64,000 nucleotides of DNA. It comes from Sphaerosporella brunnea (lineage: Eukaryota; Ascomycota; Pezizomycetes; Pezizales; Pyronemataceae). The notes under the pieces were generated by a model. It saw only the letters and a program-made list of their open reading frames with translations. It made no database searches and had not been told where the DNA came from. Both the position numbers and the translations under genes were made by a program. Shown here one piece after another: positions 1 through 64,000 of the stretch (positions within the stretch are counted from its first letter, which is position 1; the number at the start of each line of letters is the position of its first letter). The stretch covers positions 1-64,000 of the forward strand of contig VXIS01000163.1 in assembly GCA_008704415.1 (NCBI GenBank), read 5' to 3'.

Positions 1-320
1 GTCAGTGAATGACGCAGTTTGTGAACTTGGTTAACTTACGAGTAGGTCACCTTGTTGATGTCGGCTTGTTCGGAATCGCTCTCCGTCGGTGCCTTTCCAA
101 GGCTTAGAGGATAGGATGTCAGTGAATGACGCAGTTTGTGAACTTGGTTAACTTACGAGTAGGTCACCTTGTTGATGTCGGCTTATTCGGAATCGCTCTC
201 CGTCGGTGCTTTACAAGGCCTAGAGGATAGGATGTCAGTGAATTGCGTAGTTTGTGAACTTGGTTAACTTACGAGCAGGTCACCTTGTTGATGTCGGCTT
301 GTTCGGAATCGCTTGTTCCG
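1..320 (+). repeat. 117-bp tandem repeat, outer end of left arm
   Basis: Units beginning GTCAGTGAAT start at 1, 118 and 234, so the period is 116-117 bp and about 2.7 copies are visible. Each unit contains TTGGTTAACTTACGAG and CTCTCCGTCGGTGC. The third unit breaks off near 315 into unrelated sequence. No coding potential is seen. Confidence 0.95.
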
Positions 321-749
321 CAGTATCGTCGCTAAAGCTCCTCCACGGCTCCGCTCCAGAATGGAAGTGCTGTGTAGTCGCTCCGCATTCTCGAGTATGA
401 CGTTCTGGCGGATCGCGGCTTCTATCCGCTACGGCGGACAAAACCCGCAGGCCTGGTAGCGGTTATGGGTAGACGCGGTTGGTGGGCTAGACTGGTCGAG
501 GTTTGAGGATGCCCTGCTGTTACCTGCGTTCCTGAAGAGGTTGGGTGGCTGCGCGCTGCTCGCGGTAGTCGGTTGGAAATTGCATTGGTGGCATGTTGGG
601 GAAGTGGGAGAACCGTGGGTGTGGTATTTAAGGGATGGGGAGGTGGCGAGTAGGGCATCGAACCAAGCGCTCACGAGGAAACAGGGTTTAGGGAAAGGAT
701 TTCACGTTCACGCGCTGTCACACTCCTCGCTGTCGTGAGAACTTTATAC

Positions 750-1699
750 CTCAATTCAATCACTCTTCCCTCTTCCTCCTCCTCCTCCTCCTTGAGCTCC
801 ACCACCACTGCCGATTGCAGGCCGCCTTACAACCCGCAATCGATGCAAAGTGGTAGTTACAACGATACAACGCGTGGTGCTACTCCTGCACCGCATGAAA
901 TCGTCGCCTATCTTACCAACCAGTCGCGTCGGGCTTTCAGGGCTGACAGACTCTGCGTATCGCGAGTCACGCGTGACGTCGCTCTCGCTGCCACAAGTTA
1001 ACCTGTTCCTGTCAAGCAGGAGGGATCCAAGAAAGCCAAGGACGGCAAGGACGACAGCAACTTGCACGCAGACGAGAACCTATCTGATTGGCATAACGTG
1101 GTTGCTCATAGCCAGAATGGGATCATCGGAATTTACGATCCATCAGCGTCTCAGGGCGAAGTAAGTTGCTTTCTGATCCGTGACCTTAAAGGAGAGTACC
1201 GATTGACAGTAGTCTCATCGCAAGGTCGAAACACTAGAGCTAACTAAAGCGGTCCCAATTTCCCCTCGACGACCTCTCCCTACGTGCACACCACAGTGGA
1301 GTCCGTTACTTCCTCATCCATAATCAGTAAGGAATCTTACTGGGTAAAGACCTTCCCTTCGCTCTATAGTGGCCGAATAGATCGACGTTCTACAGCAACA
1401 AGCAGCCACTGGTTGTCACCGAGGGCATTTCCAGCTTCGACAAGGCGTTCAAACGCCCGGTGCAGGGAGAGAAAACCATTGAAGGGCCCCGGTATCGACT
1501 GGCATCACCTAGGCTGTCCTGGTCGACCCCAAAGCGCTGGTCCAACTGCGTGTACATGCCGCGCCCGGGGAACAAGGGAGAAGGCGTGAGGATGCTACCG
1601 CCCGGGTACATGTTCGGTGAATTTACGGAGGCGGCAGTTGGGCGGTTCTTTGGTGGCGCTGGATCTGTGGGCGAGGAATGGCTGGCTTCAGGAATGTGA
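750..1699 (+). CDS. Probable spliced gene, unrecognised (left arm copy)
   Basis: Separate open stretches have protein-like composition. One covers about 750-955 and has a serine-rich start. A second runs from about 1019 to 1160, is charged then polar, and ends exactly at a GTAAGT donor (1161). A third runs from about 1370 to a TGA at 1697-1699. A pyrimidine-rich tract ending CAG precedes the second stretch at 1018. The join to the third stretch is unresolved. No domain was recognised. The whole arrangement is repeated in mirror image at 20442-21391. The exon chain is inference. Confidence 0.3.
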
Positions 1700-1943
1700 G
1701 CGCCTTCTCAAGGCGTTGGATGGTTTGGTTATCAGGGTGATCGCGGGATACGAGGATAAGTCCCATCGCTATTCGCGATCCTCCTGAAGTGAGCACAGCA
1801 CACGGCTCATGCCCAGAGCCTGAGCAGCTCTGGGTATCGAGTGTCATGGAGCTCGGTGTGTCGCAATCCGCTGCTTGAGGATCTCAGCTCACCTCCATGA
1901 CCTTCACGGCTCCGCGAAAAGGGTGTGAACGGTTTCCTGCGCT

Positions 1944-2534
1944 TTGCACCACTCCCCGTCGCCATTGCGCGTCTTTTTTGAGCAGCACCTCCCGCCGTCG
2001 TTGGGCAGCAGCGTGACACCGAGCAGCCCATTAACCACGGGATTTCTAACCTTCCGAGGGTCCCGCGCACCCATGTTTTCCGGACACCGCGAGGCCGAGG
2101 AAGCGCGACAGTTCCGCGAGGCCATCGAGCGAAGCCTCAAAACCGGTCCGAATTCGGCGGCCGGCCAATCCCAAGCGCGCCACAACGGAATTTTCCTCCC
2201 GTCCCCACACAAAACAAAACGTCATGAACCACAACACTTCTGGTCGTCAGCAGAACTTCGAGGCGGTACATTCAAACCTTCTTCATACTGCACCCGTGCT
2301 CGAGCGACTACCACATTCGCTTTCATCATCGGCACCGTCCTCGAGCTAACCATCGTTTGCAACCGCCTCTTGGGAAACTTCAGCAGGGAAACAACTCCGC
2401 TGGCGGTCGGTTGCGGAGCTGTTCCGGAATGCAGTGGCGTCTTGTTGGGCGGGGGGGGGGGGGGAGAAGTATTTCGTTGTTGCTATCAGCTCGGTACATG
2501 CTATGAATTATTTGATTTTCTACTTAAGACATAA
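1944..2534 (+). CDS. Hypothetical ORF with a UIM-like segment (left arm)
   Basis: This open frame of 196 codons has no convincing full-length homology by eye. Around residues 50-67 the segment EEARQFREAIERSL fits the ubiquitin-interacting motif pattern (acidic run, then Ala-Ile-x-x-Ser-Leu). A hydrophobic stretch near residues 125-140 could be a membrane segment. The C-terminal part runs through a poly-G tract (about 2449-2463) and is doubtful. It may be one exon of a longer gene or a chance ORF. The UIM reading is a motif match only. Confidence 0.25.
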   Translation: MHHSPSPLRVFFEQHLPPSLGSSVTPSSPLTTGFLTFRGSRAPMFSGHREAEEARQFREAIERSLKTGPNSAAGQSQARHNGIFLPSPHKTKRHEPQHFWSSAELRGGTFKPSSYCTRARATTTFAFIIGTVLELTIVCNRLLGNFSRETTPLAVGCGAVPECSGVLLGGGGGGEVFRCCYQLGTCYELFDFLLKT

Positions 2535-3990
2535 ATTTGGGCTCGCTTTACAATAGTAGCTCGTACTTTAACAGTAGCAACGGAACCGCCACAAACAAAA
2601 TCCATAACGCCGCCAAAAACACCAGAAGCATGCATGGTACCCCACGGTATGGTAGGCATCAACTCTATCTTTCCGAACCAAAGCGACTCTACGGAGTTGG
2701 CAGGACGTGAAGCATGAAATATCACTCGCCCTTCTCCCACATGCTGGTTATCGAGGAAACCCTCAAAATGCAGGTCATTACGATTATCTTTTGTTTTTTT
2801 TTTTGTTTCTTTTTTTGTACCAGTCTCGATGTGGAAGAAACTAAGCATACGGTTAGTTTACCGGTTTTATTTCCGAAGACCATACGGCGGCTTTACACTC
2901 GCCTGGTCCCTTTCCGCAAAAGCCCTTGACTACGATTTCCAGGTTCCAACTCCAACCTTGCCACCAACACCCGCTCACCCCCTCCCCGTCCCACACCAAT
3001 CCGACAAACCTGCACCACCACAAACGTTAAAACTTCTTTCGCGATAGCTATCGACGCCTATATGTTTGCTTCTATCTCTCTCCCGAGGACCTGACAGCCG
3101 CGCCAGATCCGCCACGAGCTTAATCTAGCCACGGCGCTACAGCCAACGAAGCATGCTCAGGGAGATTAACTGCTGGAGAGGGTTTTGCCGAGCGGGGCAC
3201 TTCTCAACATAGGGAGCCGGGAAGCTGGACAAAAGAGAAGCGAGTGAGGGGGAAAGGAGGGGGTTCAGCACGCCTAAGCAGGGTGGGGATGAGAGGAGCG
3301 TGCTGGATGGATTTCACCGCTTGGGAATGCCCGGGACCGGAGTGAAGGATCCGCCACCATCGGGCTGCTCCAAGGGTTGATCATCTACGTTCCAATCGGC
3401 CATCAAACAGAGGAACTCTCGCCTCACAGACCTCCTTCGGACATATCTCAGTGTGAGCAACTTCCAGGGGCTCTCTCCTGATTTGGCCGGCCAGCCGGCG
3501 GACAAGGCAGCAGATGCGAGTGATGGTACATGTCCCGGCTATGCTGTAACTTCCTGAGCTGACCCAGGCTGTCAACGATGCTTGTCTCCCATGTTCGATA
3601 ACAAACGGAATCCGGAACGTCTACAATCTGTCGAGACAGACTGTCGCTCAGGCATAGCCACTGCGGCCATGCGCATCGGGCTTAGCGTCTACCGCCAATG
3701 TGGCTGAATCATCTCCGTCGCAACCAACAGCTTCTGGCGCTTCCCTCGGTCCGCGACTTTGCAGATCTGGTCTGCAGTTACACCCTGGCATCAGTGGCGA
3801 AACGGAAGCAGGCTGGATTAACTAAGAGGACGTAAGATTACACCGACGACCACTGCCCAGTCACAGCCCGTTTCGTGGTGCCGCAAAAGCACCCTGCAGC
3901 TGAGTTGATGATTTGTTAGTCAGGCCGACAAGGCTGTGTTGTGAACAAATCAGAGGTCCGGCGGCTAAGCAAGACAGGCATGCAGGACAC
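2535..3990. other. No gene recognised (left arm)
   Basis: Only short overlapping ORFs occur here. A T-rich run lies at about 2792-2816. No tRNA, TIR pair or domain was recognised. The mirror is 18150-19606. Confidence 0.6.
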
Positions 3991-4082
3991 CTATGCTGTT
4001 GCGCAGGAGTAACGTAACAAAACATGTATATCTACAACATCAGGTTCTCGAATTTGTTCCTACCTCGCAATTCAACGCCTTC

Positions 4083-5390
4083 ATGAACTCCACGATCCGC
4101 TCGACAAGCTGGGTGCACGGGCGCCCCTCCTCCTGGCAAAAAGACGACGCCTGGGAAGCGAATCTCCGCCCGCGAGAGATAAGCGGGAAAGAATGGGATG
4201 CCTACAAAGATCGGATCAAAGAGCTATATCTCCAGGACGGAATTATGCTGAAAGATGTGCGCCGACTTATTTACCAGATGCATGGATTCTATGCGACGTA
4301 AGCGCCAATCACTGCTACCCCCCCGCGCTTAGTCATAGCTGACGTTGTTTCGGGACCAGCGAAACACAATACAAGAAACGCATCCTCTGCGTGTGGAATT
4401 TCCAGAAAAATATCCCGAAACATAAGATGATGGCCATGCTCCAGATCCAGGATCGGAGACAGGCGGAGGATAACAAACCGACGATGTTTTCGTGGCACGG
4501 AAAGCCGGTGCCGGGGCAGAAGGTGGATCGTTCACGGAAACGATTCGGGAATCCAGCGCCCAGCGTAGCGTGCAGTATGTGCTCCTTATCTTCCGCGAAG
4601 GAGGGAAAAGCAGCACTTATATTCGCGAACAGGCACGCCCTCGTCGGTGGCGTATTGGACACCTCGGTTGCTGACACCGGACATCAACTGGTCACCACCG
4701 AGCCCCGGCAGCAACGAAAACGCCAAACCCGCAGCCTTTGATTCAAGTCTCCCAAGATCGGCTTCGGTGCCAGCTTATGCGGCCAGCTCAAGCATGAGTT
4801 CGCCGTTCTTCCGCGGCATGGATATCGCGGAACAAAATGAACTCGTTGCTCCGGTATTTTGCCTTCGCCGACTGTTGTTATACCGAAGCTTATCATATAA
4901 GAAGCCTATGCAAGCGGACTATTCCTTCTCCTCCGACATGGCAGGTCCTGATCCGGAATACCACCCATCGCAGCATCTCTACCACACCCCCATCCCGGAA
5001 GAACCAGCAGAACACCACGATCCCGATATCTTCACAAAAGAATCCTTAGCTGCGTACCAACCACCCTACAAAGCAGAAGCCATAGAAGCCATATCCGCCT
5101 ACGAGCCACCTTACAAAGCCTCCTCCGGGCGCTCACCCGAGCTCCTCCGCTTCCTCGCCGACAGGCTGGAACAAAGCGGCGACCAGTTCCTGAACACGAA
5201 GCAGCATGCGGATAGCGTGGCGCACTACGAAATGGCGCTGAGAAAGCGCGAGATGGCGGGGACGCAAGGCGACAAGAGGATCAGGGTTATCCTTTTGAAG
5301 TTGGCGGCGATGAATCTGGAGTTGGGGAATATGCCAGAGGCATCGAGATGGCTGGAGATGGTTGGGGAGCTTACGATGCCTGTGCAGTAG
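4083..5390 (+). CDS. Clr5-domain protein, left arm copy
   Basis: Clr5 domains are small N-terminal fungal domains found on putative regulators, named after fission-yeast Clr5. The first exon, from ATG 4083 (or 3993), encodes EWDAYKDRIKELYLQDG and then MHGFYAT. A 62-nt intron (4298-4359, GTAAG to CAG) restores the frame into ETQYKKRILCVWNFQKNIPK, the second half of the domain. A second intron probably starts at GTATGT (4575) and ends near 4712, leading to the frame that stops at 5390. The C-terminal 90 residues are helical and TPR-like. The protein is probably nuclear. The domain call is firm; the later splice sites are less so. Confidence 0.75.
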
Positions 5391-5418
5391 GAGGCGGGAA
5401 GTGGATTAAGGAACTATA

Positions 5419-5784
5419 ATGGGGCTGGAGATAGCTCGGAGTTGGTGGGCGGACTTTGCATTACTTTTGCGAGCGGTGGGGCCTTTTGCGGTGGTGTGTT
5501 TGAAGCTGGCCATCTTTTTCTCTATTGGGTTTTCATTTGGACCGCGACTGGGGTTGTTTTTGGCCGCTGCTGTAAGCTTGCTGGGGGCTCTTGCGGGAAG
5601 ATTTTTCTGTTCGAATTTCCCAAACAAGCCAGTATTTCTCCAAACACTAGACTTACTATTTATTGTACAGTGCCGGCGTGATCTACTCTACCCCCCGGAA
5701 GTGTGGCGGACGCACCAAACAAAGAGCCGAAGTACCCAGCGCCAACCCGGTGGTTCCTCATTGAGGCTTGAAGTTGTTTGGTGA
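5419..5784 (+). CDS. Small putative membrane protein (left arm)
   Basis: This 121-codon ORF starts 28 bp after the Clr5 stop on the same strand. Residues about 12-36 and 41-65 form two hydrophobic stretches rich in Leu, Phe, Ala and Gly, consistent with two membrane helices. The last 40 residues differ from the mirror copy because of an indel near 5696, so the true C-terminus is uncertain. No family was recognised. It might also be part of the Clr5 3' UTR. Confidence 0.35.
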   Translation: MGLEIARSWWADFALLLRAVGPFAVVCLKLAIFFSIGFSFGPRLGLFLAAAVSLLGALAGRFFCSNFPNKPVFLQTLDLLFIVQCRRDLLYPPEVWRTHQTKSRSTQRQPGGSSLRLEVVW

Positions 5785-8550
5785 TTATTGCCCGTTGGTA
5801 TTAGAGGCGCACACTACCGGCCTGATTGCGTCTAGAGATACGCCGATGGAGTGAGTTCGTTCTCGAGGTATCGCGTGTTGGATTTCGACGCAGGCTTGAT
5901 TCTGTTTATATGATGACATGCGCACTGTGCAGATCGACTCTCCACTTACAGAGAAACCGAGTGAAAGATGGCCTAAAGCCAACAACGCGGCAACATTTCC
6001 AGTCCTTCAATATCACAGCGACAGGGCACGCGGCATTTGTACAAGTTTACAAAACGAAAACAATTCACATTACCGAAACAACCATTCCACCAGCCACCAA
6101 CCAAAGACGCGCCAAAAGGATCCATTCGCGCCAGACAGCGAAAACCGGTGAGGCTCCTTTCCGTTCGCCGATACCCCATCTTTCGGCTCCGCCAAAGATC
6201 TAGACGATTCATCGAGAATCCCAGCTTCTCGGCGAAGCCAGCCGCCCGGTTGGTAAGCTTCAGCTTCTGCGGGGGCCGTTGTTCAGATGCGGCAAGCTCT
6301 GTGCGCGCGGCAGTGGCACGGGTTCCGGCGGCCGAGCCCTCCTGCGGCGTGAGCGGAACACTGAGGACCAGCGACAGAGGGAATGGGGGATAGGCCTGAT
6401 GGGAACGGGGGCCAGGAGCCACGCAAACGTGGGGGAAGGCTGGTCTCAACGGCGGGGTTGAATGTGCTCATTTCCGCGTGCGGAGCAAACTGGGCTGTCT
6501 TCTTGACCGCTGACTTCAGCGGGACGCGGAAATCACTGGCTGAGTCTCCGTGCCTTGGCCTGCGAAGTTAACAATTGCTCTCTCTCTCCAAGCGGCTGCG
6601 ATAATTTTCTGTAAAATCTCCAGCTCGAGCGCCCGTTGTGCTGCTAAAGCTCGATCTTCTCGCTGAACCACTCATCTTGTGCAGCCGCCGCCGCCGCCGT
6701 TCGATCCGAAGAAGTACACGCACGACCTTTGCGGCGGACGGCTGCGCTAGGCCGTGGCTGTAGCCGGTGTCCTAAGTAAGACGAGTAGCCGACTTTCTTG
6801 TCGACCCTGGGCATCTGCTCCTCCCATGGAGACGACCGAGCAAGGAAACCTGCTCTCGCGTTTGGCGGATTACCACTGCTTCTGTGATGAAAGCGTAGAA
6901 GTACATACCGCTCGCATGAGCCGTCGTCGTCGGTGTGACCCCGAAGCTGGCCATGATGCGGAAGCAGACCGTCCACCGGCTGTCCATGAGACAGAGCAAC
7001 GTGGACCTCGCGTTGTTTCGATCGCGGAAATGGAAACTACCGGCGAAGGTCAATTCCGGAGGCACATGTTCGATGTATGGCTTGAGAGTTAGAGAAAATA
7101 CCCAGCCTGCAATGTGAAACAGGCCAACCGCTGATACCAGAACTTTGTTCGTCAACTACCAGACAGACGTAAGGATTGACGCACCAGTGAAATTTCTGGC
7201 GAAGTATGCGTCACTTTGAAAGTATGTGCGGAAAGCAAAATCTAAATGCGTGCGTGCATCTAGGATAGGCTCGGGTCCATCACAACAATTATAAGCGGCC
7301 TTCTCCTGTTATTCAGCACCACCGTGCCACCACGCAACCATGGACAACAAGCACGCCCTGTTCCTCCAAACCACAGTCATCCCGCAACGTCCGAATCACA
7401 GAGATCCCACATCCCGGCCGCCGACCCCTTCCAACCGGCGTTTATCAGCACGGACAGCTCACCGACCGTCAGCTTTTTAAGGGACTTGGTCTCGCATTTG
7501 GCTGTGTTGCTGGTGTTCCTCTGGATATAGATGTAATCAACCGCGTTTCATCATACCAGCCTGGTTCCAGTCTCGGCATCGTTGCGAGGGCTTGTTCGCC
7601 GGATATCCTGGATCTGATCGTTCTTCCGGGTGTGGAGTATTATATATTCGACAATTTCCGGGAATACTGCCACTTCGAGTCCGGGACCCAGCGACGTGAG
7701 GAGTGGTAGATGTTGCAGGTTACCGCAACTTTACTCGAATAGCGATTACTTGATCCAACCAACGGCACGCCTTCTGCGACGGGGCAGAAACACGTTGTCC
7801 CACTGATGCTGGACACAGAGTTTCAATCCTGCCTACTGAATGCGATAAATCCGATCCCCTGAAATAGAGGATGAGCCGGCAGCAGCGTGTGGGGAAAATA
7901 CCCTCGTGTTACTGCCTGACGAGAAGTCGTATCTACGGACTGTTGGGCCGGTAGGACCCATGCTCTGACAAACGCCTTGCCGCCACAAACCACGGATGCC
8001 CATTTCCATAGGAAACACTTACCGTCCGAACAACGGTGCCCCTCGACGGTCGGCGCATTGGAAACGGGGCTAGCATCAACACCGTGATTGCCGAAGAGGT
8101 TTGAAAGTGGTTGCCACCCCCCGGGGGGTGCTTTGGTGGCCTTTGAGCAGGCTGTGGTTCGCTCCTATCGGACTGCGGAGCCGTATGGTGGGGAGGCGGA
8201 CGAAGACTGGAGAGTGGGCAAACTGCTCTGCTTGGTCGGCGGCTAAGCTCCCTTCCCCCCCCCCCCCCTCTCAGCATCAAGAGAGTGGCTTGCCATAATG
8301 GAGAGTGGCTTGCCATAATAGGCACGTGAGAAAACGCGGCGGTTCTTCGCCTTTCGAGTCGTCACGCAACGGCCAGCCCGTTTGCAAACGCGTACTGCTG
8401 GACCAGAGCAAACGCGCTCTCGGGGGGGGGGGGGTGTGAGAATTTCTCTGCACCCAGCTCAGCTCCAAAACCTCCTTCGATCACTTGTTGGATGAGCTGC
8501 TCGGCTTCTGGGGAGGCCTTCAGGCCGGTGGAGGACCTGATGGCGGAATG
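5785..8550. other. Diverged block of left arm, no intact gene
   Basis: Compared with its mirror this stretch has frequent one-base indels and some substitutions, for example GAGAAACCGAGTG against GAGAACCGGTG near 5950. It also has a poly-C insertion near 8250 and a poly-G insertion near 8421. Candidate frames on both strands (for example 6754-7092 +, 6772-7155 -) differ between arms, so none is reliable. A degenerate FAR1-like ORF lies across its inner edge on the minus strand (see 13413-13907 for the better copy). Confidence 0.7.
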
Positions 8551-8784
8551 ATAATCAATTGTGGTTCTGTCGAGACAGCGACTTCTCTTCGCGAAAGAAA
8601 GGGGGCAGCCGCAACTAGTGCGCACTGACAGTATTTTCTGTCCCTTGCGGGGGGAGGGGGGGGCTCGGCGCCCGCTCAGCGCATCACCGCCGCGGCTAAA
8701 ACTTAAAAGTCTTGGATGGATATGCCCTACGGGTCCCGCTCGAAGCAACAAAATGCATTTTGACCGAGGTGAGGTGAGATCCAA
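8277..8784 (-). pseudogene. FAR1-like domain remnant, interrupted (left arm)
   Basis: This is the mirror of 13413-13907. A run of about 13 G at 8421-8433 sits inside the frame where the right arm reads straight through (CTCTCGTGTGAG), so the left copy is split into two short ORFs. The insertion is homopolymeric and absent from the partner arm, so it may be a base-calling artefact and not a mutation. Confidence 0.4.
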
Positions 8785-9268
8785 CGACCGCCCGGCCAGA
8801 TCAGATTACACCAAGACTCGGCAGTTACACTCCACAACAGAAACCCTCCAAAAACGGCAACGCAAACCGAATGCATGGCAGAATGTTTTGAGACTAGACG
8901 TTCAATGGTTGTTGACATCTCCATTTTGAAAGTAAGTGAGCGTTTTCTACCGCGAGCCATCTTCTTTGCCCCGCAGCCTCGTACTATGCGAGTTGTTGGC
9001 TGGTCATACACTGCACTAGTGTCACTCTCCCGACACGAGTTTTGTTTGTTTGTAATCAGGTTTGTTGTCTGTATTCAACCGCGAAAGATCATGACAGACC
9101 CACTACACATCCCCACCCTAATCCTGTCCGCCCCCTTCTTGACGTTATCTCATGGGCCAACTGCGGCCACCCCGCATGCCAGGAAGAAAAGTATAGGAAG
9201 CGGAAAACAAACGAAAGAAAACATGCCGGTAATCAGCAGAAAACAAAGCCATGGCCTCCAGGGCCGAG

Positions 9269-10215
9269 TCACTCCTCCCCTCTCCCCCCCTCAGACGATG
9301 ACGTATCGTCCTCCTCCGCCACGGATTGCCCGACCTTTATATCCCGCAGAAACTGCAGGATATGAGGTGCGGCCCTTTCCCGGCACGAGTGAGCAAAACA
9401 CCTCCCACTTCCCGACAAGAAATCCCCGGCGTCGCCCCAGCTGGACTGTAGCTCATAGCCGTTGAGGCACGGGGTGTTTTGGGTACCAGTGGTAACTGGT
9501 GAGATACTATGAACCCACCATACACCTTCACTCTGCCACCGACAGCAAGCAGCCGGGCCCAGCGAGCCATCACGGAGTGAGCAAAACTCACGGCACGACT
9601 GGCCGCCGTCAAGTGTCTTATCAGCATCCGGGGCTCCGGCGTGGGGTTTTGTTGCTTAGCCACTTCGTCTTTCGGAGAAAGTGCACTTTCATCTTTTCCC
9701 ATCGAACCACTCAAGCTTCTGGTTGCAGAGAGTCCATTTTTTTTTTTTGGTTGTCCGCGAAGTCATCCACCCCTGCGGCTGTGCTAGTAGCACTGACAAC
9801 GCTCGGGATTTGCTGGCGGAAAGCCTGCGTACAAAATCAGCAGTAGGAAACGTACATCCATGACCTGTTGCCTCCGCCGGAAGGCGGGCACCGGAAAGCT
9901 CCCAACCCCTTGCACACCTCCTTCTGGCCACGCGCGTTCCCCCGTTGGCTTAGACACGAGTGAGTTGATGTGACTGGGGGAAAACACCCAAAGTTGACTA
10001 AGATTTCTGTTAATGCGCAACCACCGGGAACGTCGAACCCGATATCAACTTCCCAGATCGATGCATGGCAACCCTCCGCCTACATACCACAGGCTCAGTC
10101 TGCGATGGATCGGTTCAACCTCCCTTGTTGTAGCTCGCATGGCTTCTATCCGCTGGATGGAGTGGTATGCCTCGCAGCGATCTGCTTCACGGCGATATGT
10201 TGGCTTGGTGTCCAT
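9269..10215 (-). CDS. Probable three-exon gene, unrecognised (left arm)
   Basis: This is the mirror of the gene described at 11982-12928, with the same ATG (10213-10215), same first intron and same stop (9269-9271). Both copies have identical open segments. The function is unknown. The exon structure is inferred from splice signals and frame agreement only. Confidence 0.33.
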
Positions 10216-10547
10216 GCCACCGAAACGACAGCTGCTGCGTGCAAGGGGGAAGACCCATGCCATTAACCATCTCAAGCCCCCCAAGGTGCAAAAGATTGCC
10301 CCTCCCTCACCCCGCACAAAATTGTTGGGGTTTGTAAGGTTGACGGGGTGATCGCTTTCTTCTTGCGCGGCGTATTTCTATAGTATCGATGCCTACGATT
10401 CTCGAGGACTCCGCACGCCAGCCCCGCGGTCGACGGCGGGAGCGTAGCAGAAGCCCCGCCTCCGTGGCGGGAAAAAAAAACACAAGCGCGACAAAGCAGC
10501 GGCGGGGGGGGGGAAGGTGTATGTAATTTTCCAGAAAATCCGGTCGA

Positions 10548-10950
10548 CTACGCAGTAACATCAGCCCAACACCTCCACCACGGGCCCTTCCAAAGCCTGC
10601 GCCCGCACGGGCGCCACGGCAGCCACTCAGGCCACTCGCGCATGCACAGAACGTACGCGGCCAGGAGCAGGGCAGCGACAGCGGCGAGCGCCAGCGCCGC
10701 GGCCACGTCCCGCACCCGCGGCACCCAGGGGCGGCGGCACGAAAGCCACGCTGTGGCCGCCAGCCACACAGCCGAGAGCTGCAGCGCGAGGTCTTCGGTC
10801 GCAGTAGCAGCGCGCGCCGATGGGGGCGCACCAGGTCTCGCCTTCGAGGCGGTGGCGGAGGTAGGTGGCGGTGCAGCTGGTGAGGAGGAGGGTGGAGGAG
10901 AGGAGGACGGAGACGCCGAGGTGCGCTGCGAGGCGGTCTGCGGGAGGCAT
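10548..10950 (-). pseudogene. Small membrane-protein gene, frameshifted copy (left arm)
   Basis: This is the mirror of 11248-11649. One extra base near 10797 (GACCGAAG where the right arm has GACGAAG on the coding strand) shifts the frame after residue 51. The N-terminal signal-like helix and the C-terminal part are therefore in different frames. It is either a real lesion in one copy or a sequencing indel. Confidence 0.6.
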
Positions 10951-11247
10951 GTTTGCGTGTGTGATGCTAGGCTCGGGCGGGGGGGGGAGGTGAGGGCTTT
11001 TTTTTTTTTTTTTGCTTTGTTCAACTTGGGGGGGTGTGTTCTAGTCGATTGCGGCAAAGCTGCTCAGCTTGTGGGATTGGATGAATGTCCGGTGTGCCCG
11101 CACACCGGACATTCATCCAATCCCCAAGCTGAGCAGCTTTGCCGCAATCGACTAGAACACACCCCCCCAAGTTGAACAAAGCAAAAAAAAAAAAAAAAAG
11201 CCCTCACCTCCCCCCCCCCGCCCGAGCCTAGCATCACACACGCAAAC
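10951..11247. promoter_or_regulatory. Palindrome centre, shared divergent upstream region
   Basis: The region holds the 4-base spacer (11097-11100), a poly-T run at about 11000-11017 and its poly-A mirror at about 11183-11200. The two halves differ only by small indels, such as one T in CTTGTGGG against CTTGGGG. If the palindrome is real, both membrane-protein genes would share this as an upstream region. No TATA box was recognised. Confidence 0.5.
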
Positions 11248-11649
11248 ATGCCTCCCGCAGACCGCCTCGCAGCGCACCTCGGCGTCTCCGTCCTCCTCTC
11301 CTCCACCCTCCTCCTCACCAGCTGCACCGCCACCTACCTCCGCCACCGCCTCGAAGGCGAGACCTGGTGCGCCCCCATCGGCGCGCGCTGCTACTGCGAC
11401 GAAGACCTCGCGCTGCAGCTCTCGGCTGTGTGGCTGGCGGCCACAGCGTGGCTTTCGTGCCGCCGCCCCTGGGTGCCGCGGGTGCGGGACGTGGCCGCGG
11501 CGCTGGCGCTCGCCGCTGTCGCTGCCCTGCTCCTGGCCGCGTACGTTCTGTGCATGCGCGAGTGGCCTGAGTGGCTGCCGTGGCGCCCGTGCGGGCGCAG
11601 GCTTTGGAAGGGCCCGTGGTGGAGGTGTTGGGCTGATGTTACTGCGTAG
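11248..11649 (+). CDS. Small membrane protein, intact copy (right arm)
   Basis: This is an ORF of 133 codons. Residues about 8-28 form a hydrophobic leader ending in Leu-Leu-Thr-Ser-Cys, residues 55-70 and about 80-102 form further hydrophobic segments, and the C-terminus is rich in Trp, Arg and Cys. Two or three membrane passes are likely. The gene starts about 150 bp from the palindrome centre and points outward, facing its twin across a 297-bp divergent gap. GC content is high and the frame lacks stops over its length. No family was recognised. Confidence 0.5.
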   Translation: MPPADRLAAHLGVSVLLSSTLLLTSCTATYLRHRLEGETWCAPIGARCYCDEDLALQLSAVWLAATAWLSCRRPWVPRVRDVAAALALAAVAALLLAAYVLCMREWPEWLPWRPCGRRLWKGPWWRCWADVTA

Positions 11650-11981
11650 TCGACCGGATTTTCTGGAAAATTACATACACCTTCCCCCCCCCCGCCGCTG
11701 CTTTGTCGCGCTTGTGTTTTTTTTTCCCGCCACGGAGGCGGGGCTTCTGCTACGCTCCCGCCGTCGACCGCGGGGCTGGCGTGCGGAGTCCTCGAGAATC
11801 GTAGGCATCGATACTATAGAAATACGCCGCGCAAGAAGAAAGCGATCACCCCGTCAACCTTACAAACCCCAACAATTTTGTGCGGGGTGAGGGAGGGGCA
11901 ATCTTTTGCACCTTGGGGGGCTTGAGATGGTTAATGGCATGGGTCTTCCCCCTTGCACGCAGCAGCTGTCGTTTCGGTGGC

Positions 11982-12928
11982 ATGGACACCAAGCCAACAT
12001 ATCGCCGTGAAGCAGATCGCTGCGAGGCATACCACTCCATCCAGCGGATAGAAGCCATGCGAGCTACAACAAGGGAGGTTGAACCGATCCATCGCAGACT
12101 GAGCCTGTGGTATGTAGGCGGAGGGTTGCCATGCATCGATCTGGGAAGTTGATATCGGGTTCGACGTTCCCGGTGGTTGCGCATTAACAGAAATCTTAGT
12201 CAACTTTGGGTGTTTTCCCCCAGTCACATCAACTCACTCGTGTCTAAGCCAACGGGGGAACGCGCGTGGCCAGAAGGAGGTGTGCAAGGGGTTGGGAGCT
12301 TTCCGGTGCCCGCCTTCCGGCGGAGGCAACAGGTCATGGATGTACGTTTCCTACTGCTGATTTTGTACGCAGGCTTTCCGCCAGCAAATCCCGAGCGTTG
12401 TCAGTGCTACTAGCACAGCCGCAGGGGTGGATGACTTCGCGGACAACCAAAAAAAAAAAATGGACTCTCTGCAACCAGAAGCTTGAGTGGTTCGATGGGA
12501 AAAGATGAAAGTGCACTTTCTCCGAAAGACGAAGTGGCTAAGCAACAAAACCCCACGCCGGAGCCCCGGATGCTGATAAGACACTTGACGGCGGCCAGTC
12601 GTGCCGTGAGTTTTGCTCACTCCGTGATGGCTCGCTGGGCCCGGCTGCTTGCTGTCGGTGGCAGAGTGAAGGTGTATGGTGGGTTCATAGTATCTCACCA
12701 GTTACCACTGGTACCCAAAACACCCCGTGCCTCAACGGCTATGAGCTACAGTCCAGCTGGGGCGACGCCGGGGATTTCTTGTCGGGAAGTGGGAGGTGTT
12801 TTGCTCACTCGTGCCGGGAAAGGGCCGCACCTCATATCCTGCAGTTTCTGCGGGATATAAAGGTCGGGCAATCCGTGGCGGAGGAGGACGATACGTCATC
12901 GTCTGAGGGGGGGAGAGGGGAGGAGTGA
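11982..12928 (+). CDS. Probable three-exon gene, unrecognised (right arm)
   Basis: Exon 1 runs from ATG 11982 to 12109. Intron 1 is 12110-12223 (GTATGT donor, TTTTCCCCCAG acceptor) and keeps the frame. Exon 2 ends at 12341 before GTACGT. A CAG at 12596-12598 would start exon 3 in phase and run 109 codons to TGA 12926-12928, giving about 191 residues. Exon 3 is rich in Cys and Trp, followed by an acidic-serine tail (AEEDDTSSSEGG). No domain was recognised. A long second intron (257 nt) is the weak point. A secreted or membrane signal is not evident. Confidence 0.35.
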
Positions 12929-13412
12929 CTCGGCCCTGGAGGCCATGGCTTTGTTTTCTGCTGATTACCGGCATGTTTTCTTTCGTTTGTTTTCCGCTTC
13001 CTATACTTTTCTTCCTGGCATGCGGGGTGGCCGCAGTTGGCCCATGAGATAACGTCAAGAAGGGGGCGGACAGGATTAGGGTGGGGATGTGTAGTGGGTC
13101 TGTCATGATCTTTCGCGGTTGAATACAGACAACAAACCTGATTACAAACAAACAAAACTCGTGTCGGGAGAGTGACACTAGTGCAGTGTATGACCAGCCA
13201 ACAACTCGCATAGTACGAGGCTGCGGGGCAAAGAAGATGGCTCGCGGTAGAAAACGCTCACTTACTTTCAAAATGGAGATGTCAACAACCATTGAACGTC
13301 TAGTCTCAAAACATTCTGCCATGCATTCGGTTTGCGTTGCCGTTTTTGGAGGGTTTCTGTTGTGGAGTGTAACTGCCGAGTCTTGGTGTAATCTGATCTG
13401 GCCGGGCGGTCG

Positions 13413-13907
13413 TTGGATCTCACCTCACCTCGGTCAAAATGCATTTTGTTGCTTCGAGCGGGACCCGTAGGGCATATCCATCCAAGACTTTTAAGTTTTA
13501 GCCGCGGCGGTGATGCGCTGAGCGGGCGCCGAGCCCCCCCCTCCCCCCGCAAGGGACAGAAAATACTGTCAGTGCGCACTAGTTGCGGCTGCCCCCTTTC
13601 TTTCGCGAAGAGAAGTCGCTGTCTCGACAGAACCACAATTGATTATCATTCCGCCATCAGGTCCTCCACCGGCCTGAAGGCCTCCCCAGAAGCCGAGCAG
13701 CTCATCCAACAAGTGATCGAAGGAGGTTTTGGAGCTGAGCTGGGTGCAGAGAAATTCTCACACGAGAGCGCGTTTGCTCTGGTCCAGCAGTACGCGTTTG
13801 CAAACGGGCTGGCCGTGCGTGACGACTCGAAAGGCGAAGAACCGCCGCGTTTTCTCACGTGCCTATTATGGCAAGCCACTCTCCATTATGGCAAGCCACT
13901 CTCTTGA
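13413..13907 (+). pseudogene. FAR1-like domain remnant (right arm)
   Basis: The frame is open for 164 codons. Its second half holds SHESAFALVQQYAFANGLAV followed by a charged stretch and a Cys, the pattern of the FAR1/FHY3-type WRKY-GCM1 DNA-binding domain seen at the N-terminus of fungal MULE transposases (F/S-x-E-x-A....YA...G). The Cys/His ligands of a full domain are not all visible and no transposase core follows. It is probably a broken MULE-derived gene. Just after it, a 20-bp segment ending CAAGCCACTCTC is duplicated (about 13866-13905). Confidence 0.4.
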
Positions 13908-16376
13908 TGCTGAGAGAAGGGAGCTTAGCCGCCGACCAAGCAGAGCAGTTTGCCCACTCTCCAGTCTTCGTCGCCTCCCCACCATACGGCTCCGCAGTCC
14001 GATAGGAGCGAACCACAGCCTGCTCAAAGGCCACCAAAGCACCCCCGGGGGGTGGCAACCACTTTCAAACCTCTTCGGCAATCACGGTGTTGATGCTAGC
14101 CCGTTTCCAATGCGCCGACCGTCGAGGGGGCACCGTTGGCGGACGGTAAGTGTTTCCTATGAAAATGGGCATCCGTGGTTTGTGGCGGCAAGTGGTTTGT
14201 CAGAGCATGGGTCTACCGCCAAACAGTCCGTAGATACGATTCTCGTCAGGCAGTAACACCGAGGGTATTTTCCACCACACACAGCTGCTGCCGGGATCAT
14301 CCTCTATTTCAGGGATCGGATTTATCGCATTCAGTAGGCAGGATGAAACTCTGTGTCCAGCATCAGTGGACAACGTGTTCTGCACCCTGGTCGAGAAGCG
14401 TGCCGTTGGTTGGATCAAGTAACGTCTATTCGAGTCAAAGTTGCGGTAACCTGCAACATCTACCACTCCTCACGCGCTGGTCCGGACTCGAAGTGGCAGT
14501 ATTCCGGAAATGTCGATAATAATACTCCACACCCGGAAGACACGATCAGATCCAGGATATCCGCGAACAGCCCTCCGCAACGATGTCGAGACTGGAAACA
14601 GGCTGGTATGATGGAAAACGCGGTTGATTACATCTATATCCAGAGGAAACACCAGCAACACAGCCAAATGCGAGACCAAGTCCCTTAAAAAGCTGACGGC
14701 GGTGAGCTGTCCGTGCTGATTAAACGCCGGTTTGGAGGGGTCGGCGGCAGGGATTGGGTATCTCTGTGATTCGGACGTTGCGGGATGAATGTGGTTTGGA
14801 GGAACAGGGCAGTGCTTGTTGTCCATGGTTGCGTGGTGGCACGGTGGTGCTGAATAACAGGAGAAGCCGCTTATAATTGTTGTGATGGACCCGAGCTATC
14901 CTAGATGCACGCCACGCATTTAGATTTGCTTCCGCACATACTTTCAAAGTGAGCATACTTCTGCCAGAAATTCATGGTGCGTCAATCTTACGTCTGTCTG
15001 GTAGTTGACGAACAAGTTCTGGTATCAGCGGTTGGCATGTTCACATTGCAGCTGGTATTTCTTAACTCTCAAGCCATACATCGAACATGTGCCTCCGGAA
15101 TGACCTTCGCCGGTAGTTTCCATTTCCGCGATCGAAACAACGCCGAGGTACCACGTTTGCTCTGTCTCACGGACAGCCGGTGGACGGTCTGCTTCCGCAT
15201 CATGGCCAGCTTCGGGTCACACGACGACGACGGCTCATGCGAGGGTATGTACTTCTACGCTTTCATCACAGAAGCAGTGGTAATCCGCCAAACGCGAGAG
15301 CAGGTTTCCTTGCTCGGTCGTCTCCATGGGAGGAGCAGATGCAGGGTCGACAAGAAAGTACAGCGCACTCGTCTTACTTAGGACACAGGACTACAGCCAC
15401 GGCCTAGCGCAGCCGTCCGCCGCAAAGGTCGTGCGTGTACTTCTTCGGATCGAACGGCGGCGGCACGGCGGCTGCACAAGATGAGTGGTTCAGCGAGAAG
15501 ATCGAGCTTTAGCAGCACAACGGGCGCTCGAGTGGAGATTTTACAGAAAATTATCGCAGCCGTTGGAGAGGAGAGAGCAATTGTTAACTTCGACAGGCCA
15601 GCACGGAGACTCAGCAGTGATTCCGCGCGTCCCGTGAAGTCAGCGGTCAAGAAGACAGCCCAGTTGGCCGCACGCGGAAATGAGCACATTCAACCCCGCC
15701 GTTGAGACCAGCCTTCCCCCACGTTTGCGTGGCTCCTGGCCCCCTGTTCACATCAGCCTATCCCCATTCCCTCGTCGATGGTCACTCAGTGTTCCGCTCA
15801 CGCCGCAGGAGGGATCGGGCCGCCGGAACCCGTGCCACTGCCGCGCGCACAGAGCTTGCCGCATTGAACAACGGCCCCCGCAGAAGCTGAAGCTTACCAA
15901 CCGGGCGGCTGGCTCGCGAGAAGCTGGATTCTCGATGAATCGTCTAGATCTTTGGCGGAGCCGAAAGATGGGGTATCGGCGAACGGAAAGGAGCCTCACG
16001 GTTTCGCTGTTGGCGCGAATGGATCCTTTGGCGCGTCTTTGGTTGGTGGCTGGTGGAATGGTTGTTTCGGTAATGTGAATTGTTTTCGTTTTGTAAACTG
16101 TACAAATGCCGCGTGCCCTGTCGCTGTGATATTGAAGGACTGGAAATGTTGCCGCGTGTTGGCTTTCAGGCCATCTTTCACCGGTTCTCTGTAAGTGGAG
16201 AGTCGATCTGCACAGTGCGCATGTCATCATATAAACAGAATCAAGCCTGCGTCGAAATCACAACACGCGATACCTCGAGAACGAACTCACTCCATCGGCG
16301 TATCTCTAGACGCAATCAGGCCGGTAGTGTGCGCCTCTAATACCAACGGGCAATAATCACCAAACAACTTCAAGCC
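13908..16376. other. Diverged block of right arm, no intact gene
   Basis: This is the mirror of about 5785-8270. Frames such as 14974-15381 + and 15481-15705 + are open here but shifted or broken in the left arm. Without knowing which arm is correct, no gene can be called. Confidence 0.6.
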
Positions 16377-16721
16377 TCAATGAGGAACCACCGGGTTGGC
16401 GCTGGGTACTTCGGCTCTTTGTTTGGTGCGTCCGCCACACTTCCGGGGGTAGAGTAGATCACGCCGGCACTGTACAATAAATAGTAAGTCTAGTGTTTGG
16501 AGAAATACTGGCTTGTTTGGGAAATTCGAACAGAAAAATCTTCCCGCAAGAGCCCCCAGCAAGCTTACAGCAGCGGCCAAAAACAACCCCAGTCGCGGTC
16601 CAAATGAAAACCCAATAGAGAAAAAGATGGCCAGCTTCAAACACACCACCGCAAAAGGCCCCACCGCTCGCAAAAGTAATGCAAAGTCCGCCCACCAACT
16701 CCGAGCTATCTCCAGCCCCAT
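16377..16721 (-). CDS. Small putative membrane protein (right arm)
   Basis: This is the mirror of 5419-5784 with 114 codons. The first 92 residues or so, containing both hydrophobic stretches, agree with the left copy. After LLYP the reading frame differs by one base and ends earlier. Only one of the two C-termini can be original. Confidence 0.35.
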   Translation of the reverse strand: MGLEIARSWWADFALLLRAVGPFAVVCLKLAIFFSIGFSFGPRLGLFLAAAVSLLGALAGRFFCSNFPNKPVFLQTLDLLFIVQCRRDLLYPRKCGGRTKQRAEVPSANPVVPH

Positions 16722-16749
16722 TATAGTTCCTTAATCCACTTCCCGCCTC

Positions 16750-18057
16750 CTACTGCACAGGCATCGTAAGCTCCCCAACCATCTCCAGCCATCTCGATGC
16801 CTCTGGCATATTCCCCAACTCCAGATTCATCGCCGCCAACTTCAAAAGGATAACCCTGATCCTCTTGTCGCCTTGCGTCCCCGCCATCTCGCGCTTTCTC
16901 AGCGCCATTTCGTAGTGCGCCACGCTATCCGCATGCTGCTTCGTGTTCAGGAACTGGTCGCCGCTTTGTTCCAGCCTGTCGGCGAGGAAGCGGAGGAGCT
17001 CGGGTGAGCGCCCGGAGGAGGCTTTGTAAGGTGGCTCGTAGGCGGATATGGCTTCTATGGCTTCTGCTTTGTAGGGTGGTTGGTACGCAGCTAAGGATTC
17101 TTTTGTGAAGATATCGGGATCGTGGTGTTCTGCTGGTTCTTCCGGGATGGGGGTGTGGTAGAGATGCTGCGATGGGTGGTATTCCGGATCAGGACCTGCC
17201 ATGTCGGAGGAGAAGGAATAGTCCGCTTGCATAGGCTTCTTATATGATAAGCTTCGGTATAACAACAGTCGGCGAAGGCAAAATACCGGAGCAACGAGTT
17301 CATTTTGTTCCGCGATATCCATGCCGCGGAAGAACGGCGAACTCATGCTTGAGCTGGCCGCATAAGCTGGCACCGAAGCCGATCTTGGGAGACTTGAATC
17401 AAAGGCTGCGGGTTTGGCGTTTTCGTTGCTGCCGGGGCTCGGTGGTGACCAGTTGATGTCCGGTGTCAGCAACCGAGGTGTCCAATACGCCACCGACGAG
17501 GGCGTGCCTGTTCGCGAATATAAGTGCTGCTTTTCCCTCCTTCGCGGAAGATAAGGAGCACATACTGCACGCTACGCTGGGCGCTGGATTCCCGAATCGT
17601 TTCCGTGAACGATCCACCTTCTGCCCCGGCACCGGCTTTCCGTGCCACGAAAACATCGTCGGTTTGTTATCCTCCGCCTGTCTCCGATCCTGGATCTGGA
17701 GCATGGCCATCATCTTATGTTTCGGGATATTTTTCTGGAAATTCCACACGCAGAGGATGCGTTTCTTGTATTGTGTTTCGCTGGTCCCGAAACAACGTCA
17801 GCTATGACTAAGCGCGGGGGGGTAGCAGTGATTGGCGCTTACGTCGCATAGAATCCATGCATCTGGTAAATAAGTCGGCGCACATCTTTCAGCATAATTC
17901 CGTCCTGGAGATATAGCTCTTTGATCCGATCTTTGTAGGCATCCCATTCTTTCCCGCTTATCTCTCGCGGGCGGAGATTCGCTTCCCAGGCGTCGTCTTT
18001 TTGCCAGGAGGAGGGGCGCCCGTGCACCCAGCTTGTCGAGCGGATCGTGGAGTTCAT
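16750..18057 (-). CDS. Clr5-domain protein, right arm copy
   Basis: This is the mirror copy of the gene at 4083-5390. The first intron is at about 17781-17842 and the stop is at 16750. The translated segments of the two copies are identical in every open frame compared, so both would be intact if the palindrome is real. It has the same Clr5 half-domains, the same TPR-like C-terminal helices and the same small membrane ORF just downstream (16377-16721). An upstream alternative ATG is at 18147. Confidence 0.75.
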
Positions 18058-18149
18058 GAAGGCGTTGAATTGCGAGGTAGGAACAAATTCGAGAACCTGA
18101 TGTTGTAGATATACATGTTTTGTTACGTTACTCCTGCGCAACAGCATAG

Positions 18150-19606
18150 GTGTCCTGCATGCCTGTCTTGCTTAGCCGCCGGACCTCTGATTTGTTCACA
18201 ACACAGCCTTGTCGGCCTGACTAACAAATCATCAACTCAGCTGCAGGGTGCTTTTGCGGCACCACGAAACGGGCTGTGACTGGGCAGTGGTCGTCGGTGT
18301 AATCTTACGTCCTCTTAGTTAATCCAGCCTGCTTCCGTTTCGCCACTGATGCCAGGGTGTAACTGCAGACCAGATCTGCAAAGTCGCGGACCGAGGGAAG
18401 CGCCAGAAGCTGTTGGTTGCGACGGAGATGATTCAGCCACATTGGCGGTAGACGCTAAGCCCGATGCGCATGGCCGCAGTGGCTATGCCTGAGCGACAGT
18501 CTGTCTCGACAGATTGTAGACGTTCCGGATTCCGTTTGTTATCGAACATGGGAGACAAGCATCGTTGACAGCCTGGGTCAGCTCAGGAAGTTACAGCATA
18601 GCCGGGACATGTACCATCACTCGCATCTGCTGCCTTGTCCGCCGGCTGGCCGGCCAAATCAGGAGAGAGCCCCTGGAAGTTGCTCACACTGAGATATGTC
18701 CGAAGGAGGTCTGTGAGGCGAGAGTTCCTCTGTTTGATGGCCGATTGGAACGTAGATGATCAACCCTTGGAGCAGCCCGATGGTGGCGGATCCTTCACTC
18801 CGGTCCCGGGCATTCCCAAGCGGTGAAATCCATCCAGCACGCTCCTCTCATCCCCACCCTGCTTAGGCGTGCTGAACCCCCTCCTTTCCCCCTCACTCGC
18901 TTCTCTTTTGTCCAGCTTCCCGGCTCCCTATGTTGAGAAGTGCCCCGCTCGGCAAAACCCTCTCCAGCAGTTAATCTCCCTGAGCATGCTTCGTTGGCTG
19001 TAGCGCCGTGGCTAGATTAAGCTCGTGGCGGATCTGGCGCGGCTGTCAGGTCCTCGGGAGAGAGATAGAAGCAAACATATAGGCGTCGATAGCTATCGCG
19101 AAAGAAGTTTTAACGTTTGTGGTGGTGCAGGTTTGTCGGATTGGTGTGGGACGGGGAGGGGGTGAGCGGGTGTTGGTGGCAAGGTTGGAGTTGGAACCTG
19201 GAAATCGTAGTCAAGGGCTTTTGCGGAAAGGGACCAGGCGAGTGTAAAGCCGCCGTATGGTCTTCGGAAATAAAACCGGTAAACTAACCGTATGCTTAGT
19301 TTCTTCCACATCGAGACTGGTACAAAAAAAGAAACAAAAAAAAAAAACAAAAGATAATCGTAATGACCTGCATTTTGAGGGTTTCCTCGATAACCAGCAT
19401 GTGGGAGAAGGGCGAGTGATATTTCATGCTTCACGTCCTGCCAACTCCGTAGAGTCGCTTTGGTTCGGAAAGATAGAGTTGATGCCTACCATACCGTGGG
19501 GTACCATGCATGCTTCTGGTGTTTTTGGCGGCGTTATGGATTTTGTTTGTGGCGGTTCCGTTGCTACTGTTAAAGTACGAGCTACTATTGTAAAGCGAGC
19601 CCAAAT
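18150..19606. other. No gene recognised (right arm)
   Basis: This is the mirror of 2535-3990, with the same short ORFs and an A-rich run near 19323-19350. Nothing further is supported. Confidence 0.6.
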
Positions 19607-20197
19607 TTATGTCTTAAGTAGAAAATCAAATAATTCATAGCATGTACCGAGCTGATAGCAACAACGAAATACTTCTCCCCCCCCCCCCCCGCCCAACAAG
19701 ACGCCACTGCATTCCGGAACAGCTCCGCAACCGACCGCCAGCGGAGTTGTTTCCCTGCTGAAGTTTCCCAAGAGGCGGTTGCAAACGATGGTTAGCTCGA
19801 GGACGGTGCCGATGATGAAAGCGAATGTGGTAGTCGCTCGAGCACGGGTGCAGTATGAAGAAGGTTTGAATGTACCGCCTCGAAGTTCTGCTGACGACCA
19901 GAAGTGTTGTGGTTCATGACGTTTTGTTTTGTGTGGGGACGGGAGGAAAATTCCGTTGTGGCGCGCTTGGGATTGGCCGGCCGCCGAATTCGGACCGGTT
20001 TTGAGGCTTCGCTCGATGGCCTCGCGGAACTGTCGCGCTTCCTCGGCCTCGCGGTGTCCGGAAAACATGGGTGCGCGGGACCCTCGGAAGGTTAGAAATC
20101 CCGTGGTTAATGGGCTGCTCGGTGTCACGCTGCTGCCCAACGACGGCGGGAGGTGCTGCTCAAAAAAGACGCGCAATGGCGACGGGGAGTGGTGCAA
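19607..20197 (-). CDS. Hypothetical ORF with a UIM-like segment (right arm)
   Basis: This is the exact mirror of the 196-codon ORF at 1944-2534, with the same UIM-like Ala-Ile-x-x-Ser-Leu segment and the same homopolymer tract (here poly-C, about 19678-19690). The same doubts apply. Confidence 0.25.
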   Translation of the reverse strand: MHHSPSPLRVFFEQHLPPSLGSSVTPSSPLTTGFLTFRGSRAPMFSGHREAEEARQFREAIERSLKTGPNSAAGQSQARHNGIFLPSPHKTKRHEPQHFWSSAELRGGTFKPSSYCTRARATTTFAFIIGTVLELTIVCNRLLGNFSRETTPLAVGCGAVPECSGVLLGGGGGGEVFRCCYQLGTCYELFDFLLKT

Positions 20198-20441
20198 AGC
20201 GCAGGAAACCGTTCACACCCTTTTCGCGGAGCCGTGAAGGTCATGGAGGTGAGCTGAGATCCTCAAGCAGCGGATTGCGACACACCGAGCTCCATGACAC
20301 TCGATACCCAGAGCTGCTCAGGCTCTGGGCATGAGCCGTGTGCTGTGCTCACTTCAGGAGGATCGCGAATAGCGATGGGACTTATCCTCGTATCCCGCGA
20401 TCACCCTGATAACCAAACCATCCAACGCCTTGAGAAGGCGC

Positions 20442-21391
20442 TCACATTCCTGAAGCCAGCCATTCCTCGCCCACAGATCCAGCGCCACCAAAGAACCGCC
20501 CAACTGCCGCCTCCGTAAATTCACCGAACATGTACCCGGGCGGTAGCATCCTCACGCCTTCTCCCTTGTTCCCCGGGCGCGGCATGTACACGCAGTTGGA
20601 CCAGCGCTTTGGGGTCGACCAGGACAGCCTAGGTGATGCCAGTCGATACCGGGGCCCTTCAATGGTTTTCTCTCCCTGCACCGGGCGTTTGAACGCCTTG
20701 TCGAAGCTGGAAATGCCCTCGGTGACAACCAGTGGCTGCTTGTTGCTGTAGAACGTCGATCTATTCGGCCACTATAGAGCGAAGGGAAGGTCTTTACCCA
20801 GTAAGATTCCTTACTGATTATGGATGAGGAAGTAACGGACTCCACTGTGGTGTGCACGTAGGGAGAGGTCGTCGAGGGGAAATTGGGACCGCTTTAGTTA
20901 GCTCTAGTGTTTCGACCTTTGCGATGAGACTACTGTCAATCGGTACTCTCCTTTAAGGTCACGGATCAGAAAGCAACTTACTTCGCCCTGAGACGCTGAT
21001 GGATCGTAAATTCCGATGATCCCATTCTGGCTATGAGCAACCACGTTATGCCAATCAGATAGGTTCTCGTCTGCGTGCAAGTTGCTGTCGTCCTTGCCGT
21101 CCTTGGCTTTCTTGGATCCCTCCTGCTTGACAGGAACAGGTTAACTTGTGGCAGCGAGAGCGACGTCACGCGTGACTCGCGATACGCAGAGTCTGTCAGC
21201 CCTGAAAGCCCGACGCGACTGGTTGGTAAGATAGGCGACGATTTCATGCGGTGCAGGAGTAGCACCACGCGTTGTATCGTTGTAACTACCACTTTGCATC
21301 GATTGCGGGTTGTAAGGCGGCCTGCAATCGGCAGTGGTGGTGGAGCTCAAGGAGGAGGAGGAGGAGGAAGAGGGAAGAGTGATTGAATTGA
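20442..21391 (-). CDS. Probable spliced gene, unrecognised (right arm copy)
   Basis: This is the mirror copy of the candidate at 750-1699, with the same open stretches and the same GTAAGT donor read on the minus strand (near 20981). The two copies give the same translated segments, so this locus was not affected by the indels seen elsewhere in the arms. Its function is unknown. Confidence 0.3.
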
Positions 21392-21834
21392 GGTATAAAG
21401 TTCTCACGACAGCGAGGAGTGTGACAGCGCGTGAACGTGAAATCCTTTCCCTAAACCCTGTTTCCTCGTGAGCGCTTGGTTCGATGCCCTACTCGCCACC
21501 TCCCCATCCCTTAAATACCACACCCACGGTTCTCCCACTTCCCCAACATGCCACCAATGCAATTTCCAACCGACTACCGCGAGCAGCGCGCAGCCACCCA
21601 ACCTCTTCAGGAACGCAGGTAACAGCAGGGCATCCTCAAACCTCGACCAGTCTAGCCCACCAACCGCGTCTACCCATAACCGCTACCAGGCCTGCGGGTT
21701 TTGTCCGCCGTAGCGGATAGAAGCCGCGATCCGCCAGAACGTCATACTCGAGAATGCGGAGCGACTACACAGCACTTCCATTCTGGAGCGGAGCCGTGGA
21801 GGAGCTTTAGCGACGATACTGCGGAACAAGCGAT

Positions 21835-22165
21835 TCCGAACAAGCCGACATCAACAAGGTGACCTGCTCGTAAGTTAACCAAGTTCACAAACTACGCAAT
21901 TCACTGACATCCTATCCTCTAGGCCTTGTAAAGCACCGACGGAGAGCGATTCCGAATAAGCCGACATCAACAAGGTGACCTACTCGTAAGTTAACCAAGT
22001 TCACAAACTGCGTCATTCACTGACATCCTATCCTCTAAGCCTTGGAAAGGCACCGACGGAGAGCGATTCCGAACAAGCCGACATCAACAAGGTGACCTAC
22101 TCGTAAGTTAACCAAGTTCACAAACTGCGTCATTCACTGACATCCTATCCTCTAGGCCTTGCAAT
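21835..22165 (-). repeat. 117-bp tandem repeat, outer end of right arm
   Basis: This is the mirror of the repeats at 1-320, in reverse orientation. The last unit runs a few bases past the mirror of position 1 and then joins GCAATGGTTGCATCG, which leads into a different tandem repeat. The array therefore marks the junction between palindrome and single-copy flank. Confidence 0.93.
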
Positions 22166-22174
22166 GGTTGCATC

Positions 22175-22735
22175 GCTGCGTCAGGCACCGACGGAGAGCA
22201 CCTCCTTGAGGGACACACGTTTTCCTAGGGAGTTAGTGCACTCCTTACAGAGTGGACCCTCGTTGGTCCAAAGCTGGGATCCAGAGGACGATACCGCCGA
22301 AGAGTTGCATTGTGGGGCCCCACTACCGACAGGTTTTACTCGCGAAGTCGGTTTTTGGGGCCCCACTACGGATAGGTTTTCCTCGGGAGTTGGTGCACTC
22401 CTTACAGAGTGGACCCTCGTTGGTCCAAAGCTAGGATCCTGAGGATGATACCGCCGCAGCGTTGCATTGTGGGGCCCCAATACCGACAGGTTTTACTCGC
22501 GAAGTCGGATTTTGGGGCCCCACTACAGATAGATTTTACACGTGGCCTCCGGTGGCAAACTGGCAAGATGACGCTCGTTGGTGCAAAGCTGGGATCCTGA
22601 GGATGATACCGCCGAAGCGTTGCATTGTGGGGCCCCACTACCGATAGGTTTACTCGCGAAATCGGTCTGTGGGGCCCCACTACGGATCGATTTTACACGT
22701 GGCCTCCGGTGGCAAACTGGCAAGATGGCTGTTGG
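22175..22735 (+). repeat. 157-bp tandem repeat with GGGGCCCC motifs
   Basis: About 3.4 copies with a 157-158 bp period, anchored by GTTGCATT at 22304, 22461 and 22619. Most units carry the self-complementary box GGGGCCCC twice, followed by an ACTAC or similar half-site and TTTT. The units differ by substitutions and by the exchange of GTTGGTGCACTCC for CGTGGCCTCCGG. Confidence 0.9.
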
Positions 22736-22739
22736 AACT

Positions 22740-24050
22740 AGTAGGATTGAGAGAGGAAAGAAAGCGATGGTTATCTACCTTGGTAGGAAACGGGTATTTT
22801 TGGAAATGGTTATGTACGCGTTATGTATGGTTTAAAAAATTTCTAAGATTTGCTCGAAAAACATATTTATATGATACTCGCCCGGCAAAAAAAAAAGATG
22901 TCCAAATAATGCGTGGCGCATAAGATTTTGGGTTGCGAAGCCTTTATATCACCATTATGTGAGGGAAAATCGATTACACGCAGGAAATGGGGGATATCCG
23001 CACATCGCCGCACAGCGGGTGGCTATCATCATATCACCATCGTCATCACCATTACCGTCACTATCATCGCTATCATCATTATCATCATTATCACCATTAT
23101 CCTCATCACCGTCGAGGCGTGCACCCGAGAGTTGCCTCGCCTCCCACAACCCCCGAAATAGAGGCGAAACCAGCAGTGATGCAGCATAGAAAAATAACTG
23201 GGAGATGTGGCGATGCCAAAGCCACAAGCGCACTCGTCGTAGAGGGACAGGTTGTCCAAAAACTCAACAACATCGCTGTGATGAATCGCACAAACACGTG
23301 ATCTCACTCGGCAGCCTGCGATCTCAGCTTACGTGTGGAAACAGCTTATCTCCGACCCACATGTTTGGACTTCGGTAACCTGAGATACTGTTCATGATGT
23401 TATAGCTATCTCCGTAAAACCAGACTGATATAACCATGACGACTTCGGTCATCTTGTTGCGTCGCCAGGAGTATAACATTATTGATTTTGAGTATTGGCC
23501 ATATGAGGGTTTTGGTTTTCGAGATCGTTACCCTTATATGCGAATAACCATTGTACAGCCATTATGAAGAGATCGGCCGCTCATGTCATTTTTTTTTTTC
23601 AAAAAAAAACCCTTACATCAATCATGCGTACGTAAACATTTAAGGTATGTACAGAAAATTTACTGGTCTGCAAATGCCTAGCGGGTGGATTGCGTGATAC
23701 ACCATGACCGAACAACCGAATCCAGAATCCCGAAATCTAACAATCACCACCAACGCCAACAAGCGAAGCTTCAAGCAAGAGGTCTTCAAGCCGTGAGCGC
23801 GGTGGAATGAGAATGTGTACGAAAACTTCCTCAAGCAAGCGACCACCTTGCGAAGACGCCAGTGTTTCACCATATTACCTGGAGCCGGAAAGGGCCCAGC
23901 CGTGCAGTTCTATTAAGCAAAACTATAGCTCCTGTTCAGCAACCATCACCCAACGATCAACCATGGGTTTCATAACGGTAAATTGGCGTACCCATCCCTA
24001 TTCGTTCCGTCGCTCCGCGTGTCGCCTTGGCTAAGTCGCACGAAGTCGGT
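22740..24050. other. No gene recognised; trinucleotide tract inside
   Basis: AT-richer sequence with short ORFs only. A degenerate CAT/ATC trinucleotide tract covers about 23028-23112. T and A runs lie near 23590. No TIR pair was found. Confidence 0.6.
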
Positions 24051-24059
24051 TTGCGATTA

Positions 24060-24288
24060 TGGTGCAGGCGGCCTTAAACCGACCCGTCGGCGGTGGTGGA
24101 GACGGCAACGACTGTTTATAATAAACTGATCACCACGTGAGAACTCTGGGGAAACAGCCCTCCCGTCCCCTAAATAAGATGCGCTCTGTAAGACTGAGGC
24201 GCTGGCTTCCACCAATCGCGCAATCTTGTGATGTTATTGAAGTCGGGGAAATTTTGAGCGACAGGTCGGTTTAAGGCCGCCTGCACCA
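24060..24288 (+). mobile_element. MITE-A copy 1 (TA target)
   Basis: This 229-bp element has terminal inverted repeats TGGTGCAGGCGGCCTTAAAC and its complement, flanked by TA on both sides (24058-24059, 24289-24290). TA target duplication is typical of Tc1/mariner-driven elements. It has no coding capacity. A second copy of identical length lies at 45460-45688. Confidence 0.92.
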
Positions 24289-24767
24289 TACCAGTGCTGC
24301 CCTGCATCAACCGGCCTTTTTTTGCCCAAGAAGCGGAGCGTCACATGAAAGACGGTCGGGGCGTGGGAGAAGTGGAATAAAAAGACGTACCACAGCTTAC
24401 GCAAGCTTATCCCCGAAAAAGCCACCTGCGAAGCACCAGTTCCTGGATTCGTCCCACTGGCAGCAAAAAACGACCCAGCGGGGCACTCCGTTGGAGACAA
24501 AGTATAGACCTTGGCCCAGTGCATCCGGGGGGGTAGGGGGTGGGGGCCGCTATCGAAGACGTTGAGCGATGGGACGCCGACTACATGGATCACAGTGCTT
24601 GGTGGATAGGTGGCTCCAATGCAGGGAGGAATGCTGCCATCGGGCAACTCAGGTCTCATCGATCCAAGGGCCCCTCCAAGGGCTCTCGTGAAAGTTTTAC
24701 ACCCTTCACTCCAGGACTCCCCACTATAACCAAATAAAGTCCACGCCAATGTCAAGCTTGTAGTCAA
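24234..24767 (-). CDS. Hypothetical ORF ending inside MITE-A
   Basis: This 177-codon frame has the last 18 codons or so inside MITE-A, so the present C-terminus would come from the transposon. The middle section looks protein-like (Pro, Gly, Thr-rich) but no domain was recognised. It could be a chance ORF. Confidence 0.2.
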   Translation of the reverse strand: MTTSLTLAWTLFGYSGESWSEGCKTFTRALGGALGSMRPELPDGSIPPCIGATYPPSTVIHVVGVPSLNVFDSGPHPLPPRMHWAKVYTLSPTECPAGSFFAASGTNPGTGASQVAFSGISLRKLWYVFLFHFSHAPTVFHVTLRFLGKKRPVDAGQHWYGAGGLKPTCRSKFPRLQ

Positions 24768-25058
24768 TCAGTATTGATCCCAGTATGTTCCATTCTTTCG
24801 GGATCTGTGATGGACTAACTGTGCGCAGATAGCGTTGTGTTGAAGAGCTTGGGAAAACAGTGCTGGGTAACGCGGGCTCGACTATCGGAGGTGGCGGGAA
24901 GAGAAGGGGGGAGGGGGGAGGGTGGAGGATCGACGATTCAAAGATCGTACATTCTTGCGCTTGACAGGAGTAGATTGCTGCTATGTCGGAATGCTGAGGA
25001 TTATATTTTCCAATGAATTTCACGTACAAGCAGACAGTCGGTGATGCTACTCACTATG

Positions 25059-25313
25059 GGGCCGCTCAGACAGGCGTTTCTGACCCGTTTATACCAATTT
25101 GAAACTGACTGTTTATCCGGCTCTATAAACCGTTCTGTTGTAACGCCTTTTTAGCCGTTACTACACGTTTATACGATCGATAACGGACCTGGAGCAAGAA
25201 GCAAGAACGGTTGCTATTGGGCTCCAATTACGAGTGCTCATCCAGAACCGGCCGAAACCGGCGGTATATCTGGAAACGTGATTAAAAAGAATAAACGCCT
25301 GTCTGAGCGGCCC
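25059..25313 (+). mobile_element. MITE-B with perfect 21-bp TIRs
   Basis: GGGCCGCTCAGACAGGCGTT(T) at 25059-25079 is the exact reverse complement of 25293-25313. The 255-bp interior has no ORF. TA lies close to both ends (25055-25056 left, 25315-25316 right), but the target duplication is not clean. No other copy is in the window. Confidence 0.88.
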
Positions 25314-25619
25314 TTATTGGCTCTCACCATAACCTATGGCTTTTAGTCCCGACTTCGGGATTAGACGCCAAGCTCTTCATTGGTGTGCATATAGCGGCGC
25401 GGATTTGGGAGACAGACTGAATGGCGAAGCCGTCGCGTGACATCCAGTGAAACACTGCTTAGGCGCACTCGCTTTTATATATAGGTGCGCAGTCGCACAT
25501 TTGTTGCTGATGATCTTGAGATATCTTTTAAACCTTACAATTTTTGCGGACCACTTCGTCATTTCCGCCCGAATCAATAACTATATAGAGCAAACAGAGC
25601 TTCAGAGTCACGTGAACGA

Positions 25620-25985
25620 AAAAAACACGGTGGCTAAAACACGGAAAAATGTGGCTGAACACGGAAAACCCAGGGGCTGAGTGATTAGCTGTGATGCGGG
25701 GCGCATTGTGGAGCGGCGCCATGGCGGAAAAACACAGAAAATTTACCCTACCTTGCCGTGGCGCATCACCAGGGAGGAGCGCGATTAGCTGTGATTGGCG
25801 GCGCATTGTGGAGCAGAGCCGTGGAGGAGCTCTAGCGATGACACCGAATGAAAGAAACTGCGCCGTGTTTCACACACATACGCCCTGATTGCAACGTACA
25901 TATGCCTTTACATTTAGTGGCGCTGTACTAATGACTGCACACCGTGGTCACCACACGGATGTTCACTTGTAATTACATATAGGAT
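25620..25985 (+). repeat. Dispersed repeat R1, copy 1
   Basis: GTGATTAGCTGTGAT and GGCGCATTGTGGAGC, then GAGCCGTGGAGGAGCT, GTTTCACACACATACGCCCTGA and GTGGCGCTGTACTAATGACT occur in this order. The same order occurs at 46165-46625. The first part is itself partly duplicated (25680-25730 and 25783-25815). Both palindrome arms also carry a 25-bp piece of it (about 333-355, 21786-21808). Confidence 0.8.
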
Positions 25986-26077
25986 AACCACACATCGCGA
26001 CGCGACACGCAACACGACGAACAAACGACTCTTTCCTCATGTTCTCGCGTGGCAGCCAGAAGACGATGAAAGAGAGG

Positions 26078-26263
26078 TCGCGTCAACCGGAGGCAGTGCA
26101 ATACCGGTGACACAGTGGAGGCCGACATGCGCAAGCGCAGCGGCCAGCCCCCTCAGTGCAAAAATTAGATTAATAAATGACGATCCATATAGGACCATTT
26201 CAGATATTAAACTGAAAAGAACAGATACTACACTTGATCTAAGCCAAAAGGCTGAAGAGTTTA
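26078..26263 (-). ncRNA. U2 spliceosomal snRNA
   Basis: Read on the minus strand, the 5' part GCCTTTTGGCTTAGATCAAG then TGTAGTATCTGTTC is the highly conserved U2 5' domain, including the GUAGUA branch-point recognition sequence. TCAGTTTAATATCTGAAA (stem-loop II region), an Sm site (AUUUUUG near 26163) and a 3' GC hairpin (GGCCG...CGGCC) follow. Its length of about 186 nt is normal. Ends are set by comparison with the known U2 layout. A TATA-like box (CTATAAATT, near 26400) lies upstream at a suitable distance. It base-pairs with intron branch sites in the nucleus. Confidence 0.88.
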
Positions 26264-26600
26264 TTAGCATATATTCGATGATGATGGTGATGATGAAATG
26301 ATGATGGTGATGATGAAATGATGATGGTTGGGGGAGGTGAGAACGTACCAAAGAGAGCTAAAGAGAAAAGAAGTGGAAGAGAGGAGAAGCGCGCAATTTA
26401 TAGTCAGAGGATGCGGCTCTGCGCTGAATTTTGGCCGACGGTGGGGCTTGGGGCTTGGGGTTTGGCGACGCAGTCACAGGGACAACAACACTTCGAAAAG
26501 TAAGAACCTCGAGTTCTTTATTCTGAAATGGATAAACTCTGCCCCGGAAGTCTACCTGTCAAGAAAAACTCGAGCTTTGTGCATTCTGCGTGCCGCCGGC
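26264..26600 (-). promoter_or_regulatory. U2 upstream region, duplicated at 35 kb
   Basis: The roughly 330 bp upstream of U2 match 35291-35590 in the second copy. Conserved blocks include GAGAACGTACCAAAG, CTCTGCGCTGAATTTTGGCC and AACAACACTTCGAAAAGTAA. The TATA-like CTATAAATT has become CTATGAATG in the decayed copy. Two (GAT)n-type runs sit directly before the gene. Confidence 0.55.
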
Positions 26601-28050
26601 CAGTGCGTGAAACCCGCCCCTCGATGTCAACGACTTGAGCCCCACGAATTTGCCGACCTCAACGGTGCAAGACTCGGCCATGAGCGGTGCGCATAGGATC
26701 TACGAAAAAAAAAATCGAAGGCATCACGCGACGTGGTGGCCAGTCTCCAACGCTACTACTACACTTGATTGTATACAGTCCGGTCCGAATTGGTCATGAA
26801 CTGCTGCCAATAGCTGTACAAAAGAAAATCACAATATGGTCGAGCTTCGAGAGGGCCATCTTAGGGCACCCGGAAGTGGACGTCAAATCGTGGGTTCAGA
26901 AGTCGACCTCAAAAGTGTTGTACGACGATGTTGCATGTGCTAAGCGCAAAGTGGTACTACTAATTGTGGAAGTAAGTTGCAACATCGTGTTTCCCAACTG
27001 GGGGGGTTAGATGCAAACCCCCCCCCCCCTCCTCCCCCCCCCCAAAAAGGTCTATTTGCGTAAGCATCATTCAATTATTCTTGAACTGTATTTGGCCATG
27101 TACCTCACGGTTCAGCCCTCGTCAGAGGTGAAAAAAACTACTAGACGATTTTTTTAACTGCCCAAGCAACCCTAACCCAGGCCAGCATCCGGATACTTAA
27201 AACACCTTGTGGGTGCAACTTCACTATCTACTTAGGTAGTGGGCTTTGCACAAGGCCACTACCTAATAAGATAGTGGCCTACCAGGGCGGCGCCTGGTGC
27301 TAAGGCAGAGCAGGTAAAGACCTCAAAAAAAATCTATCGTTTTCCCAATACCGGTACCTGAATCGCCCCGAAGAGCTCTATCATGCTATACCATTGCCGT
27401 GATGCGCAAAAAAACTTTTTTTTTGGCTACTCAAGGGGTGATACACGGCGGTACACGCATGTACTTCCAGCTCTCATCCAGTGCAAGTAAAAGACCTTAA
27501 AAATACAGCTCGCACTTTGGCAACCAAGGTACCGCTATCACCTTGGTGCACTCTATCAGGTGATACCATCGCCGATACAATCTGAAAACATTTTTCTTGA
27601 GACACCCTGGGCCGAATTGAATTATGTAGAGATCGAGTGATAAATGGTGAGGGGCTAGATCGGAACCCGTAGGGACTATCCATCCTACTATCCATCCAAG
27701 ACTTTTACCCGCGGCCAAGCCCGGTGCTAATAAGGGGTGCGCCTAGTAAACGTGACGCTTGTTTTTTTTAAACCGGCCGTTCAACCGAGACCTCGCGATC
27801 TTTACTACTAGGTATTGCCGTTGCCGGACGTCCGGACGAGACCTCTATTGCTGTTGACGGACGAGGTCCGACCTGTTCTATTTCTGCTATTCCTACACTA
27901 CAATTACATTGGCTGCGTGTCCAATTCATAATGCCATGACAGTTGAGTCAATAGTTAAGTGTCAAGCTTCTCGTCCTCTTGCACCTGTAATCGACCAGTA
28001 TACTTCTCAGCCCACTCCCGGTGCTGGTTATCTCAACTACAAAGATCGAT
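26600..28050. other. No firm gene; repeat fragments
   Basis: A possible exon (about 26805-26970 +) ends at a GTAAGT, but nothing else supports it. Poly-C runs lie at 27018-27045. An imperfect hairpin of AGGTAGTGG and CCACTACCT occurs at about 27233-27270. The segment 27662-27715 (CCCGTAGGG, TATCCATCCAAGACTTTTA, CCGCGGC) also occurs in both palindrome arms (about 8695-8745, 13452-13502), so it is part of a dispersed repeat. Confidence 0.55.
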
Positions 28051-28056
28051 GGGAAA

Positions 28057-28410
28057 CTATTGAGACTCCCCAGTCCGGGGTTGTACGCCCTCTTCAATGT
28101 CCCGGTAATACACTTCTTCCCAGTAATCCATCTCTTGAGTCTCACCCTGGACCCCATCTTTGCCGATAAGATCAAACGTCGGTACCTTGTGTTTCCGCTG
28201 TCTTTTTTTCGCCGCGGGGCGCACGTTCTCTGGCTTGGTGCCGGTCAGCTCAAACTCAGGCACCTTGTCATTTTGTGGTCTTTTGTTGGCCGTGGTGCGC
28301 ACTGCTTCTGGCCCGAGGCCCGTAAGATCAAGCACCTCTAGGGGTACGGACAATGGAGCGGTGAGTGGTAAGGAGGGTATGGTTGGGGATGCAGCAGATC
28401 GTGATAGGGC
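28057..28410 (-). CDS. Hypothetical protein or exon with a basic repeat
   Basis: The open frame has clear coding character. It contains three imperfect repeats built on VP-x-F/V-x-L-x-G...PE-x-VR...A-x-KR, the first two about 26 residues apart, and then an acidic aromatic tail (DYWEEVYYRDIEEG). No standard ATG is in a good position (TTG at 28353), so it is probably an exon of a spliced gene. The repeats are Lys/Arg-rich and could bind nucleic acid, which is inference. No family was recognised. Confidence 0.35.
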   Translation of the reverse strand, partial: ALSRSAASPTIPSLPLTAPLSVPLEVLDLTGLGPEAVRTTANKRPQNDKVPEFELTGTKPENVRPAAKKRQRKHKVPTFDLIGKDGVQGETQEMDYWEEVYYRDIEEGVQPRTGESQ

Positions 28411-28739
28411 TGCGGCCGCCTACTTATTTTTTCTGGCATCAATCTCGTCCTGTTCATATGCAGTTGGCAGATGGTGTAACGGGACAGGCGCGGGGGACGT
28501 CCAAGGTACGTAGCGTTCGAGGCAAAGACAGGCTAGGCAAGGACAGGAGATGAGCGGGGCGGATGGCAATGACGTCGCGGCGGGGTCATCAAGACAGAAG
28601 AGGACTTGATCAGTGGGATTGCGGAGAGGAGAATAAAAAAAGCGAAGAGGTGTCGAGGTATTGCCGTTAACGCTCCATCATTCACGATACAGCTCTAACA
28701 ATTACTAGTACCTTAAGCACCATACAATACTTTATTCAC

Positions 28740-28961
28740 CTATCTACCGCCGCCTTCGAAGCTTCGGAATGTCGTCTCAGAACCTCTCCCTACCGGAACT
28801 TGCATACCGTCCATGATTTCGCGGATTCGGTGACTGTCCGGTTGCATCACAACTTGGTTCCGCGGGCCATGGTTCCCGCGGGTCCTGACGATTCGAAATA
28901 AATCGAATCTACCTACGATCCAACTGCCACAACCACCGGCAACAAGCACCCACAACCACAA
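28740..28961 (-). CDS. Short hypothetical ORF
   Basis: A 73-codon frame with a hydrophobic start and a polar C-terminal half. It is divergent from the ORF starting at 28971, only 9 bp away, so both cannot have normal promoters. Little supports it beyond composition. Confidence 0.15.
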   Translation of the reverse strand: MWLWVLVAGGCGSWIVGRFDLFRIVRTRGNHGPRNQVVMQPDSHRIREIMDGMQVPVGRGSETTFRSFEGGGR

Positions 28962-28970
28962 CCACGCGCG

Positions 28971-29306
28971 ATGTCCTCCCAGCTGGAAAAAGCAGAGTGG
29001 GACGACACCAAGGATCGGTTTCTTCTAAAGTCAATGCGAAAGCAGGTGCACCAGGGGAAAAGGGCACAGAAGGCCAGGCGCCCTGGGGCCTGGGCTCTGG
29101 GCTCTGGGCTCTGGGAGAAAGGTTTTTGGCAATTGGCGGGATGGTGCTCGGTTCGGGGATGTTTTGACATGGTGGGTCACTTTTGTTTCATCAGATGGCT
29201 GGTTCGGGCATTCATATCAATTCGCGTTAATTCAACCTATTTCCTCTGGCGCGATTCGGCTCAGATTCGGTGGTGTGAACGCCGCCAACGGCTCTACACG
29301 ACATGA
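28971..29306 (+). CDS. Possible Myb/SANT-like first exon
   Basis: ATG 28971 opens with SSQLEKAEWDDTKDRFLL, then a basic helix ending HQGKRAQK. This resembles the beginning of Myb/SANT-like domains found in transposon-related fungal proteins (W-D-x-x-x-x-x-x-L-L). After about residue 36 the frame becomes low complexity (GCTCTGGGCTCTGG), so an intron or decay probably follows. It is a fragment, not a full gene. Confidence 0.25.
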   Translation: MSSQLEKAEWDDTKDRFLLKSMRKQVHQGKRAQKARRPGAWALGSGLWEKGFWQLAGWCSVRGCFDMVGHFCFIRWLVRAFISIRVNSTYFLWRDSAQIRWCERRQRLYTT

Positions 29307-29557
29307 TCGAGATTCGGCCCCCTCTCTTCCGCCGTCTTGTACCTTACCGTCCCATCTGGCAGAAGCAGATACCACTTCCCCAAATCCTCATCCGTCTCCC
29401 CGTAGCCCCGCTCCGCCTCGCTCGCGTAACGCCTGTATATGTGCGGATCCACCAATGCATCGGTGGTATTCTGAAGAGATACTAGAAAGGCATCGGCACG
29501 CATATCTGCCACCTTGAAGCCATGTTCGTCTGGCCCAGCCAGCGCCCACTGCAACAT
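29294..29557 (-). CDS. Hypothetical exon, unrecognised
   Basis: 87 codons of good coding quality that overlap the end of the opposite-strand ORF. It is preceded by a convincing acceptor context (TTATTAAC, then CCGAGCAG just before the ATG), so it may be an internal or last exon. It is acidic with a YRRYASEAERGYGETDEDLG segment. No family was recognised. Confidence 0.3.
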   Translation of the reverse strand: MLQWALAGPDEHGFKVADMRADAFLVSLQNTTDALVDPHIYRRYASEAERGYGETDEDLGKWYLLLPDGTVRYKTAEERGPNLDHVV

Positions 29558-29739
29558 CTGCTCGGGCTTTTCAAAAGTTAATAATTAAAAATTAATCCAG
29601 AATGCCACGTGGGGAGTGAAAGTAAAGTAAAGTGCTGGGGAATTGATGTTTTGCCCGGGCTCGCGGCCGCAGGTGTACCCCGTACGGTGAAGGCTACAGA
29701 TTAATGAAATTTGCCAGCCTTGAAAGCTTGATGACGATA

Positions 29740-30650
29740 TAATGGGGGTATATTTCACACTGAACCCTTGGAGTTCCCAGGTATTCCCCGGCCGGCCAAA
29801 AGCAGGTCATGAAGCCTAATTGGAGAATGCATACCTTGTCAAAAACATAACGGATCCCCGAAAGGTCGAAGAGAGAGTCGACGTGATTGGGAGTTTCCCA
29901 AAATTGTGGGCACTGGGAGATGGACACAGGAAATGTCAGGATAAGGTCGTATTGGGAGTTGACGGGGAGGATAGTAGGTGGATTACGAGGAATGTCCAGT
30001 TGAGCGCGACAATTGTGATAATCGGGATTCGGAACCTGCTAAAAGTCAGTTTAAGTTTTGCATTTGATCCCTCCCCTCCGGGTCAATAAGAATAAAATAC
30101 CTGCATTTTCCTGCATAATATTCTTCCGCTACCTTTTCAACTGGTCTGAACCCATCAGCTTGATTTCTTTCCTGCCAAGAAAGAAGCTCATTAATACCTC
30201 TCGAGGGCCTTTTCTGCAATAGCGTTTTGTATAGCCCCAGACCAAAGACTCGGAGAGCACCAATAAATTGTTGAATCCTCACGGACACTCTCAGCAACCG
30301 TGGAAAACCTGGCTGACACGATCTCTCGTGTAGGTTCATCTGCAGTTTTGAACCATTCAAAGAATCTTGATGCACCATCAACTATGCAGTGCTACGTTAA
30401 GGGTAGGGGGCATGGTAGAGCCAGGGATGTACCGAAATCTGCTGCCGTCTAATGCATTGTTTGCGGCGGTTTTGCAAGCTTTGCTGACATAGTCCAATGC
30501 GGCGTTTACTGAGATTAGTTGCTCCGGAGAGCATCCGGTATGCTCACCACCCGCTGGCGTGCTGTACGCAGAGCGTTTGTGGCCATGGGTGAGACCCACG
30601 GTTAAGAGAAGCAAGTGGATGATGAAAAGTTCGTACGGTTTCGTGAACAT
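29740..30650 (-). CDS. Possible secreted protein, spliced or broken
   Basis: ATG 30648-30650 begins a good signal peptide (basic start, then a hydrophobic core ending about residue 23 at THG). The mature part has CSPEQLISVNAALDYVSKAC. After a probable intron near 30380-30400, GASRFFEWFKT and YWCSPSLWSGA follow, and then VAEEYYAGKC in a frame shifted by one. A further intron (donor GTATTT, acceptor TTTTAGCAG near 30037) leads to a segment with NPDYHNCRAQL. Cys spacing and helical layout recall secreted M35-like fungal proteins, but no HExxH is visible. The one-base shift near 30200 is either a splice or a lesion. Confidence 0.35.
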
Positions 30651-30766
30651 TGTTGTGTTGTTGTGCGTTCATAGAAACAGTCTTTGTGGTTGTTATAAGT
30701 GTCGGACGATAAATGTGACTGTTGATTTTAACTCACACAAAACATAAATTCACCCTGGGTGGTAAA

Positions 30767-31210
30767 GTTTACAGCCGTTCCAGGAACTCTAGGCCAGACT
30801 GGAAATTTTTGGCTATTGTTTTATACTTTTGCTCGGGTGAAATTTCTCTGGTTCGGTGTGATTGGTGTGACGGAGGGGGGGCACGAACGTCATTGCGTCC
30901 CCCCAGTCGCTGCGCATTGCTCATCCACAGCCTGCGCGCTTCATCTTGTATGGGCCATAAATCCACCATTTCGTGAGCTTTTGGATTGCCCAGCATCGCC
31001 CTGCCGACGAGATTCGCTGCGTCTCTACCACGGTCCCCGAACCCCGCAGCCCCCGCCAAGCAATGACGCTCCTTCGTGCGACGTCCGCGGCTTTCTCCCT
31101 TCGCCACACCGAACCAGAGAAATTTCACCCGAGCAAAAAGTCTAAATTTGCGCTAAAACAACAGCGAGAAATTTCGAGTCTGGCCTAGAGTTCCTGGAAC
31201 GACCGTAAAC
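30767..31210 (+). mobile_element. Fold-back element with about 90-bp TIRs
   Basis: GTTTACAGCCGTTCCAGGAA at the left end matches the complement of the right end (31191-31210) with one mismatch. The match continues inward for about 90 bp with small gaps (CTCGGGTGAAATTTCTCTGG shared). The 444-bp unit has an ORF on each strand that simply follows the symmetry. No clear target duplication is seen. It is a non-autonomous TIR element of unknown superfamily. Confidence 0.8.
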
Positions 31211-31754
31211 ACCTGGCAATCCAGAGGCGAAAAGCGCCACTACATTTGAAGTCTTTAGATGCTGTTTCCCTGACGGCCTCATGAAGATTGTGGCCCTCAC
31301 TGCCATAAATCGATTTCCTAACATTTCTATGGACGCGATTGGTGTAACTCTCACGCGTCTCGGCGTTGCTGGCTGGTCGGTGCAGTATTTGGCGTGATTA
31401 ATTAGCAACTTGTGATTTTGGTGATTTTGGTGATCTGATTCGGAGGTAATCTGACGCGGCAAATTGACGATTTCGGTTGTATCTTTTTATTTTTTTTTAT
31501 TTCATGACGGCATGCCCCCTCATGGCTATGGCCCTACTTGAGAAAGCAAATAACGGAAAGAAAGGACGAACCCGCGGCCCCACATAGGAAAACAAAGGAA
31601 ACAAGAAAGAAGGAAGAAGGAAACTCCTCGCCCCACTCCCCCCTGAGCCCATCTGGCGCCCCGCGCCTGTCCAGACCCTCCACCAAACATACATTTCTAT
31701 CTATCCACACCCTTTCCCCGGTGTGGGAGCCAAATCGATGAACGACCACATGTA

Positions 31755-32350
31755 AGGCCCCGTCTGGCTGCCGGTCAGGAAAAAAATCGCGGTTTATTTC
31801 GCGCTGCGATTATTTCCACTTTTGCGAATTTCTACGGGTTTCCACAATCGAGGGCGGTCGTCGGCGATTGGCTGAACTGCCGTTTGGCAGCTGCCAGTGA
31901 ATCGGAGTGACATCACGTCGGGTGACACCCCAACACCACGAGAACTCTCTCCCCAACACCACCAGAACCCATACTCTCTCCACACAGTTCCAAAAGTGAC
32001 GACATTTTTTTCTTGGCGGTGGACTGAGCGCAGCGTTGGGTTGACAGTGCAGGTGTAAGGGCGTTGAATTGGTACGCGATTTGGTATTATGGCGGGCGGT
32101 GTTTTGGTGGTGGACGGTGGTGGTGGACGGGGCGGGTTAGGCTGGGAATCGCGCGAAAACTCACAAAAAAGTAGCTCTGAGCTACTTTTTTTTTTTTCGA
32201 GTTTTTGGACAAGAATCAACGTCCAATCGTTGATTCTTGAGATGGCCAAGAGGGTCGCCAGACGGGGTGGCGAGCGGCGATTTTTCGAATCGGCGATTGA
32301 CGAAAAATCGCGACTAATTGCTATTGATTTTCGGGCCGCCAGACGGGGCC
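31755..32350 (+). mobile_element. TA-flanked TIR element
   Basis: The ends are AGGCCCCGTCTGGC on the left and its complement (one mismatch at the tip) on the right, flanked by TA (31753-31754, 32351-32352). The 596-bp interior contains perfect small hairpins (AAAAAAGTAGCTC/GAGCTACTTTTTT at about 32165-32191, and AATCAACG...CGTTGATT at 32216-32237). No transposase is present. It fits a Tc1/mariner-type MITE. Confidence 0.75.
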
Positions 32351-32579
32351 TAAGAACCCGAATACCCAGCGTCTCGCGGGGAGCCCCGCCCGCCCGCCGG
32401 CGGTGCTCATGTCCTCCACCCTTCCCCAAACCTCCCCTATCCCTTTCCGCCTGCTCCCCGTTTTCTATTCCTCCTCCGCCTCTGCTCCTACTCCTTCGCC
32501 CTCCGATTCCTCACCCTCGTCACTTAGGATGTCCTGATCTAAGTCACCCCAATCCCAGCGGCGGCGCCACCGCGATGTT

Positions 32580-33290
32580 GGATGACTTGGGGTATTATCT
32601 CTGCTCAAATGCCCCAGCCGCCACTCCCTGGTGCCGATGCACGTGGCCAGAAGGTAGTCCCATAGTGGGGCGAAGCCCGATTTGCCGTATATATAGGAGG
32701 TCTCGCAGGCGAAGCTTTCGCCGTTTGCCGAATTCCACGTTGAAAGTCCGCCTCTCCCGATAGGTGTAGCAGCAGGTCAGGATGAGATGAGGGAGGCCAT
32801 GAGGTTCGCCCGCTCGACAGTTGCACAGGGGACTGGGGATATCGGCGCTCGGAATGTTGTGCAAGTACGAATTGAAGTATCCGTGACCGGTGCGCAACTG
32901 AGTTATCGCCGAAACCAGCTTGCGGTTGCTAGTGTGGAAGAACTCTTCCGGTCAGCGTTTGAACCAGCCGGTGTAGTTCTTCCCTTTGGGTTGAGATTCC
33001 CAAAGAGCTTTCCAGTCTCGTATAATTGCTGCCTTGGCCGAGCGTTTGAGGTAGGACAGCCTCACCGTACCTCGACATCCTGTGGACGCCTCGGCAGCCC
33101 GTTTGGCACAGGAGTCGGCCAACTCGTTGCCGGACACCTCAGTGTGACCAGGCACCCACCGTACGCGCAACATGTGTCCGTTCTGGCTGAGCATGTGTGA
33201 AATCTTCGCAACAGCTCGGGCAGTAGCTAGGCCAGGCCCTGGGCGGAGAGTCGATAGTCGTTGGATGGCCGCGAGCATACAAGCGAGTGA
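32580..33290 (-). pseudogene. Tad-like LINE 3' end (RNase H and tail)
   Basis: The minus strand encodes the end of an RNase H domain (VPGHTEVSGNELADSCAKRA) at 32952-33278. After a frame break, a C-terminal region TGHGYFNSYLHN with a Cys-x-Cys and HGLPHLILTC motif follows (32595-32897). This is the arrangement of fungal Tad/I-type non-LTR retrotransposons. The reverse transcriptase and everything upstream are missing and the two parts are in different frames, so it is a dead 5'-truncated copy. Confidence 0.8.
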
Positions 33291-33756
33291 CTTACGGATT
33301 AAAATCCGTATAATGACGGGTACAAATCCGTAACTGACAGGTGAGACGAGGGTGGGGCGCAGAAAATACGTACCTGTACGGATAGCAAAAGACGTGACTG
33401 ACGGACACGAGCGTCGCCCTATCCCTTTGCTTGTTAAAAAAAATTCAAGGAACAGATTTTGAGGATGATATGGGTCGGACGAGGTTGGGGGGTATGGCGT
33501 AAGAAATTGAAATAAGGTTTCAGCGGTCGAGGAGGAGAGAGACGGTGGGTGGCTGATGGTGGCTGGGTGAAGGGTTAGGGTTCAGAGCGCACCCAACGAC
33601 GTCCGATGTCCGCCTGCTGTCGATGTCAATACTACCACCAAAAGTAATCCGATTGACATGATTTTTGGTTTGTTAGAATCATCGTTGCGTGTAGAATATA
33701 CCGAAGCTTTCGTCCATGACACCGGGTGAAGCGACGGCCCCGAAAAAGTAATCTAA
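33290..33756. other. No gene recognised
   Basis: Directly behind the LINE end lies a palindrome TACGGATTAAAATCCGTA (33294-33311), followed by related ATCCGTAA and CGTACGG pieces up to 33380. These may be the remains of an element end. GGGTTAGGGTT at 33573 is too short to call telomeric. Confidence 0.5.
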
Positions 33757-33984
33757 CTATGCAGGCAATCGATGCCACAGATCAAAACAGAACCCCTTGC
33801 AAAGCGGAGCCTTAATGCCTACCGCCAGCTCACAGTAAGAGCAGATAAAGCTCGTATAATGCAGCTTCCTCCTGCCACCATCTCTTTGAGCAAAAATACG
33901 TGCGGCCTCAGAGTCCGGGTCATGCTTCGCTTTCTGCTGCAAATAGCGGCACATAACACATACAGTCTTCACAGCGCGGCCCAA
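33757..33984 (-). pseudogene. piggyBac-like transposase C-terminal fragment
   Basis: 75 codons end in a cysteine-rich zinc-ribbon-like module: CVMCRY, then about 35 residues later CSYCELAVGIKAPLCKGFCFDLWHRL. PiggyBac transposases end in such a module (C-x2-C ... C-x2-C ... PLC-x3-CF-x3-H). The catalytic domain is absent upstream, so this is a remnant. Confidence 0.6.
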
Positions 33985-33999
33985 ATTTTGTAACTCATG

Positions 34000-35090
34000 G
34001 GTACCTCTGGGATGGAAGCGGCAGGAAGGGAGCTGGAAGTGCTTCCCAACGTAGCCTATAGGTATACATTCGCAAGAAGAAAAGTTCTAGGTGGTAGGAG
34101 GGGAAGCTCACCGGCCCGTCGGCTTTGATGAGAGTTGCCTTGCGGCCGTGTGCCTCGGGTCATAGTACCTCTCTCAGTACGCTGTATAGGAGGATTTTGG
34201 TGCTTGTTTGTGTGGGCAAGATCCTGTCGGACGATGGCTGTACCGATGGAGGCAATGGAGGTCATTCGATTTCCCTATACTCAGAGTCAGCGAAAGGTAA
34301 CCATCAACTTGTGGAATCATTAATTCCGGTCTAGCCCTCCCGCGCACCGCCCTGGAGGCTCAAAAGTGCCCCACAGCAACCAGCACATTTTTGGTTCCAA
34401 AGGTTTTTTAGTTCTTTCACTGTTTCATGCTACCGTCCAACAATGGACCTTCCGGCCCTGTCCAGCTCCAGATTGCCAAACCATGAGAACATCGGTCAGT
34501 CAACGACGGAGGCATTGTTCAGGTGATTGTCATTCTAACATTGCCGAAGGAACTGCCGATTGGCCTAGGATTCGCGCAGCAGTCCAGCAGATGTCCAATA
34601 TTATCGTTCAACATTCAAAACTTTGCGCTTGTAGAGAATTGCCGCAAATAGGCACTGCATCTGCTGGTTCCGCAATGTTGCGTCGACTGGCTGCGGCATT
34701 TATTCTTAAAGTGCGAGTAGTTGCGCTCGATGAAGGCAGTATGATTGGCAAATGCAACATGAAAGAGTCATTCAACCGCATAAGTGCTTATGGTTGACTG
34801 GCAGCCACCAAAAATTTGTCGAATTTGAGGGACACCAGGTGTCTGACGGGGTTTGTAAGCGTCAGGGAAAATGGTCTTGGCATGCCATGTTCGAAAAACA
34901 AAGTGCTTACCGTCAGGGTTGAAGTATTTTTTTAAAAAAAAAAGAGGAAAAATAGTTCTCCAAAGGGGTTTTGAAGGAGTTGCAATGTGTTTCAACCTGG
35001 CCAGGCCACTAAAAGGATTCTGAGGGAATGGTCGTGGCGCGTTATGTAACATCAGAGTCATCTCTTGCACTCTCGCACAGCGGCCAAAGC
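34000..35090. other. No intact gene
   Basis: A minus-strand frame at 34768-35070 and a plus-strand frame at 34366-34797 are open, but neither shows a recognisable domain. The first contains a run of ten A (about 34930-34945). They may be remains of an element. Confidence 0.5.
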
Positions 35091-35104
35091 GACAACTGTC
35101 GCAT

Positions 35105-35290
35105 CAACTGAAGGTGCCATACTGGTGACAAGTGGGGGCCGACATACGCAAGCGCAGCGGCCAATTCCTCCGAGTCCAAAATAAGATTAATATAAAAAGG
35201 TCCAAACAGGTCCGTTTCAGATCTGTTGAAAGTCAGCGGGAAAAAGAACAGATATTACACTTGATCTAAGCCAAAAGGCTGAAGGATTTG
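35105..35290 (-). pseudogene. Decayed U2 snRNA copy
   Basis: The region aligns with the U2 gene at 26078-26263. The 5' stem is kept (GCCTTTTGGCTTAGATCAAG) but the branch-point recognition sequence reads GUAAUA where U2 has GUAGUA. The stem-loop II region is scrambled, and the Sm site AUUUUUG is changed to AUUUUGG. The 3' GC hairpin arms are still recognisable. These lesions in essential parts indicate a pseudogene, unless it is a variant U2. Confidence 0.8.
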
Positions 35291-35581
35291 TCAGCATATT
35301 TTCGATGATGATGATATTTGGGGGTGGTGAGAACGTACCAAAGCGAGCTAAAGAAAAAAGAAGCGGAGCAGAAGGGAAGCGCGGCATTCATAGTCGGAGG
35401 ATGTGGCTCTGCGCTGAATTTTGGCCGACGGTAGGGTTTGGTGTTTGGGGTTTGGCGCTGTGGTTACACGGACAACAACACTTCGAAAAGTAAGAACCTC
35501 GAGTTCCTTATTCCGAAATGGATACACTCTGCCCCGGAAGTTTAGCCGTCAGGAAAAACTCGAGCTTTGTGCATTCTGCAT

Positions 35582-35604
35582 ACCTCTCTCTCTCTCTCTC
35601 TCTC
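35582..35604 (+). repeat. (CT)n microsatellite
   Basis: An uninterrupted CT run of about 11 repeats replaces the sequence that follows CATTCTGC in the first U2-region copy. It marks the end of the duplicated segment. Confidence 0.85.
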
Positions 35605-35849
35605 TCACACATCGTTCATGATTTGCACTCGACCGAATTCTATGAATGGCGACGGCCGAGTGACTACGAATGATTGTCCCAGCATCAATGGGTCCCGAGC
35701 AGAAACCTCAAGTGCCATTCAGGCTGGCCAGAGGAAACAGGCATAAAAGTCCTCAATGTCGTTCTGCATTCCTCCTTTCCTCCTCATCTCCGATCCCCTA
35801 CAAGCCACCAATCCGAAAAACACAAACACAAACACAAACACCGATTGCA

Positions 35850-36665
35850 ATGACACCCACTCCTCCTCCCCCGTCAACTCCCGCTCGCCCGATCGCAGCA
35901 GCCAGCCAGGGGTCTTCGCCTCTCTCCTCGGTCCCACCCACACCTCGCACACCTCGCACACCCGAGGTGTCCACCGTCAAGACCCCCCGTGCCCTGCGGC
36001 CCAAGGCCACGAAGGTGGCAAAGGCCAAAGCTGCCCCCCGAGCCCGCCCCAAGCCCACCAGCATCTGTTTCTTTCGGCTGCGTGCCGTGGGAGAAGCGGA
36101 CGAACGGATCCCAGGAACGTACGAGTTCCTGGCTGGCCACGAGAAGGTTCCGGCCGATATCCGCCAGGTGGCCATCGAGGTGATCCTCGATGTGCCACCT
36201 GGCCTCGGGCACATCAAGTGGCCCGAGGCCATCAAAGTCTCTATCCCCGGCGAGGAGGATAGTGAGGAGGAGGAGGAGGAGAGTGAGGAGGAAGATAGCG
36301 TGTCTCCAACAATCAGTCATTCTCCGGCACGTCACCAGCAGCTGTCCCCAATAACGAGCCATCCTCCGTCACGTCACCAGCAGGTGTGTCGAACAATGTG
36401 TCATCCTCCGGCACGTCACCAGCACCTGTCTCCAATAATGTATCATCCTACGGCCCGTCACCAGCGGCTGTCTCCAACAACGAGCCATCCTCCGGCACGT
36501 CACCAGGACCTGATTCGAACAATGCGTCATCCACCGACACGTCACCAGCAGCTGTCTCCAATAATGTGTCATCCTACGGCCCGTCACCAGCGGGAGGAGG
36601 AGAGCGAGGAGGAGGAGAGCGGGGTTGAGGAGATGGGGGATGACGAGGAGAGCGAGGAGGAGTAA
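35850..36665 (+). CDS. Acidic-tailed protein with in-frame minisatellite
   Basis: The open frame runs from 35670, and ATG 35850 is preferred because it follows an ACAAAC-repeat leader. The layout is a Pro/Ser/Thr- and Lys/Ala-rich N-terminus, then a compact conserved-looking core at residues about 70-130 (SICFFRLRAVGEADERIPGT onward). A Glu/Ser acidic tract follows, then about 6.7 copies of a 14-residue repeat, then acidic sequence to the stop. The repeat unit is 42 bp, so it does not break the frame. The basic and acidic regions suggest a nuclear or chromatin protein (inference). The family was not recognised. Confidence 0.55.
   Translation: MTPTPPPPSTPARPIAAASQGSSPLSSVPPTPRTPRTPEVSTVKTPRALRPKATKVAKAKAAPRARPKPTSICFFRLRAVGEADERIPGTYEFLAGHEKVPADIRQVAIEVILDVPPGLGHIKWPEAIKVSIPGEEDSEEEEEESEEEDSVSPTISHSPARHQQLSPITSHPPSRHQQVCRTMCHPPARHQHLSPIMYHPTARHQRLSPTTSHPPARHQDLIRTMRHPPTRHQQLSPIMCHPTARHQREEESEEEESGVEEMGDDEESEEE
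36309..36592 (+). repeat. 42-bp minisatellite inside the ORF
   Basis: Units contain GTCACCAGC, TGTCTCCAA and ATCCTCCGGCAC with a 42-bp period and about 6.7 copies. Alternative reading frames are also open through the array, as expected for a stop-free repeat whose length is a multiple of three. Confidence 0.9.
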
Positions 36666-37013
36666 ATTGAGGGGATATTTTTTTTTCTTTGTTTTTCTTT
36701 TTCTCATCGGAATACTAGCAACTGATCTTGGAAAAATCGTTATTGCGTGAAGTGGTATCATGCCATGTGCAGAACACGGCCACTCCCCCCCCCCCCCCTC
36801 CTCCCATTTTGAGCGTTCTGCAGACTTTCCTGGTGCCTAAGATGTTCGGACAGACAACACCGGGTCTTTGGGATGGATATCCGTGGGCTGCTATACAGAA
36901 TAGGAACCTTCATCAATCACTCCGCAACCGCGTTATCCAGCCGAGTGAGAATTTTTGTCAGGAAACAGTTCAGAGCATAGCTGTGCATAACTGCAAGGAT
37001 CGCTTGGCAGTGT

Positions 37014-37781
37014 TCACTCGCTGAGCGGTCGTCTAAGTTGACTCGAAGGGTTGAAAACCCAACGATCCGAACTAGCACTTGATGATGATACAAGATGTGA
37101 CGTATATTTGAAATATGCAGCCCTAAATTGATAGTTGGATGCGAGGCGATCGGCGTACAGTGACCAAGACCGCGGCAGAGCGGGATATTGGGGCGCCAGC
37201 GCGTATCTATACCCATCGTCCTTTTGCCGCCGAGTGGGTAGAAACGAGTTTTTTTTCTTCTTTCTACGAGCGGCGGTGTATGCATGGCTGGGACTCTGGG
37301 AGTGACACATTTGAATAGAAGCACTCGTGTGGCGAGTTATCTTTGTGCAAACGCCACCAATTGAGAGTGACAGACGCACTACATCATGATATTGACGTAC
37401 GAACAACCCCCGGTAGCTGGTAACATGCCAGCCGTAATCACACGAACGTATTCTATGCAGTGCTTGGATTGCGAATCGAGCCCGTTGTTCGTATGAGGTT
37501 TCTGAGCATTCATAGTCACAGTTACCTGTGCTGGCGTGGAAAAGAATAGAGCGTGGGGAGAACGTACACGAAACAAGGCAGGAATCATTCACATTCGATT
37601 CTAGCGCTTGTGGTGGGCACAACCAAAATGGAGCCGTTGCGTTTGTCGCTGGTGTAGATGTTTGCGATTGGGGCCACAACCTGAAAAGAACAGCAATAAA
37701 GAAACAACGCGATGAATTCAGTACAATCGGATCCCAAGAGCAAACAAACGCCTGAACTTTACACAGTATGACATCCACCAC
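37014..37781 (-). CDS. Long ORF of doubtful status
   Basis: 255 codons without stops, but the composition is even in Ser, Arg and Cys and there is no domain, signal peptide or consistent hydrophobic pattern. A short lysine run sits in the middle. It lies 23 bp from the better-supported gene at 37805-38212 on the same strand. It is probably non-coding. Confidence 0.2.
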   Translation of the reverse strand: MVDVILCKVQAFVCSWDPIVLNSSRCFFIAVLFRLWPQSQTSTPATNATAPFWLCPPQALESNVNDSCLVSCTFSPRSILFHASTGNCDYECSETSYEQRARFAIQALHRIRSCDYGWHVTSYRGLFVRQYHDVVRLSLSIGGVCTKITRHTSASIQMCHSQSPSHAYTAARRKKKKNSFLPTRRQKDDGYRYALAPQYPALPRSWSLYADRLASNYQFRAAYFKYTSHLVSSSSASSDRWVFNPSSQLRRPLSE

Positions 37782-37804
37782 TCGTTGCGCTGTCCTCCTA
37801 CCAA

Positions 37805-38212
37805 CTATTTCCTCTCGCTACGCCGCAGCCGGCGTCTGCGAACCACTTTCTCCGGCTGATGACCGTTGAGCTCGATGACCTGGGAAGTATGCGGAATAGC
37901 CTCAAGCTCCTCATCCCTCATCGTCTGGATGCCAGGGACCGCCCACTGCCCACCCAACATAGCTTCCAACGAACGCTTCCTATCATGCGCAGTCAGCAGG
38001 TACCGCTGAACCATCTCGTAACGCTCCTGTCCAGGCATGATGCGGCAGGAAAAGACGAGCCAGCGCGCGACTTTGATGAGGCCGATGTAGTCGAGGTTGC
38101 GGTGGTGCTCGCGCTCGAGGAGACGGAGGTCGTCGTGCGAGAGCGGCTGGAGCAGCTCGTTCAGTTGCTGGTCCGTGAGGAGATGGAGGCACTGAGCGAT
38201 CGTGGTACCCAT
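37805..38212 (-). CDS. Conserved-looking hypothetical protein
   Basis: 135 codons from ATG 38210-38212 to TAG 37805-37807. The first 90 residues look strongly helical with regular Leu spacing (LHLLTDQQLNELLQPL, DLRLLEREHHRNL). A Gly-Gln-Trp turn follows and the tail is very basic (RRRRLRRSERK), which could be a nuclear localisation signal. Codon use is GC-rich and consistent. No family was recognised. A GT-rich tract (38290-38360) lies upstream. Confidence 0.5.
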   Translation of the reverse strand: MGTTIAQCLHLLTDQQLNELLQPLSHDDLRLLEREHHRNLDYIGLIKVARWLVFSCRIMPGQERYEMVQRYLLTAHDRKRSLEAMLGGQWAVPGIQTMRDEELEAIPHTSQVIELNGHQPEKVVRRRRLRRSERK

Positions 38213-38399
38213 TGATTCTGTCGCTAGCTGTTCGAACAGTGACGACAGACAGACCGGTCAAGGGGGGAAGGAGGATGCAAAAGGGATAACCCGGTTGGGG
38301 GGGTGGGGGTGGTGCGGGTGCAGGTGCGGGTGCGGTGGGGGTGGGGGTGGGTACAGTGGGGCAAAGTCTGTGACCTACCTAGAAGGGTGAGGGGCAGCG

Positions 38400-39780
38400 G
38401 GAAGGAGCAGTCAGTCATTTGATCTAGTACCTTACCTAGTGCGGGGCTATCCGAACTCTCACGACCGCGTTTTTCCAGGTCTCTTATCGTCCCACGTTAC
38501 CTACATCTGCAGACGTAACAGAGGCGTCCCTAACCAGCAGTCTAGTCCTGGCCACTTGGGCCAGATTGGCTTGTCCTCTGAATTGGTCGACAACTGAGGC
38601 ACTGGTACGCTAGCCCTGGCCCTAGCCCTAACCATATATTACCCGACTTACTAACTCTTACCGTCTGATTGACGAACAGAACTAACAGAATAGCAAAAGC
38701 AATGATTCGTCACGGAGAAATCTACATCCGCCTTCTGAATCTTTACGTCCCCGCTCGTTATGTGTGATAGAAAGCTCCGTTACGACAGTCGGTCATCATT
38801 CCAGACCGTGCTTGAAATGGCCACAGCAGCTGATCTAGACCGTCGCTTAGGGGGGCCTGCTTTACGGCGCTATCCGGGTAGACCACGTGTTGGCGAACCA
38901 ACACCCAATTAGCGACGTAGGATTGCCTGGTCAAGCCATGATTAAACCCTTCATAGCGTTGGCAGGATGCGAACTCAATGGACGCGTTAAGAGACGGTAG
39001 GAAATTGTCAGGGGCTCGGTTCCAAGGGCTAGGTCAATGGAATGGGAGGACAACATGCCCGCTTCGGACACCAGTATTGCTGGGTGCATCTTGTGTTAGC
39101 TATAAAAGGGCGTATGGACCTACCTCAAAGGGAAGACAGTTCACGCAGCAGTTGGGCGTATTTTTCACGGACGCAAATACCCTTTCCTCCGTGGCATGGA
39201 AGCATCAAAATTATCTCAGCTTATCCCTATCGTCATACGTGACGAAAAGCGAGGCTTTGGCTTCGATACTGTGAAACACAACAAGCGAGGTTTTCCACCA
39301 GGTTAAACCGCCTAAGGATCAGCCATCAGGTTGACAGCAGAGCTAGCACACGAAAATGAAGTATCTTAGTACGAATAGTTAATCCACCTTATCTGTGGCG
39401 GCCACCAGATGTCTGTAACACTGCGGTTTGTGAGGCATCGCGTAAATCCCCCCCCAAGAAGCAAAACAAACATCGATAGTCGGAGTAATATTCCAACACA
39501 ATATGTGGGCGTCGGCAGCAATGCAACCACAACAAGGCGTACTCTTTGGAAGCTGCGTCAATGCTCATAGCTACCTGGATGAATGGATTGGATGGTAATG
39601 ACCCAAAACATGATGCTCACGAATGCAATGAAGATAGCGACTTTAGAACACGATATTTACAACATAGTTGAGAAAACAGAGCGTGCATTGAAACCTTCCT
39701 GCCAGGCAAACCACTGGGTAGCATTACATCACCATCTTCTCTCGCTCACTTGAAACCTTTGCAGAAACCTACCATTCCTC
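38400..39780. other. No gene recognised
   Basis: Short ORFs only. A CCCTGGCCCTAGCCCTAACC stretch (about 38613-38632) superficially resembles telomeric repeats. Nothing else is supported. Confidence 0.6.
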
Positions 39781-39789
39781 GGCCTATAG

Positions 39790-40790
39790 CAACGGCGATG
39801 CCGACTTCAGGCTTCTACTCGTCCTCGTCGAAGGTGTTTTTCAGGAGTGCAGCCTCAGGTTCTCCCTGGTGGATTCGAAGCTTGATGTTGGTTGGAGGTT
39901 TCTACTCGTCCTCATCGATGGTGTTTTTCAGGAGTGCAGCCTCCAGGTCCTCCCTGGTGGATTCAAAGCTTGTTGTTGTCTTGGGGTCTCTACTCGTCCT
40001 CATCGATGGTGTTTTCCAGGAGTGCAGCCTCCAGGTCCTCCCTGGTGGATTCGGAGCTTGACGTTTTGTGGAGGTTTCTGCTCGTCCTCATCGATGGTGT
40101 TTTTCAGGAGCGTAGCCTCCAGGTTCTCCCTGGTGGATTCGAAGCTTGATGTTGGTTGGAGGTTTCTACTCGTCCTCGTCGAAGGTGTTTTTCAGGAGTG
40201 CAGCCGCCAGGTCCTCCCTGGTGGATTCGAAGCTTGATGTTGGTTGGAGGTTTCTGCTCGTCCTCATCGATGGTGTTTTTCAGGAGTGCAGCCTCCAGGT
40301 TCTCCCTGGTGGATTCGAAGCTTGACGTTGTGTTGAGGTTTCTGCTCGTCCTCATCGATGGTGTTTTTCAGGAGTGTAGCCACCAGGTCCTCCCTGGTGG
40401 ATTCGAAGCTTGACGTTGTGTTGAGGTTTCTGCTCGTCCCCATCGATGGTGTTTTTCAGGATTGCAGCCACCAGGTCCTCCCTGGTGGATTCGAAGTTTG
40501 ATGTTGTGTTGAGGTTTCTGCTCGTCCTCATCGATGGTGTTTTTCAGGAGCGTAGCCTCCAGGTTCTCCCTGGTGGATTCGAAGCTTGATGTTGGTTGGA
40601 GGTTTCTGCTCGTCCTCATCGATGGTGTTTTCCAGGAGTGCAGCCTCCAGGTCCTCCCTGGTGGATTCGAAGCTTGATGTTTGGTGGAGGTTTCTACTCG
40701 TCCCCATCGATGGTGTTTTTCAGGAGCGTAGCCTCCAGGTTCTCCCTGGTGGATTCAAAGCATGTCATTGTGTGGAGGCTTCCATTATCG
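39790..40790 (+). repeat. 88-bp minisatellite, about 11 copies
   Basis: The box GGTGTTTT recurs at 39833, 39920, 40008, 40096, 40184, 40272, 40360, 40448, 40536, 40624 and 40712. The step is exactly 88 bp after the first (87). Each unit carries CTCGTCCTCATCGATGGTG, CAGGAGTGCAGCC and the near-palindrome CCAGGTCCTCCCTGG. Because 88 is not a multiple of three, successive units are read in rotating frames. All three forward frames are largely stop-free. Confidence 0.95.
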
Positions 40791-40799
40791 TGAAAGCCC

Positions 40800-43130
40800 C
40801 AGAAACCAACCCTCAAATCCGGCGATTACCAAGCTCGGAAGAAAGCGACCACGCCATGCAAAAGCGGCTGTTTTGTGTCACCGTGCCTAGTGGGTTGGAT
40901 GGATGGAGTCGGTATCTTGTTCACCGTATAAACGGCAAACCCAAATGAGATCTACGGTGTAGGCGGAGCTTTGTGCTCGACGACGTTGTTGTGGAAGCAA
41001 CGGTTCCTGCAGTCGTCCGGTCATCGGCAACAATCGGGCCGAGCAACCTATAACACAGAACGCATTAGCGGACAAGCAAAACTATCGCTTAGGGTGTAGC
41101 AGACCTTGGCAGCGATTCAAATCAGTTGCCTGCTCGCCCGCCAACGCTAAGAGGGCGACCCTTTCCTCTTCGGCTATTTCTCGTGGCCATATCGTTGGGT
41201 GAAGCCCCGCAGTTGAGATGCTGCAAACCAAGAATCCAACTGCGGGCTGGAGCTAAGCGATCTAGCGAACTTCGGCTCCCATCGTCCCTCCGATTGTCTC
41301 ACTGCACAGCACTCGGTGACCGCTGCCCCATTGTCTGCCTGTGGGCGCCACACGACTGCAAAATCAAATTTGACAGGCTCAAGGGACACCCAAAATTGGG
41401 CTTGGGAAAGTGAGTCGCCCATTCCGCTGGCAACTCTCCACAGGGAAGATTTTGAATGGCCTGCCAGCGCCGGAATCTGGAATTTAAAAGCGACCGCTTA
41501 ACTCGTACGTCTATAATCGCGAGCTGCAGGGTAACCTTGCCCTCGGGTAGTCGCGGCCGACGACTGCCACGTCCCTGCGACCGCCGTCATCAAGTGGCTT
41601 TCATGGCTGCGCGTGCGCGGGGCCGGATGCCGGTGCAGAGTCAAGTGCCGAGTTACCCGCGCAGTGTTGGAGGTTCCGCGCACGATATTTGAAAAAAAAA
41701 AAAAAAAAAAAGTAAGAGACTCGAGTGAGCCGAAAATCCCGCAGAGCCGCGAACCCAGCTGTAACGCCGGGCGCACTGCCAGGTGCAGGCTTGATTTGCG
41801 GAAAAACCATGAACTCCATCAGACGTACAGCCGTGAATTTGTCCCCCCCTCTCGCCTTGAATACTCCGCCGTCCATAGCTGGTAAAGAAGATTCTGACGC
41901 CGCATAAGGCAGTTGATTGCAGTCAAGAATAAAACGGCTGACATTCTCGGTACCCCGCAGCCCCCAGAGCTGAAAAGCGTCGGCCTCACGACCCGCGATG
42001 TCATACCCAGGCCATTTGCGTCTGATCGACACAAATCAGACAATGTTCCTCGAACACAGTGACAGTTGAGTCAAAACGAAGCAGTCGGTCGCGTGCGCAC
42101 CCATACTGCTATGCCGAACATACCAATAATCATTTCTATCCTGCTGTCGAAAGATCGGATCTACATAAACACCTCCGCCCTCCATTACTACAAGCTTTTC
42201 TCGCGGTGCCGACAGTCATTCGACCGCCCCCTTATATGACAGCCTGCAGCAACTTCAATCCCTCTCCCTCAATGACCGCGCCCCAAAAGCAAACTCCCGC
42301 GCGTTCCGTCATCCGGCAAGGCGCGGTACGCAATGCGAAAGGTCCCCTAGCTAGCTACCGTGTGCTTCGGCTCGGTCACTGACAAATCCTCCCAATCCAG
42401 ACGACAGCATAACCTGGCCGCTCTTCGACAGCCTCGCCAAAACTCAGCAATCCCGGTTCATCAACTGCTCGCCGATGCGATCGTTCTGTTTTGCCCGCAG
42501 CATGCTTGGTTGGGGGGTGAACATTGACGACGGCCATGGCCGACCGCGCAGGTGTGGGTGCATCATTGCAACTTGGAGGAGGCTGCAACTTGGCTTGGGG
42601 CTGTCCCGGGGCGATTCTCCTGAGGAACGTGTGCTCTGGATATCTTGCTGTGAGGGTTGTTAGGCGCAACAGCTGCCTAGATGCAACAGTATGCGACCCT
42701 GTTGCGGGGCGGCGTTCGTGCACATCTATCCCCTCTGCCTGGAGCTAGGCCTGGATACCACACATGTTCCAGCCCCGGGGGGTGGCCGCTCGGGGTAGGT
42801 GGGAGGCGAGAGCATAGTCAGCTAAGGCTGCGCAAATGGAAGTTTTCAGATCGGGGGGAGATACCTAACAGTATGATCACTGTGAAACAATCTTAGCCGG
42901 TTGGTGTCGCGTGCCGTTGGTACCCGCGCATCGCAATTAGATCCTCCGGCCGAGAGTTCTACTGACGGTGATGTTTGCGGGAGGGAGGGTTCATCGAGTT
43001 AACCATGTAAAAAACCATGGCGGCGCGTCCTGTTGTGTGGGGTTTCTCTATTCTTCCCAACTTTCTTTTCTACGCCTCGAACATACAAGGCGATGACCTA
43101 TATGAAGTTTGGCGAGTTCACTTTGACATC
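40800..43130. other. No firm gene
   Basis: ORFs of 60-140 codons overlap on both strands. The best is 41601-42032 -, but it reads through a run of about 20 A/T (41691-41711) and has no domain. The 3' part (42870-43130) belongs to a roughly 400-bp duplication shared with 45690-46100. Confidence 0.5.
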
Positions 43131-43134
43131 ACAA

Positions 43135-43241
43135 GTGTACGTAGCTTAATGGCAGAGCGTGCCCCCACTCCAGTATTTTCCCAACATAGCGGGGATACTG
43201 GGGCTGCTGGGTGAGATCCGGGTTCGAATCACGGCGTACAC
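43135..43241 (+). ncRNA. tRNA-like repeat unit A
   Basis: A 107-bp unit with a perfect 7-bp acceptor-like stem (GTGTACG/CGTACAC), an A-box-like D arm (TAGCTTAATGGCAGAGC), a B-box-like T arm (GGTTCGAATC, one stem mismatch) and a T-rich tail directly after. The anticodon region holds a 44-nt insert with its own hairpin (CCAGTAT...ATACTGG), and position 33 would be C, not T. It could be a Pol III-transcribed tRNA-derived SINE or a decayed intron-containing tRNA. This copy reads GCTGCTGGG where most others have GCCGATGGG. Confidence 0.6.
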
Positions 43242-43847
43242 GATTTCTTTTTTTTTCTTTTTTTGTTTGCTATCATGTGACACATCCCGATTATCTATCA
43301 CTATATAGAGTTGGGGGGAACTGCCAAGAACGGCTACCAACCAGTTGCCAACCGTCCACGCGAGATTCCGTGGCCCGGCCAAAACGACACCACCGACGAG
43401 TAGCAACACAAAATGTATAGCGCGTAGAAGCTAGTCAAAATGGTCCGAGTGCTCAGCATTAAATGTAAAGCTCATGTGTGAATGTTTCTGCTCACCCGCA
43501 CAATTTCTCTCCTTCGACAGCGTCCCCAGCAGAACTCCACACCCGCTATCCCAAGAGACACTTCCGGTGGCTTCCCCAACAGCCCCTTCAACAAAACAAA
43601 TAAAATATATACACAAGGTACGACTGCTATGCTTTTGCATGGATAAGGCACTGTGCTTACAAATTGTAGCAGAATGCTCCGGCGGCTCCCCCAGCTGCAG
43701 CAGAACTCATCGGCAGCTCCCTCAGCCTTATGAGGATTGGACTGGACCTACACGAAGGTCATGGACTGGATTTAACTGGAGGCCCGGAAGCCTGTGGTTA
43801 TCGTGGGAGATACCAACGGCCCAATAGTATCCCTACTCGCCGCTTTT

Positions 43848-44300
43848 CTAATCTTCTGGCTCAGAAGCGGTTGCAACCTCGTTATAAAGGAAGAGAATTT
43901 CCAAGAGGGGCGTGATGCCATGGGTCTTTGACTCCACCCAGGCATCCAAAAGCGAAAGACTAGCAACGGCTTTAGGAGGCAATGGAACACTGAAAGGCTG
44001 CGTGTCTCTTTGCTTGGGGACCGTTTCTTGCCGCAGAGACTTTGTGGCAAAATCGGCAATAGTTAGTGCAAGAGAAGCATGTTGGTTTGTGTTTGCTTGG
44101 TTTTCATCGATCTGCAACAGTTCGTCAATCAGTGGATCTGTGGGGTGGCCGCCTTTATTTTTTTTGGCAGGAGGCGGTGATACAGGTCGTTCTTTATGCG
44201 GTGACTGAGACATAGGTCCCTGGTACAAAGCAGTGTTTCCAGGCTCAAGGTAATTTTGAACCGTGGTTTGAAGGGTGGTAACCTTAAAATCAACAGTCAT
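43848..44300 (-). CDS. Hypothetical protein, unrecognised
   Basis: The frame runs from ATG 44298-44300 (an upstream in-frame ATG lies at 44378) to 43848. It is about 150 residues, polar and Pro/Lys-rich in the first third (SPPPAKKNKGG), then a helical acidic section (PLIDELLQIDENQA) and a C-terminal helix. It has protein-like composition and no stops. No domain was recognised. Confidence 0.35.
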   Translation of the reverse strand: MTVDFKVTTLQTTVQNYLEPGNTALYQGPMSQSPHKERPVSPPPAKKNKGGHPTDPLIDELLQIDENQANTNQHASLALTIADFATKSLRQETVPKQRDTQPFSVPLPPKAVASLSLLDAWVESKTHGITPLLEILFLYNEVATASEPED

Positions 44301-44519
44301 TTTCAGTTGTGTATGTGGAAAACTAAATTTTGTCGCTGGGTCTTTGTGGCAGGAGGGGTTGTGGCGACGAGCGTTCAAATCTGCACTACACTATGTAAAG
44401 CACATGATCGCAAGGTTGGCAACCGATTTTTGCTGTAGCGCGGTTGTCAACCCAGAAAATGGTTGCTTACCTACGGCTTTCCCCCCCAACTCTATCACTA
44501 TATACAAGATTCTTGCGGC

Positions 44520-45085
44520 CTTCGGCCTCTATGTTTTGAGTATGCTTCTCCGGCCATAACTTTGCCAGTTTTCATCTGATTGACTTGGGAGTTGAAGCTG
44601 CAGATTACCCACCGCATCCTCCACGCTCCACGCTCCTAGCTCCGCGCTCCAAACCCCGCATCTCGTCCTACGCCGAGTCCTGCGCCGAGTGCTGCGCCGA
44701 GTCCCGCGCCGAGTCGTGCGCCGAGCCTCTATGTTCTGGGTCCGCTTCTCTGGCAATAACTTTGTCAGTTTTCATGCGATTTGAAGCTGCAGATTACCCA
44801 CCGCATCCTCCTCGCTCCACCGTCCAAGCTTCACGCTCCAAGCTCCAAGCTCCTAGCTCCACGCTCCAGACCCCGCATCGCGTTCCACGCTGAGTCCTGC
44901 GCCGAGCCTCTGTGTTTTGAGTATGCTTCTCCTGCCATAACTTTGTCAGTTTTCATCCAGTTGACTTCGGGTTTGAAGCTGTAGATTACCCACCGCATCC
45001 TCCACACTCCATGCTCCACGCTTCACGTTCTACGCTTGAAACCCCGCATCGCGTCCCACGCCGAGTCCTACGCCGAGCCGTTGGG
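44520..45085 (+). repeat. About 190-bp tandem repeat
   Basis: GAAGCTG recurs at 44594, 44783 and 44974. Each unit has a CTTTG(C/T)CAGTTTTCAT half and a half made of degenerate CACGCTCC/AGCTCC and GCCGAGTCC motifs. These inner motifs vary in copy number between units. Confidence 0.85.
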
Positions 45086-45459
45086 AAGCACCTTTGAAGA
45101 TCCATCGCATGGTAAATCGAGTTTTTTTCTTTGCCGCGGTATCGTAATATCGGCTGCAAACATCGACAGACTTGAGGGAAGGGGAAAACTTGATATCACC
45201 AAAGTTCTTGATTATGTTTGAAGATCACATCCATCACGGGATGGTTTGTTTCTTGTTTTTTTCTTGTTTTTTGTTTTTTCCAAAAAAAACAGCCCACAAA
45301 AGCCCGGGCCAAGAAACCCTCAAGAGATCATCATTTGCCCTACCACATAGTCGCTGGATTCCAAATCCACACGCAGCCAAACCAAAATCTCCGCCCCCAA
45401 GAAATCCTGGCTCCACACCGAGTCATATGCCGTGTAAAGTATGCAGGAATATCCTTATA

Positions 45460-45688
45460 TGGTGCAGGCGGCCTTAAACCGACCCGTCGGCGGTGGTGGA
45501 GACGGCAACGACTGTTTATAATAAACTGATCACCACGTGAGAACTCTGGGGAAACAGCCCTCCCGTCCCCTAAATAAGATGCGCTCTGTAAGACTGAGGC
45601 GCTGGCTTCCACCAGTCGCGCAATCTTGTGATGTTATTGAAGTCGGGGAAATTTTGAGCGACAGGTTGGTTTAAGGCCACCTGCACCG
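45460..45688 (+). mobile_element. MITE-A copy 2
   Basis: 229 bp, same length as copy 1 and differing at only a handful of sites, most of them transitions. Three changes fall in the right TIR (GGTTGG, CCACC, final G). TA flanks both sides (45458-45459, 45689-45690). Confidence 0.92.
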
Positions 45689-45962
45689 TACGATCGTAAT
45701 CACTGTGAAACAATCATAGCCGGTTGGTGTCGCGTGCCGTTGGTACCCGCGCATCGCAATTAGATCCTCCGGCCGAGAGTTCTACTGGCGGTGTTTTTTT
45801 TGCGGGTGGGAGGGTTCATAGTTTTACCTCGAGTTAACCATGTCAAAAACCATGACGGCGCGTCCTGCTGTGTGGGGTTTCTTCGCAACTTTCTTTTCTA
45901 CGCCTCGAACATACAAGGCGATGACCTATATGAAGTTTCGCGAGTTCACTTTGACATCACAA

Positions 45963-46069
45963 GTGTACGTAGCTTAATGGCAGAGCGTGCCCCCACTCCA
46001 GTATTTGCCCAACATAGCGGGGATACTGGGGCCGATGGGTGAGATCCGGGTTCGAATCACGGCGTACAC
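45963..46069 (+). ncRNA. tRNA-like repeat unit B
   Basis: Same 107-bp structure as unit A, with the GCCGATGGG variant and TATTTGCCC in the insert. The 260 bp upstream also match unit A's flank, so A and B are part of a longer duplicated block. A T-rich tail follows. Confidence 0.6.
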
Positions 46070-46164
46070 GATTTCTTTTTTTCTTTTTTTCTTTTTTTGT
46101 TTGTTATCACGTGACGGCTCACTGTATAGAGCAAAGTGAGGTGGCGCAACACGGAAAATTTACC

Positions 46165-46625
46165 CAGTGATTAGCTGTGATTGTGTGGCGCATTGTGGAG
46201 GAGCGAGTGGCAGGTGATAGAATGCGGGTTGAATTAGTACGAGTGTTAGCTGTGAATCAACGCTTGACTTCATCCTCAGAAATCCGCCCATCCTCTCCAC
46301 CACCTTCCAACCACCCAGCTTCACTCCCCCCCTTCATCCCCCCCCGTGTCACTTCACTATATACACATAGAGCAAAGTGAGCGTGTGGTGGCTCCCACGG
46401 TGGCGCCCGGTGGCGCAAAGCGGAAAATTTTCCCACCACCCGCTGAGTGATTAGTTGTGATTGGGCGGCGCATTGTGGAGCGGAGCCGTGGAGGAGCTTG
46501 AACGACGACACTGAATGAAACCGTGTCTCACACATACGCCCTGAATGCAACGTACACATGACTTTACATTAAGTGGCGCTGTACTAATGACTCCACGCCG
46601 TGTGGTCATCACACAGCCGTTCACT
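46165..46625 (+). repeat. Dispersed repeat R1, copy 2
   Basis: It carries the same ordered blocks as 25620-25985. It includes an internally duplicated start (46165-46200 and 46448-46500), with about 240 bp of unrelated sequence between them. Confidence 0.75.
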
Positions 46626-46629
46626 AGTA

Positions 46630-48290
46630 GAACATAAGCAACAACACACGACGCAAAATGGGTTTCCGCCACCGGAAACACGACAGACAGGTCCTTCAAA
46701 TGGGGGCTTGCTGCATGACAACAGAGGATTTGAGACGCTTCAACGCTTCTTGAAACCAACCGGTATCGCCACCAGAAAGTGGTTGCAAGTGGAGGCAGGG
46801 TTGAAGCGACAGCCTAGAAGAATTGGTTGGGACAGAGTCGAGGAGGGGCTGCGGGATTGTACGTAAACTCATAAGGAAGAACTTGTGCGCATCAGATGGC
46901 CCGCTCATGCGTAGTTCCTCAACAGTGCTTTTGAACTTCCCTTAGAAGCGCGGGAGTAGAGACTCTGCCGTTTGTGTTGCGTTTGTGATAGTTCCTTGCT
47001 TGCTTTCGTTGCTTGCTCCACAAGACCATCACCGACGTTCTGCATTCTACATATCCATAAATAAACAAAAAAGGCCCTTGGACAAGATTGTCCTTCTGAC
47101 GAGGCTCTTCACCCGCCCAAGAGACCTGATTCATAACATAGTCCGATGAGCAGAGATGCGCTCGCAACTTACTATGCAAGGCTGCGTACAAAGACGCGTG
47201 CGAAAACTTCGGTATATTGAGCTCGCAATGTACGACGGTTTGATGGAAAACCATCGCTTGGCGAAGATTGTTCATGTGAATGTTGTTTTCGCGTCCAGAG
47301 GCTGTGATTCTTAAGACCGGCGAACCGGGGGACATACTTGGTGATGAACGGAGCTCCTGAGATTATATGGGGGTCATCGCCTGATAGCTGCCCACCCCTA
47401 CACTTGCGATGGCTGAGGGGATCAAAGAGTTCTCCTTGTCAACTGCACTTTCCAACCGGCTACAATGAATACATAGGCTGCCCACAAAGTCATTTACCTG
47501 CACAGTTGGTCGGCATACCTAATCCCAGAAGAATAAGTCGTGTTGTAATGCACGGTTTGTACAGCGCAGAAGCGTTTCTAGAGGCACGGAAGGTTTCAAA
47601 ACAATAAACCATCGCTTCAATTTCAGTACATAACTCCCAAACAACAACTGCCGACACGGCTTTCCTCCTCCTCAACCAACAACAACGCCTGCCCCCCTCC
47701 TCTCCAGGCAGCAAGGAAAACCTCCACGGCCGAAGAACGCCTCAGGCCGAACAGAAAACACCTTTACGGTAGCCGCGGTTGTGAATAGTAGCCGCACTCA
47801 ACGTTGGCCACGGTGAGTACGCGGTCGCTGCGAGGGAACGCTGCGTATAATCATGTGTCCGGAGCAGCTGCCCCGGACTCGGAAACGGAAACCAGTGCAA
47901 GGCATCGTCGACGGTAGGCGGGTGTGCGAAGGCAGTCGACGGTGGGCGGGTGTGGGAAGGGAGTCCACGTTGTCCTGGGTCGATTCGTCGAAACCTCGTC
48001 GTACGTGCAGCTCTCGTCGTAACCCCTTCTTGAGGGGGCGTATAGTTTCTCGTCAGGGGAGACGTCTTTGCTGCCAGCGGGCTCTAGGCGGAAATTCAAA
48101 GCAGTCAGGGCCTCCTTGTCATAGCTGCTGCATAAGAAAGCCCAAACACACGCCCGACACATTCGCCTCCGAAACCGCCACTCATTTCCTTGGCGGACTG
48201 TATGCCGGCGGGGGTGTATCCGGGATTACTCCAGTCGGGGGTCGAACTGAGGAATCAGCTGGAGCTTTGTAGATACATTGACAGGCCAAA
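46630..48290. other. No gene recognised
   Basis: Only short ORFs on both strands. A GC-rich direct repeat (GTCGACGGTAGGCGGGTGTG and GTCGACGGTGGGCGGGTGTG) occurs at about 47908 and 47936. Confidence 0.55.
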
Positions 48291-48292
48291 AC

Positions 48293-48690
48293 TTACTGGC
48301 GGCAGGTGTGTTGGTCATTTGCGGGGTCGGTCGGCGGTGCTGGCGGCAGAGCATTTTCATGGACACGACAACGAACCTCGCGATGCGCGACCAAACCGGG
48401 CGGAGCGAGGGCATTTGGAACATTGCCAGGATGGCTCGTCGATACTTTGCTTGGGTGGTGGAAGTTTGCGCCGGCCGGTAATATGGTGGCGACAGAACCG
48501 GCCGGCGCTCTCGTTGCTTCGCCTCCGTCGGCTGCGATTTTCTCTCCTTGGCGCTTGCCCTGGGATCTGCTTGCAGGTCTACGCGGGGTAAACCTGAAGG
48601 CCGCAGCCTTTGGTGGCGATGAGTTGTGGAAGTTGGGGTCATGCTTTTCGCCCCACTTCTGCCACGCGCTGGCTAGCTTTGCGTGAAGCC
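48293..48690 (-). CDS. Possible exon or pseudogene piece
   Basis: One minus-strand frame is open for about 130 codons and reads like protein (AWQKWGEKHDPNFHNSSPP, then a Pro/Ala-rich tail). No ATG fits and a different frame is open upstream. It may belong to the same duplicated locus as the paralogue fragment at 49100-49370. Confidence 0.25.
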
Positions 48691-48769
48691 TTTTTTGTGG
48701 TGTTGGCCCCGTCGGGCAAACCGCGAAGAAACCATCCGATCTTTACCTGTCCCCTACTGACAGGGTGTT

Positions 48770-49135
48770 CTACGGCTTCAGGTGGAAATCCAACGTCGTT
48801 GATCGCAGCTTCGCAGATGCGCTGTAGTTTTTCGTAATTGGGCAGTTGGGCTAGGGCCTGCCGGCTCCAGGTGGAAACAAAACGTCGTTGATTGCAGCTT
48901 CGCAGAAGCGCTGTAGTTTTTCGTAATTGGGCAGTTGGGCTAGGGCCTGCCGGCTCCAGGTGGAAACCAAACGTCGTTGATTGCAGCTTCGCCGATGCGC
49001 TGTAATTTTTGGAAATTGCACAGTTGGGCTAGGGCCTGCCGGCTCCAGGTGGAAATCAAACGTCATTGATTGCAGCTCCGCGTATGCGCTGTAATTTTTG
49101 GATATTGGGCAGCTGGGCTAGGGCGTGCCGACTGC
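48770..49135 (+). repeat. 89-bp tandem repeat, about 4 copies
   Basis: GGTGGAAA recurs at 48781, 48870, 48959 and 49048, exactly 89 bp apart. Units contain CGTCGTTGATTGCAGC and GCAGTTGGGCTAGGGCCTGC. The last unit runs into the paralogue fragment at 49138. Confidence 0.92.
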
Positions 49136-49370
49136 GTGGACGTCGCCTCCGACTCGTACCCGTAGTTCACGGAGAGCCGGGTGATCAACTCGGAGCGGTG
49201 ACGGCGAAACCACCGCTCCGGCATGTCGGCGCCCGTCTTTTTCCCGTCGTCCAGGAAAACCTTGAGGTTGCAAGTGACCTCTGGCAGCCAGTCGCTCCAA
49301 GGCTTCCTGGTAGGCATCTTCCAGTTCCCGGCCATGGCTCGCCCTCATTGCCGCTGCTGGATCCAGGGGC
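49100..49370 (-). pseudogene. Truncated paralogue of the 50.6-51.9 kb gene
   Basis: RELEDAYQEAL and, in the next frame, VTCNLKVFLDDGKKTGADMP followed by WFRRHRSELITRLSVNYGY match the C-terminal part of the 429-codon protein almost residue for residue. A frame break separates the two pieces. The rest of the gene is missing and 89-bp repeats replace the C-terminus. Confidence 0.75.
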
Positions 49371-49375
49371 CACAG

Positions 49376-49421
49376 TGGCGCGCGCCGTTTTTGGCGGAAA
49401 AACGTCGGGCGCGCGCCACGA
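49376..49421. repeat. GC hairpin
   Basis: AGTGGCGCGCGCC... and ...GGCGCGCGCCACG form a perfect inverted repeat of 11-12 bp around a roughly 22-base loop that contains a second short GTTTTT/AAAAAC stem. Confidence 0.8.
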
Positions 49422-49549
49422 CTGGTGTGCGTGGGTTGCTGATGCTGACAGCGGAATGTTAGTGAGGTTCTTGAAGACGCTTTGCTGCGTTAAGTAGAGG
49501 GAGGGATTCTTACCGGCCACCTCTGGTTACGGAGGCGCCTGGAGACGCA

Positions 49550-49594
49550 CGCGGGCCAGCAACTGCCATCCACTCAGTCGCAGTTGCTGGCCCG
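49550..49594. repeat. 15-bp perfect inverted repeat
   Basis: CGGGCCAGCAACTGC and its exact complement GCAGTTGCTGGCCCG flank a 13-base loop. A rho-type or coding role is not evident. It may be a fold-back footprint. Confidence 0.8.
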
Positions 49595-50627
49595 CTGGGT
49601 GGTTTTTGAGGGACAACTTGTATGCGCAGGTGTGCTTGGGGAGGCGGCTTGATGGTCGCAAGCGACGGGTGGAATCCTTTGAGGGTAGGAGGAAACAGTA
49701 TTCTTAATAGGCAGCCAGACGGGCTGGGTTCGTTGTGGTGCTGCAACTTGCGGATGAAAAACAAAGAGGTTGCAGGGCAAAAAAAAAACCATGCATGAAG
49801 GGGTGGTTGAGGTGATAAGATCATTGGTAGTGAATGTGAAAAGGGAATAAAGAAACTTCGCTACCGAGATGCCAAGCGGCACTGTGCTACCGACCCCCGA
49901 CAAATCCCAAGTTGACTCACTGGAACTCACTCGTTTGTTTTTGCACCAAGCAATGATTTTCCTGGCGGACCGCGAGTGCCTTTCAGTTGCTGTCAGTGCT
50001 CTACACCAATTATACTCCACGCCGAAGCTGAAGTGATCCTGCGAGACAAACGGGAACTGGTGACTCGAATCGTGATGAGATTGAAAGGTGCAACACAGGA
50101 AACTCCAGCACAGTAACCCGGCTACGTGCAGGGTGAAATGCTGTGATCGAAGCGCAGTGCGTCTGGGCTCACCGTGTTTCCAGACATCGCGATGCCCAGG
50201 TCGCGGCGCAGAGTGAGCGTGAAGAGACGCGATAGAGTGCGAGGTGTTGGCCATTACTCGATCACCAATACCCTTTGGCGGCGACGCGCGAGTCACGGAA
50301 TCTTCGCGGTTTCCAGGCAGCATGTTCTACTGTCTGTATGATGGTTATCGACGATGCAGGAGAGACGCAAGCACCTCACAGTATATCGTCACAAATTCCA
50401 GAACAACACACCAATCCCCAGAAATCTGACGTTTCCATTCCACAATCACCGCAAATCTCTAGGAAAACAAACGATCGGCACAACAACAAGCAGCAGATGA
50501 ACGCAAACACTTCGAACTCTGCCAGAAAAGGACACGACAAAACCCAGACACCAGAACCAACATCCCTTCTCGGTCAACCAGTTCACCACTCAGGAAAATG
50601 TGTGCAGACAAGCTCGGATACCTGTGC

Positions 50628-51917
50628 TCACGATGGACAACACGCGTCTCGGATCGCTTTCAGAAGCCAAGCAGCCAGGGAGGTCGCCTCCGAGTCGTAC
50701 CCGTAGTTGACGGAGAGCCGGGTAATCAACTCGGAGCGGTGACGGCGAAACCACTGACCCGGCATGTCGGCCCCGATCTTCTTCCCGTCCTCCAGGACAA
50801 CCTTGAGGTTGCAGGTGACCACGAGCGGCCACTCGCCAAGCCCCAAGGATTCCTGGTAGGCGTCTTCCAGTTCCTTCACAGTCCAGAACGGAATCACCCT
50901 CGGCGAACGACCCATCATGACCCGGATTCCACCACTGTTCAAGTACACTTTGCCCGCCGGGATGTCCCACGCCTTCGAGGAAAGGTCTGTCGCAAAGTCG
51001 TCGAGCATGACGTCGAGCCCGATCTCTTTGAAATGCGGCAGGAGGCCCGTGAAGAAAAAGGTTCCGTTGATGATGAGACGGTACTCGATTGCACGTCCGG
51101 CGAGCATCACAAGGCGGCGTACGCGCTGGCCAGGCGCACGCTTCAGCCGCCCGTGCTGGCCGAACTCGAAGTCGGCTGGGCGAACCGGACCGGGTGGGGA
51201 TGCGTTACCTTCAAGAGGAATCGAAACTCGCTGTCCGCTATCTGTCGATGAACTAGCCGGGATCCGATCCTGTGGAGATTCATGGCGACCACCTGAAGTC
51301 TGCGAAACCATGCCATCGTAAGACGAGACCGACGATGCACCACTTACGCCAGAGTGTGGAGAGTTCTTGCCAGGAACTTCGTCACTCTTTGTCGTGGCGT
51401 TTCCGCCACAATGGGTTGCAGTCACATGCTGCGAGGCGACCCCGCTATGGCCACGGTGAGACGCGGTTCGGGACTCGATGGACGGTATGGTCATTCCGGG
51501 TTGAACGAAAGCCAAGGCGTGCGCATCGTTCTCATCATCTTGACTCGAGGATCCAAAGGGGCGTGTCTGGTGCTGTGGTACCGCCATCCTCATTGAAACG
51601 TGGCCGGAAGGACCCGCTGACTGTTCACCATCCGAGACGGGATCGTCGTGGCCTGGGAATCGCCATTCTTGCAGAGCCTTTTTCACCGGGTCGTCAACAG
51701 CGGCATCGGAGACACTTGACGCTGCGACTCCGCCGACGTCGATGTCGACGTCTCCACTCGTCGCCACAGACTCCAAGTCGGGTGGCGAAACAAGTGGGGA
51801 CGCGTCGAGCGGCGGGGTGTTCGGTCGCATACTCGTCGACTGCATACCTTCGCGTCGAACACGCATGTCCTGCAGCGGGATCATGTCGCCGCTGGAAGAC
51901 TGCTGCTGCGCGCTCAT
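50628..51917 (-). CDS. Conserved hypothetical protein, 429 residues
   Basis: An uninterrupted frame from ATG 51915-51917 to 50628. The first 250 residues are Ser/Pro/Gln/Asp-rich and probably disordered. The last 170 form a structured domain. It begins near RVRRLVMLAGRAIEYRLIIN, contains FFFTGLLPHFKEIGLDVMLD, WDIPAGKVYLNSGGIRVMMG and the duplicated piece VTCNLKVVLEDGKK, and ends in a Cys-rich tail. The same C-terminal piece recurs in the fragment at 49100-49370, so a family exists. Its function is not recognised. Retention of a long frame in error-prone surroundings supports a real gene. Confidence 0.65.
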   Translation of the reverse strand: MSAQQQSSSGDMIPLQDMRVRREGMQSTSMRPNTPPLDASPLVSPPDLESVATSGDVDIDVGGVAASSVSDAAVDDPVKKALQEWRFPGHDDPVSDGEQSAGPSGHVSMRMAVPQHQTRPFGSSSQDDENDAHALAFVQPGMTIPSIESRTASHRGHSGVASQHVTATHCGGNATTKSDEVPGKNSPHSGVSGASSVSSYDGMVSQTSGGRHESPQDRIPASSSTDSGQRVSIPLEGNASPPGPVRPADFEFGQHGRLKRAPGQRVRRLVMLAGRAIEYRLIINGTFFFTGLLPHFKEIGLDVMLDDFATDLSSKAWDIPAGKVYLNSGGIRVMMGRSPRVIPFWTVKELEDAYQESLGLGEWPLVVTCNLKVVLEDGKKIGADMPGQWFRRHRSELITRLSVNYGYDSEATSLAAWLLKAIRDACCPS

Positions 51918-51919
51918 GC

Positions 51920-53360
51920 TTGGGTCGCTGATTGCTGTTCTCCGTGGAAGATTGCTGCGCTCTGGCGTTGCTGTCGAGGATGGTGATGCGTGCTGGAGTT
52001 GTGGTGAGGAAGGGGTGGATAGCGTTGAGGAGGATTAAATTGAAGGGAAGAAGGATGAAGGATGAAGGTTGAAGGGAAGACGAGCCTCGAGTTGATGGGG
52101 AAGCCACGCCCTAGGACTGGGGCGCTGTGACTGGCAGTCTGACCGGTGACGGCGGCCCACGTTCAAGGCGGTGTCGGACGTCGACCGGATGGCAGCTGGA
52201 GTGAAAACGAGCAGACGCAAGATGAAGACATGGAAGCTGAGCGGAAAGCCTGGAGCCTGCGACGATGAACAGATGAAGACACGATGCTGGCGGCGTAGCC
52301 ACGCCCGAAGACAGGACAAAAATGACAGAGATTGCTACTTGTTAGAGCCCAGATTTGGGCTCAGGGCTGCGGCCGACGTGGACACACGGTCCTTCTCTAC
52401 CGGCAATACAAGTAGCGGAGACAAAAACCGAAGTCAAGATGAAGGCCGGGAAGTAATGACGGGAATCTTCAGGCCGTTGGTTTGGCTTTCCTCAGGTTCA
52501 GGGCGAGTCGGATGAAGGATGTCCAATGGACAGGTGGGAACGAGGACACATTGCTGCGGGTCCAGGTTCTATATATACACACAGTCAAACGGTACAGTTT
52601 TCATTCCCTGCTTATAGTCTGTTGCCGGTCTAGGAATCATTCTTGACTGCCAGCAGTTCTGTACTTTCATGTTACGCAGGATAACAATATATTGGTTAAA
52701 TGAGGTAGCGCAGTGTAATTGCTGGGTTCAATGTGCACATGTCTTTGCATCCGGCTGAGGTGATGGAATGAAGCTGGCTGGCGAGGGACATAGCGGCTGG
52801 CGATCGCGGTAGCCGCCGTCGTTTTTGAGCAAACGGAAAATCCTATTTGATCGAGTGATCGATGTGAACGTTTCTCCACTCCGTCGTTTTCATTGCCCCT
52901 GCTCCAGGCTCTGGATATCTTCACAATGAGCGAAAACAGACGCTCTACTGTGGTTGAAACAGCTCCCAAAACAAACATGCAACGCCGCACCCGCAGCTCC
53001 AGTCTACACAGAGTACCTCGTGCCCATTCACAGGCCACCTGTCCTATGCTAGCGAAACGGGGCGACTTTTTACTCGCAGGCTGTCGCATCCCATCAGCTG
53101 GAACGTCCTGATCTTCTCCATGCACTTCGCTTTCTCAAAGGTAACGCATTGCCTGTCACTGGGGCACTGCGGAGGTCGATTGCCACGGCCAGCATGTGAA
53201 TCCGCGGAAGGTTTAGATAAAATAACGAGCGCGCTCGTGCGCCGACATCAGTGCTGTAGTGATCTCTCACAAGGAAGCGAAAAGTTATCAAAACGTGACG
53301 CGTAAGAACCGAATGTGAAAAAATCAGGCCTAGACCTATATGAAGTTGTGAAAGTGTAGC
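51920..53360. other. No firm gene
   Basis: Upstream side of the 429-codon gene. ORFs of 60-150 codons on both strands lack domains. CCCAGATTTGGGCTCAGG (about 52349-52366) is a small hairpin. Confidence 0.5.
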
Positions 53361-53372
53361 TTGACATCACAA

Positions 53373-53479
53373 GTGTACGTAGCTTAATGGCAGAGCGTGC
53401 CCCCACTCCAGTATTTTCCCAACATAGCGGGGATACTGGGGCCGATGGGTGAGATCCGGGTTCGAATCACGGCGTACAC
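53373..53479 (+). ncRNA. tRNA-like repeat unit C
   Basis: 107-bp unit with the same stems as unit A, followed by a long T run (about 53490-53515). Upstream it shares GGCCTAGACCTATATGAAGT and TTGACATCACAA with units D and E, so this 5' flank is part of the repeat. Confidence 0.6.
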
Positions 53480-53778
53480 GATTTCTTTTTGCTCTGTTTT
53501 TTTTTTTTTTTTTTTGCGGAACTCTTATCACACTCAGCAGACGACAACGGCTAAAAGAATTCAAACAGAGCATAGTTAAGACTCTGCTGGCTCACTTCCA
53601 AAAACAGAAGCGTCACTCTACCCTTGCAGAAGAGTACAATCGACTCGGGTTCGCAAACCATTAGTCAGCAACCGCTTTCCATGCGCCGATGCAAATTGAA
53701 TCTCAATCCAGTGCGCATAGACAAGCACACCCGACCCATCAAAACAAGCCAGGCGCTGAGTCATGTCACCTCAACATG

Positions 53779-54228
53779 TCGATTCCCTCCACATCTCCAC
53801 TTCCTGAGCCGAGGAGCCTCATAATAACCCTCTTCTACGGAGCTGCCAGGAAAAACACCATACAGCGAGCCACCTCCATACTCAAAGACATATTCGCAGC
53901 CAACTACGCAAAGCTGAACGACCCGATCCCCGCCGAGCTCTTCACAGCCGCCGACTTCCCCGCTTCCCATCACAAGATACATCGACCCCTTCAGCCGCCA
54001 CCCAGACGATCAGCAGTCTGCTGGTATCACGGAAAATTGGAAACGAGCGAGGGGGGAAGCGAGCGGTGGAAGTGCCATGCTTGTACGTGCTTCCTATGTT
54101 GCCCTCCCGCAGGCGGAGAACTAATGTCAGAGCGGACTACAGGCGGGAAGATCTATAGCTGTCGCAATTTGGACCATGTCTACAATCATTTGGAACAGAT
54201 CCATGGATGGCGGAAGGACGTTTTGTAG
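53779..54228 (+). CDS. Zinc-finger-like hypothetical protein
   Basis: About 149 residues from ATG 53779 (an upstream in-frame ATG lies at 53689). The C-terminal half has CWYHGK, WKCHACTCFLCC and YSCRNLDHVYNHLEQIHGWR, a Cys/His pattern (C-x2-C, then C ... H-x3-H-x4-H) like the zinc-finger module of fungal proteins that end in H-x-x-x-x-H-G-W. The N-terminal half is helical. It is probably nuclear. It may be a fragment of a larger gene, since the fingers sit at the end without an effector domain. A frame of this length beside repeats suggests real coding. Confidence 0.45.
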   Translation, partial: SIPSTSPLPEPRSLIITLFYGAARKNTIQRATSILKDIFAANYAKLNDPIPAELFTAADFPASHHKIHRPLQPPPRRSAVCWYHGKLETSEGGSERWKCHACTCFLCCPPAGGELMSERTTGGKIYSCRNLDHVYNHLEQIHGWRKDVL

Positions 54229-54455
54229 TTCGTCACATCCGGTCTATGAAGCGTCGATCTGTGCGAGAGATGGGGGGGTGCAGCGGACGACCAAGTTGCT
54301 TTCCTGAGCCTCTACACCCTGATGGCTTGCAAATGCGGGGCTTTGATATCTAGGAAAGCGTGCATGCAGCTTCAGTTGCATAGGAAGGCTCAGCGTTTAC
54401 AGGCATGGATATGTCCGCCATTCTTCTGTCAAACCAGCAAGATAACTTCGACGCG

Positions 54456-55144
54456 ACGCTGCCAGGTCAGCCGGCCGGACGGCTCTGGTGTTGCGGCAGC
54501 AGAGAGTTTTGAAGCCTCCATGGTTGCAACACTCGCGCAGCTGGTCCGAGCCAGGACTGTAGTATATCAAGGAAGGTTTTAAAAACAGCGCTCTGTTTCA
54601 ACACCTCATGAAAGCCAATTAGATTAGAATGAAATACGCCTCAATAATCTCAGAGAGCACACAGGCCCTGTTCTTTTTCACTGTGCATTATCCGCAGGCA
54701 GGTCCGGCACATCACCCGTCTAGCAACTAGGAGTGCATTCAGTCTCCTGTCCCCAGAGCCCCAGGACGAAGCGTCCGGCTGGAAATTCCTAGCCAAATTT
54801 TAATGTGCGTTTTTTAATCTCAGAGCACTTGCCGTAAGACCTGGTATACATACTAGTATCGAAAAACGGTAACAAAGAAATAGAAGAAAAAAAAAAAAAA
54901 AGAGAGAAAAAGAAATCGTGTACGCCGTGATTCGAACCCGGATCTCACCCATCGGCCCCAGTATCCCCGCTATGTTGGGCAAATACTGGAGTGGGGGCAC
55001 GCTCTGCCATTAAGCTACGTACACTTGTGATGTCAAGTTACACTTTCACAACTTCATATAGGTCTAGGCCTGATTTTCGTGCAAGCGGCTCACGGTTTAA
55101 GAGAAATATATGACAGTCATGCGCCCGATTATCTCCCACACAGA
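54456..55144. repeat. Tandem duplication, unit 1 (empty sites)
   Basis: About 690 bp starting at GACGCTGCCAGGTC and ending at ATCTCCCACAC. It contains tRNA-like unit D on the minus strand. It matches 55145-56840 once two insertions in the latter are removed. It keeps the undisturbed target sequences CTCGCGCA (54532-54539) and GGTATA (54842-54847). Confidence 0.88.
54918..55024 (-). ncRNA. tRNA-like repeat unit D
   Basis: Same 107-bp structure as unit C, on the minus strand, inside duplication unit 1. Its T-rich tail reads toward 54888. Confidence 0.6.
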
Positions 55145-55238
55145 TGCTGCCAGGTCTGCCGGCAGCCAACCGGCCGCACGGCTCTGGTATTGCTGCAGCA
55201 GGTACTTCTGAAGCCTTTATGGTTGCAGCACTCGCGCA

Positions 55239-55669
55239 CAGTGTTGCACACGAGTCGAGAATTCTCACCGAGGGTCTCGGTCCCGTGAGAGTCGTGCGGT
55301 CTCGAAATGTCTCGCCGGTCTCCTGGCGATCTCGACGGTTCTCGTTCGGTCTCGTCATTCTCGCGAGTGCTCGGTTGTCTAGCCAGCGTTCAGGTACACA
55401 AATTGGTATTGTACGAGGGTAGTATCTGCAATTGCATCGTTGCTATGTTCCTCGCCCATCTAGGTGCACCAGCGCGCCTGACCCGTCCGCCCAGTTTACG
55501 ATGCAGACTGGAAGCTCTCCCGCGCCGGAGAGATTCTCGCCGGGTCTCGCCTGGTCTCGCGAGGCCGCCGTCATTGTCGGTCAGTCTCGCCATTCTCGAG
55601 CGGTCTCGACAGTTCTCGATGTGTCTCGATCATTCTCAGTCTCGTCTCGCGGTCTCGTGTGCATCACTG
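55239..55669 (+). mobile_element. hAT-type MITE with 8-bp target duplication
   Basis: The ends are CAGTGTTGCACACGAG and the complement of CAGTGATGCACACGAG (one mismatch), flanked by a perfect 8-bp duplication CTCGCGCA (55231-55238, 55670-55677). CAGTG tips and 8-bp duplications are hallmarks of the hAT superfamily. Both subterminal regions are packed with GTCTCG/TTCTCG motifs, likely transposase-binding repeats. There is no transposase. The empty site is in unit 1 at 54532-54539. Confidence 0.95.
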
Positions 55670-56022
55670 CTCGCGCAGCTGGTCCGTGCCAGTGTCTGTG
55701 ACGATTACACGGGTAAGGTAATAGTATATCAAGGAAGGTTTAAAAACAGCGCCCTGTTTCAACACCTCATGAAAGCCACTTTAATTGTCCTTGTAGATTA
55801 TAGTGAAATACACCTCAGTAATCTCAGCGTGCACACAGGCCCTGTGCTGTTTCACTGTGCATTATCCGCAGGTAGGTCCGGCACATCACCCGTCTAGCAA
55901 CGAGGAGTGCATTCAGTCTCCTGTCCCCAGAGCCTCAGGACGAAGCGTCCGGCTCGAAATTCCTAGCCAAATTTTAATGTGTGTTTTTTAATCTCAGAGC
56001 ACTTGCCGTAAGACCTGGTATA

Positions 56023-56564
56023 CTACCGTATTATCTCGGCCATAAGGCAATTTCGACGGCGGGAAACTAGTGAAAGGTGGTGGGCGAAGAAAATCTTAGC
56101 GCGTGACGTATATGGAGACGCGATGGAGACGGCTCACGCCGCAACAACTCTCTGCGACACATCCTTTCAAGAACTCCACCAAAATTTATTTCAAGTAACT
56201 GTGTGCAGTATCCCATTGCAAAAATAGACCGCTGATCTAAAACCCAGGTTCCAGTTAACCGTGAGCGCACCGGTCCGGCAAGGTAGACAAACCAGCACTA
56301 CTTGTTCCACTGTTTTTGGCTCCAAAATGGGCAATTACTGAAGCGCAGTGTTGCTGGCCGCTGTGCGAGGTTGCTGCTGAGGCGTTGGCTGCGGCAGTCG
56401 TCGCTATGGTCTCCTTCTCGATGCTGTTTAAGAGTTTCTGTCACGCGAACTTTACTTACTAATTTTTTCTTCACCCACCACCTTTCTCCAGGCGCCTCCT
56501 TACTGGTCGGCTTCCACTAGTTTCGCGCCGTCGAAATTGCCTTATGGCCGAGATAATACGGTAG
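56023..56564 (+). mobile_element. TA-target MITE with about 50-bp TIRs
   Basis: The ends CTACCGTATTATCTCGGCCA and their complement continue as a near-perfect inverted repeat for about 50 bp, with a further match (AAAGGTGGTGGG) inside. TA flanks both ends (56021-56022, 56565-56566). The interior has no transposase. Comparison with unit 1 (GGTATACATACTAGTATCGA) shows the insertion point. Confidence 0.92.
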
Positions 56565-56615
56565 TACCGAAAAGCGGTAACAAAAAAAAAAAAAAAAAAA
56601 GAGCAAAAAGAAATC

Positions 56616-56722
56616 GTGTACGCCGTGATTCGAACCCGGATCTCACCCATCGGCCCCAGTATCCCCGCTATGTTGGGCAAATACTGGAGTGGGGGCACGC
56701 TCTGCCATTAAGCTACGTACAC
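56616..56722 (-). ncRNA. tRNA-like repeat unit E
   Basis: Same 107 bp as unit D, in duplication unit 2. An A run of about 19 (the T tail on the minus strand) lies at 56582-56600. Confidence 0.6.
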
Positions 56723-56849
56723 TTGTGATGTCAAGTTACACTTTCACAACTTAATATAGGTCTAGGCCTGATTTTCATACCATCGGCTCACGGTTTAAGA
56801 GAAAACTATGACAGTCATGCGCCCGAGTATCTCTCACACTACTAGAAAC

Positions 56850-58210
56850 CGCAACGCGCGCAGTCTCCTACCTTGCCTTTGGCTAACCGGAATTTCTCCT
56901 GAACGAAGATGTGAGTGGTTACTTTGGTGGGGCTGTGCTAGTGCGGTGTTCGTCAGTGTTCCCCACCGTCGAGTCCGGACGAAATCGAGACGGCATCAGT
57001 CCGATCGGAGGATTTCGTCAGACTGGGACGGACTGACAGCCAACAGTTTGCTTGAGGGGTAATATACCATGACGCAATTCGCAATTCGGAATGATCTACA
57101 CACATGGGCGCTCGGTATTTTCGGATTGCGTTGGAACGTCCAAAGATTGACACAAATGCAACGCTGAAAGAAAGAAGCGATAAACTGGGGACCCACTCAA
57201 GATCAAGAAAACCAGGGCTGGTATATCCTGTGTGGCTGGTTTCAGTCGACGGAAGTCCGTTTTGTTCCACCGATGTTGCGGATCGGACTGTCAGAAACAA
57301 GATGTTGCTTTCTATGAAATCGTCATCTGCTGCATTCACATGTCCTTCAAACCATCTATGTTACGGCGTGGTTAGAGCCTCACTTTGGACTCAGTGCTTT
57401 AGGAAGAGGGGTGGCGCAGCCGCGTACATAAGCGCACTGAATATCTGTGACGTCCGATCTCAGGTAGTTGTGACTGAGTACCTAACTTATCCCATAGACA
57501 TCTTCAAACACCGAATGGCACCAGTGTTCCTAATAGCCGGTCCAAAAAGCGGGGCTCGGCTGCTCAACACTGTCTGATTCGTCGACGGGCGGGCTGTTTC
57601 GGCTGCGAGTGATACACAGTGACATGTTTGGCGCCAACCCACAGTTTGAGCTCGCTATCCAGTAGGCAGCAGAGTGAGACTGAACAAAACGCTTACAAAA
57701 AAACCAAGTGGAAATTTGCGTTGAGCGACCCCTGCATCCCCTGGATGCTCGCCAGCCCGCCCGGCTGGCTGGCTATCAGGAACACTAACTGCCACTCATC
57801 AGAAATGGTGTACTGGTCACTAAAGCAATTGTGGGTGACCGTTGTGAGCAAAATACGAGTTAAGATAACATGTGTAAGAAAATGTCTCATGGCAGGGCAC
57901 GTCGACTCTTCCCAGCCACACCTTATCACTTCATCCACTCCCCAACATCTCAGTCTTATCTCACGCAAGACATATCTCTGGAAACATCAAGAAACCTGTC
58001 TGCACCACCCACGCAAATGCTCCACTCGACAAGGCTTTCGCTCAGTCCCGCCACATGATCGAGAATGTGATTCAACTTGGAGGCGCGAGGGATATTACAG
58101 GTAAGAGCTCATGGAATTACCGTCGGAGGAGGTAGTGAAGCGAGGGAGAACGGAGAATGATGTTCTGGGATGTGTATTTATTGCGCTTTGGCCCAGCCAG
58201 GAGGAGGGGA
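56850..58210. other. No firm gene
   Basis: The best frame is 57104-57577 + (157 codons), overlapped by 56953-57339 - (128 codons). Neither has a recognised domain. Confidence 0.45.
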
Positions 58211-58214
58211 GGAT

Positions 58215-59820
58215 ATGCCTCCTTATATATATGAGGTTCCTCCACTAGGGAGACCGGACAAACTCCCGGAGGTCCCGTTGACGTTCACCAATACCCCCCG
58301 AAGCTCCATGAAAGCTTCCCCCCAGAACGAGTCTCCGAAGAATTTCAACGTATCTGACAAGCGTATAGATCCGAAGAACGAAGCAGTCAAAGAAGCTGTG
58401 GAGGCTCTCGTCCCTGTCGATGCTTCCGATGTAAGTAGAAACAACGTGATCCCACTTTGTAACCCCATCGAGATTAAAGCTGAGACATCTTCAGCCATTG
58501 ACATGTCTCTGTCGGTGAATCCGACAAGACTAACACCTCATGGGGTCAGACTCAGACGATACCAGCCTCTTGCGAGCCGTCACCTGCTCCAGCAGCCACC
58601 GAAACGGCTAAAGAGAAACCGCAGCCCGAGGTTGTCGCTCAGCATGGAAGTACAGATACCGTCAAAACAGAGTCTTCACCGCCAGTTGCCAGCGATGATA
58701 GTCAGAAGGAAACGGCAACCATGGAACTCACCGCCAAGGATGACCTTGCTATCGAGCTCCCTGTATCCCCTGACAGCAAAGAGGAGGAAGAGAGTCTGCT
58801 TTCGCAGGCCAAGAACATCGGTGGTAAGGCTGCAGCATGCAGGGACACCGCCACCGAGCCTGGAAATGCCAAAATTGAGGTGGAGAGTCCCAACGATGGC
58901 GCTGTTAAGGACGGATCAAAAAGAAGAGCAATCAGAACGAGAGTCAGCAGGGGGACACCAAGGCAAAAGAAGCCGAGAAAAGCTCATCCAAGGAAGTGGT
59001 TCATCGAACTCCACCGGGTACCTCTCGCGATAATCCTTCTTCACGCTCAGCGCCCGTCCCAAGGAGGGAGGCCGATCCCCGTACTCCACCCCTAACCTAC
59101 GCTCAAAAGATGAAGCTAAGGAATGAAATCGAAGGTGCTGAAGACCGCCCCCGTCATCTAACTCGCCTCGAGCGGCACGAGGCAAATCACCAAATTCGGG
59201 CTTTAGAGGAGGAGCAAGCAACGAGGCGAAGAAGCAACTTCATGCCTTGGCGGCTGCAGAGAGGAGGTTGAAGGCGGAGGCTGAGAACCTTCAACAGACT
59301 AGGAGAGATAAAGCAAAGAAGGAAATAGCAAAGGTCACCGTCAAGCCTAAGGGGCCCAGTCCAACGGTGGAGAATCAGGACGAGAAGGCTCAGCCTGTTG
59401 CAGGTACTGGAAGGAAGGAAACAAGGCCACTGTTAAAGCTTCTGTCCTTGCCACTGGCGACATCAAGACAACTTCCGTCAAGGAAAATACAAACGGATTG
59501 CAAGAGAGGAAAATCAAGAGCTATGGTGGATCGAATGACATCCAGGTGGAACGAGTCAAGACAACTTCCGTCCCGGCTACGGCGAAGAGGACGTCCAAGC
59601 AGCAGGCAGCAGCTGGTCAGGGCAAACAGCCAGTTGCGGACGGCACTGAAAAGAGGTTCCGGCATCCAAGACCGTTAAGTCTGGCATTGGGGAGACTGGA
59701 GAGACCAAGATCGCTGACACCATCCCAATATCGAAGAAGCAGCCTGAGAAGGGTTCGCTTGTTGCAGATATCGGGAGGAAGGGAATGACTGCTGTGATCA
59801 CCGTTAATACCGCTGCCTAG
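58215..59820 (+). pseudogene. Disordered-protein gene with several frame breaks
   Basis: Starting at ATG 58215 (MPPYIYEVPP), coding-quality sequence continues to TAG 59818-59820, but the open frame changes at about 58540, 58915, 59230, 59405 and 59670. The change near 58915 is at an AAAAA run. The one near 58540 could instead be a short intron (branch ACTAAC, CAG at 58549). The translated pieces are rich in Lys, Glu, Ser and Pro with a coiled-coil-like part (ERRLKAEAENLQQTRRDKAK) and two related IKTTSV/VKTTSV segments. The protein was probably largely disordered. It is either a pseudogene or a real gene with assembly indels. Confidence 0.55.
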
Positions 59821-60002
59821 TGTTCTTGATAGCGAGCTGCTCGTCAAGCTGCGATTAGGCAAACAAAGATGGGCGAGCTATGTGGGCTGCAGTGGGCGAG
59901 CAGGTCATTTATTTATCTGTTATTTATTTGACCATTCGGCCTGCAGACTCTCCACTATGGCAATGTGGTGCAGGTACAACACGTGGAAACATGGAAGCCA
60001 TA

Positions 60003-60188
60003 ACGTCCGGTATAGCCTTATCGGCCATGGGGGTAACTTCGGCCATCGAGTTAGAGCCTAAAACACACCCGGCGCACCCCATTCAGACCACCACAACAAA
60101 AGATATCACCATCCAAATGAATTGAGCGCTTATATATCGCATGAGAGCATAGTGAAGAGCATGCTTTATAATTACTGTGAATTTTGAC
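60003..60188 (+). repeat. Left TIR of the pogo element
   Basis: It matches the complement of 62400-62585. Visible differences are TATATATCGC against TATCTATCGC, TTTATAATT against TTTAAAATT and CTGTGAATT against CTGCGAATT. Confidence 0.93.
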
Positions 60189-60222
60189 CACACGAAATAC
60201 ATTTTAAAAGCAACTATTCCTC

Positions 60223-62111
60223 CTAATTTGACTCGTCCGTCTCACTATTCTCCTGTTGGGGTGTTTTGTTAGAAAGGCTTGCAGGCGGGTAGTAGAACTT
60301 ACAAAAAAAACTTTTTTGGCTCTGGTGACCCGTGTGGACCTGCGCGTAGGCCCATTGGAGTTGTTTTGAGCTTCACCAAGAGTGGGGTTGCTGGCGGAGT
60401 TTTGTGACAATCCAGCTACCTGAGAGGTACCACCCCTGGACCCACTGTAGCTGGAATCGGACTCATCCTCGCTTGTGTCCTCAGGACAGGGGTGTTCGCT
60501 AGTCCCTTTATGCATCGACATTGTCGCTTTACGCTTGGTTGGTGTTGTCGTGGTTTTCTTCTTGGCTGAGGGGGTAGCAGTGGATTTCGTGGCTGCTCGC
60601 TCCTTTTTGGCCTTAGCTGCAGCCTCCCTTGCAATTCGCTCTTTCCGAAGCTTGTGAAGGTATTTACTAGCGACTAAAGTAGCCTTCGTAAGCTGCTTGC
60701 GGTTCGATTGGCTTTTTGGGGGGGCTTTCATGAGCTGAGTGGCGGTTTCTTCGGCGATAGCTGCTCTGGTCATGGCTCCGTCTATTCCGGAAATTAACTG
60801 CAAAGCCCAGTCCCAAAGCTCTTCAAGATCCTTCGTAGCTATAACCTTCTTCTTTGAAGCAAGTAAAACCTTGGGATTGTATGTCTGGAGGCCGGTAAAG
60901 TTCTGTTGCTTCGGGGTGCTGCACTCAACAAGATCAAGGACTTTACGGCGACGCAACGGATGGATTCCGGCCTCTGCAAAGGCTGACAGAATGTTTTTCT
61001 TGGTGAAAGCTTTTCTGCGAGCTCGCTGACACATAGGAAAGAAGTCTCCTTTGTTGATGCTTTGGTACGGGTGGGTACGGGTCCAATCATCAACCTCGTT
61101 GCTGTAGTAGGTTCCGAGCGGTCCGAAGATTCCGACGTCTAAAGGTTGAAGAAGATGGGTAGAGTGCGGCGGAAAGCAAAGAATTTCAATCTTGTGAGCT
61201 TGAGCATACTCTAGAAAGTCCAGAGTGAGGTGGGAAGAGTGGCCATCGAGAATAAGCAGGCGATATTCCGCAGGATCGGCTGGGCGGGTGACCACCTCAA
61301 AGTGGTCTTTAAGCCAGAGCAAGCCAATATTGTCGTTGGTCCAGCCATTGTCAGAGATTGCAAAAACGGCAGGATCCTCTTCTTCGTAGTCATGGTTGCC
61401 CATCAAGTGAGCCTTGCCCGAGTAAATATAAAGAGGATCCAATACACTCCCGTCCGCGGAGACACACTCCAACAAACTAACCCACTCCCGGTTTCCAGGG
61501 TGTCTAACCCGCACATTTCTCCGCTTTCGCCTACAAATAACCCTTTCTTTCTTTGCCTGTCTGATGGTGAAGCCTTTTTCGTCTGCGTTGTAGATGTTTT
61601 CGAGCTTGATCTTCCTTCGAGAGCGTATCTCGCTGAGCCGGTTGAAAAACGACTTGATCCCCACTGGTTGGCCCGCCACCACCCTCTGATTGTCGATTCG
61701 GCCAGCAAAGCGAGATGCCAGTTGAGGGTGACGATTCAAAAATCGTCCAAGCCACTGTTTTCCTATCATTCCCTTGGGTTTTTTGTTGTCCGGCACTGTT
61801 GGGTCTGGAGGCCGCTTGGCAAGGATTGCCGCTACCATTTGATACACATGAATAGCTCGAGGTGGGATTGACATGTCGTCTAAGCGCTCAATCCAGCGGA
61901 TGATTTCTGCTTCTTCCTCTGGCGAAAGGGTTTGATGCTTGGCTTGACTCTCAGATAGACTCTTGGTTCCCTTCAGGCGGTCTTGGAGTGTGGACCGGGG
62001 AATGCCATACTTGGCCGCTGCACGACGAATTGAAAGGGTTTTGGTAGCCTCGATGGCCAGCCCCATGCAGAGCTCCTTTGTATCTGTCTTACGCGCCTTG
62101 ATCTTGCCCAT
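60223..62111 (-). CDS. pogo/Fot1-type DDD transposase
   Basis: It starts at ATG 62109-62111. Residues about 20-62 form a Psq-type helix-turn-helix (SIRRAAAKYGIPRSTLQDRL) and about 65-150 a CENP-B/Tc5-type DNA-binding domain (WLGRFLNRHPQLASR). The DDE_1 catalytic core follows: first Asp in YNADEKGF, second in LLILDGHSSHLT, third in LLQPLDVGIFGPL, so all three acids are present. The tail is Lys/Ala- then Ser-rich. The frame would read on to 60204, but a 50-nt intron (60253-60302, GTAAGT to CAG, branch CTAAC) instead gives the ending ENSETDESN with stop at 60223-60225. It cuts and pastes the element in the nucleus. About 610-620 residues is longer than Fot1 (542). Confidence 0.92.
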
Positions 62112-62399
62112 GGCGTTGGTGAAGGGCGGTGTGGTGTGTTAGTATGGGGATCACCGGGGTGGGGACCTGCTCCGCTTTATACCTGTACAATCACGCAGTT
62201 CCCCCCTCTTGTTGAACCTCAATATCACCCAGTTGCACCCCTATCGTACACCACCTGCATAACCACAACCCAAAAAGTTTTTCCAGTGAGTTTCACCATC
62301 CCCCAGCAAGCCGTGATAACAAAATACGCCGATAGGAGGACAGCGAGTCCACTGAGCCAAATTAGGAGCGATAGCGGTATTTTTAATTGGTTGTGCGCG

Positions 62400-62585
62400 T
62401 TCAAAATTCGCAGTAATTTTAAAGCATGCTCTTCACTATGCTCTCATGCGATAGATAAGCGCTCAATTCATTTGGATGGTGATATCTTTTGTTGTGGTGG
62501 TCTGAATGGGGTGCGCCGGGTGTGTTTTAGGCTCTAACTCGATGGCCGAAGTTACCCCCATGGCCGATAAGGCTATACCGGACGT
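62400..62585 (-). repeat. Right TIR of the pogo element
   Basis: Partner of 60003-60188. It lies upstream of the transposase start and would contain its promoter. No TATA box was assigned. Confidence 0.93.
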
Positions 62586-64000
62586 TACTGGCAATTGATG
62601 AAACAGGAGCACCACATCAGAAAATACGTCTTACGGTCAGATACAGGCTTCATCGTTCAAAATGCCCTGAGGAAGCCATCGATGCTTGTAAGATTATTAC
62701 ACTTATTACGATTTCTCTTACGCATTTCCTTACTAAAAGCTATAAACTAACGTCATAGTAACGATAGTATGATTTCAGTATTCTACGAGTTTCTTACCTT
62801 TCTTTACTAGGTCATTCGGAATCTTCTACCCTTCGCAAGGCAGACCATTTTGTTGTTTTAAGAATTTGGCACCAAGCTATGACCTCATTTTATGACCATA
62901 TATTCGGCACCGTTGGCTATAAAAGCTGCGAGCATTTCCTACATTCATTCTTTTTCTCTTCTTTCCATACGGCCGAGTATCCTCTTGGTATCTATCAAGT
63001 CTGGTACACAAAAGGTTCCGAGTTTATTTGCATCTGTGAAATAGCGGATCTTATAAGCTGAAGAAAAGGTTACAGTGTCCAAGCGCGGGCAGGTTCGATA
63101 GATACCGCTCACCAGAGGTTGCCTTGTCCCTCCACTCTGTACCCCATCACTTGTTCCTTCTCCTCATGCTCTTCCTCGTGTTCCCCTTCTGATCTGCCTT
63201 AGGTTTTCTGACTGGTCATAGTTGTCGAGAAACCGTTTCCTCGTCTCTATCAGCGTCTATCTGAGAAAGAGCTGGAGTGGCTCAAAGCCACGGTTGTCAA
63301 TTAGCAACCCTTGAAGTCGAACGTATCATCTATATGTGATGACCGTCTACTTGCGGGCGTCCAAGTAGAGAGAGCCGTGCAAGAGGAGGTGACGGGCAGT
63401 TTGGCGTGCCCCCATGCGGCATTTGCACAGTGGGTGTTCGATTTCGGAGTTCTGGTGCATGTCCCAGTGTTTCCCCTGCTGCCACCGAACTACCTTTTTT
63501 TCTGTGCCAGGTTAGTCAAAAGGTGTTTTTCCTCTGTGTTGCGATGATTTTCTTATGCCGGAACCACCCAGCGTGTAACTGGGTCAATTTTATCCGCCAC
63601 GATGCACGACCGGGTCGTTGAGGGGGGAGAGCTAGCCAGGAGCATGCCGCGAAGGAGTATCAAGCGTTCACCATTACATTGTCTTATCCTATGTCGTGTT
63701 GAAAGACTACGTTTCACCAAAGAGATACCAGTAAAGGGTCTATTAGCCGTTCGCGCTCATTATATAATTTCTGTCCACACTATTGATGTAACGTAGTTTT
63801 ATTCAACACTTTCAACACACCGCGGGGTAGATTGGCGATCAATTTTCCCTTTGGGCTTGCCAAAGAGCTGGCGTCTTGAACCGAAACACCACAGTGAGTT
63901 GGGGGTTGCCGGTGGACCGCAACTAAAGTCTGAGCAGGCTCAAGAGAGATTCAATAATGGCTATGAAGCGAGGCTAGCCACTTGGATGTGTGCTGATCGT
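62586..64000. other. No gene recognised
   Basis: The region beyond the transposon is AT-rich to 63100 and has ORFs up to 78 codons only. GGCTATAAAAGC (about 62914-62925) is TATA-like, but no gene follows. Confidence 0.6.

Follow-up and report, generated by a model that had tools for sequence, protein, structure and literature searches.

A PacBio read that results from a missed adapter, or from a strand jump of the polymerase, carries the template followed by its reverse complement, up to the length of the insert. Both events are listed among the artefacts of PacBio reads (PMC6304105). Fold-back artefact reads have also been described: after its first segment, such a read returns to the same locus on the reverse strand, in many cases with no intervening sequence; according to the authors they most likely originate during library preparation, and they were found mainly in Nanopore data and virtually not at all in three PacBio samples, which were of the modern HiFi type (PMC12870357). 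The palindromic reads obtained after whole-genome amplification and treated under the name Pacasus are likewise inverted-repeat PacBio chimeras, and they harm assembly (PMC6218980).

The published genome of Sphaerosporella brunnea, a member of the ascomycete order Pezizales, was obtained from a PacBio low-input, 10 kb library and assembled with Falcon, finisherSC and Arrow into 872 contigs and 51.60 Mb, whereas the assembly analysed here comprises 640 contigs and 50,565,648 bases (50.57 Mb). The genome announcement mentions neither fold-backs nor amplification (PMC6908789). The structures reported here differ from the published fold-back reads in that they are found in finished contigs and not in reads, and belong to an older PacBio low-input assembly, a type that was not among the samples of that survey (PMC12870357). 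They differ from the Pacasus case (PMC6218980) in that no amplification is stated for the S. brunnea genome. A literature search on fold-backs in Falcon assemblies returned nothing on point.

Results

Geometry of the palindrome in contig C72

The window, that is, the whole stretch of 64,000 nucleotides that was analysed, corresponds to bases 1-64000 of contig C72 (101,696 bases), whose physical end coincides with position 1. Alignment of positions 1-22141 with their own opposite strand gave a single full-length match to 22141-1, with 98.50% identity over 22,276 columns, confirming the near-perfect 22-kb palindrome reported in a preliminary description of this DNA; a match of this kind cannot be due to chance. 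The features of the palindrome are as follows.

1..11097, minus strand: left (terminal) arm, which mirrors the right one as its reverse complement and starts at contig base 1
11098..11099, no strand: unpaired centre, CC, with pairing around the turn
11100..22141, plus strand: right (inner) arm, running on into the rest of the contig
13700..16460, plus strand: patch of the right arm holding most arm differences, with its mirror at about 5690-8440
1..313, minus strand: 116-117-bp tandem array in the left arm, truncated where the contig stops
21829..22161, plus strand: right-arm copy of this array, its last 20 bp lying past the mirror point 22141
3993..5387, plus strand: left-arm copy of a Clr5-domain gene
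16753..18147, minus strand: right-arm copy of the Clr5-domain gene (Pfam PF14420)

The 11.1-kb arms agreed with those described earlier, but the 4-bp spacer CCCG proposed at 11097-11100 did not hold, as C11097 pairs with G11100 and leaves the two-nucleotide centre CC; 25 perfect pairs follow up to the first indel. The left arm exceeds the right one by 55 bp. Pairing had also been said to reach position 1, and it does: it extends that far because position 1 is base 1 of C72, and the left arm lacks a flank because it stops where the contig stops. The mirror point 22141 falls 20 bp inside the end of the 117-bp array. The right arm is probably the single true copy, and the left arm is probably not genomic in its present position.

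Differences between the arms

The two arms of this palindrome differ by 161 letters (97 present only in the left arm, 42 only in the right arm and 22 substitutions), so that indels account for 139 of them. Nearly all of these letters, 155 of the 161, lie within one patch of 2.8 kb, and the other six, each an indel of one base, are scattered across about 8.3 kb. A run of 12 C and a run of 13 G, both confined to the left arm, are among the difference events. The share of doubled bases in the patch, taken as a guide to which arm is in error, was 0.2677 in the left arm and 0.2497 in the right arm, with a mean of 0.2709 (SD 0.0153) in flank windows. Either arm may be the one in error; a noisy patch in the inner arm would be contrary to what a lone fold-back read suggests, namely errors in the terminal arm.

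The palindromes at other contig ends, described below, were compared in the same way. The arms in C6 showed 13 differences (8 indels and 5 substitutions), all of them in the outer contig bases (8-247); those in C19 showed seven, four within the outer 47 bases; and those at the right end of C72 differed by three single-base indels. The arms in C3 were the noisiest, with 94.9% identity and 707 differences, 630 of which are letters absent from the terminal arm; roughly 380 of these absent letters apparently form one block between two aligned pieces. We infer that indel-rich patches and errors clustered at contig termini reflect poorly corrected long-read sequence; diverging genomic copies would be expected to differ mainly by substitutions, all along the arms.

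Recurrence at contig ends

The survey covered 20 contig starts, as the first 10 kb of C1 to C19 and, in C72, the window, together with three right ends, each as its last 8 kb (C72, C6 and C19). Tight fold-backs were present at five of these 23 contig ends, four among the 20 starts (C3, C6, C19 and C72) and one among the three right ends (C72). The remaining 18, including the right ends of C6 and C19 (last 8 kb), had no tight fold-back inside the stretch of 8-10 kb seen, which longer arms could escape. On the right, C72 closes with a palindrome of 2,969 bases (98728-101696) that includes the final base and has a 4-nt spacer. The palindromes of C6 (1-11918) and C19 (1-9212) start with the very first base of their contigs. 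That of C3 starts at base 235 at the latest; its far side is truncated in the stretch that was fetched. The unpaired centres measure 2 nt at the left end of C72, 4 nt in C6, 1 nt in C19, 4 nt at the right end of C72 and 32 nt in the noisy C3, and the arm lengths at the five ends are about 1.5, 4.6, 6.0, 7 or more, and 11.1 kb.

A scan for tight palindromes (arm of at least 300, spacer of at most 60) was run over 319,992 bases, comprising positions 22162-64000 of the window and the fetched loci with the omission of five C72 loci; this sample consists mostly of contig starts, with an interior part proper of about 100 kb. It returned only four tight palindromes, in C3, C6 and C19 and at the right end of C72, each of them contig-terminal.

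Two looser inverted pairs were observed outside the five that we counted. Bases 1-1122 of C7 recur inverted at 2930-4048 (91.7% identity, 73 gap letters, 1.8 kb between the copies), and this contig start is perhaps a fold-back with a long loop. In C1, a 440-bp inverted pair at 9052-10000 (95% identity) has a spacer of 69 nt, above the limit of the scan; it is non-terminal and cut by the end of the stretch.

Searches for a second copy, adapters and telomeres

A genome search with positions 11100-13100 recovered both arms of C72 with high identity. Among the 40 scored of 177 candidates it also gave at least 39 other matches of 73-81% over about 220-300 bp, which represent a dispersed repeat. With the tandem array as query, the matches were its two copies in C72 plus a further one of 101 bp (81%). 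Neither search found a second near-identical place beyond the two arms, with the same scope of 40 scored among 177 candidates for 11100-13100. In contrast to missed-adapter reads, no adapter remnant was detected at the five centres (window, C3, C6, C19 and right end of C72) with two exact pieces, 14 and 16 nt long, of the adapter sequence. A telomere was also considered for the window and rejected, as it has no doubled TTAGGG or TTTAGGG in either orientation.

Discussion

Origin of the palindrome

Judging from the sequence evidence, we consider it highly probable that the palindrome of C72 is a sequencing or assembly artefact, in which fold-back reads have been built into contig ends; the same error almost certainly affects the other end of C72 and other contig ends of this assembly. 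The preliminary description had left two options, a real unstable palindrome and a fold-back read joined into an assembly, and the second one is strongly supported because of the terminal position, the lack of a second flank and the second fold-back at the other end of C72, together with the three further contig ends that behave alike, the indel-rich differences and arms close to the library size that was stated. A real palindrome would be expected to have unique flank to its left and its right, and the assembly gives none on the left. By contrast, what is expected of a fold-back was observed: a contig-end position without a flank of its own, a spacer of a few bases, recurrence at unrelated places, and an arm of no more than about one library insert, 11.1 kb being slightly above the nominal 10 kb. 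The overall range of arm lengths, about 1.5 to 11.1 kb, is compatible with a 10-kb library.

A plausible course of events begins with a long PacBio read that would have come to the end of its molecule and turned back to read the complementary strand, no adapter being recognised. Falcon seeds assembly from the longest reads. An assembler that starts in this way would preferentially choose fold-back reads, which could be as much as two inserts long, and such seeds would end up as contig ends. The true contig C72 would then start near 11100, and positions 11100-22141 would occur once in the genome. Candidate causes of the turn itself are DNA ends closed by hairpins, a switch of strand, a missed adapter that disappeared from the consensus, amplification, and the contig-upgrading step.

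Several observations count against an artefact. The noisy patch of C72 may lie in the inner arm, and the contig ends within 20 bp of the edge of the tandem array, as the boundary of a real inverted repeat also could give; in our judgement both are outweighed by the presence of two fold-backs on C72 and by their recurrence on three other contigs. In addition, 18 of the 23 contig ends lacked a tight fold-back in the 8-10 kb inspected, and the centres yielded no match to the two adapter pieces. The near-absence of fold-backs in the modern PacBio HiFi survey weighs somewhat against PacBio reads as the source, although the library type differs.

Alternative explanations

Within the class of artefacts, whole-genome amplification before sequencing might have produced the inverted molecules, in place of hairpin ends or a strand switch at the library stage. 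Palindromic fragments from amplification are documented in PacBio data (PMC6218980) and the S. brunnea library is termed low-input, but the genome paper does not speak of amplification (PMC6908789), and we regard this origin as unlikely. A fold made by software, for instance by finisherSC attaching reads or the contig's own reverse complement at contig ends, also seems doubtful. This program was used for the published assembly (PMC6908789), and the terminal arm of C3, poorly corrected throughout, resembles a raw read appended to the contig; the finisherSC route is, however, inferred, and the almost perfect arms of C6 and C19, with spacers of 1-4 nt, are easier to obtain from real inverted molecules.

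A real 22-kb genomic palindrome, with gene conversion keeping the arms alike and with the assembler breaking at its far edge where the flanks were indistinguishable, is in our view very improbable. It would account for the position of the contig end at the array edge and for arms that are nearly identical except for one patch, and assembly breaks at true palindromes would likewise give a location at a contig end. Nevertheless, besides the missing left flank, no other contig carries an arm at high identity among the matches scored, and this explanation needs nearly spacerless palindromes at both ends of C72 and at three more of the ends examined, while the errors of C3, C6 and C19 are raw-read-like or terminal, unlike divergence. 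Finally, it is scarcely credible that this fungus harbours many real kilobase-scale, almost spacerless palindromes, for example as fold-back ends of chromosomes or fragments, whose instability fragments the assembly in such a way that contig ends mark the palindromes; if this were true the genome would be full of long spacerless palindromes, which would be very surprising.

Consequences for gene content

Taking the palindrome as an artefact, it has no biological significance and matters to the users of the assembly. A gene inside a contig-end fold-back appears in two head-to-head copies, a pair that could pass for a recent duplication, an inverted repeat or a hairpin-RNA locus. In C72, the two copies of the Clr5-domain gene have equal match scores, and the gene matches the hypothetical protein FN846DRAFT_960076 of S. 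brunnea with 93% identity at 92% query coverage. On the present sequence-based reading, the genes of the arms are probably single copy, and the Clr5-domain gene should probably be counted once. Contig ends of this type can be detected by aligning them to their own reverse complement.

Other elements in the window

The window contains two dispersed repeats, one at 12817-13100, mirrored in the left arm, with at least 39 further matches at 73-81%, and another at about 23074-23310, to which most of at least about 50 further matches belong. Five near-identical 108-nt tRNA matches were identified with Rfam (43135-43242, 45963-46070, 53373-53480, 54917-55024 and 56615-56722); they occur in both orientations, in repeated blocks about 90-98% alike, and their length leaves room for an intron. 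ARAGORN, run with the bacterial code, reported no tRNA in the window. Two Rfam matches to U2 snRNA, at 26072-26264 and 35088-35288, lie 9 kb apart and score 157.2 and 67.6 bits, respectively; the two loci share 77.7% identity, adjoining sequence included, and the second one may be a decayed duplicate. The U2 and tRNA matches together mark the DNA as eukaryotic.

A DNA transposon occupies positions 59997-62592. Its inverted repeats, each about 330 bp and 85% alike, enclose a 635-aa DDE_1 / Tc5-HTH transposase frame at 60204-62111 on the minus strand; relatives include unnamed proteins with up to 81% identity. A further tandem array, at 39809-40782, consists of eleven 88-bp units that are about 90% alike.
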